DNA of 35,175 nt, from NCBI RefSeq assembly GCF_030378065.1, contig NZ_JAUCGJ010000049.1, forward strand, positions 1 through 35,175, given 5' to 3'. This stretch comes from Candidatus Venteria ishoeyi (GTDB lineage: Bacteria; Pseudomonadota; Gammaproteobacteria; Beggiatoales; Beggiatoaceae). The position numbers and the translations under genes are program-made. Shown here piece by piece: positions 1 to 35,175 of the stretch. How positions within the stretch are numbered: the first letter of the stretch is position 1; each line of letters starts with the position of its first letter. Below the pieces are notes generated by a model. That model was given only the letters and a program-made list of their open reading frames with translations. It had not been told where the DNA came from and did no database searches.

Positions 1-120
1 GGTAATCTCATTATTACCCATAAGATAAATTAACAGTATATCGCCACCCAGATGAAACTCCCGGCAATCTTTGTACTCTCCTAATAGGGTGTGGTCTTTT
101 GCTTCATCAGGCATTGAAGT
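1..120 (-). pseudogene. Truncated YafQ/RelE-family toxin remnant (runs off the left edge)
   Basis: In the frame read from 120 down to 1, and overlapping the end of the antitoxin in another frame, the sequence encodes MPDEAKDHTLLGEYKD, then CREFHLGGDILLIYLMG, and continues past the window edge. This resembles the C-terminal half of YafQ-type ribosome-dependent mRNA interferases. The KDH, (R/E)xH and GD/xxLLIY positions match the catalytic and core residues of that family. The frame is closed by a TGA at 121-123, so the first 40-50 residues of a normal toxin are missing. I infer a deletion that fused the antitoxin 3' end to the middle of the toxin. A short product could start at the ATG at 112-114, but it would lack half the fold. 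The remainder of the gene lies outside the window. Confidence 0.6.
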
Positions 121-350
121 TCATCAAATGAAAAATCATCAACATTTTGGCCTTTTCTTGCTTCCTTGATAACTTGCGCGGTTTCTTCATTAGGCAGCTT
201 GACTTCAAAAGGCAGGCCTTTGTTTTGCACAATCATGCTGGTGAAAATATTGACGGCATCTGTAAAATTCAGGCCAAGCTTGGCAAGAATCGCTTTTGCT
301 TCAAGCAGTGATTGTTCTTCAATACGCAGACTGGTTTGTACTTTAGACAT
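81..350 (-). CDS. RelB/DinJ-family antitoxin
   Basis: This 89-residue protein starts MSKVQTSLRIEE and continues LGLNFTDAVNIFTSMIVQ and KGLPFEVKLPNEET. That is the ribbon-helix-helix N-terminus and the 'LPF' segment typical of RelB/DinJ antitoxins, which bind their toxin and repress their own promoter. The ATG at 350 is chosen over an upstream in-frame start because a GGGAGAAGAG ribosome-binding site precedes it. The last residues (about QCLMKQKTTPY) do not look like a family C-terminus. They are read out of frame from toxin-like sequence, so the native end was probably lost in the deletion that damaged the toxin. With no intact toxin visible, it may be an orphan antitoxin or a dying locus. 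Confidence 0.8.
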   Translation of the reverse strand: MSKVQTSLRIEEQSLLEAKAILAKLGLNFTDAVNIFTSMIVQNKGLPFEVKLPNEETAQVIKEARKGQNVDDFSFDELQCLMKQKTTPY

Positions 351-380
351 TGCTCTTCTCCCATCAATGAACTTTTTATT

Positions 381-404
381 TATTATACACCATTTGGTAT
401 ACAA
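381..404 (-). promoter_or_regulatory. Putative antitoxin promoter and operator
   Basis: On the minus strand a perfect TATAAT (complement of 382-387) lies about 30 bases upstream of the antitoxin start. It overlaps an imperfect palindrome, TATACCA-AA-TGGTGTATA, of the kind used by ribbon-helix-helix antitoxins for autorepression. No clear -35 box is seen at the usual spacing. Confidence 0.4.
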
Positions 405-452
405 GATATTTTGATGGAGCAACAAGCTTGTTTGTTACCTGCCTGCTCGCAT

Positions 453-487
453 AAAAAAACCCCGGTTGATAATCATCAACCAGGGTC
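453..487 (-). terminator. Rho-independent terminator of the qmo-hdr operon
   Basis: Downstream of hdrB on the minus strand, the arms CCC-GGTTGAT and ATCAACC-(A)-GGG form a stem with a four-base AATC loop. It is followed in the direction of transcription by a run of seven T (A-tract 453-459 on the + strand). This is a classical intrinsic terminator, well placed to separate hdrB from the antitoxin gene. Confidence 0.85.
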
Positions 488-490
488 TTA

Positions 491-518
491 ATAAAATTTT
501 GTAAACCCAAAATTTTAT
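491..518. repeat. AT-rich perfect inverted repeat at the hdrB stop codon
   Basis: ATAAAATTTTG (491-501) and CAAAATTTTAT (508-518) are perfect 11-base complements around a six-base loop. The right arm contains the hdrB stop codon. The stem is weak (AT-rich) and sits just ahead of the GC-rich terminator, so it may be an auxiliary 3' structure. Confidence 0.5.
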
Positions 519-1414
519 TTGGCCGCAATCTCTTCCAATTGCTTGGCGCGAATCACCTGACCATCTAATGCAGAATCTTTCGCATTATGACCATAAGCCA
601 CGCTGATCAGGGTTGAGTAATACACCACCGGCATTTTGAACTTGGTGTTGTATTTTGCATTGATTTGATCCTGATAGACTTCCACGTTCATCTGGCAAAC
701 CGGGCAAGGGGTTACGATCATATCGGCACCGCCATCATACGCGGATTCGATAATGTCTTTAATCAATGCCTGGGATTTGTCAGGTTCGGAGAAGGCTAAA
801 GCGCCGCCGCAGCAGGAAACTTTTTTATCGTAGTTTTCTACCGGCTCGCCACCGAGGGTTTCAATTAATTTATCCAGGTATTTTGGATTTTCAAAAGATT
901 CGCCATCGATACCGAAAGGACGGTTGGTCTGACAGCCCACATAACCGGCAATTTTAATGTCGTTCAGTGGTTTTTTGACTTTCGCGCCTAAAGCGTCATA
1001 ACCGAAGTCTTCAATCAGCACTTCAACCATGTGACGCACGTCTTTTTTGCCTTCCAGTTCCAGACCGGCTTCTTTCAACGCGGTGTTGGCTTCCGCCATC
1101 AGTGAATCGTTGTGATTTAAGCGTTCCTGGCTTTCGCGGGTGCCTAACCAGCAGGCTGCACAAGGAGAAACGATGTCCTGACCGGGATGGTTTTTCTCGG
1201 ACAGGGCAATGTTACGCGCAGACAAAACCAGACGCGGCAATTCGCCGCCACCATTGTAACCGATGGAAGCTGAGCAGCAGTTCCAGTCAGGAATGGTGTT
1301 GAGCTGCACATCCAGGTCTTCACACATGGTTTCAACGGAGCGCAGGTAGTTAATGGAAGATGCGCCTTTTTGCGAAGAGCATCCGGGGTAAAAAGAATAT
1401 TCTTTTTTAGCCAT
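515..1414 (-). CDS. hdrB: HdrB-like heterodisulfide reductase subunit
   Basis: This 299-residue protein has two CCG domains (Pfam CCG family), each of the type that holds the non-cubane [4Fe-4S] clusters of HdrB. Domain one contains YPGCSS, WNCCSAS and CAACW. Domain two contains GYVGCQT, VSCCGGA and CPVCQ. In sulfur oxidisers that carry qmoAB-hdrCB, HdrBC is thought to take the place of membrane-bound QmoC and to pass electrons between APS reductase and downstream carriers. The ATG at 1414 is chosen over an in-frame TTG at 1420 because AAGAGAG lies seven bases upstream. It is the last gene of the operon, separated from hdrC by a family-1 repeat element, and ends before a strong terminator. 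Confidence 0.9.
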   Translation of the reverse strand: MAKKEYSFYPGCSSQKGASSINYLRSVETMCEDLDVQLNTIPDWNCCSASIGYNGGGELPRLVLSARNIALSEKNHPGQDIVSPCAACWLGTRESQERLNHNDSLMAEANTALKEAGLELEGKKDVRHMVEVLIEDFGYDALGAKVKKPLNDIKIAGYVGCQTNRPFGIDGESFENPKYLDKLIETLGGEPVENYDKKVSCCGGALAFSEPDKSQALIKDIIESAYDGGADMIVTPCPVCQMNVEVYQDQINAKYNTKFKMPVVYYSTLISVAYGHNAKDSALDGQVIRAKQLEEIAAK

Positions 1415-1437
1415 GTTCAATCTCTCTTAAGCTATTT

Positions 1438-1570
1438 AACCTGAGTTCGATATAAGGTTTTTTTATCCAAAAAAGCTAAAATTCGGCACATGCTATCAAT
1501 AAGTTAGCATGAGGTGGGAGCGGTTTTCAGCGCCATAAGCGCTGAATGAAGCTCGCACCGAATTCAGGTT
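1438..1570. repeat. Family-1 MITE-like element, copy A
   Basis: This 133-bp element fills the hdrC-hdrB gap. Its ends AACCTGAGTTCG (1438-1449) and CGAATTCAGGTT (1559-1570) are inverted repeats with one mismatch. Inside, TTCAGCGC (1526-1533) and GCGCTGAA (1539-1546) form an 8-bp stem. Copies occur at 7641-7770, 8314-8398 (truncated) and 30219-30347. The right end overlaps the hdrC stop codon by two bases. A TA on both sides of ACCTGA...TCAGGT would fit a TA target duplication, but the other copies do not clearly show one. Confidence 0.8.
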
Positions 1571-2180
1571 ACTTGTCTACGCGGGCCGCTTCAAGTTCTT
1601 GCGCTTTTTTCAGCATGGCCTGGAAGCCGGATTTATCTTTAACGCCGTGACCACCGAGAATTTCCAGCGGATTCATACGTCCGGTTTTTAACATGCCCAT
1701 GCCAACATCTTTCATTTTCAGCGCAGTTTTAATGCCTTCGACAAAACCGTTCATGAAATACAGGCTTAAACCCAGTTTCAGCTCGTTCACGCGACCGGTT
1801 TTTGTCAGATTGTCCCAGAAACGCTGGGAGAATTTGTTGGTCGGGTTTTCTTTGGGCGCTAAACCTAAGCGTTTGGCATAATGCGCCAGACCGTGCATGA
1901 TGTGGGTAATCGGCAGTTCACGCGGACAGCGGGCGATACAGTTATAGCAGGACGTACACATCCACATGGAGCTGCTGCTTAAGACTTCTTCACGCTTGTT
2001 AGCGCGAATCATCATAAACAGTTCCTGTGGTGGATGTTCCCAGTGTGGCCCCATAGGGCAGGAACCGGAACACACGCCGCACTGCATACACATGCGTACC
2101 CATTCGCCTTCTTCAACATTTTCTGCAACTTCTTTGAGGAAGTTGCTGCGGTATTTTTCAACCATTGCAGTATTGCTCAT
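1569..2180 (-). CDS. hdrC: HdrC-like [4Fe-4S] ferredoxin subunit
   Basis: This 203-residue protein has two CxxCxxCxxxC[PR] cluster motifs, CMQCGVCSGSCP (about residues 31-42) and CTSCYNCIARCP (about 75-86). They are spaced as in HdrC and in the soluble part of QmoC. No hydrophobic segments like the cytochrome b (HdrE-like) half of QmoC are present, so this is the soluble form that pairs with HdrB. It would shuttle electrons between QmoAB and HdrB. The ATG has an AAGGAG ribosome-binding site. A GC-rich hairpin lies between it and qmoB. Confidence 0.9.
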   Translation of the reverse strand: MSNTAMVEKYRSNFLKEVAENVEEGEWVRMCMQCGVCSGSCPMGPHWEHPPQELFMMIRANKREEVLSSSSMWMCTSCYNCIARCPRELPITHIMHGLAHYAKRLGLAPKENPTNKFSQRFWDNLTKTGRVNELKLGLSLYFMNGFVEGIKTALKMKDVGMGMLKTGRMNPLEILGGHGVKDKSGFQAMLKKAQELEAARVDK

Positions 2181-2200
2181 CAGTTAAATACTCCTTCTCG

Positions 2201-2221
2201 TTCCCACGCATTGCGTGGGAA
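2201..2221. repeat. Short GC-rich palindrome between qmoB and hdrC
   Basis: TTCCCACGC (2201-2209) and GCGTGGGAA (2213-2221) form a perfect nine-base stem with a three-base loop. It lies within the operon, just upstream of the hdrC ribosome-binding site. It resembles a dispersed REP-like hairpin and could act as a processing or attenuation point. There is no T-tract, so a strong terminator is unlikely. Confidence 0.6.
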
Positions 2222-2229
2222 TGTCATGC

Positions 2230-4473
2230 TTAGAACTTGAATGGACTCATGCCGATTTTTTCAATCGTTTCAGCCATATCATTGATGAGTTTCGGCGCGC
2301 GCTCAACGTCTGTGATTGCGATTTCATAGACTTCCACACGCTCGGTTTCCAGATTAAGCTGTTGCAATGTGTCGTCAATTTTGCTCATACGGATATGGGC
2401 AATTTCAGAGCCTTTCACAAAGTGACATTGATACTCTTCACCTTTTTTACAGCCCATCAGAATAATGCCGTCATAACCACTGTTCAGCGCATCGGTCAAC
2501 CAGATGGTGTTGACACTGCCCAGGCAACGCACGGGAATGATGCGAGTAAAGGCACTGTATTCCACCCGATTCATTGCCGCCATATCCAATGCGGGATAAG
2601 CGTCATTTTCACAAGCCAGCACCAGCGTACGCGGTTTTTCATCAAACTCGTCAGGAATATCAACCGCTTTCAGCGCTTGACCCACGGTATCAATGGAATA
2701 GTTATCAAACGAAATCACCCGTACCGGGCAGGCACCCATGCAGGTACCGCAACGGCGGCAACGCTCTTCGTTAAACTCTGGATAACGGTCTTCATCTTCG
2801 TTAATCGCGCCAAAAGGACATTCCACGGTGCAACGTTTACACTGGGTACAGCCTTCTTTACGGAATAAAGGGTAAGATAAATCACCACTGCGCGGATGCG
2901 CGGCACGGCCCAGATTGGCGTTTTCAATCGCTTGAATCGCTTTCATGGCAGCGCCGGCAGCGTCGTCCATCGCTTGTACGGCATCCATAGGACGGCGCAC
3001 GGGGCCTGCGGTATAAATCCCGGTACGCCGGGTTTCATACGGGAAGCAGATGAAGTGAGAATCGGTGAAACCGTGTACCAGTTGTGGTACGTCCGCACCC
3101 TGGCGATAATCCAGGTTAAGGATGGATTCAACCGGAACGCTGGCAACTACATCACTGTCTGCTGCTTCGCCTTCTGCGGGCGCGGCTGCTTCTGCTTCAA
3201 TATCTACGCCGGAGTTTGGCACCATACCGGTTGCCAATACCACTAAATCAAATTCCTGCTCAACATTTTCGTTCAGCAATAAATCATCAAATTTGACTTT
3301 AGGGCCGCTGTCGCCTGCACTGATTTCAGAGGCGACACTTTTGGTAAAGGTCACGCCGGAATCCTGGCCTGCACGGTAGAAGTTCTCACCACCGGCACCA
3401 GGGGTGCGCAGATCGGTGAACATCACTACGGCATCAATGTCGCTGTCAAGCTGCTTGAAGTACATCGCCTGCTTGATACTGGTCTGGCAGCAATGCCCGG
3501 AGCAGTAAGACAAGTGACCTTCTTTCTGGCTGCGCTGACCGGCGCACTGAATGAAAGCAACGCTGCGGATTTCTTTACCATCGGAAGGGCGTTTAATCGC
3601 GCCGCCGTTGGCTTCTTTAACCAAGGCTTCCAGACCCATCTGGTCAACCACATCGGCATTGTCCGGGTTGAATTCGCTCAACTGGCCCATGTCGTAAGGT
3701 TTGAAACCACTGGCCTGGACGATAGCGCCAAAGTTTTCCGTGACGGTGGAACCGCTTTCCGTGCTGATGTCTGCCGCAAAACGACCGGGTGCGCCGCTGG
3801 TGCGGGTCACGGTTGAATTCAGATGGACAGTAATCTTGTCATTGGCTGCAATTTCTGCCGCCATTGCCGCAACGCCGTTATCCGGCAGTTCGGTAAAAGG
3901 CGCGGTCGTTGCAATGCGCTTGCTTAATTGACCCACCACACCGCCTAACTGCGCGGATTTTTCAACGATAGTCGCCGCATAACCTGCTTTTGCTGCTTCC
4001 AGCGCTGCGGTCATGCCGGTGATGCCACCGCCAACAACCAGCAGATGTCTGCACGCGGTTTTATCTTCGGTATTACCCGGCGGTTGGGTGGTGAATTTTG
4101 CTTCCGCGCAAGCCATGCGCACGTAATCGTCCGCCATTTCCTGGGTGGTTTCACGCGCTTCGTCAGTATCCGGGCGCACCCAGATAACACCTTCGCGCAA
4201 GTTAGCGCGGGAAATCGCCACGGTTTCAAAATTGAAAGCTTCAGTTTTGGCGCGACGCGAGCAGGCAGCAATCACAACGTGGGTTAATTCTTCAGACTTG
4301 ATGTCTTCAGCAATCATATCCACGCCAGCCTGGCTGCACAGAAAGTCATGAGATTTACAAGGGCTGGCTTTACCTTCGCGGGTGGCAACCGTTTCCAGTT
4401 GACCACAATCCAGGCGATCATCCAGACCACAACCTTTACAAATATAGGCACCGATTTTTTTTACAGCAGCCAT
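2230..4473 (-). CDS. qmoB: QmoB, HdrA/MvhD-type flavoprotein of the Qmo complex
   Basis: The 747-residue length is normal for QmoB. An N-terminal cysteine segment (CKGCG, residues 13-17) precedes an HdrA-like FAD domain with GGGITGMTAALEA at about 148-160 and the HdrA signature YCSGHCCQ. Two ferredoxin motifs, CTQCKRCTVECP and CRRCGTCMGACP, lie around residues 540-585. The C-terminal ~150 residues resemble MvhD (RCLGS, GCKKGEEYQCH). In sulfate reducers QmoABC links APS reductase to menaquinone; in sulfur oxidisers the flow is reversed. The gene starts three bases after the qmoA stop, with GGAGGG inside the qmoA end, so the two are probably translationally coupled. Confidence 0.95.
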   Translation of the reverse strand: MAAVKKIGAYICKGCGLDDRLDCGQLETVATREGKASPCKSHDFLCSQAGVDMIAEDIKSEELTHVVIAACSRRAKTEAFNFETVAISRANLREGVIWVRPDTDEARETTQEMADDYVRMACAEAKFTTQPPGNTEDKTACRHLLVVGGGITGMTAALEAAKAGYAATIVEKSAQLGGVVGQLSKRIATTAPFTELPDNGVAAMAAEIAANDKITVHLNSTVTRTSGAPGRFAADISTESGSTVTENFGAIVQASGFKPYDMGQLSEFNPDNADVVDQMGLEALVKEANGGAIKRPSDGKEIRSVAFIQCAGQRSQKEGHLSYCSGHCCQTSIKQAMYFKQLDSDIDAVVMFTDLRTPGAGGENFYRAGQDSGVTFTKSVASEISAGDSGPKVKFDDLLLNENVEQEFDLVVLATGMVPNSGVDIEAEAAAPAEGEAADSDVVASVPVESILNLDYRQGADVPQLVHGFTDSHFICFPYETRRTGIYTAGPVRRPMDAVQAMDDAAGAAMKAIQAIENANLGRAAHPRSGDLSYPLFRKEGCTQCKRCTVECPFGAINEDEDRYPEFNEERCRRCGTCMGACPVRVISFDNYSIDTVGQALKAVDIPDEFDEKPRTLVLACENDAYPALDMAAMNRVEYSAFTRIIPVRCLGSVNTIWLTDALNSGYDGIILMGCKKGEEYQCHFVKGSEIAHIRMSKIDDTLQQLNLETERVEVYEIAITDVERAPKLINDMAETIEKIGMSPFKF

Positions 4474-4476
4474 GTC

Positions 4477-5778
4477 TTAACCCTCCGCTCCGGCAACTTG
4501 ATTAACGACCTGAATGGCGCGCAAGCTGCTTGCTGTCGCGCTTTGTACGGCGCGATTCACATCCAGCGCGTCTGCCGCGCAACCGGCGGCAAACATGCCG
4601 CCATTGCCTGGATCGCGTTCAATAAAGCCTTCTTCGTTGACGCTCAGGCCCACGTTGAGGGCATTAAAGTCAACGCTAGGCTCCATGCCCACTGCCAATA
4701 CCACCAGTTCATGCGGGTTGGCATAACGCATGTCTTTACCCATGCCGGACTGTTCCAGGTTATTACCGTTTAACACCGGATTGCCGGTGGCTTTGTCTTC
4801 GGTAACGCTGGCGACTTTGGATTTGATAAAGCTGACATTGTCGTCAGCCTGGACTTTCTGATAAAAGTCTTCAAAGCGGTCAATGGCGCGAATATCAATG
4901 TAATAAACGGTTGCTTTGCCGTCATCACCATATTTTTCACGTAAATAGGTGGTTTGCTTCAGCGAAGCCATGCAGCAGATACGCGAGCAATGTTTCAGAT
5001 AATTGCGATCACGCGAGCCAGCACATTGAATAAAGGCAATGTCTTTGGCTTCTTTACCATCGGAAGGACGCAGAATTTTGCCACCAGTTGGACCCATAGG
5101 GTCCATCATGCGCTCCAGCTCTACGCTGGTGATCACATTGGCAATGCGGTCATAACCATAAGGTTGGATTTTAGCCGCGTCAAAAGGTCGCCAACCGGTT
5201 GCCCAAACAATGGAACCGGCCTTGATTTCCAGATCTTCTGCCTGCATATCCAAATCAACCGCATCATATTTGCAGGCTGCTTTGGCTTTATCGGCATCAG
5301 CAGTACCAATCATACGAGGATCGATAACATAACGCTGGGGATAGGCCATATTGGAGGTCAAATAAGCGCCTTTGCGCTTGTTCAGACCATAATTGAATTC
5401 ATTATCGAACTCGGTTTCCACGGCATCACGGCAAGCACCGCAAGCGGTACAGTTTTCATTGACATAACGCGGTTGTACGGTTACGTTCAATGTGTAATCA
5501 CCGGTATCGCCTGATACATTGGTGACTTCCGCCATGGTCATGACCCGAATATTCGAGTTGGCTTTAATGCGGCGTAAATTAATTTCCATGCCACAGGTTG
5601 GGTGACACATTTTTGGAAAATACTTATACATTTGTGAAACGCGGCCACCCAGGGCTGGATTTTTTTCCAGCAAAATTACCTGTTTACCACATTCTGCTGC
5701 TTCCAGTGCAGCGGTCATCCCACTGATGCCACCACCCACAACCACGATGGTCTGGTTGGTTGCGACAACTTCCGTCAT
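4477..5778 (-). CDS. qmoA: QmoA, HdrA-like flavoprotein of the Qmo complex
   Basis: This 433-residue HdrA-type FAD protein starts just before VVVGGGISGMTAALEAAE (dinucleotide-binding motif) and continues with LLEKNPALGGR, the CHPTCGMEIN segment and the HdrA signature HCSRICCMASLKQ. A CTACGAC motif around residue 115 is also present. It is the first gene of qmoAB-hdrCB and is predicted to accept or donate electrons with AprBA during sulfite/APS interconversion. The ATG at 5778 is preferred to a start 24 codons upstream because GGAGGA lies seven bases before it. No aprBA genes are in the window. Confidence 0.95.
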   Translation of the reverse strand: MTEVVATNQTIVVVGGGISGMTAALEAAECGKQVILLEKNPALGGRVSQMYKYFPKMCHPTCGMEINLRRIKANSNIRVMTMAEVTNVSGDTGDYTLNVTVQPRYVNENCTACGACRDAVETEFDNEFNYGLNKRKGAYLTSNMAYPQRYVIDPRMIGTADADKAKAACKYDAVDLDMQAEDLEIKAGSIVWATGWRPFDAAKIQPYGYDRIANVITSVELERMMDPMGPTGGKILRPSDGKEAKDIAFIQCAGSRDRNYLKHCSRICCMASLKQTTYLREKYGDDGKATVYYIDIRAIDRFEDFYQKVQADDNVSFIKSKVASVTEDKATGNPVLNGNNLEQSGMGKDMRYANPHELVVLAVGMEPSVDFNALNVGLSVNEEGFIERDPGNGGMFAAGCAADALDVNRAVQSATASSLRAIQVVNQVAGAEG

Positions 5779-5862
5779 AATCGATTCCTCCACGCTAAGG
5801 GATTTACGAACAGCCTCACAGGATACCTGATTCTTGGGCCTTTTGCCCATTGAATTTTTCGT

Positions 5863-5976
5863 ATCTATATAAAAAAATCCTTATATATAGATTTTCAGGT
5901 GTTAAATTTCCAGATCGAGTGCTGTTAACGCGCCAAGCCTTATCATTACCGGACGCTTATTTACCTGAAAATCTAT
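5863..5976. repeat. Nested inverted repeats upstream of qmoA
   Basis: ATAGATTTTCAGGT (5887-5900) and ACCTGAAAATCTAT (5963-5976) are perfect 14-base complements that bound a 90-bp segment. The left arm also pairs on its other side: ATCTATATA (5863-5871) with TATATAGAT (5884-5892). The region lies between qmoA and the RRM gene, in the probable qmoA promoter area. It could be a small mobile-element remnant or a regulatory structure. I found no second copy in the window. Confidence 0.55.
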
Positions 5977-6012
5977 CGTTAAAAGTGAAATCAGGATTTC
6001 AACATTATCGAA

Positions 6013-6273
6013 TTATTTATCCCCTGCATTCACCTTTGATTCGGCTTTTTTAACACGCATCTTGCTACCGAGCAGTTCCTTACCATTGAGTGACTTCATC
6101 GCTGCCTTGGCATCACCCACCTTGGGCATCTCAACAAAACCAAAACCTTTGGACTGCTTCGTCTCCTTGTCCATGACCAGGGTGCAGGATTGCACTGTGC
6201 CATAGGCTTCAAACAAGGTGCGTAATTCTGCATCAGTAGTGGTACGAGGGAGGTTGCGTATAAGTAATTTCAT
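6013..6273 (-). CDS. RRM-domain RNA-binding protein
   Basis: This 86-residue protein is a single RNA recognition motif. RNP2 is LLIRNLP (residues 3-9) and RNP1 is KGFGFVEM (about 42-49), the latter with the aromatic residues that stack on RNA. The basic tail ends KAESKVNAGDK. Such small RRM proteins, first known from cyanobacteria as cold-responsive Rbp proteins, are common in aquatic proteobacteria. An AAGGAAAT ribosome-binding site precedes the ATG. It is monocistronic by position, upstream of but not clearly part of the qmo operon. RNA targets cannot be predicted. Confidence 0.93.
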   Translation of the reverse strand: MKLLIRNLPRTTTDAELRTLFEAYGTVQSCTLVMDKETKQSKGFGFVEMPKVGDAKAAMKSLNGKELLGSKMRVKKAESKVNAGDK

Positions 6274-6436
6274 AAAATTTCCTTCTATTTCGTGGGTTAC
6301 TGCATCGTCATCATGTTACATTTGATGAGCCGTATATGTGGGATTAATTTTCCTGCGGATAACAAAAAACAAAGTTTGCAAACCCAGGCTATACAAACTT
6401 GCCCCACTACATTTCCACCTGAAAAGAGAGCACATC

Positions 6437-6748
6437 ATGTCCAATATTCAGAAAATTGCTGTACTTATCCTCATCGCTGCGCTTGCTGGTGGGGGCGCGC
6501 TTTTTTACCGCATGGTTGAGCATATGGCGGTGATGACTGGTCTGATGGGAGAGATGGCCCAGGATATTTCCACCATGTCAAAGGAGATTAGCGCCATGAA
6601 TCAGGAATTTCATCTGATGCGGGAGGAGGTGCAAGGTATCCATAAGTCGGTGGGTAATATGGATCAAACCTTTTCTCAAGGCCCCAGTCAGTTGAAACAA
6701 CTTAATCCCATGCAGATGATGGAGGGCGCTTTTCCCGGTCAACGCTAA
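6437..6748 (+). CDS. Small membrane-anchored coiled-coil protein, function unknown
   Basis: This 103-residue protein begins MSNIQKIAVLILIAALAGGG, one N-terminal membrane segment (about residues 6-25). A methionine-rich amphipathic helix with heptad character (MGEMAQDISTMSKEISAMN) follows, then a Pro/Gln/Met-rich tail. The product should be inserted with the helix in the periplasm. The ATG at 6437 is preceded by AAGAGAG. An upstream in-frame extension to 6338 has no ribosome-binding site and is basic rather than hydrophobic. The stop overlaps that of the convergent SDR gene. I do not recognise a named family. Confidence 0.65.
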   Translation: MSNIQKIAVLILIAALAGGGALFYRMVEHMAVMTGLMGEMAQDISTMSKEISAMNQEFHLMREEVQGIHKSVGNMDQTFSQGPSQLKQLNPMQMMEGAFPGQR

Positions 6749-7635
6749 TCTGTGTCTTTAGGTGGCGTAAATCCGCGTGGCTTGTAATCAAAATCCCGTG
6801 TCGCTTCAATATGTGGATAATATAAAGGCTCGTTCATGCGTTCCATCATCGCGCTGGAAATATGGCGATATTTGGGAAACAGACGTAATACGGTGATTGC
6901 ACTGCGAAACAGCCAGGCGGGGATGGCTAATATGCGCGTGGGTTGCCCGGTGGCCTGGAATATGCGCGCAACCATTTCTTTATAGGTCAGGGTTTCGCCG
7001 CCGCTGAGATTGTAACTGTGCAAGGCGGTATGGGGATGATTCAACGCCTGAATACAGGCAATGGCTAAATCCTCGGCATGTACCGGCTGGCGCTTGCCGT
7101 TGGCAGGTGCCAGCACCGGAAAAAAGTGAAAACGCTGTATGAACTGGGTGATGAAATACACATTTTTATCCCGATTGCAGCCATAAATCAAGGTCGGGCG
7201 AAACAGCGTCCAACGCACCTGGCAGGCATCACAAAGACGCACCACCACAGATTCCGCGTCAATCAAAGCATTGGCAATATCTCGCTCACCAGGATCGGAA
7301 GAATCCAGTTTACAAAAGCGGCTGGTGGAACTAAATGCAATCAAACGCTGCAAATCGGGTAAGTGTTCCAGCAGTTCCGGCAACAGGGTTATCGGTGCCA
7401 GATGCAGCAAAATCTCAGCCTGTTTGCACGGTAGATTTTTGGGTATGGTATTTAAGTCAGCGTTAATCCAGTGGCAGGCTTCATGCCGGGGATGAGCCAG
7501 TACCCAGTCAGGTTTGGGGCGGCGACTCAACGCCATCACCTGATACCCCGCATCCAGTAATTGCGGCAGTAAAAAGCGTCCAATCTGGCTGCTGGCACCA
7601 GTTAATAAGATGGGGTGTTCATTTTGTAGCTTCAT
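6745..7635 (-). CDS. Atypical NAD(P)-dependent SDR (epimerase/dehydratase-like)
   Basis: This 296-residue extended or atypical SDR protein has an N-terminal Rossmann motif LLTGASSQIG, a conserved-looking FSSTSRF strand and RPTLIYG as in YeeZ/complex-I-associated SDRs. The usual catalytic YxxxK is not visible in the expected place. The protein may therefore bind NAD(P) without the normal epimerase chemistry. It is convergent with, and overlaps by three bases, the small membrane-protein gene. A family-1 repeat lies immediately upstream of its start. Confidence 0.8.
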   Translation of the reverse strand: MKLQNEHPILLTGASSQIGRFLLPQLLDAGYQVMALSRRPKPDWVLAHPRHEACHWINADLNTIPKNLPCKQAEILLHLAPITLLPELLEHLPDLQRLIAFSSTSRFCKLDSSDPGERDIANALIDAESVVVRLCDACQVRWTLFRPTLIYGCNRDKNVYFITQFIQRFHFFPVLAPANGKRQPVHAEDLAIACIQALNHPHTALHSYNLSGGETLTYKEMVARIFQATGQPTRILAIPAWLFRSAITVLRLFPKYRHISSAMMERMNEPLYYPHIEATRDFDYKPRGFTPPKDTD

Positions 7636-7640
7636 TTTTC

Positions 7641-7770
7641 AACCCAGGTTCGCTATAAGGTTTTTTAAGTAGAATCAGCCAAATTTAGTACACACTATCA
7701 TAAGCAGCATGAGATGGAAGCAGTTTTCAACGCCTTTAGCATTGAAAGAAGCTTGCATCGAATTCAACAT
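7641..7770. repeat. Family-1 MITE-like element, copy B
   Basis: This 130-bp copy lies in the same orientation as copy A. Its ends are AACCCAGGTTCG (7641-7652) and CGAATTCAACAT (7759-7770). It shares the ATAAGGTTTTTT, ACACTATCA and GCATGAGATGGAAGC blocks and the internal TTTCAACGCCTTTAGCATTGAAA fold-back segments with the other copies. It occupies the whole space between the SDR start and the protease stop, ending one base from that stop codon. Confidence 0.8.
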
Positions 7771-7771
7771 T

Positions 7772-8299
7772 TCAATGCCTCAAAATCAATATATCGCCAC
7801 GCTGGGTAAATTCCAGACGTTTCAAGAAACTCATGCCCAGCAAAATTTCATTGCTTTGCATATTCGGGGTAATCACGCCACGTACCTGCTCCAGCACGAT
7901 ATTACCCAGTTGTACGCTATCAAGCTGTGTATCATAAGCCGTGACCACGCCATTTGCGGTGTTGACCTGACGCGGTGCGCCACGATGCAGATTTAGGCGT
8001 TTTGCCACTGATTGTGGTACGGCAACGCTAGTGGCACCGGTATCAAGCAGAAATATCACGGGTTTACGGTTAATTTTACCGCTGGCAACATAATGTCCAT
8101 AACGATTGCGTTGCAGCACCACTTCAGGGCGTCCACGCTCATCGGTGCGGGATTGCGGGCGGCTGTTGGGGTTGCTTTGCTGTTTTTCGAGATCAGCAAA
8201 AAACCAGGTCAGCAAACCCAGTAATAACGCCCAGGCAGCGATCATCATGCCTTTGCCAACACGCGGTGCATTATCGTTGGAATAAGGGGGGGGAGCCAT
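7772..8299 (-). CDS. Membrane-anchored retropepsin-like aspartic protease
   Basis: The 175-residue protein has one membrane segment (about residues 18-36, MMIAAWALLLGLLTWFF), a polar linker, and a retropepsin-like domain. The catalytic motif is LLDTGATSVAVP (about 103-114). A hydrophobic flap strand and the closing LLGMSFLKRLE follow, matching the clan AA family TIGR02281. The active enzyme should be a homodimer facing the periplasm; substrates of this family are unknown. It stands alone, bounded by family-1 repeats on both sides (copies B and C). Confidence 0.9.
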   Translation of the reverse strand: MAPPPYSNDNAPRVGKGMMIAAWALLLGLLTWFFADLEKQQSNPNSRPQSRTDERGRPEVVLQRNRYGHYVASGKINRKPVIFLLDTGATSVAVPQSVAKRLNLHRGAPRQVNTANGVVTAYDTQLDSVQLGNIVLEQVRGVITPNMQSNEILLGMSFLKRLEFTQRGDILILRH

Positions 8300-8313
8300 A
8301 AAAGCAGTGCCTA

Positions 8314-8398
8314 ATGTTGAATTCGATGCAAGCTTCTTTCAGTGCTAAAGACGCTGAAAACCGCTTCCATCTCATGCTTGTGATTGATAGTGTGTGCC
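8314..8398. repeat. Family-1 MITE-like element, copy C (truncated)
   Basis: This copy is inverted relative to A and B. It begins ATGTTGAATTCGATGCAAGC and keeps TTTCAGTGCTAAAGACGCTGAAAA (in part) and the CTTCCATCTCATGC and GATAGTGTGTG blocks. Similarity then stops, so the right-hand third and right end are missing. It lies upstream of both the protease (-) and acylphosphatase (+) genes and may influence their promoters. Confidence 0.75.
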
Positions 8399-8478
8399 AT
8401 GTTGAAAATTTTATGCGGAATTATGGGCCGCTTACGGTAAAATATAAATAATTATGGAATTTGCAGGGTAATAATAGG

Positions 8479-8760
8479 ATGCATATCCAAGCAATTCACT
8501 GTATTGTCACAGGTCGGGTTCAAGGTGTATTTTTCCGGGCAACAACACGCCATAAGGCGTTACAACTGGGTTTAACCGGTTCTGCCCGCAATTTGCCAGA
8601 CGGCTCGGTGCAGGTGATCGCTTATGGACAAGGTCAGGCTTTATCCCTGTTACGGGACTGGTTACGCATAGGCCCGGATATGGCGCGTGTTGACGATATA
8701 TCTTGTCATGCAACAGCCACTTTGCCCAGTCAGATTCCCACCAATTTTACCACGAACTGA
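8479..8760 (+). CDS. acyP: Acylphosphatase
   Basis: This 93-residue protein is close to the usual length of about 90. It contains the signature VTGRVQGVFFRATTRHKA (Arg of GVxFR binds phosphate) and GSARNLPDGSVQV, in which the Asn of the second motif positions the nucleophilic water. It hydrolyses carboxyl-phosphate bonds of acyl phosphates in the cytoplasm. The ATG at 8479 is chosen; a TTG at 8461 would add six residues. An AGGG sequence lies about 11 bases upstream. The next gene begins 20 bases after the stop, so the two are probably cotranscribed. Confidence 0.93.
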   Translation: MHIQAIHCIVTGRVQGVFFRATTRHKALQLGLTGSARNLPDGSVQVIAYGQGQALSLLRDWLRIGPDMARVDDISCHATATLPSQIPTNFTTN

Positions 8761-8780
8761 CTATCGAAATTAAAGAGACT

Positions 8781-11711
8781 ATGTTAAAGAAATTGTTTAA
8801 ATTCAAGCCAAAATGGCAACACAGCAAAGTTGAAGTTCGGCAACAGGCGGTCACGGCACTGAAGTCTAATCAGGGACAAATCCTGCAACAAGTGGCAACA
8901 ACGGATGAGGCTCCACAGGTGCGCTGTATTGCCGTGCGCAAAATGACGGATATGCGCTTGCTGGATGATATTCGTTTGCAAACTGAAGATAAAACAGTGA
9001 AAGAGGCTGCGGATAAGCGTTATTTACAATTGCTTATGGGCCAGAAAACAGATGCAGTGGATTTGACAGAACGGCTGCAATGTTTGCAGGCACTTGATAA
9101 TGCGCAATGGCTGGAAACTCTGGCGGTTTCCGCTAAAGAGCCAGAATTACGCACTGCGGCGTTGGCGAAAGTCGAGCGGGAAAGTCTGTGCGGGGATATT
9201 GCACAATCGGATCCCGTGGCGGATATTCGTTTGCAGGCAGCAAGTAAAATTCAGCGTAAATCAACCTTGGAACGGGTGCTGAAATCCAGTCGCAGTAAAG
9301 ATAAGCAGGTATTTCGTCAGGTGCGGGAAAAGCTTGACGCGCTGTTAGCAGCCGAAGAAGGACCAAAGCGCTGGCGTAGTGAGCAGGAAGAAACCTGTAA
9401 ACAACTGGAATTATTATTGCGCACCGCGCACTGGAATAAGGCGCAGAAACAGTTGCAACATCTGGCTGAAAAGTGGCAGGCATCAGAAGCGGAAGCGACG
9501 CATTTAAAGCTGGAAAAAACTGAAGCCGATGCGCAACGCGCCAAACACTTTACCCAGATGCAGCAGGAAAGCAGCGCAGCCTGGGAAGCCTGGCAGCAAC
9601 AAAAACAAGCACAAACCCAAACCCGTGAAGCTCAGCAGGCCATACTGGATGAACTGAAACAGCTACAGCAACGCTTTCAACAGCAAGAATTTCTGGAAGC
9701 GGAACGGGTGCAGGAACAGGAAGCGCATCTTGAGACGCTGCTGCAACGCTGGAAACAGGCTGGGCAATTGGTGGATGTTGAACAGCAGAAAATGGATGCA
9801 CAATGCCATCAGGCACAGAACAAACTGCATCATTTGCTGAAAAATCTGTTACATGCGCGCAGTATCGGTAAGGCGCTGGAAAAACTATGCGAAGAGGCAG
9901 AACAACAAAATGCGGATAAGCAGGTGGTTACTGTCCGTGGCCTGGATAAGCTGCGCCGCAGCCGCCGCGCCATTGAACACCTGGAAGCGCCTAACCATTG
10001 GCTGCAAACCCTGGAACAGCGTTTTAACAACGCCGTGCAAGCCCTGGAAAAAAAATTACAGGAACAACAATCACAGCGCAAACATCATCAAAAGGAAATT
10101 CAGGAAAAACTGAAAGCGCTGGAAGCGGCTTTGCAGGAAGGCCAATTACAAACTGCCTTGGCGCTGGAGCATAAAGTCCGGCATTTGCTGGCTTTACTGG
10201 CAGATTTGCCGCCCAAAGAGCGTAAGGACTGGGAAAAACGTTTTCATGCGTGCAGTGCGCAAGTGCATGAATTGCGTGGCTGGCAACGCTGGGGCAATAA
10301 ACTGGAGCGGGAAACTCTGTGCCAGCAGGTTGAAGCCTTAATCGGCATGGAAGCCGACCCGGAGGAGCTGGCAACCCGCATCCGCAACGCCCAGGCAACC
10401 TGGAAAAAACTCAAAGATGGACGTCCGCATAAAACCTTGTGGAAACGCTTTAATGATGCCTGTCAGAAGGCTTATGCGCCGTGTCAGGTACATTTTGAGC
10501 AACAAGCGCAATCCCGCCATCAGCATTATGAACTGCGCGCTGAGCTTTGCGCAGAACTGGAAAAATTTGAACAGAATAATGACTGGGGTGATCGTGGTCT
10601 GGATTGGAAAGCAGCCTGGAATTTTGTCAAGGTGCGCCGTAAAACCTGGTATCAAATCGGCGCAACTGATCGTAAACAACGCAAACCCTTAAATGATCGT
10701 TTTGAAGCAGCGCTGGCAGCGTTGGATAAACATCTGGATCGGGAGCGTAAACGTAATTTTCAGCAACGCAAGCAACTGGTTGAAAAAACCTGGCAGTTAC
10801 AGGAAAAAACCGATATTCGCGAAGCCATTAATGAAGTCAAAGACTTGCAAAGCCAATGGTTAATTAGTGTACCGAGTGGTCGTAAAGAAGAAAATGCGTT
10901 ATGGGATGCTTTCCGGGCAGCTTGTGATGCCGTGTTTGACCGGCGCAAACAGGAACAGGATGAATTCACCCAAAGCCTGAATGCCAACTTAAAAGCCCGC
11001 GAAGCAATTTGTTTGCAACTGCAACAATGGCTGGAAGCGGAAAACCCGGATTGGCCACATTGGTCAAACCAGCAACATAAGCTGCAAGCCGAGTGGAATG
11101 AGATTGGTACCGTACCGAAAAAAGTGCAACGCAGTATTGAGCAGCAGTTTTCAACACTCAACAAACAAGCCCAGCAAGCCTATTATCAATGGCAGAATCA
11201 GCAGCAACACGCGCAATGGGATTTGTTAAAACAAAAAGCAGGCTTATGCAGGCAACTGGAAGCCTTGGCGCTCAGTGGCGAAGCGCAGGATGCAGCCCAG
11301 GGTGAAAATGGGCGCACAGCGATTGAACAAAGCTGGCAGGCTTTACCCGCTTTGGAAAACCGTAACACTGAACAAGCAATTAGCGCGCGTTTTCAAGCGG
11401 CGCAACAACACGATGCCAGCATCCAGGAAACTGCGCAAGACCAGCAACGGCAATTGTGCATACAAATGGAATTACTCAGTGGTATGGCCTCACCAGAGGA
11501 AGATGCCGAGCGTAGAATGCAATATCAAGTTGAGCGCCTGTCAAAAACTATGGGGGCAGGCGGTAGTGAGTTTAACGAGGAAGCGAATGCCACAGGGTCG
11601 GTTGAACCTGCGGAAAAAGATGCGCTGATTCGTCAATTTTACCTGATCGCATCAATGAATGACGATTTGGACACACGTTTTGAAAAGGCGGTTCATTATG
11701 TTCAACAATGA
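8781..11711 (+). CDS. Large DUF349 repeat protein
   Basis: The 976-residue cytoplasmic protein is rich in Gln, Glu, Lys and Leu. Residues 1 to about 190 look like degenerate HEAT-like helices (for example VRQQAVTALKSNQGQ and VRCIAVRKM). Residues ~220-400 are predicted coiled coil. From ~400 to 820 there are about five DUF349 units with the spaced pattern W-x2-IG or similar, then LW-x-RF-x2-A (WKKLKDGRPHKTLWKRF, WYQIGATDRKQRKPLNDRF, WNEIGTVPKKVQRSIEQQF). DUF349 has no established function. The ATG at 8781 is preceded by AAAGAG; an earlier in-frame ATG overlaps acyP. The next gene overlaps its end. Confidence 0.88.
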   Translation: MLKKLFKFKPKWQHSKVEVRQQAVTALKSNQGQILQQVATTDEAPQVRCIAVRKMTDMRLLDDIRLQTEDKTVKEAADKRYLQLLMGQKTDAVDLTERLQCLQALDNAQWLETLAVSAKEPELRTAALAKVERESLCGDIAQSDPVADIRLQAASKIQRKSTLERVLKSSRSKDKQVFRQVREKLDALLAAEEGPKRWRSEQEETCKQLELLLRTAHWNKAQKQLQHLAEKWQASEAEATHLKLEKTEADAQRAKHFTQMQQESSAAWEAWQQQKQAQTQTREAQQAILDELKQLQQRFQQQEFLEAERVQEQEAHLETLLQRWKQAGQLVDVEQQKMDAQCHQAQNKLHHLLKNLLHARSIGKALEKLCEEAEQQNADKQVVTVRGLDKLRRSRRAIEHLEAPNHWLQTLEQRFNNAVQALEKKLQEQQSQRKHHQKEIQEKLKALEAALQEGQLQTALALEHKVRHLLALLADLPPKERKDWEKRFHACSAQVHELRGWQRWGNKLERETLCQQVEALIGMEADPEELATRIRNAQATWKKLKDGRPHKTLWKRFNDACQKAYAPCQVHFEQQAQSRHQHYELRAELCAELEKFEQNNDWGDRGLDWKAAWNFVKVRRKTWYQIGATDRKQRKPLNDRFEAALAALDKHLDRERKRNFQQRKQLVEKTWQLQEKTDIREAINEVKDLQSQWLISVPSGRKEENALWDAFRAACDAVFDRRKQEQDEFTQSLNANLKAREAICLQLQQWLEAENPDWPHWSNQQHKLQAEWNEIGTVPKKVQRSIEQQFSTLNKQAQQAYYQWQNQQQHAQWDLLKQKAGLCRQLEALALSGEAQDAAQGENGRTAIEQSWQALPALENRNTEQAISARFQAAQQHDASIQETAQDQQRQLCIQMELLSGMASPEEDAERRMQYQVERLSKTMGAGGSEFNEEANATGSVEPAEKDALIRQFYLIASMNDDLDTRFEKAVHYVQQ

Positions 11712-12402
11712 AATATTCCTTGAATACACTTTCCATATTTCAGATAGCAGGCAATTGCAATATCGTATTGCTTTTGATCGCAGCGCCAGTCAGAAAGAAA
11801 AAGAAGCCACAAATTATCCGGCCTGGACCGAACTGGAATTTCAAAAATGCAGTAACTGTCCGCTCAACCGTGAACAGCATCCACATTGTCCGGTTGCGCT
11901 GGATGCTTATGAAATTATTTTAGGTTTTGCTGAAATCCTGTCTTTCAAAGAAATGGATGTCATGGTAAAAACCACAGAGCGCACTTATTCCAAAACCTGT
12001 GATGCGCAGACTGGCCTGCGCTCCTTAATTGGTTTTGTAATGGCGACCAGCGCCTGCCCCGTGTTATCCCCATTGCGTGGTCTGGCACGTTATCATTTAC
12101 CGTTTGCTTCGCTGGAAGAAATTCTGTTTCGGGTGACTTCTGCTTATTTAGTGAAACAATATTTTATTCATAAAGATGGTGGTGAAGCTGATCTCAGCTT
12201 AACGGGCCTGAAAGCTGAATTTCAGGAAATTCAGAAAGTGAATTATGATTTTCTGCAACGCATTACCGCCGCAGGTGATGCCGATTCCAATCTGGATGTT
12301 TTATCGACACTATTTTCCATTGCATCATTAATCAGCTTAAACCTGGATGAGCATTTGGATAAATTACGGCCTTTGTTTGCTGAAATCAATCATCAGTTAT
12401 AA
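11698..12402 (+). CDS. Conserved-looking cysteine-motif protein, function unknown
   Basis: This 234-residue soluble protein starts MFNNEIFLEYTFH. A cluster CSNCPLNREQHPHCPVA near residues 50-66 could bind a metal or a cofactor, and another motif TSACPVLSPLRGLARYHLPF follows around 118. The second half is helical with repeated Leu/Ile-Ser patterns. The start lies 14 bases inside the end of the DUF349 gene with AAGGCGG upstream, indicating coupled translation. Its family could not be named with confidence. The operon link suggests it acts with the DUF349 protein. Confidence 0.75.
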   Translation: MFNNEIFLEYTFHISDSRQLQYRIAFDRSASQKEKEATNYPAWTELEFQKCSNCPLNREQHPHCPVALDAYEIILGFAEILSFKEMDVMVKTTERTYSKTCDAQTGLRSLIGFVMATSACPVLSPLRGLARYHLPFASLEEILFRVTSAYLVKQYFIHKDGGEADLSLTGLKAEFQEIQKVNYDFLQRITAAGDADSNLDVLSTLFSIASLISLNLDEHLDKLRPLFAEINHQL

Positions 12403-12446
12403 ATTCCGTAGAGACACAGGGCCGCAGAAAATGACCAGACAGCTTC

Positions 12447-12483
12447 TAAGACCTTCCAGGTTTTGCCAACCTGGAAGGTCTTA
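12447..12483. repeat. Family-3 palindrome, copy 1 (possible bidirectional terminator)
   Basis: The arm at 12447-12462 (TAAGACCTTCCAGGTT) and its exact complement at 12468-12483 form a 16-base stem with a five-base loop. The same core recurs at 23751-23783. It sits between two convergent genes, and its last three bases are the stop codon of the hydrolase. It could terminate or stabilise both transcripts. There is no T-tract. Confidence 0.85.
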
Positions 12484-13326
12484 TAGTGAGCCATTATTAT
12501 CTACCTTTAAAAAATCACGTATCTGCTGCCAATAATTTTGGCTGTTACCCAGCGTATTATGATCCGCCTGTGGAATAAGGACTTTATGCGTTTCTCCACC
12601 CCAGGCCTGGAGTAAGGTTTCAGCATGGCTGGCGGGGATGATACGATCATTGCCGCCAACAAAAGCCAATACCGGGGTTTTGATATGAGGCGCGCGCGCC
12701 AGAGAATCAAATGGATGTTTGAGCAGCCAGTTAATGGGAACATAAGGATATTGTGCTTGTGCCAAGGATTGGATGCTGTCATAAGGTGAGGTTAATATCA
12801 GGCGATGTACCGGGCGCTGGGCAGCGAGATAAACAGCAACCCCTGTACCCAGACTGCGCCCCATGACAATAATCCGCCGGGTATCAACCTCTGGCAAATT
12901 GCCAAAATGATCATAAATACGTAGCGCGTCATCAAATAAGGCTTGCTCACCAGGTTGCCCATCACTGCCGCCATAACCACGATAATTAAACGTCACCATA
13001 CCGATGCCGGGAAGTTCATCTTTATAACTTAAAAACCCGGTCACTTCTTCAGCATTACCCCCAAAATAAAGCAATAAAGGCGCTTGCCGCGAGGGTTTTG
13101 CTTTGACATACCAACCTTGTAAAGATTGTCCATTTTCGATATCCAGACGTTGCGCTGCATGAGGATAATGTAGCGTAGCCCATTGTGCGATTTCAGGATG
13201 TATTGGCTGAGGGAAAAATAATATTTTTTCCTGGAAAAAATATAACAAAGGGTACAGCACTAAGGGGACGCCAATCACAACACCCAGCGTAATTCTCAGT
13301 AAAGATTTAAATAGGTTTTTTAACAT
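12481..13326 (-). CDS. Alpha/beta hydrolase with N-terminal membrane anchor (BEM46/ABHD13-like)
   Basis: This 281-residue protein has an N-terminal hydrophobic segment (about residues 10-30, ITLGVVIGVPLVLYPLLYFF) and an alpha/beta-hydrolase domain. The nucleophile elbow is GRSLGTG, the acid GGNDRIIPA and the histidine ADHNTLG, giving a complete Ser-Asp-His triad. An oxyanion strand LLLYFGGNAEE precedes them. This fits BEM46/ABHD13-type serine hydrolases, whose substrates are mostly unknown. The ATG at 13326 (AGGT eight bases upstream) is preferred to a TTG 11 codons earlier. It converges on the unknown gene, with the palindrome in between. Confidence 0.88.
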   Translation of the reverse strand: MLKNLFKSLLRITLGVVIGVPLVLYPLLYFFQEKILFFPQPIHPEIAQWATLHYPHAAQRLDIENGQSLQGWYVKAKPSRQAPLLLYFGGNAEEVTGFLSYKDELPGIGMVTFNYRGYGGSDGQPGEQALFDDALRIYDHFGNLPEVDTRRIIVMGRSLGTGVAVYLAAQRPVHRLILTSPYDSIQSLAQAQYPYVPINWLLKHPFDSLARAPHIKTPVLAFVGGNDRIIPASHAETLLQAWGGETHKVLIPQADHNTLGNSQNYWQQIRDFLKVDNNGSL

Positions 13327-13502
13327 CAGCAATGACCTGAATGTAGATGTTTTTATCAAAAATTATTTATAAGCAACCGTTGCTTATTAAGTGTATTACA
13401 AGATTATCTCTCTGGCATCAATAACCTAAAATCAAACTCAGAAGCTGTTAATTGGTTATACTAAGGTCATGCGAGAATGTAAAACCATACAAGATTTAGG
13501 AA

Positions 13503-14438
13503 ATGATAAAAACTAAACAGATCCAGCAAAGCTACCTGACTATAATCCACTTGTTTTCAGTAACTTTGTTGGCTCTTAGCTTATCCGCTTGTGAGCAACA
13601 ACAACAAACAGATTATGAACCGCGTTTTAGTGATCAAGCAAGGCAAGATAAAACGGTTTATATTTTCAGTATTCATCCGCTACACAACCCCACGCGCTTG
13701 TTTGAAGTCTACCAACCACTGATAGATTACCTGGAAACCCATTTGCTAAGTACCCGATTTAAGCTGGAAGCTTCACGTAATTATGCGGCTTATGATGAAA
13801 AATTATTCAGTGGTAAATTTCATTTTTCACTGCCAAATCCTTATCAAACCGTGATGGCGGCTGAACGTGGCTATCAGGTGTTTGGCAAGATGGGCGATGA
13901 TGATAATTTTCGTGGCATTATTCTGGTGCGTAAAGACAGTGGCATTAAGCAGGTGAGCGACTTAAAAAACCAGGCAGTCAGTTACCCCGCACCCACTGCG
14001 CTGGCGGCAACCATGCTGCCACAATGGTATTTATACAGTCATGGTTTAAACATTTTAGAGGATATTGAAAACCGCTATGTGGGTTCGCAGGAGTCTTCAA
14101 TCATGAATGTTTATCTGAAACAAACCCTGGCCGGGGCAACGTGGCCACCACCGTGGCGGGCATTTGCAAAAGAGCGCCCGGAAGTGGCGCAGGCGCTGGA
14201 AATAAAATGGCAAACACAACCTTTGCCAAATAATGGGCTGGTGGTGCGTAAAGATGTACCACAGGCGTTGGTTGATGCGGTTGGCAGCTTGTTATTTCAA
14301 TTACATACGCATGAAACTGGGCGTCAAATTCTTGCCGCGATGGAACTCAGCCGTTTTGAGGCGGCAAATTATGCCACTTATCAACCCGTGCGGGAATTTC
14401 TCAAAAAATTTGAGCAACAGGTGCGCCCGATACGCTAG
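13503..14438 (+). CDS. PhnD-like substrate-binding lipoprotein, copy 1
   Basis: The 311-residue protein has a signal peptide ending in lipobox LSAC (Cys30). It then shows the periplasmic binding-protein pattern of the phosphate/phosphite/phosphonate family (PhnD-like): YIFSIHPLHNPTRLFEVYQP, the LPNPYQTVMAAERGYQVF ligand-loop region, ILVRKDSGI and the inter-lobe region SYPAPTALAATMLPQ. It should be lipid-anchored in the periplasm. No permease or ATPase genes follow; instead a second copy and a hybrid kinase do, so a sensory role is likely. The AGGA before the ATG is unusually close (about two bases). Confidence 0.88.
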   Translation: MIKTKQIQQSYLTIIHLFSVTLLALSLSACEQQQQTDYEPRFSDQARQDKTVYIFSIHPLHNPTRLFEVYQPLIDYLETHLLSTRFKLEASRNYAAYDEKLFSGKFHFSLPNPYQTVMAAERGYQVFGKMGDDDNFRGIILVRKDSGIKQVSDLKNQAVSYPAPTALAATMLPQWYLYSHGLNILEDIENRYVGSQESSIMNVYLKQTLAGATWPPPWRAFAKERPEVAQALEIKWQTQPLPNNGLVVRKDVPQALVDAVGSLLFQLHTHETGRQILAAMELSRFEAANYATYQPVREFLKKFEQQVRPIR

Positions 14439-14497
14439 GATTAATTTAAAAAATCATATAATAAAAATTAGAAAATACTAACCAAAGGTACTTTACT

Positions 14498-15397
14498 ATG
14501 AATCGATTTTTTTTAGTAAGCTTACTGGTGCTAGTATTATGTGCTTGTGAACAACCACAGCAAACTGATTATGTCCCCAATTTTAGCGATCAATCCCGGC
14601 AAGATAAAACTATTTATATTTTCAGTATTTATCCCGGGCATAATCCCACGCGCTTATTTGAAGTGTTCCAGCCGCTGATGGATTATCTTGAAATGCATTT
14701 ACCTGATATCCACTTTAAACTGGAGGCTTCGCGTAATTATGCCGCTTATGATGAGAAGTTATTCAGTGGTAAATTTCATTTTTCATTGCCGAACCCTTAT
14801 CAAACTGTGATGGCGGCTGAACGTGGCTACCAGGTGTTTGGCAAGATGGGCGATGATGATGATTTTCATGGCATTATTCTGGTGCGTAAAGACAGTGGTA
14901 TACAGCAGGTGAGCGACTTAAAAAACCAGGCAGTCAGTTACCCCGCACCCACTGCGCTGGCGGCAACCATGCTGCCACAATGGTATTTACACAGTCATGG
15001 TTTAAACATTTTAGAGGATATTGAAAACCGCTATGTGGGTTCGCAGGAGTCTTCAATTATGAATGTTTATCTGAAACAAACCCTGGCCGGGGCAACGTGG
15101 CCACCACCGTGGCGGGCATTTGCAAAAGAGCGCCCGGAAGTGGCGCAGGCGCTGGAAATAAAATGGCAAACACAACCTTTGCCAAATAATGGGCTGGTGG
15201 TGCGTAAAGATGTAGCACAGGCGTTGGTTGATGCGGTTGGCAGCTTGTTATTTCAATTACATACGCATGAAACTGGGCGTCAAATTCTTGCCACGATGGA
15301 ACTCAGCCGTTTTGAGGCAGCAAATTATGCCACTTATCAACCCGTGCGGGAATTTCTCAAAAAATTTGAGCAACAGGTGCGTCCGATACGTGAGTAA
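14498..15397 (+). CDS. PhnD-like substrate-binding lipoprotein, copy 2
   Basis: This 299-residue tandem paralogue of the preceding gene has a shorter signal peptide with the lipidated Cys at about residue 17 (VLVLCAC). The first ~120 residues differ from copy 1 at many positions (for example SIYPGHNPT against SIHPLHNPT). From about nucleotide 14890 to the end the genes differ by only about seven bases. AAAGG lies 11 bases before the ATG. The stop is three bases before the kinase start. Different N-lobes with an identical C-lobe suggest altered ligand range or recent gene conversion. Confidence 0.88.
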   Translation: MNRFFLVSLLVLVLCACEQPQQTDYVPNFSDQSRQDKTIYIFSIYPGHNPTRLFEVFQPLMDYLEMHLPDIHFKLEASRNYAAYDEKLFSGKFHFSLPNPYQTVMAAERGYQVFGKMGDDDDFHGIILVRKDSGIQQVSDLKNQAVSYPAPTALAATMLPQWYLHSHGLNILEDIENRYVGSQESSIMNVYLKQTLAGATWPPPWRAFAKERPEVAQALEIKWQTQPLPNNGLVVRKDVAQALVDAVGSLLFQLHTHETGRQILATMELSRFEAANYATYQPVREFLKKFEQQVRPIRE

Positions 15398-15400
15398 AAA

Positions 15401-18028
15401 ATGAATAAATTATGGGATTTCTGGACTGCATCAATCCGACGGCAATTAGTGCTGGGGGTGGCGCTGGTTCATGCCTTGTTGATGATGTTATTCATTGTTG
15501 ATTTGGTGGAGCGGCAACGCGAATTTTTGCATCAGCAAAGTCAGCAACAGGCGCTCAGCTTATCTTCAACACTCGCCGCTAACAGCCTGTCCTGGGTATT
15601 AGCCAGTGACTTTATTGGTTTGGAAGAAGTGGTGCGCGCCTTATCCGGTTATCCTGATTTACGTTATGCCATGATTTTAGATCCACAAGGCAAGGTGCTA
15701 GGCCATAGTCAACGTACACTGGCGGGGAAATTTGTCGTTGATGACATCAGCCTGAGTTTTTTGGAAAAAAAACCCAGTGTTCAGATACTGGTGAATACAG
15801 CCCGCATTATTGATGTGGCAGCGCCCATTTTACGGGATACCCAGTTAGTGGGCTGGGCGCGTATCAGCCTGGGGCAGGAGCAAAGTAGTCAGGGTCTACA
15901 GGCAGTGAGCCGGGAAGGGGTATTATATGCCCTGATCGCAATTTTAACCGGCACCCTGTTCGCTTATTTTATGGCCCGGGGTTTGACCCGGGGTTTATAT
16001 CACTTATTAGATGTCGCGGAAAGCACCCGCGCAGGCAAACGCGATCTGCGTGCAAATACCAGCCGCCATGATGAACTGGGCTTGTTAGCCCAGGGTTTTA
16101 ATCGGATGTTGGAGGCGCTGAATACCCGTGAGAGAGAATTACATCAGCTTAACCAAACCCTGGAACAGCGGGTGGAACAGCGTACTGAAGAATTGGAAAA
16201 AAGCCGTAAACGCATGGAAATTGCATTAGATGCCGCAGAAGCGGGTACGTTTTACTGGGACATCAGCACAAATAAGGTCGTTTGGGATAAACGCAGCAAA
16301 AAAATATTTGGTATTCAAGATTTTGATGGTACTTATGCTACTTGGGCAAGTTTTGTTTTGGTCGCCGATCTGAAAGCCTGTGAACAGCACCTCAAAGCCG
16401 TATTACAGGATCCAGACACTGAAGGTTTGAATTTATCTTATCGGATTTGTCGCCCGGATAAGATTATACGTCATATCAACGTATCTGCTTTAATTGATCG
16501 TAATGCAGATGGCAGTGCAAGACTTATCACCGGTCTGCACCAGGATGTAACCAGACAAAAACATCATGAAGCCGAGTTAGAACAGGCGCGCCAGACAGCG
16601 GAACAGGCAAACCAGGCTAAAAGTCGGTTTTTAGCGAATATGAGTCATGAACTGCGCACCCCGCTTAATGCAATCCTGGGTTTTTCACAGTTGATGGCTC
16701 GTTCCCACGACGCAACAAACACCCAGAGGACGCAACTGGAGGTCATTAACCACAGTGGCGAACATCTGCTGGAAATGATTAACGATGTACTGGATCTGTC
16801 TAAAATTGAAGCCGGATGCGTGGAACTGGAACCGGAAGTGTTTGATTTACCGCGTCTGTTGGAAGATATCGGGCAGATGTTTACCATGCGGACTGAAAGT
16901 GCAGGTTTGCGTTTTGCTTTAACCCTGGAGCCGACTTTGGCACATTATGTCAAAGCAGATAATGGTAAATTGCGACAAATATTGATTAATCTGCTGGGTA
17001 ATGCTGTCAAATTTACCCGCGAAGGCGGTATTGCATTACGTGCGCGCACCTTGCCTGAGACCGATGATCCCGATATATGTCTGTTGCAACTGGAAGTTCA
17101 GGACAGTGGATCGGGGATTTTACCAGAGCAGCAGCAGCAAATATTTGAACCCTTTATACAAGCGCATCGTGGTGATAGTGATACCAAAGGCACGGGGCTG
17201 GGCCTTGCGATCTCAAAATCATTTATTGCATTGATGGGCGGTAAAATTCGGCTGGAAAGTCAACCGGGTCACGGTGCACTATTTTGTGTTGAATTACCTG
17301 TGACTTTAGCAGATACCACGGAAGTTGATACTATTACCGAACATCATAAATCGATGGTTGAAGGTCTGGAGCCAGGGCAAACAGCGTGGCGTATTCTGGT
17401 AGTTGAGGATATTGTTGAAAACCGTTTGCTGCTAACTACACTGTTGCGACAAGTCGGCTTTAATGTGCGGGAAACCCAAAATGGTCAGGAAGCGGTGACA
17501 CAATTCCAGGCTTGGCAACCGCATTTTATCTGGATGGATATGCGTATGCCGGTGATGGATGGTTATGAAGCAACACGCCGTATTCGCACACTACCCGGTG
17601 GTGACAGGGTTAAGATTGCGGCCCTGACTGCGAGTGCTTTTAAAGAGCAGCGTGTCGTTATCCTGGATGCAGGTTGTGACGATGTGGTACATAAACCATT
17701 TCGGGAGCAGGAAATTTTTGCAACGATGGCGCACTATTTAGGCGTAGTCTATCGTTATGAAAAAGTCACCGAATACACAACACCAACGTCTGCTGCCATA
17801 GCGGCTCCGCTAAGTGTTGAGGACTTTGTGCAAGTGTCGCAAGCAACATTGGTATCGCTGCAAGATGCTTGCTTGGATTTGGATAACGATAAGATTATTA
17901 CGATTGCTCAAAACCTTCAAGACCTGGATATGAAACTGGCTAACCGCATTCAAGCCATGGCTGAACATTACCAGTATGAGACTTTACTGGCCCTGTGTGA
18001 ACAGGTATTGGCTGACAACCACTTGTAA
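15401..18028 (+). CDS. Hybrid sensor histidine kinase/response regulator
   Basis: The 875-residue inner-membrane protein reads: TM1 (about 14-35), a periplasmic sensor of ~135 residues, TM2 (~173-195), HAMP, coiled coil, PAS (~270-385), HisKA with SHELRTPLN (phospho-His416), and HATPase (NLLGNAVKF, DSGSGI, GTGLGLAI). A REC domain with WMDMRMPVMDG (phospho-Asp713) follows, then a helical C-terminal ~85 residues resembling a degenerate HPt without an obvious His. It follows the two binding lipoproteins at three bases, so the loaded lipoproteins probably contact its periplasmic domain. No cognate output regulator is adjacent. Confidence 0.93.
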   Translation: MNKLWDFWTASIRRQLVLGVALVHALLMMLFIVDLVERQREFLHQQSQQQALSLSSTLAANSLSWVLASDFIGLEEVVRALSGYPDLRYAMILDPQGKVLGHSQRTLAGKFVVDDISLSFLEKKPSVQILVNTARIIDVAAPILRDTQLVGWARISLGQEQSSQGLQAVSREGVLYALIAILTGTLFAYFMARGLTRGLYHLLDVAESTRAGKRDLRANTSRHDELGLLAQGFNRMLEALNTRERELHQLNQTLEQRVEQRTEELEKSRKRMEIALDAAEAGTFYWDISTNKVVWDKRSKKIFGIQDFDGTYATWASFVLVADLKACEQHLKAVLQDPDTEGLNLSYRICRPDKIIRHINVSALIDRNADGSARLITGLHQDVTRQKHHEAELEQARQTAEQANQAKSRFLANMSHELRTPLNAILGFSQLMARSHDATNTQRTQLEVINHSGEHLLEMINDVLDLSKIEAGCVELEPEVFDLPRLLEDIGQMFTMRTESAGLRFALTLEPTLAHYVKADNGKLRQILINLLGNAVKFTREGGIALRARTLPETDDPDICLLQLEVQDSGSGILPEQQQQIFEPFIQAHRGDSDTKGTGLGLAISKSFIALMGGKIRLESQPGHGALFCVELPVTLADTTEVDTITEHHKSMVEGLEPGQTAWRILVVEDIVENRLLLTTLLRQVGFNVRETQNGQEAVTQFQAWQPHFIWMDMRMPVMDGYEATRRIRTLPGGDRVKIAALTASAFKEQRVVILDAGCDDVVHKPFREQEIFATMAHYLGVVYRYEKVTEYTTPTSAAIAAPLSVEDFVQVSQATLVSLQDACLDLDNDKIITIAQNLQDLDMKLANRIQAMAEHYQYETLLALCEQVLADNHL

Positions 18029-18034
18029 CATCCG

Positions 18035-19261
18035 TTATTTGGCTAAAGAAAAAACCGTCAGCGCCGCACTTTTGCCTTTTACCTGAATTTCATGTTTAGA
18101 CGCAGCAGGCGGGGATTCAAGACTTTGATACAAGGCGCTGGATAATAATATTTCACCGGATTTGGCATGGTCGCACAGGCGTTTTGCGGTATTGACCGTA
18201 TCGCCAATAATGTCATAAGCTTTAATGTATTCACCGCCAATTAAACCTTCCACCAAAGGCCCTGCATGTAAACCAATACCCGCGCCCAAGCCATAGCTAT
18301 CAAGAAACAAACTGATACGTTGATGCAGACACAAGGCCGTTTTTAAGGCATTCTCTTCTGCGGCAAATACAATCATGATTTCATCGCCGGTGAGTTTGGC
18401 TTTAATCACATCACTATGCGCCCAACAGTATTCAGCTGTTTCACAATAGCGGTTGAGCATGGATACCACGGCTTCCGGTGATTGCGCTTCGGACCAGCGG
18501 GTAAAACCACGAATATCCATAAACAGCACGCAACGTCTGCGTCGGTTCAGACTCAAACTGGCGGGATCAGCCATAGCGGGTGCAAGGCGGTCTTTGCCCA
18601 GCAGCCATTCAGAGTAACGGCGTAATTGTTCTCCGGTATCGCGTAGCATCAACAGGAAATTTTCAGAATCACGGCGGGCAAAGCCCATCATCAGGCCTAT
18701 TAATAAAATCGTAATTGCCAGAAAAATATGGCTGGCATCAGCAAAAAAAACAGTCAGATTATGGTAATCACTTTCCGCGAGCATGCCAAAAACCCAATAC
18801 ATTACCAGCACGATACTGGCGCGTATGACATTTTCCAGGATGATCAGTAAATCCGCTGACCAGCCATAAAGATATAGCCGGATCTGTTGAATACAGCCTA
18901 TCGCCAGGGCAAAGCCCCAGTATGCCAGATGATTGGGAGCGTCAAAAAAGCGGTCTCCCAGTGATAGCTCAATCACGGTGTATATGGCGGGCGCAATCAA
19001 ATTGCCAATAAAGGGATGCGGTGTACCCGCATATTGCCAGCGCCCGACGATTGTTGCCTGTAGCAGGCAGGCAAATAACAGGATATAAAAATCAGGCGCA
19101 GAAAAATAATATCCCGGGCCTTCAATCAACAGTTCCAGAAAAATATTAGCGATTGGAAAATGCGCGGTATTAGCGAAAAATTCCTGCATAATCCGATTTT
19201 TTAAGGTACCGTGCAGGCGCTCGTCAAGATCCAGGGGGCGGGATGCGGTGGAGGATTTCAT
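18035..19261 (-). CDS. Membrane-bound class III adenylate/guanylate cyclase
   Basis: The 408-residue protein has an N-terminal region with about six membrane segments (residues ~50-205) and a C-terminal class III cyclase domain. Metal-binding aspartates are Asp249 (FMDIRGFT) and Asp293 (KLTGDEIM). Lys289 and the DTVNTAKR motif supply adenine recognition and transition-state residues, so cAMP is the likelier product. The start overlaps the kinase stop by four bases (ATGA), which makes it the third gene of the response regulator-kinase-cyclase operon. It converges with the hybrid kinase, only six bases apart. Confidence 0.92.
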   Translation of the reverse strand: MKSSTASRPLDLDERLHGTLKNRIMQEFFANTAHFPIANIFLELLIEGPGYYFSAPDFYILLFACLLQATIVGRWQYAGTPHPFIGNLIAPAIYTVIELSLGDRFFDAPNHLAYWGFALAIGCIQQIRLYLYGWSADLLIILENVIRASIVLVMYWVFGMLAESDYHNLTVFFADASHIFLAITILLIGLMMGFARRDSENFLLMLRDTGEQLRRYSEWLLGKDRLAPAMADPASLSLNRRRRCVLFMDIRGFTRWSEAQSPEAVVSMLNRYCETAEYCWAHSDVIKAKLTGDEIMIVFAAEENALKTALCLHQRISLFLDSYGLGAGIGLHAGPLVEGLIGGEYIKAYDIIGDTVNTAKRLCDHAKSGEILLSSALYQSLESPPAASKHEIQVKGKSAALTVFSLAK

Positions 19262-20625
19262 GGGGCTGAAATTGGAAAAGTCAGGCAGATTTTAAGTCCT
19301 TTATTATCGATACCGGCATCCAGGCTGATGTTGGCTTGGTGCAATTCGGCAATGCGGTGAACGATGGAAAGACCCAGGCCGCTGCCGCTGATATGCTGAT
19401 GGCGGCCACGACGGAAGCGCTCAAACATGTTCTGATGTTCCGTGACCGGAATACCCGGCCCATTATCAATGACGCACAATTGCATGTCTCCGGCTTTGCT
19501 TATCGTGCTGGCAATAGTAACCAAACTGCCCGGTGGACTGTAACGAATGGCATTATCGACTAAATTGCGCAATAACAAAAATACACTGGCGCGATTTGCC
19601 GTTAAATGCGCTGCTGAAACATGGGGTTCAAATGCCAGTTGGATGCGTTTATTTTGGGCTTGATCCAGCAATACATTAAACACTTCGGCGCAGAGTTCTC
19701 TCAAATCCAGCATTGTGGTTTCCAAATCCTGATAGGCATCCATACGCGCCAGTGTTAGTAATTGTTCGACCAGATGGGTGGCGCGATCCGTAGCAGTGAT
19801 AATCTGCTCCAGTGATTGGCATTTTTGTTCCGGATCAGCGGTGCGCAAGGCAACTTCAGCTTGTAATTTAATACCTGCCAGCGGTGTGCGCAGTTCATGT
19901 GAGGCATCCGAGGTAAAACGACGTTCATTGGCAAAGGCTTGTTCCAGGCGTTGAAAAAGATAATTTAAGGCGCTCAGCAGTGGACGAATTTCTTCCGGGG
20001 CCTGGGCATTGGTGACAGGCTCCAGGCGGGAGGGGTCACGGGCTGCAATTTCCCGCGTAATCAGCGCCAGTGGTCGCAGGCTGTGACCAACACTCAGCCA
20101 GATGAGTAAAGCCAGTATAGGAATGCCGATAAACAAAGGTTTGAGTACAGTCTCCATGACTTCTTCAATCATTTCATTGCGCACATCGTAGCGTTCCCCG
20201 GTTTTGACCAGAATACCCAGGCGGGGTTCTTCAATGCTGAATATCCGCCAGCGCTCACTGTCTATATTCATATCATAAAAGCCCAGGCGTTCATCATCAG
20301 GCGCAAAATCAGGCGCGAAGGGTGCATGCAAGACCAGATTATCTTTTTTCAGGCGCACCATAAATGTCAGTTTGCTTTCATATTTGTGCAGATTGCTCAT
20401 CACCGGTTCCTGGAATACGGCTTCCAGCCCCTCTAATTGCCCTTGCTCATGGCGATGCGCTACCAGTGCCAGTAAAGTCCGCGCACTCTGCGCCAGCATG
20501 GCATCATAAATTTCTTCTGCCTCATGCTCGGTTTCAATGAAAGTCCACAAGGTCAATAAGCCCCACAACAGGATAATAGTACCTAATAACAACACTAACA
20601 GGCGACTGCGTAAGGAATGTCTCAT
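19258..20625 (-). CDS. QseC/PmrB-type sensor histidine kinase
   Basis: This 455-residue two-TM kinase has TM1 at about 9-29, a periplasmic domain of ~130 residues containing the FSIEEPRLGILVKTGERYD segment in part, TM2 (~162-182) and HAMP. HisKA carries SDASHELRTPLAGIK (phospho-His243), and HATPase carries NLVDNAIRY, DNGPGI and GSGLGLSI. The pattern matches the QseC/PmrB/TctE group, which pairs with OmpR-type regulators. It overlaps the regulator and the cyclase by four bases on each side. Its signal is unknown; the nearby haem proteins suggest redox or oxygen. Confidence 0.92.
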   Translation of the reverse strand: MRHSLRSRLLVLLLGTIILLWGLLTLWTFIETEHEAEEIYDAMLAQSARTLLALVAHRHEQGQLEGLEAVFQEPVMSNLHKYESKLTFMVRLKKDNLVLHAPFAPDFAPDDERLGFYDMNIDSERWRIFSIEEPRLGILVKTGERYDVRNEMIEEVMETVLKPLFIGIPILALLIWLSVGHSLRPLALITREIAARDPSRLEPVTNAQAPEEIRPLLSALNYLFQRLEQAFANERRFTSDASHELRTPLAGIKLQAEVALRTADPEQKCQSLEQIITATDRATHLVEQLLTLARMDAYQDLETTMLDLRELCAEVFNVLLDQAQNKRIQLAFEPHVSAAHLTANRASVFLLLRNLVDNAIRYSPPGSLVTIASTISKAGDMQLCVIDNGPGIPVTEHQNMFERFRRGRHQHISGSGLGLSIVHRIAELHQANISLDAGIDNKGLKICLTFPISAP

Positions 20626-21287
20626 GAATTTATTTTTTCGATTAAATAACCTACGCCGCGCAGCGTTTTAATCAAATCTTTTCCCAGTTTTTTACGCAAG
20701 CGATGAATGTGGACTTCCACTGCGTTACTTTCCACCGTTTCATCCCAGCTATACAGGCTTTCCTCCAATTGAGAGCGGGATAAAACCCGGCCCACATTTT
20801 CCAACAGGCTTTGCAGCACAGAAAATTCCCGCGCTGACAGTGTAATGGCTTTACCTGCCAGACTCAAGGTATGGGTGGCGGGATCCAGTTCCAATTCAGC
20901 GTGGCGCAGACAGGGCGTTGCGCGTCCGCCGCGTCGCCGTAGCAGCGCACGCAAACGGGCGTTGAGTTCGTCCAGGGCAAAGGGTTTTACCAAATAATCA
21001 TCGGCACCATTGTCCAGGCCACTGACCCGATCTGCGATTGCATCCCGGGCTGTCAGAATCAATACCGGCATTTCATTACCTGCTGCGCGCAATTCATGCA
21101 ACAGTTGCAAACCATCCTTACCCGGCAAAGACAAATCCAGGATCAGGAGTTCATAGCTTTCTATATTCAGTGCATGTTCACCGGATTCGGCATTTTCCAC
21201 CCAATCGACAGCATAACCAGCCCCGTGCAGACCCGCCTGCACACCGTTGCCCAGGATTAGATCATCTTCAATCAGTAGTAAACGCAT
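20622..21287 (-). CDS. QseB/PmrA-type OmpR-family response regulator
   Basis: The 221-residue protein has an N-terminal receiver domain (IEDD acidic pocket, phospho-Asp51 in LILDLSLPGKDG, Lys in LVKPF) and a C-terminal winged-helix DNA-binding domain (LSAREFSVLQSL, VEVHIHRLRKKLG, TLRGVGYLI). It is the first gene of the operon with the kinase and cyclase. Two direct-repeat boxes of PmrA/QseB type lie in its upstream region, one oriented toward it, which fits autoregulation. Confidence 0.94.
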   Translation of the reverse strand: MRLLLIEDDLILGNGVQAGLHGAGYAVDWVENAESGEHALNIESYELLILDLSLPGKDGLQLLHELRAAGNEMPVLILTARDAIADRVSGLDNGADDYLVKPFALDELNARLRALLRRRGGRATPCLRHAELELDPATHTLSLAGKAITLSAREFSVLQSLLENVGRVLSRSQLEESLYSWDETVESNAVEVHIHRLRKKLGKDLIKTLRGVGYLIEKINS

Positions 21288-21342
21288 AGGTCATTCTCTA
21301 AATTGTGCCTTGAAATAGTAAAACACAGTATGTTGATTCCAT

Positions 21343-21359
21343 CTTAAGCCCAGCTTACA
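21343..21359 (-). promoter_or_regulatory. Putative PmrA/QseB-type box for the regulator operon
   Basis: Read on the minus strand, TGTAAG-N5-CTTAAG is a direct repeat of the YTTAAK-N5-YTTAAK pattern known for PmrA-type regulators. It points toward the response-regulator gene, 56 bases away, and mirrors the box at 21385-21401. Confidence 0.5.
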
Positions 21360-21384
21360 GTTTGGCAGATTATCTTCAGAAAGC

Positions 21385-21401
21385 TGTAAGTTTCGTTTAA
21401 G
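21385..21401 (+). promoter_or_regulatory. Putative PmrA/QseB-type box for the cytochrome operon
   Basis: TGTAAG-N5-TTTAAG on the plus strand is the mirror partner of the minus-strand box, 25 bases away. It faces the cytochrome b561 gene, which starts 58 bases downstream. A further TTAAG follows at 21411-21415. Confidence 0.5.
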
Positions 21402-21459
21402 TTTGAGTTGTTAAGTTATTGACTCAATAAAATCAGCTATTTTTTATGGATAAAGAGGC

Positions 21460-22593
21460 ATGGATAACAATACATCAGCACATTCCAGCACGGAACCCGT
21501 GCGCATCTGGGATTTACCCACCCGGATATTTCATGGCTTGTGGATCACTTTTTTTGTATTGGCGTGGGTTTTCCACGAAGACAACCGTTATCTGAATATT
21601 CATGTTTTTGCCGGTTATGCCTTTTTAGCGTTGCTTTTATTCCGCTTATTCTGGGGACTGTTCGGCAGCCATTACGCGCGTTTTCGTCATTTTTTTTATA
21701 CACCTGGCGCGGTAGTCACTTATTTGAAATGCTTACTGAGCATACCCCAACAGATTACCGGGCATAACCCCGTCGGTGCCTGGGCTATTTTTATACTGTT
21801 GGGCCTGGGTTTAGTCGTGTCACTTTCCGGCTTGATTACGCTGGGCGCAGAAGAGCGTCAAGGCCCTTTAGCCACTTTATTTCACCCGGCAACAGGGCTG
21901 CTGTGGCATGAGATCCACGAATTTCTGTCCTGGTTGATGTTGGCTGTGGTTGCGGCGCATGTATCCGGTGTCATTATAGAAAGTATTCTGCATCGGGAAA
22001 ACCTGGCGCTGGCGATGATCAATGGCAATAAACAACGCCCTGCATCAACGCTGGGCGTACCCCGGCATGGAAAAATGGCGTTGTTGCTGTGCATTTCCAT
22101 ATTACTGGGAGCCGGATTTTATTTTGGTGCTTGTCTGCCATATGAATCAGGACGCGCCTGCCAACCTTTTTTAGGGCCAAAATTACCCGACAATGTTTTG
22201 TGGCGCGAAGAATGTGGCAGTTGCCATGCCATTTATCACCCCACCTTATTACCACAACGTTCCTGGGTAAAAATTCTGGATACGCAACATCAGCATTTTG
22301 GTGAGGACTTGGATCTGGATACAGACAGCCGCAATGAAATCCACAATTTTTTGACGACCTATGCTGCCGAAACCCTGCTCACGGAAGCCGCTTATAAAAT
22401 TCTGCGCTCCATTCCGCCCGAAACAACGCCACTGCGCATTACTGAAACAGCGTATTGGCAGAAAAAACATGCGGATATTTCGCAATTGATCTGGCAAAGC
22501 CCACAAGTGCGCAGCCGTGCTCAGTGTGAGGCTTGTCACCTGGATGCTGCCGTGGGTACCTACGAAGACAGCGCAATGTTTATTCCCAATTGA
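21460..22593 (+). CDS. Cytochrome b561 fused to a diheme cytochrome c domain
   Basis: The 377-residue protein has a Ni-hydrogenase/formate-dehydrogenase-type cytochrome b561 domain (about residues 15-190, four membrane segments, with haem-ligand histidines such as RIFHGLW, NIHVFAGY and HEIHEFL). A fifth TM segment (~208-228) leads to a periplasmic domain with two CxxCH haem sites, CGSCH and CEACH. That domain resembles the separate DHC protein encoded two genes later (…LLPQRSWVKIL against LLPARSWQKIM). It should pass electrons from quinol across the membrane to the periplasmic cytochromes. An AAAGAGG ribosome-binding site precedes the ATG. Confidence 0.92.
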   Translation: MDNNTSAHSSTEPVRIWDLPTRIFHGLWITFFVLAWVFHEDNRYLNIHVFAGYAFLALLLFRLFWGLFGSHYARFRHFFYTPGAVVTYLKCLLSIPQQITGHNPVGAWAIFILLGLGLVVSLSGLITLGAEERQGPLATLFHPATGLLWHEIHEFLSWLMLAVVAAHVSGVIIESILHRENLALAMINGNKQRPASTLGVPRHGKMALLLCISILLGAGFYFGACLPYESGRACQPFLGPKLPDNVLWREECGSCHAIYHPTLLPQRSWVKILDTQHQHFGEDLDLDTDSRNEIHNFLTTYAAETLLTEAAYKILRSIPPETTPLRITETAYWQKKHADISQLIWQSPQVRSRAQCEACHLDAAVGTYEDSAMFIPN

Positions 22594-22648
22594 GTGCTTA
22601 ATTGAATTTTATATGTAATTTTTATTTATTTTTTAAGGAGTTATCATA

Positions 22649-23068
22649 ATGAAACATCCACTGTTCGCGTCTGTTTTATGCCTGGGTCTGGGCTGTAGTT
22701 TGCAGACAACAAGCTGGGCGGCTGAATCTGCCACAGTCACGCAACTGCTTGCTGAATATCAACAGGCAGGCGCGGCTGAATTCAGCGTTGAGGCTGGTAA
22801 AGCACTGTGGGAAAAATCATTTCCCACGGCAGATGGTAAACAGCGCAGTTGCACCGCTTGTCATCATTTGGATCTCAGTAAGGCGGGAGAGCATGTCCGC
22901 ACGGGTAAAACCATTGCCGCAATGGCACCCAACGCCAATAGCAAGCGCCTGACAAAACTGAAAAAAGTACGCAAATGGCTGAAAAGAAATTGTAAATGGA
23001 CGCTGGGAAGAGTCTGTAATACCCAGGAAAAAGGTGATCTACTGGTTTTTCTCAGTGCTAATCAGTGA
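22649..23068 (+). CDS. SHP-like monoheme cytochrome c (DUF1924)
   Basis: The 139-residue protein has a Sec signal peptide (cleavage near SWA-AES, residues 22-27) and one haem motif, CTACH (68-72). The C-terminal segment KRNCKWTLGRVC is typical of the sphaeroides haem protein family (DUF1924). There an Asn is the sixth haem ligand, displaced by O2, and a nearby cysteine pair forms a disulfide. Asn114, next to Cys115 with Cys123 following, fits this after signal removal. It lies in the b561-SHP-DHC operon and probably receives electrons from DHC. The AAGGAG site is ideal. Confidence 0.9.
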   Translation: MKHPLFASVLCLGLGCSLQTTSWAAESATVTQLLAEYQQAGAAEFSVEAGKALWEKSFPTADGKQRSCTACHHLDLSKAGEHVRTGKTIAAMAPNANSKRLTKLKKVRKWLKRNCKWTLGRVCNTQEKGDLLVFLSANQ

Positions 23069-23097
23069 AATTCTTAAACAATAAGGAACATTCTCTT

Positions 23098-23664
23098 ATG
23101 AACGAAAAGACTTTATACACTTTAAGCGCCACCGCTTTAATATTAAGCGCAGGTTTATATGCCGCTTTCTCTTTTGCGGATGATGATGACGATGATCATG
23201 ACTATGGTAAAAACAATAAATACCAAATTCATATCACAAATAACCCATCCTATCAGGAAGAATGTGGTGCTTGCCATATCGCTTATCCATCTGCTTTACT
23301 GCCAGCACGTTCATGGCAAAAAATCATGAGTGGATTATCGGATCATTTTGGTGAAAATGCCGAACTGGAAGCGGCAACCCAGGCGCAACTGACAGAATAT
23401 CTATCCACGCACAGCGCTGAACATGATAAATCCTACCTTCCTCAAAAACTACTGCGCAGATTGCCATCCGGGCAAACACCATTGCGTATCAGTGAATTAC
23501 CTTATTTGCGCCATGAGCATAAAGAAATTCCGGTGCGGATGATTAGCAACAACCCAAAAGTTAAATCTATCAGCCAATGCAATCACTGTCATACACAGGC
23601 AGACAAAGGCAGCTTTGCAGAACGGGAAATTAATATTCCTGGCGTGGGGCGCTGGGATGATTAA
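23098..23664 (+). CDS. Diheme cytochrome c (DHC)
   Basis: The 189-residue protein has a signal peptide (TLSATALILSAGLYAAFSFA), then a very acidic stretch (DDDDDDHD) at the mature N-terminus. Two CxxCH haem sites follow, CGACH and CNHCH, with HFGENAEL and PLRISELPY between them, as in the DHC family (PF09626). It is the expected electron donor to SHP. The ATG at 23098 with AAGGA upstream is chosen; an earlier GTG overlaps the SHP stop but gives a poorer signal peptide. The C-terminal half is paralogous to the b561 fusion protein's tail. Confidence 0.92.
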   Translation: MNEKTLYTLSATALILSAGLYAAFSFADDDDDDHDYGKNNKYQIHITNNPSYQEECGACHIAYPSALLPARSWQKIMSGLSDHFGENAELEAATQAQLTEYLSTHSAEHDKSYLPQKLLRRLPSGQTPLRISELPYLRHEHKEIPVRMISNNPKVKSISQCNHCHTQADKGSFAEREINIPGVGRWDD

Positions 23665-23750
23665 AGTATTAATAAATTTGTAAGCAGTGCTGACGGTATT
23701 TATTTACACTAGTATATCGCCAATTTTATAATGACGGGTGCGCCTGACCA

Positions 23751-23783
23751 AGACCTTCCAGGTTTTCAAAACCTGGAAGGTCT
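23751..23783. repeat. Family-3 palindrome, copy 2
   Basis: The arms AGACCTTCCAGGTTTT (23751-23766) and AAAACCTGGAAGGTCT (23768-23783) are perfect 16-base complements. The core matches the copy at 12447-12483. It lies between the convergent DHC and oxidoreductase genes. The surrounding 23665-23911 holds only a doubtful 56-codon frame (23731-23901) that reads through this palindrome. Confidence 0.85.
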
Positions 23784-23911
23784 AAAGCCCGTCAAAACAA
23801 GGCCGCTGATGTACCAGGCCTTTCGCCAGAATGATACCAGCGCAAGGCCCATCCAGGCAGCAAATCAGCGTTTTGCAGAAAATCCTGGAGCCTATTTATG
23901 AAATATCCGGG

Positions 23912-25618
23912 TTATAAATCCTCCTGCATACTGATATAACCACAGGGACATTCTTCCGCGCATAAGCCACAACCTTTGCAATAATCATAATCAAAGACAT
24001 ATTGCGAGCCATCAAAGGCGACATCACGGGTTTTTAACACCGCAGAATCTGGACACAGGGTCCAGCAATTATCGCAAGCCAGACAATTACCGCAGGAGAA
24101 ACAACGTTTGGCTTCTTTATTGATGCTGACAAGATCCAGGCTGCGGGTGATTTCTGATTCTTCCTCACGCTCAGCGACTGGCAATGCGGGTTCTGCAATG
24201 CGACTGGCCTGGGCATAATAATTCAGATTCAGTTGCGAAAAAGCCAGCGGCTCTGCTTTTGGCGTACCTGACAGGTTTTTATCTTCCAGCATGGCGGCAA
24301 TGGCAATTGCGGCGCGGCGCGCATCACCAACGGCTTCCGTGACCGTACCGCTACCGTAGCGCGCATCACCACCACTGAAACAGGTTTTATAAGCATTGCT
24401 TTGATTAAGAATATGTCCCCATTCGTCAGTATCAAAATGGCTAAGCCCCGCTTCCAGTATACTTTCCAGACCGTTATGCTCCATTACCTGACCAATCGCC
24501 GGAATCACTTGCTCCACATTTAAGATAGTTTCCGTGCCAGAAAATGCCACGCGGCGCAGGCGACCATTGGGCTGTTTGAGTTTTTTCATGTGCACAAGCT
24601 CCACCCCGGTGACCTTCTCACCACGTAGAATCAAGCGCCGTATGCCCCGATACTCGTGAATATGCACGCCTTCTTCCAGCGCCTCATGCACTTCTCTGGG
24701 AATTGCCGGCATCGCCTCTGATGCCGGGATGCCGGGGCCGGGAATGGGTTTGTGAGAAATTAGATGGACTTCTTCAACGCCTGCGCGTTTCATAATGCGC
24801 GACAAGTCCACTGCGGTATTGCCTGCACCAACCACGGCAACGCTTTTAGGTGTTGGCAGCGTACCAATGCTCACCCATTCACGGATTAAATCCAGACCGG
24901 AATGCAAGTCACTGGGGGTTGCGCCATCAATACTCCATTCCTGTGCTTTTTGCGCGCCAACACCGATAAAGACCGCAGGATAGTTATTTTTTAATTCATC
25001 CAGACTGATATCGCGTCCCAGTTTGGTAAGCGGCTCAAAACGAATACCCGGCAAATCCAACAGACGCTGGATTTCCAGTTCTAATACCGAGCGTGGCAGG
25101 CGATAAGGTGGCAAAGCACTGCGTAAGGTACCGCCTGCTTCCGGGTTTTCATCAAAAATCACGCTGCGATAACCCGCACGCAGCAGGTGATAAGCCGCGC
25201 TTAAACCCGCGGGTCCTGCGCCGACAATAGCGATTTCCGGGGCATCGGCAGCCGGTTCGCTAACGGGATAAGCCCAGTTTTGATTCATCGCTTCATCGCC
25301 CAGAAAACGCTCAATGGCATGAATCGCAATGGCTTCATCCAAATCCTTGCGATTGCAGGCGGATTCACAAAAATGCGGACAAACGCGACCGGTAATGGCT
25401 GGCAATGGATTGACGCTGACCAGGGTTTCCCAGGCAGCTTGCAGATTACCTGCCTGCACCTGTGCTATATAAGCCTGGGCATCCTCTCCAGCCGGACAGG
25501 CAATATGACAAGGTGCAGGCGTATGTTGATGCACCGGTTTTTGCACCCGCCAGGTGCCGGTTTTAAAGTTCAGCGCAGTGCCAGGTTCTGCATAAGCGGC
25601 ACGGGTTAAAATGGTCAT
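23912..25618 (-). CDS. GltD/DsrL-like NAD(P)H FAD oxidoreductase with two [4Fe-4S] clusters
   Basis: The 568-residue protein has an N-terminal GltD-type cysteine domain (APCHIACPAGEDAQAYI, GRVCPHFCESACNR). An FAD Rossmann motif (IVGAGPAGLSAAYHLL, ~130-145) and an NAD(P) Rossmann motif (VAVVGAGNTAVDLSRIM) follow. The C-terminus carries two ferredoxin sets, CFSCGNCLACDNCWTLCP and CKGCGLCAEECP. The architecture resembles glutamate synthase small subunits with a ferredoxin tail, including DsrL, which links NAD(P)H to dissimilatory sulfur metabolism. It is shorter than typical DsrL (about 650) and no dsr genes adjoin it, so the partner is uncertain. AAAGGA precedes the ATG. Confidence 0.87.
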   Translation of the reverse strand: MTILTRAAYAEPGTALNFKTGTWRVQKPVHQHTPAPCHIACPAGEDAQAYIAQVQAGNLQAAWETLVSVNPLPAITGRVCPHFCESACNRKDLDEAIAIHAIERFLGDEAMNQNWAYPVSEPAADAPEIAIVGAGPAGLSAAYHLLRAGYRSVIFDENPEAGGTLRSALPPYRLPRSVLELEIQRLLDLPGIRFEPLTKLGRDISLDELKNNYPAVFIGVGAQKAQEWSIDGATPSDLHSGLDLIREWVSIGTLPTPKSVAVVGAGNTAVDLSRIMKRAGVEEVHLISHKPIPGPGIPASEAMPAIPREVHEALEEGVHIHEYRGIRRLILRGEKVTGVELVHMKKLKQPNGRLRRVAFSGTETILNVEQVIPAIGQVMEHNGLESILEAGLSHFDTDEWGHILNQSNAYKTCFSGGDARYGSGTVTEAVGDARRAAIAIAAMLEDKNLSGTPKAEPLAFSQLNLNYYAQASRIAEPALPVAEREEESEITRSLDLVSINKEAKRCFSCGNCLACDNCWTLCPDSAVLKTRDVAFDGSQYVFDYDYCKGCGLCAEECPCGYISMQEDL

Positions 25619-25726
25619 TGGTAATTCCTTTAGAGCCTGGAAATTAATTTTCTGAAAACGATAACATAACGGGTGTTACGCAAAAGCTTCTTTTTCACCG
25701 GGATTTGAAGACATGAAACATTCTGC

Positions 25727-26287
25727 TTAACCGGCTTTTAATTTTTCTTTTAATAAATGACGTAATTCTTTTTGCACAGTTTCTGAAAACAGATGCTTGG
25801 GCAGGGCAATCCACAGCAGCGATGGCAGACGAATCAGGAATAAATGCGAGTCTTCCAGCCAGTTATCCATATTTTCCCAGTGAATCAATACCGGCTTATC
25901 TGCATCATCACGCCCATAAATCCCGGCTTCAGTGACTTTCCAGTTTAACTGTAAAGCGCGTTTCCGGTTTTGTTGTTTCCAGTGCCGCAACACTCTCAGG
26001 GTGAAAATAAATTGCCCCAGCAGCAAACCGTATAACACAAGAAAACCACCCAGGGATAAAAAATAAATTTCCTGCAAGGGTTGTTTTGCCGAACTGTAAG
26101 CCGCCAGTATAAAACACAAAGCGCCCAGCCCTACGGCAAGTACGGATAACCAGAAACGGCGTTTTCTGGCATTGAGCTTATGCCCGTTAAGATAATCCTC
26201 CTGACGCATAGGTGCGTTTAAGTTCAATAACGTCGTGTGGCTTGAAGTATTTCCAGTTTGATTGTCAGGGCTTAGTTTTTCAGGCAT
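25727..26287 (-). CDS. YcxB-like two-TM membrane protein
   Basis: The 186-residue protein has a polar N-terminus, then two membrane segments (about residues 46-66 and 74-97). A soluble C-terminal domain follows, with [29 protein letters not shown] and the IALPKHLF pattern characteristic of YcxB-like domains. Function is unknown in this family. It is divergent from infA, with starts 36 bases apart; no convincing ribosome-binding site was seen. Confidence 0.75.
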
Positions 26288-26323
26288 AATAGGCGGTTTT
26301 CAAGTTTATTTAGTGATAGAGTT

Positions 26324-26542
26324 ATGGCAAAAGAAGATCATATTGAAATGGAAGGCACGGTGGTCGAGACCTTACCCAATACCACATTCCGGGTTGAACT
26401 GGAAAATGGTCATGTGGTAACTGCACACATTTCAGGACGTATGCGCAAACATTATATTCGCATTTTAACGGGAGACAAGGTGACAGTGCAATTAACACCT
26501 TATGATCTCAGTAAAGGCAGAATTACTTATCGAGGACGTTAA
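26324..26542 (+). CDS. infA: Translation initiation factor IF-1
   Basis: The 72 residues are the exact usual length for IF-1. The OB-fold sequence shows [40 protein letters not shown] and [10 protein letters not shown], all family hallmarks. It binds the ribosomal A site during initiation. Only a weak AGAG lies before the ATG. Its last 20 bases overlap the 3' end of thiE on the other strand. Confidence 0.98.
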
Positions 26543-27194
26543 TTTGGCCTGAGCGGGTGCGCAAGTGACATTCACACAATTGCGCTGCCACTTGTTGCGG
26601 TTTTTCGGCATTAAACAATGTCCCGATGACCGCCAGAAAATCAGCCCCGGCAGTCAGTAAATCCATTGCATTGTCTACGCTAATACCACCGATGGCAACA
26701 ATCGGTAAGTTTAACTGCGCGCGCGCCTGGGTCAGCAACTCAAGCGGTGCCAGTATCGCTTCCGGTTTCGTTGTTGAGCTGAAAAAGCGTCCAAAAGCAA
26801 CATAATCCGCACCTTGCGCCTGCGCTTTTTGTGCTAATGGCAACTGGTTATAACAAGATACGCCAATGATTGCCTGCTTCCCCAACTGCTGACGCGCAAC
26901 CGCAAACGGCGGGTCATTTTTTCCTAAATGCACCCCATCTGCACCAATTTCAACGGCTAATGCCAAATCATCATTAATCAATAAGGGGACTTGCCGGGAA
27001 CGGCATAAACGCTGCAAGCGTAAAGCACGCTGTTTGCGTTGTGCGGCGGTGGCGGTTTTATCCCGATATTGTAAAATACTGGCTCCACCCGCCAGGATCT
27101 GCTCACAACGTTGCAGCCAGACACTTTCATTGTCACAGCTTGCAGTAATGGCGTATAAGCCCCCCACAGGCAGCGGAATATGATTCATTGACAT
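26523..27194 (-). CDS. thiE: Thiamine phosphate synthase
   Basis: The 223-residue TIM-barrel protein shows YAITASCDN at the N-terminus, [17 protein letters not shown] (pyrophosphate/pyrimidine binding), [24 protein letters not shown] and [12 protein letters not shown]. It joins HMP-PP and thiazole phosphate into thiamine phosphate. Two starts are possible: ATG 27194, or ATG 27188 two codons later. The second forms an ATGA overlap with a 26-codon frame upstream and gives better spacing to GGAA. No TPP riboswitch motif was found upstream. Confidence 0.95.
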
Positions 27195-27265
27195 CGTTTC
27201 CAGGTAGATTGTAAATCCTTATCAATTAAAGCTTGTTTAAGTGAAGTTGCGTATTTTTGTGACAT
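27185..27265 (-). CDS. Possible 26-codon leader ORF coupled to thiE
   Basis: A frame starting at ATG 27265 encodes MSQKYATSLKQALIDKDL and ends WKRCQ. Its TGA overlaps ATG 27188 of thiE in an ATGA arrangement. The open frame extends upstream without an ATG for about 18 more codons, to a TGA. No ribosome-binding site is visible before ATG 27265. It may be a real small peptide, a coupling leader, or chance. Confidence 0.25.
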   Translation of the reverse strand: MSQKYATSLKQALIDKDLQSTWKRCQ

Positions 27266-27343
27266 AATTTTCAAGCGCGTAAGCGGTATATCAAGCAAAG
27301 CTTGGTTATGAGGTGATAATCACAGCATCTGCTGCAACAACAC

Positions 27344-28291
27344 TCAGCTTAAGCGTTGCTCAATCACATCCATCAAATCCCCGGCAATATCCAACTGACA
27401 CTGCGCATCCAGTTCCCGGATACAGGTGGGGCTAGTCACGTTAATTTCCGTCAAATAATCACCAATTACATCCAGCCCCACAAAAATCAGTCCTTTTTGA
27501 GACAAGGTGGGAGCCACCTGCTCACAAATCCAATAATCCCGCTCCGTGAGCGGCACCACCTGACCGGAACCACCTGCCGCCAGATTACCCCGGGTTTCGC
27601 CGGGGGCGGGAATACGCGCTAAGGCATAAGGTGTGGGTTTGTCATCCACCAGTAAAATGCGTTTGTCTCCGGCTTTAATTTCCGGGATAAAACGCTGCGC
27701 CATGATGCTGCGCTGTCCGTGCTGGGTCAGGGTTTCAATAATTACGCTGATATTAGGATCAGCTTCACGCAGACGAAATATTGAATCTCCCCCCATGCTA
27801 TCGAGTGGTTTGAGAATAATATCCTGCCATTGCGCCAGGAATTCGCGCAATGCTGTTGCCTGTGCAGTCACCAGACTGGGCGTGGTACATTGCGGGAACC
27901 AGGCAGTGTAAAGTTTTTCATTGGCATCGCGCAGACTCTGGGGTTTATTTACCACCAGCGTACCACGCGCTTCTGCTTGTTCTAATACATAAGTTGCCAC
28001 CAGATACTCAAAATCAAATGGCGGGTCTTTACGCATTAAAATTGCATCTAAATCCGCCAGTGGTCGAGATACGCTGTCACCCAGCTCAAACCAGCCACTG
28101 GCCTCATCACGCACCTTCAGCGGTGACATGCAGGTCCAGGCTTCCCCATCACGCAGTGATAAGTCACCCGGTTCCATATACCAGAGCTGATGCCCCCGCG
28201 CCTGCGCCGCCAGCAACATCGCAAAACTACTGTCTTTGTAGTATTTGATGCTGGCAATGGGGTCCATGACGATGCCAAGTTGAATAGTCAT
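27344..28291 (-). CDS. gshB: Glutathione synthetase
   Basis: This 315-residue ATP-grasp enzyme matches proteobacterial GshB throughout: GIVMDPIASIKYYKDSSFAM, MRKDPPFDFEYL, NKPQSLRDANEKLY, ILKPLDSMGGDSIF (ATP binding), KAGDKRILLVD and the C-terminal LTEINVTSPTCIREL. It adds glycine to gamma-glutamylcysteine. The start overlaps the Gfo/Idh stop by one base (TGATG), so it is translated from the same message as the sugar-type enzymes upstream. Confidence 0.98.
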   Translation of the reverse strand: MTIQLGIVMDPIASIKYYKDSSFAMLLAAQARGHQLWYMEPGDLSLRDGEAWTCMSPLKVRDEASGWFELGDSVSRPLADLDAILMRKDPPFDFEYLVATYVLEQAEARGTLVVNKPQSLRDANEKLYTAWFPQCTTPSLVTAQATALREFLAQWQDIILKPLDSMGGDSIFRLREADPNISVIIETLTQHGQRSIMAQRFIPEIKAGDKRILLVDDKPTPYALARIPAPGETRGNLAAGGSGQVVPLTERDYWICEQVAPTLSQKGLIFVGLDVIGDYLTEINVTSPTCIRELDAQCQLDIAGDLMDVIEQRLS

Positions 28292-29310
28292 CAGATTTTT
28301 ACATTCGCGCCTTGTTGTTCCAGAGAGCGCAGAGAGGCTTCCAGCACTTGTACCACCTGTAAACCTTCTTCACCACTGGACTGTGGTTTTTCACCGCTGT
28401 GGATGCAGTCGATAAAGTGCTGGGCTTCAACCTTCAAGGGTTCCACCATGCTTAAGGCGGGAGAATACATATCCCCATTGTGATAGGCATAAGCAAATTC
28501 ATCAAACGAGTTATAACCGGGCGAGGCTTCCACGCCTTTGTCATAAATTTTAATTTTTTCAAATAATTCAATGTCGTTATACACCAACATACGTTTGCTG
28601 CCGACAAAGGTCATTTCCCGGATTTTATTAGGGTCCAGCCAACTGCTTTGAATGGTGGCGAGGGGGCCATTTTCCATGGTGATTGTCAGGCTGGTAATAT
28701 CTTCAACATTTTTGGAGACATTTCTGCTGCCAACACAGTTCACGGAAGTGGCCTGATTACCCAGAATATCAAACATAATGGCTAAATCATGCGGCGCTAA
28801 GTCCCAGGTGACATTAATATCTTTTTGAAATAAACCCAGGTTTAAACGTCTTGAACTCATGTACAAAACTTCTCCCAGATCGCCACTTTGGATGATTTCT
28901 TTGATTTTGCGCACGGGTGAAGAATAAACAAAGGTATGGCCCACCATCAGCGTGCGATTACCCGCTGCCGCCAAGGCATTGAGTTCTTTACATTCTGCCA
29001 CAGAAGAAGCCATCGGTTTTTCGATAAAAACATGTTTACCGGCTTGCAGCGCGGCTTTTGCCAAATCAAAATGGTATTGCACCGGTACGGCAATAATTAC
29101 GGCATCCACATCTTCATCATTCAAAACCTGTTCATAATCACTGCTGGTCTGCGCATGTTGGTATAAAGCTTCCATCTTTTCCAGACGTTTTTTGTCCAGA
29201 TCCACGATCCACTTCAGTGTCGTTCCTGGCAGGCTGTTAAAGTTGCGAATCAGGTTAGGTCCCCAGTAGCCACAACCGACGACTGCAACCGTGATTTTTT
29301 CCTGTGTCAT
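28291..29310 (-). CDS. Gfo/Idh/MocA-family NAD(P)-dependent oxidoreductase
   Basis: The 339-residue protein has an N-terminal Rossmann fold (VVGCGYWGPNLIRNF), the family EKP motif (VFIEKPMASS, about residues 95-104), and a C-terminal alpha/beta domain with DLAPHDLAIMFDILG. That segment contains the conserved DxxxHD-like catalytic region. WlbA/WbpB-type dehydrogenases that act on UDP-sugars look similar. It lies between an SDR gene (four-base overlap) and gshB, probably in a surface-sugar pathway; the substrate is not predictable. Confidence 0.92.
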   Translation of the reverse strand: MTQEKITVAVVGCGYWGPNLIRNFNSLPGTTLKWIVDLDKKRLEKMEALYQHAQTSSDYEQVLNDEDVDAVIIAVPVQYHFDLAKAALQAGKHVFIEKPMASSVAECKELNALAAAGNRTLMVGHTFVYSSPVRKIKEIIQSGDLGEVLYMSSRRLNLGLFQKDINVTWDLAPHDLAIMFDILGNQATSVNCVGSRNVSKNVEDITSLTITMENGPLATIQSSWLDPNKIREMTFVGSKRMLVYNDIELFEKIKIYDKGVEASPGYNSFDEFAYAYHNGDMYSPALSMVEPLKVEAQHFIDCIHSGEKPQSSGEEGLQVVQVLEASLRSLEQQGANVKI

Positions 29311-30212
29311 GTGTTTGATTCCTTTTTGATGCGTTGTTGGATCATTGTCTGTAATGAAAACTGGCGTACCCAGTCATGCTGAAATTGTGGAATATCCGAC
29401 ACAAATACCGGGTCGGGACAGTCCGGGGCAAGATTTTGGTAACGTGCGTTTAGTGTACGCCCACTCACAGCCATAAAACAACGGGCAATTTCTGCATTAT
29501 CAATGGCTGCTGGTGTGAGTAAATAAGCTTGGGCCTGTGCATGCATGGCAGCGCTGATGAGTAAATCAACGGCTTCATCAATCCATAATAAACCCGTGAC
29601 ATGTCCACTATTCACAATAATGGCTTCATTTTCAAATGCGCTGCGATATAAACGGCTGAGTAATTGTGAAGGGTGCTCTCCCGGCGAGGCAACAGAACCC
29701 AGACGCAAATGGCTGACCACAGTTTTGCAATCGGCAAAATGCTGCTCAAAAAAGTTTTCAGCAGTCTGTTTAAGCAAGCCATAAGGGGTGTCAGGGTGGG
29801 GGGGATCCATTGCCTGTATCGGGTTTTGATTTAAACGGCTGAATACCCGGATAGAAGAAATATTACTGAAACTGACTGGTGGATGGGTTTTTAACCAATC
29901 CCATAAAAAGCTTAACTGGTGAATATTGCTATCCAGCTCATAGCGCATCTGTTCAGTAAATGTCTTATCGCGCTGCACTTGCCAATGCAAATGAATAACA
30001 CGATCAGGCTTAGCTAAGCCGGTTAAGTCTTCAGCAGATTGCACAACGATGGGTTGGCTATCAGCTATCCAGTCCACGCGCCTGGGTTGTTCGGGATAAC
30101 CCGGCAAAACCAGCGGCAGCACTTGCGCCCCCAGCATTTCCAGACGCGCGCTTAAATCTCGCCCTAAACGCCCGGTCGCGCCGGTAATTAAGAATGTTTG
30201 TCCATTAAGCAT
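29307..30212 (-). CDS. NAD-dependent epimerase/dehydratase-type SDR (RmlD-like)
   Basis: The 301-residue extended SDR has the Rossmann motif FLITGATGRLGRDLSARLE, a catalytic Ser in FSNISSIRVFS and the YxxxK dyad PYGLLKQTAE (about residues 142-151). LRLGSVASPGE follows, as in sugar-nucleotide reductases and epimerases. The stop overlaps the start of the Gfo/Idh gene (ATGA). A family-1 repeat separates it from the next SDR upstream. Confidence 0.88.
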   Translation of the reverse strand: MLNGQTFLITGATGRLGRDLSARLEMLGAQVLPLVLPGYPEQPRRVDWIADSQPIVVQSAEDLTGLAKPDRVIHLHWQVQRDKTFTEQMRYELDSNIHQLSFLWDWLKTHPPVSFSNISSIRVFSRLNQNPIQAMDPPHPDTPYGLLKQTAENFFEQHFADCKTVVSHLRLGSVASPGEHPSQLLSRLYRSAFENEAIIVNSGHVTGLLWIDEAVDLLISAAMHAQAQAYLLTPAAIDNAEIARCFMAVSGRTLNARYQNLAPDCPDPVFVSDIPQFQHDWVRQFSLQTMIQQRIKKESNT

Positions 30213-30218
30213 AAGATG

Positions 30219-30347
30219 ATTGAGTTCGACGCAGGCTTATTTCATCCGTTATACGGCTGAAAACCACCCCGCCTCACGCTAAGTTATTGATAGTGTATAT
30301 TAAATTTGGTTATTTCACCCTGAAAAACTTTATGTTAGATTCAGGTT
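30219..30347. repeat. Family-1 MITE-like element, copy D
   Basis: This 129-bp copy, in the orientation of copy C, starts ATTGAGTTCGACGCAGGC and ends TTCAGGTT at 30347, two bases before the stop codon of the upstream SDR. It shares CGGCTGAAAACC, TTATTGATAGTGT and AAATTTGG with the other copies. It fills the gap between two SDR genes on one strand, so the transcript should run through it. Confidence 0.75.
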
Positions 30348-30349
30348 GT

Positions 30350-31348
30350 TTACTCCCAGCTTCTCAAGACTTCCTGAGACAGTAATTCTTCCGGGCTGAA
30401 AGGTAAAGATTGCAACCATTGTATGGTTTTCACAATGCCTTCTTCAATTTCAATTTGCGGAGCATAACCCACAATTTCCTGGAAAACCCGGTTATCACCC
30501 AGATGACGCATGACATCCCCCGGTCTTGCTGCTTGTTTTTCAATGGCAGTCGCCGGATCCAGACCAAACTGTTGGCAAATAATTTCAGCAATCTGGCGCA
30601 CTGATGTTTCCTTGCCGGTACAGAAATTCATGGTACGCCCCAGCGAGTCAGGATTTTTTGCCACATCAATCACGGCGCTGGCGGCTTCTTCAACATACAG
30701 AAAGTCACGAGTCTGCTCACCATCGCCAAATAACACCAAGGGCTGCTTATTCATTGCCCGCACTATCATTTTCGGAATCAGTTCTCCGCGAAACCCCTGC
30801 CAATGTGAATTCGGGCCATACATATTAAACGGGCGAATAGTGGTCCAGGGTAAGCCGTAAGTACGCCCATAACTGTAGACATACATATCCTGCGCCACTT
30901 TTGCAGCGGCATAAGGGGTTTCCGGGTGCAGAGGATGTTTTTCATCCATAGGCACATAGGCTGCGCTGCCGTAAGCTTCAGAAGAGGAGCAGTTGAGAAA
31001 GAGTTGCATCTGATTTTCCCGTGCAACCGCCAGACAGTTCATGGTGCCATCAACAATGACCTGATTGACGCGCTCTGGCTCTTTAATCGACTGACGCAAA
31101 TCCAGCACTGCCAGATGAATTACCCAGTCACACCCGGCAAAGGCAGTTTTCACGTCAGCACGGCGGGTAATATCACCGTGAATAATCTGTAAATTCGGGT
31201 GTCCTTCAACTGTTGCTAAATGGGCTTCTTTACCATTAGAAAAATCATCCAGCACCACTACTGCATGACCATCATCGAGTAATTGTCCGACCACATGAGA
31301 GCCAAGAAACCCCGCGCCTCCCGTTACGACCACTTTTTGCTTGCTCAC
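30350..31348 (-). CDS. GalE/RmlB-like NAD-dependent sugar epimerase/dehydratase
   Basis: The 332-residue extended SDR has TGGAGFLGSHVVGQLLDDG with VVLDDFSNG for NAD binding. The catalytic region is NCSSSEAYG with TPYAAAKVAQD (YxxxK), followed by RPFNMYGP and the C-terminal sugar-binding GRTMNFCTGKETSV. Close relatives include UDP-glucose 4-epimerases, UDP-glucuronate decarboxylases and dTDP-glucose dehydratases; I cannot choose among them. The start is GTG at 31348, preceded six bases earlier by GAGGA. It is the first gene of the block that runs down to thiE. Confidence 0.9.
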   Translation of the reverse strand: MSKQKVVVTGGAGFLGSHVVGQLLDDGHAVVVLDDFSNGKEAHLATVEGHPNLQIIHGDITRRADVKTAFAGCDWVIHLAVLDLRQSIKEPERVNQVIVDGTMNCLAVARENQMQLFLNCSSSEAYGSAAYVPMDEKHPLHPETPYAAAKVAQDMYVYSYGRTYGLPWTTIRPFNMYGPNSHWQGFRGELIPKMIVRAMNKQPLVLFGDGEQTRDFLYVEEAASAVIDVAKNPDSLGRTMNFCTGKETSVRQIAEIICQQFGLDPATAIEKQAARPGDVMRHLGDNRVFQEIVGYAPQIEIEEGIVKTIQWLQSLPFSPEELLSQEVLRSWE

Positions 31349-31380
31349 TTTATTTCCTCTATTAAGAATTTAGCCTGTAA

Positions 31381-31446
31381 AAATTTGGCATGAGGTGGAA
31401 ATCGCCCTTGGTTTTTTAGTGACCAAAAACTGCTTCCACCAAATTT
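31381..31446. repeat. Family-1 relic folded into a hairpin
   Basis: GGTGGAA (31394-31400) pairs with TTCCACC (31434-31440), and TTGGT (31408-31412) with ACCAA (31422-31426), flanked by AAATTT on both sides. Segments GCATGAGGTGGAA and CTGCTTCCACC match the family-1 core in both orientations, so this looks like a decayed or rearranged copy. The rest of the gap to 31620 is AT-rich non-coding sequence, with a TATAAT at 31597-31602. Confidence 0.5.
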
Positions 31447-31620
31447 AGCTTATATTAGATCATCTTGATATAAAGAGATATAGCTTTTAGTCACTTAAAG
31501 CAGGATAGACCGGTTAACAGGCTCCAAAATTGCTGATACCTTTTTTATATTTTAAATCTAATTTCAGCAGGCGGTTTTTATCTAAAAAATTATGCCTATA
31601 ATATATTTTATATCTGCTTA

Positions 31621-31778
31621 GGAGCGAGAATTTTATAACTTCAGCAACCTGGCTGGTCTTTTTCTCCATTTCCTGCGTTCTGAAAACAGTTACATAGCTT
31701 GCTATGCGCCTGTTTTCACGCCTTGAAAATGAATAAAAATCCTGCGCCCAGTTCCTGTACTTATTTCATCCTCACTCC
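31621..31778. repeat. Family-2 MITE-like fold-back element, copy 1
   Basis: This 158-bp imperfect palindrome has left end GGAGCGAGAATTTTATAAC and right end (reverse complement) GGAGTGAGGATGAAATAAG. The centre is a perfect hairpin, GAAAACAG...CTGTTTTC enclosing CATAGC-TT-GCTATG. TTA flanks both sides (31618-31620, 31779-31781), consistent with a 3-bp target duplication. The second copy is at 33623-33792. A TATAATATATTTT motif also occurs on each side (31597-31609, 31780-31792), and the right one could serve as a promoter for the phosphatase. Confidence 0.85.
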
Positions 31779-31853
31779 TTATAATATATTTTTTATCATT
31801 TTGGAAGATAGAAAACTTCCCTGCATATCAAGCAACCTTCATGGAGATTGCAA

Positions 31854-33557
31854 ATGAGCTTACAAGCAAGATTACTGTTGGCAATTGGCAGTGTATTGCT
31901 TTTTGCCTTTATCATCCTGGAGGCTTTTCATTTTCAGGATAGCAAACAAAATGCCGCGCAAGATCTTCAGGATCAGGCAGAAAAGGTGCGCAGTTTGTTG
32001 ATGGCTTACCGCACGACGCAACAGAAGGTTTTTCTGGAAGACAAGGTTAAACTTGATCCTGTCACCCTTAAGTTTTTACCAGCTTACGCAATAGGCCAAA
32101 TTTCACATGAATATCCCAAATGGGATAGTTCCGGTTTTAGCTTTAATAATGTCTCTGATCAACCTCGCAACCCAGAACACCAAGCGGATAAACTCGAACT
32201 GGAAGCCATAGCTTATTTTCGGAAAAATCCTGAAAAAAAAATACTATTTAAACCTTTTGAAAATGAAGTGGGCGAACCGTATTATCTTTATGCGCGTCCT
32301 ATCTGGATTAAAGAACGCTGTATTAAGTGTCATGGTAAACGCGAAGATGCCCCGGAAACCATTCGCAAGCTGTATGACAAGGCTTGGGGCTACAAAGTGG
32401 GTGATTTACGTGGTTTGATGAGTATCAAGCTACCTGCGAGTACTTTACACGCACGCACGCAAGAATCTTTCATTAACAATTTAATACTTCAACTTGCCGT
32501 TTTTATGGTGATTTTTGCTATTGTCATCTGGATATTTCGAAAATATGTAACCAGCCCTTTGCTGTCAATGGGAGAGGCCATGCGACAGGTTGCCAGGGGA
32601 CATTATGATCAGCGGATTTCTGGATTCTCTGGAGAATTTGCAACCCTGAGCGATAATTTCAACCACATGACCAAAGAACTCAACGCGCATCAGGAAGCAC
32701 TGAAAACCTTAAATAATGAGTTAGAAGATCGGGTTGAGCAGCGTACCCAGGAACTCAATGAAGCCAACCAGAAAATTCATACTTTAAATAAACAACTACG
32801 CTCAGAAAATGTGCGCATGAGCGCGGAACTGGATGTTACCCGCAAAATTCAACAAATGCTGCTGCCAAATGAACAGGAATTAAAACTGATTCCCGATCTG
32901 GATATTGCCGGATTTATGGAGCCAGCCAGTGAAGTCGGCGGTGATTATTATGACGTGCTGCAATATGAAGGCAAAGTTAAAATCGGCATTGGCGATGTTA
33001 CCGGACATGGCCTGGAAAGTGGCATGTTAATGTTGATGGTGCAAATGGCAGTACGTACCTTATTAACCAGTAATATTACTGACCCTAAAGCATTTATGGA
33101 AATTCTTAACCGTGCCATCTTTGATAATATCAAACGCATGGGGACAGATAAAAACCTGACGCTGGCATTGCTGGACTATGATAATGGTAAATTCAACCTG
33201 TCCGGGCAGCATGAAGATGTTTTAATTATGCGCCACGGCGGTTTGGTGGAACGCATTGATACCACTGATTTAGGTTTCTGGATAGGCGTTGAATCCAATA
33301 TCAGTGATTTCCTGGCATTACGTGATATTCACATCGAACCCGGTGAAGGCATGGTGTTATATACCGACGGCATTACTGAGGCCAGAAATACTGACAAACG
33401 GCAATACAGTGTTGAACGCTTGTGTACCGTGCTCAGTAATAACTGGCAATATCCTGCCGAACAAATTCGCAATGCCGTGATTGAAGATGTACATGCTTAT
33501 ATTGGCAGTGAAGAATTGCTGGATGATTTGACCTTGTTGGTGTTTAAGCGTAAATAA
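31854..33557 (+). CDS. Membrane PP2C-type phosphatase with haem-binding DUF3365 sensor
   Basis: The 567-residue protein reads: TM1 (about 8-25), a DUF3365/Tll0287-like periplasmic sensor (~30-200) with a c-type haem site CIKCH (156-160), TM2 (~204-224), HAMP, a coiled coil (DRVEQRTQELNEANQKI), and a SpoIIE/RsbU-type phosphatase domain (~330-567). Metal-binding motifs are EVGGDYYD, GDVTGHGLESGM, YTDGITEAR and DDLTLLV. It probably dephosphorylates an anti-sigma antagonist in response to redox or gas ligands. The ATG at 31854 follows GGAG by seven bases; a TTG two codons earlier is less likely. No partner anti-sigma genes are adjacent. Confidence 0.92.
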   Translation: MSLQARLLLAIGSVLLFAFIILEAFHFQDSKQNAAQDLQDQAEKVRSLLMAYRTTQQKVFLEDKVKLDPVTLKFLPAYAIGQISHEYPKWDSSGFSFNNVSDQPRNPEHQADKLELEAIAYFRKNPEKKILFKPFENEVGEPYYLYARPIWIKERCIKCHGKREDAPETIRKLYDKAWGYKVGDLRGLMSIKLPASTLHARTQESFINNLILQLAVFMVIFAIVIWIFRKYVTSPLLSMGEAMRQVARGHYDQRISGFSGEFATLSDNFNHMTKELNAHQEALKTLNNELEDRVEQRTQELNEANQKIHTLNKQLRSENVRMSAELDVTRKIQQMLLPNEQELKLIPDLDIAGFMEPASEVGGDYYDVLQYEGKVKIGIGDVTGHGLESGMLMLMVQMAVRTLLTSNITDPKAFMEILNRAIFDNIKRMGTDKNLTLALLDYDNGKFNLSGQHEDVLIMRHGGLVERIDTTDLGFWIGVESNISDFLALRDIHIEPGEGMVLYTDGITEARNTDKRQYSVERLCTVLSNNWQYPAEQIRNAVIEDVHAYIGSEELLDDLTLLVFKRK

Positions 33558-33584
33558 GCAGATAAAAGTTGGCAGTTGATAGTT

Positions 33585-33622
33585 TAACCTAAGTTTGGCG
33601 TAAACGGCTTTCAGCGTCTTTA
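33585..33622. repeat. Family-1 relic interrupted by family-2 copy 2
   Basis: The stretch TTTAACCTAAGTTTGG and CGGCTTTCAGCGTCTTTAG matches an end and the central arm of family 1 (compare the complement of copy C, GGTTTTCAGCGTCTTTAG). Similarity stops exactly where family-2 copy 2 starts. This suggests the second element inserted into the first. Confidence 0.5.
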
Positions 33623-33792
33623 GAAACGAGGATTTTATAATTCCCGAAACCTGGCTGGTCTTTTTCTCCATTTTCTGCGTTGTGCCTGTTTGGACTTAGG
33701 CAGTTACATAGCTTGCTATGCGCCTGTTTTCACGCCTTGAAAATGAATAAAAATCCTGCGCCCAGTTCCTGCACTTATTTCATCCTCACTCC
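33623..33792. repeat. Family-2 MITE-like fold-back element, copy 2
   Basis: This 170-bp copy lies in the same orientation as copy 1. It matches closely from CCTGGCTGGTCTTTTTCTCC to the right end CTCACTCC. The segment before the central hairpin differs (GTGCCTGTTTGGACTTAGG replaces part of it). TTA flanks both sides, 33620-33622 and 33793-33795. The right TTA is the stop codon of the nuclease gene on the minus strand. Confidence 0.85.
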
Positions 33793-35175
33793 TTAATATG
33801 CCTGAACCCCATACTTTAGCAACAATCTTGGCAAGATGTCATCAAGGTTCTGTACATCCTTGTCCTGCAATTCAATTAGGTTAAACCCATATTTCATATA
33901 TAAAGCTATTTTTTTCTGCTTCCTGACAAGATATTTAGGATCGTTTTCATATCCCCAATACTCAATATAAACCTTACCGGTTGGAATATAAAAATCAGAA
34001 TAGACATCTTCTTCAATAGGTAGTTTTCGCTCATAGGCATGGACGATTTCAGCCATATACAACCAATTATCAATCAGCATTTCTGCTTTAGATCGGACAA
34101 AATGTCCGTCAGCACTGCGGTGCTTGGCCTCAAATTTATCTCTAAAGCTCACCTCTTCTTTAATATCTTGTGTTACGGGAGAGAACACGGTTTCAGTGCC
34201 TTTAACATGGCCTACCGTTTCTTTCAGTGACTTTGCATCAGTAATTGACTCAGGCCAACGCACATACGGAACACCAGAGCGATTATCCTCATCCTGAATA
34301 CCGCCTTGCTTTTTGCCCTGGTCGGTTATGAGCCAGCCCTTTAAGCCTTTTTTGACCCAACCTAATTCTGACAAAATAAAATTGACTTTAGTTGGGGAAA
34401 GCTCAAATTGACGCCCAATCGTTGTGGTGCTAACAAGTGGGATTTGTGTATTATCAGGTGATTGCGGCACAATTTCTATATTGATGTCTTCAGGCCATAC
34501 AATGTACTTTCCGTACTGTTTGGACTCTTTATAGTCGCCACCTTTATGCTTACCTTTGGTGGTCAGCTGCCATACTTTGTCAGCTTTTTCGATAAGTCCT
34601 GACTCCAATAAATAAGCAAAAAGTGCTTTTGAAGCGATGCCTAATTTTTTTGCAAGTGCGGTTGTGGATATTTGTTTCATAACTATATTATTCTTTACAT
34701 GTAATTTTTTCTGATAATGTTTATTTATTGTTATGCGGCATTTTGGAAAATGAGAACATCCCCAAAATTCATTATTCTTTCCTTTTCTTGACACCATTTT
34801 TATATCGCAAGAAGAACAAGTCGGTGTTTTATAATCACCTCTGGTTATTTTTCTTAATAATTTTACTTGCTGATCTTCGGGTAAGTTATTTATTATATTA
34901 ATAATTACCACTCCAGTTACTAACTGAATGGTCAGTTTATCTATACTCTTTGCAAAGCTTATTGCCTCATCAGTAAATTCATTACTGGTCATGAAATAGC
35001 CTTTTTTTATATTTTTCTGTAGCATCACTCCCGTAAATTCGCTTATATATTTCACGCCAACTTTTTTGTTGTAAAATGATTTACATTGTGCAATTGATAC
35101 CAGTTTTTTGTATTCCTTATGAATAAGGGTAATATCAACACCGTCATCTCCACCTGAGTTTGTCAGTGCCACAAT
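33793..35175 (-). CDS. Multidomain nuclease: Mrr-like, Topo-IA zinc finger, two winged helices, PD-(D/E)XK (5' end missing)
   Basis: The reading frame is open to the window edge, with 460 codons visible. The visible N-terminus has the Mrr-type site SGGDDGVDI...IAQCKSF (D-VD with QxK). A C4 zinc finger CSSC-x17-CSHFPKC (about 118-145), as in topoisomerase IA tails, follows. Two similar winged-helix units each end in LTTKGKHKGG/LITDQGKKQGG and (Y)VxWPE(S/D)I. The last ~110 residues (RSKAEMLIDNWLY, AYERKLPI, YSDFYIP, VYIEYWG) match a second PD-(D/E)XK nuclease like that in UvrD/HelD-associated proteins. A role in DNA restriction or defence is likely. The start and any neighbours are outside the window. 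Confidence 0.85.
   Translation of the reverse strand: MVALTNSGGDDGVDITLIHKEYKKLVSIAQCKSFYNKKVGVKYISEFTGVMLQKNIKKGYFMTSNEFTDEAISFAKSIDKLTIQLVTGVVIINIINNLPEDQQVKLLRKITRGDYKTPTCSSCDIKMVSRKGKNNEFWGCSHFPKCRITINKHYQKKLHVKNNIVMKQISTTALAKKLGIASKALFAYLLESGLIEKADKVWQLTTKGKHKGGDYKESKQYGKYIVWPEDINIEIVPQSPDNTQIPLVSTTTIGRQFELSPTKVNFILSELGWVKKGLKGWLITDQGKKQGGIQDEDNRSGVPYVRWPESITDAKSLKETVGHVKGTETVFSPVTQDIKEEVSFRDKFEAKHRSADGHFVRSKAEMLIDNWLYMAEIVHAYERKLPIEEDVYSDFYIPTGKVYIEYWGYENDPKYLVRKQKKIALYMKYGFNLIELQDKDVQNLDDILPRLLLKYGVQAY

Follow-up and report, generated by a model that had tools for sequence, protein, structure and literature searches.

The 172-bp intergenic region at 21288-21459 of the window (the whole 35,175-nucleotide stretch of Candidatus Venteria ishoeyi DNA analysed here) carries two PmrA-type boxes, each facing its own operon. 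Judging from sequence comparison, we put the probability at roughly 0.7 that this region is a divergent promoter pair that places both operons under the QseB/PmrA-type response regulator next to it and makes cAMP a second output.

Results

Layout of the locus

Direct reading of the sequence gave the boxes, their mirror orientation, the length of the divergent region, the 25-bp gap between the boxes and the 4-bp ATGA overlaps of the left operon (20622-20625 and 19258-19261) just as the original prediction had described them, and Pfam and NCBIfam upheld the gene identities in both operons (regulator, kinase, class III cyclase, b561-DHC, SHP, DHC). Like PmrA-type boxes, each consists of a tandem pair of TTAAG-type half-sites spaced 11 bp apart. 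They score 11/12 against YTTAAG-N5-YTTAAG, the deviation lying in the first half, TGTAAG. A search of the window against Rfam returned no match, and no sigma-70 pair was found in 21288-21459.

Table 1 Features of the divergent locus (positions in the window)
Feature	Position	Strand	Remarks
Class III cyclase, predicted adenylate cyclase	18035..19261	-	PF00211 78.9 bits
QseC-like sensor histidine kinase	19258..20625	-	2CSK_N, HisKA, HATPase_c
QseB/PmrA-type OmpR-family response regulator	20622..21287	-	PF00072 84.7 bits and PF00486 82.1 bits, both above cut-off
Candidate -10 CATACT, regulator operon	21327..21332	-	10 bp downstream of left box
Left box TGTAAG-CTGGG-CTTAAG	21343..21359	-	Faces regulator-kinase-cyclase operon
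Possible third half-site CTTCAG	21374..21379	+	One turn upstream of right box
Right box TGTAAG-TTTCG-TTTAAG	21385..21401	+	Faces b561/DHC-SHP-DHC operon; counterparts in relatives
Candidate -10 TAAGTT, SHP operon	21412..21417	+	10 bp downstream of right box; TG ahead at 21409-21410
Cytochrome b561-DHC fusion (CytB/mDHC chimera)	21460..22593	+	PF01292 and PF09626
SHP (sphaeroides haem protein, DUF1924)	22649..23068	+	PF09086 116 bits
DHC, dihaem cytochrome c	23098..23664	+	PF09626 137 bits; ATG 23098 more likely the start than the listed GTG 23065

The right operon is an SHP operon, in which SHP stands together with b-type cytochrome and DHC genes (PF09086, PF01292, PF09626). The CxxCH motif, W110, N114, C115 and C123 are invariant in 22 SHPs, and by spacing, on which the mapping rests, the last four match the O2-binding residues W84, N88 and C89-C97 given for R. 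sphaeroides SHP in the available part of PMC2909971. According to that text, no c-type haem protein other than SHP is known to bind O2; the function of SHP is left open, and it is proposed to be an oxygenase, not a sensor. The suggestion that the locus serves redox or oxygen sensing gained no support here: neither a signal nor a sensor residue was identified, and the proposal in that text is of an oxygenase.

The regulator consists of a receiver and a Trans_reg_C winged helix, as in the OmpR family. It missed the NCBIfam equivalog cut-offs for QseB (259 bits; cut-off 345) and PmrA (253; cut-off 330), and the kinase scored 284 bits against NCBIfam QseC, under the cut-off of 475. The closest solved chain is BasR/PmrA (E 3.6e-52), with which the regulator has N188, H193, H195 and R210 of a PmrA-like recognition helix in common; position 196 is R, not N. 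H193 and H195 are proposed to determine PmrA base specificity in the portion of PMC3973317 at hand.

Boxes in the genome and in shuffled sequence

Exactly four exact matches to TGTAAG-N5-YTTAAG occur in the 4.4-Mb genome. Two are the window boxes, the only ones upstream of genes; of the others, one falls within a leucine-rich-repeat gene and one in a hairpin that separates two convergent genes. When the score of each box also took in a -10 at the spacing kept in relatives, the region reached 14 and 15 on its two strands, and 14 or more on both strands was attained by 0.06% of 5000 dinucleotide shuffles of the region. Relaxed patterns were not enriched in the same genome: with one mismatch, TGTAAG-N5-YTTAAG gave 47 sites versus 40 for a reversed-pattern control (no clear excess) and the box-plus-10 composite 7 versus 9, while exact YTTAAG-N5-YTTAAG gave 2 versus 7. 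We claim no wider regulon in this genome. The one-mismatch counts are also what speaks for the boxes having arisen by chance, the intergenic region being AT-rich. Against this stand the shuffles and, in relatives, the conservation of the box, its match to the regulator and the fixed -10 spacing, which make chance highly improbable overall and already disfavoured for the right box.

The SHP-facing box matches the kind of regulator

We compared the regions upstream of SHP operons in 142 loci (the window, L069-L128, L175 and L211-L290). Dropping 3 without an SHP match, 18 duplicates and 6 with less than 150 bp upstream left 115, namely 12 beside an SK2 regulator (QseB-type, with a QseC-like kinase), 56 beside SK1 (the other common kind beside SHP operons), 46 with no near regulator and 1 other. 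L211-L290 are the best 80 of at least 516 loci, so the sample is biased toward SHPs resembling that of the window. In the set of genomes compared, this genome is the sole representative of its genus. Assignment to a kind relied on bit scores against the window regulator and kinase (SK2: regulator at least 220, kinase at least 100), not on a tree, and L078, whose kinase is off the contig, was assigned to SK2 by hand.

Box A (YTTAAG-N5-YTTAAG) preceded the SHP operon in 9/12 loci beside an SK2 regulator versus 2/56 beside SK1, and box B (YTTCAG-N5-YTTCAG) in 35/56 beside SK1, among these 115 loci with their best 80 of at least 516. Fisher p values for box kind versus regulator kind were 2e-7 and 8e-4, which overstate independence because the genomes are related. 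Three of the 12 SK2-type operons scored under 11/12, one of them at 8. L072 and L079 scored 8 and 9 with another gene taken as first and were left as such; boxes of 11 and 12 precede the neighbouring cluster gene in these two loci and are outside the counts. A -10-like TAnnnT lay exactly 10 bp downstream of 19/25 A boxes and 37/42 B boxes; no other offset between 0 and 33 had more than 3. The SHP-facing box is thus kept in relatives and matched to the kind of regulator.

SK1 and SK2 regulators differ at positions 193, 195 and 196. At position 196, the window regulator alone has R among the 25 regulators that could be parsed from 26 loci, and its box alone has G at the corresponding base among 25 A boxes. 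A rule by which R196 reads the G of TGTAAG fails, however, because 51/56 SK1-type regulators have R196 and yet their boxes have T there.

Many genomes of the family have an SHP operon with a box and no adjacent regulator (for example L069, L070, L071 and L074), so that the gene for its reader may lie at another locus. The boxes could accordingly belong to another OmpR-family regulator, the adjacent pair being a mere neighbour. We regard this as improbable, since the kind of box tracks the kind of adjacent regulator and the window regulator is the one match in its own genome at E <= 1e-60 (71/167 candidates scored).

The regulator-facing box

Conservation on the other side was more limited. Counting the window, a regulator-facing box at 11/12 was found in 2/15 regulator upstream regions (one regulator start, that of L181, was moved by hand), so this box is not generally kept. 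The left -10, CATACT, is a 4/6 match without the T of TAnnnT. Both observations are compatible with the regulator controlling the SHP operon only, through the right box, with the left box weak or fortuitous and the regulator-cyclase operon read from a constitutive promoter. Yet the left box shares the unusual TGTAAG half-site with the right one, its -10 lies at the conserved offset and gives a composite score of 15 (0.34% of shuffles attain this on any one strand), and the region yielded no sigma-70 pair. On balance, control of the SHP operon alone seems unlikely, and we favour control of both operons by the one regulator.

The cyclase and its link to the SHP genes

The N-terminal part of the cyclase is helical to about residue 235, and the predicted structure (pLDDT 84.6) has about six long helices ahead of the catalytic domain. 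D249 and D293, which we take to be the metal-binding Asp pair of class III cyclases, are invariant in the 9 rows of the cyclase alignment. K289 and D350 are conserved in the same rows and form the ATP-selecting Lys and Asp; they agree with the ATP-converted 5oyh, whereas E and C occupy these positions in 3et6, a guanylate cyclase chain. The protein is probably a membrane-anchored adenylate cyclase, as predicted from its sequence and model.

It resembles the Rv1625c/Cya-type cyclases (7yzk; PMC4821796, as far as the accessible text goes) in having a predicted N-terminal helical anchor and one class III domain, and the model aligns with 7yzk over most of its length. The global fit is poor, however (TM 0.42-0.45, rmsd 15.5), and the catalytic domain ranks closer to Cya2, CyaC and CyaB than to 7yzk. 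Unlike that type, the window cyclase is linked to DHC, b561 and SHP genes.

In two further genomes (G005 and G006) the cyclase is part of a single run that also holds the SHP genes and the regulator pair. Five cyclases located away from the regulator have upstream box-plus-10 scores of 13-16, attained by 5/96 control genes; two of the five sites stand out little from shuffles (5% and 11%). For these counts an alignment fixed where the cyclases of L083, L168 and L169 begin, and control genes were taken from their first start codon. In G005 the 160 bp upstream of the cyclase contain no box, with exact boxes further up. Outside the family, the cyclase relatives of G074 and G165 had neither box kind upstream, and a scan of the genome contig set found no relative of the cyclase. 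The proposed tie to cAMP is supported as probable co-regulation within the bacterial family, through the shared runs and the sites upstream of the five cyclases.

Discussion

The proposal of one regulator for both operons fared differently on the two sides. For the SHP operon it is well supported by a conserved, regulator-matched box with fixed -10 spacing; for the regulator-cyclase operon the case is fair, with a box and a 4/6 -10 at the right spacing on one hand and the 2/15 regulator upstream regions on the other. Taken together, both operons probably answer to one regulator, and cAMP is probably among its outputs.

We envisage that the QseC-like kinase would phosphorylate the regulator. 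Like PmrA, the regulator would then bind head-to-tail on each tandem box and activate promoters whose -35 is replaced by the box, with a -10 exactly 10 bp further down. The right box would drive the b561/DHC-SHP-DHC operon, thought to pass electrons from quinol to the O2-binding haem protein. The left box would drive the regulator's own operon; because this ends in the probable membrane-anchored adenylate cyclase, cAMP would be produced as a second output of the same signal.

Parts of this arrangement have precedents. Tandem TTAAG-type half-sites one helical turn apart, and a regulator of the same kind, are described for the PmrA box, the BqsR operator and the QseB site (PMC3973317, PMC4682146 and PMC10714720, in the parts available); BqsR, a different regulator, uses TTAAG-N6-TTAAG, which has equal spacing (PMC4682146). 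Unlike the sites in those texts, both window boxes have TGTAAG as the first half-site, with a haem chain and a cyclase as putative targets in place of polymyxin-resistance or biofilm genes. In the 4 loci checked, a small PepSY-type gene (one under cut-off) accompanies the SK1-type regulators of other SHP operons, a resemblance to PepSY-kinase-regulator modules such as DbfQ-DbfRS, in the accessible portion of PMC12714742; the window regulator is not of this kind.

The linkage of SHP to QseC is likewise already known. In 2010, Meyer et al. (PMC2909971) described CytB/mDHC, SHP and DHC genes adjoining an SK2 (QseC-like) pair and proposed that the pair regulates SHP. In the window, by contrast, the pair is transcribed divergently and has a cyclase gene attached, and the available portion of that paper gives neither a DNA box nor a cyclase. 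Our literature search did not find the regulator-matched boxes or the cyclase link in print, nor TGTAAG together with a QseB or PmrA box.

A broader reading is tentative, and we think it rather doubtful as a whole: that this family of sulfur bacteria has recruited a QseB-type regulator for a haem/redox regulon, with an anchored adenylate cyclase reporting on the b561-DHC-SHP chain, and that across bacteria the SHP operon has been swapped between two regulator kinds through one base per half-site (TTAAG or TTCAG), matched by recognition-helix changes at 193, 195 and 196, in a natural specificity-swap series.

A promoter code indicating which kind of regulator reads the SHP operon in which species makes the signal testable by reporter. 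SHP operons offer a natural collection of promoters whose boxes differ mainly by one base per half-site and would be read by two kinds of regulator. In relatives of the large sulfur bacteria, the recurrent link to the cyclase points to cAMP as an output coupled to a periplasmic haem chain.

Two boxes between divergent operons

Reading the sequence directly, we found the two mirror-image boxes between the operons as they had originally been described. The exact box pattern occurs four times in the genome: beyond the two window boxes, once within a gene and once in a hairpin between convergent genes. Scanned against the consensus, the intergenic region showed no sigma-70 pair, which is compatible with activator-dependent promoters but proves nothing. 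Neither the regulator nor the kinase reaches the NCBI equivalog cut-offs (QseB, PmrA and QseC), so the names should go no further than "QseB/PmrA-type".

Features of the window and of loci in other genomes
Feature	Location	Strand	Content
Left operon	complement of 18035-21287	-	QseB/PmrA-type regulator, QseC-like kinase, class III cyclase; ATGA overlaps
Left box	21343-21359	-	TGTAAG-N5-CTTAAG
Right box	21385-21401	+	TGTAAG-N5-TTTAAG
Right operon	21460-23664	+	cytochrome b561-dihaem cytochrome c (DHC) fusion, sphaeroides haem protein (SHP, DUF1924), DHC
Palindrome	12450-12480; 23752-23782		GACCTTCCAGGTTTT..AAACCTGGAAGGTC
Binding-protein/kinase genes	13503-18028		two adjoining PhnD-like binding proteins, then hybrid histidine kinase with sCache domain
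G019 site	L307, about 1501-1549		palindromic CTTAAG-N5-CTTAAG, -10 on each side, readable both ways; EptA-like gene versus regulator-kinase pair
G001 site			exact box + -10; divergent partner of regulator is DUF2202-b561
G039 site			exact box + -10; divergent partner of regulator has a weak CXXCH-repeat match
DUF2202 genes	L300 (G001), 1570-3033; L172 (G036), 7006-9911
Tandem half-sites	L083 (G005), 8301-8328
Repeated box-like sequence	L085 (G028), upstream of 9762

Elsewhere in the window, the dispersed 31-bp palindrome recurs at about 34 places in the genome with at most 2 mismatches (reversed pattern, none), and the binding-protein and kinase genes are perhaps a ligand-sensing unit.

Box sequence and regulator kind at SHP operons

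SHP loci came from the window's family and class, plus named contigs (the best 80 of at least 516); the scan of 115 loci began 160 bp ahead of each operon's first gene and ended 20 bp inside it, and a box counted as present at 11 of 12 positions or more. YTTAAG-N5-YTTAAG was present at 9 of 12 operons beside a QseB-type regulator, the window's kind, and at 2 of 56 beside SK1, the other common kind (a label of Meyer et al., assigned here by score). For YTTCAG-N5-YTTCAG the counts were 1/12 and 35/56, and loci without a near regulator (n = 46) held the two boxes in 16 and 7 cases, respectively; L101 and L092 are tallied under both. Shuffle controls gave 0.2-1.8%, and Fisher p was 2e-7 (YTTAAG) and 8e-4 (YTTCAG), with genomes that are related and regulator kinds assigned without a tree. 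The small gene preceding the SK1 regulator matches PepSY in the four SK1 loci checked, once under the cut-off. In G028, one 17-bp box-like sequence (10/12) stands three times around the SHP cluster start.

Among the residues that tell the two regulator kinds apart are 193 (H or Y), 195 (H or R/N/K) and 196 (H or R); the window's regulator carries H193, H195 and R196. A docked model led to H193 and H195 being proposed as PmrA specificity determinants (PMC3973317); the PmrA crystal paper names N188, N196 and R210. The BqsR operator, TTAAG-N6-TTAAG (PMC4682146), has the spacing of the window boxes.

Box-aligned sequences carried TAnnnT at offset exactly 10 in 19 of 25 YTTAAG-kind and 37 of 42 YTTCAG-kind cases; no other offset between 0 and 33 had more than 3. 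At this offset the right window box has TAAGTT, preceded by TG, and the left CATACT (4/6 versus TATAAT). PhoB has a similar 10-bp spacing. At a PmrA-dependent promoter, half-1 occupies the -35 position (PMC4660055).

The regulator-facing box

Among 15 regulator upstream regions a regulator-facing box of at least 11/12 occurred in the window and L181 only (10/12 in L073 and L078). Two separate mirror boxes as a pair were seen, across these regions and the exact-site contexts, in the window's genome only. In three genomes of the family (G019, G001, G039), exact box + -10 sites separate the regulator from a gene running the other way; divergent control next to the regulator gene therefore recurs. 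The proposal of one regulator for both operons divides: from sequence comparison, control by the adjacent regulator is supported for the right box and likely for the left. DUF2202 genes repeatedly have b561 genes in their neighbourhood: in G001 they stand opposite the regulator in divergent orientation, in G036 beyond the PepSY-b561-cyclase genes.

Wider regulon and the cyclase

In the window's family (equal to the order as delimited here; 42 genomes), 17 genomes together hold 21 exact copies of YTTAAG-N5-YTTAAG-N10-TAnnnT; the reversed-pattern control gives 5. Contexts include SHP or DHC clusters and sites divergent from the regulator; the neighbour in G020 is a cytochrome c' gene, and in G003 a gene whose multihaem matches fall under the threshold. 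Some sites adjoin no evident redox gene. These contexts suggest that a family-wide regulon would lean towards haem and redox functions.

PMC2909971 already describes the association of SHP operons with kinases, QseC-like or other, as well as the b561-DHC chimera and a proposed quinol-DHC-SHP path. Searches of open-licence PMC papers, judged mostly from their listings, brought up no published box for SHP operons or SHP-cyclase link. In A. vinosum, Alvin_0019 to 0025 (iron efflux pump, DHC, b561, DUF1924, DHC, membrane protein, two-component regulator) reach higher levels on pyrite than on sulfide, with DUF1924 up by log2 7.1 (PMC11267869); the response is a hint of signalling by metals or sulfur, possibly to a regulator of a different kind.

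Cyclase relatives including the N-terminal part occur in 9 of 42 family genomes, window counted, with partial or cut-off copies in 2 more; matches at E <= 1e-60 occur in 5 of 274 evenly drawn class genomes (the window, two family members, two others). The cyclase has K289 and D350, the pair expected for ATP, and its model predicts about six long helices ahead of the catalytic domain. In G005 and G006 its relative belongs to a single run of genes that also holds b561DHC-SHP-DHC and the regulator pair; in G036 it comes after PepSY and b561 genes, and in G014 it is followed by a 387-bp gap, an unmatched gene and DHC. In G005, three tandem half-sites (two overlapping exact boxes) stand right behind the DHC stop, with a terminator-like hairpin between them and the cyclase.

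For the five cyclases that lie apart from the regulator, the box + -10 scores (half-sites plus a -10-like hexamer at 10-bp offset) are 16, 13, 13, 14 and 13, values reached by 0/500, 5%, 1.6%, 0.6% and 11% of own-upstream shuffles, in that order; 5 of 96 control genes reach 13 (Mann-Whitney p 8e-5). On the opposing side, the remaining four cyclases have scores of only 9-13, which 13-99% of shuffles attain; genes inside operons should behave in this way, though G005 is one of the four. Also on that side, two distant cyclase relatives have no box. Of the predicted tie between a hypothetical sensing of redox or oxygen by the kinase and cAMP, what stands, from gene order and these upstream sites, is a putative co-regulation within one bacterial family.
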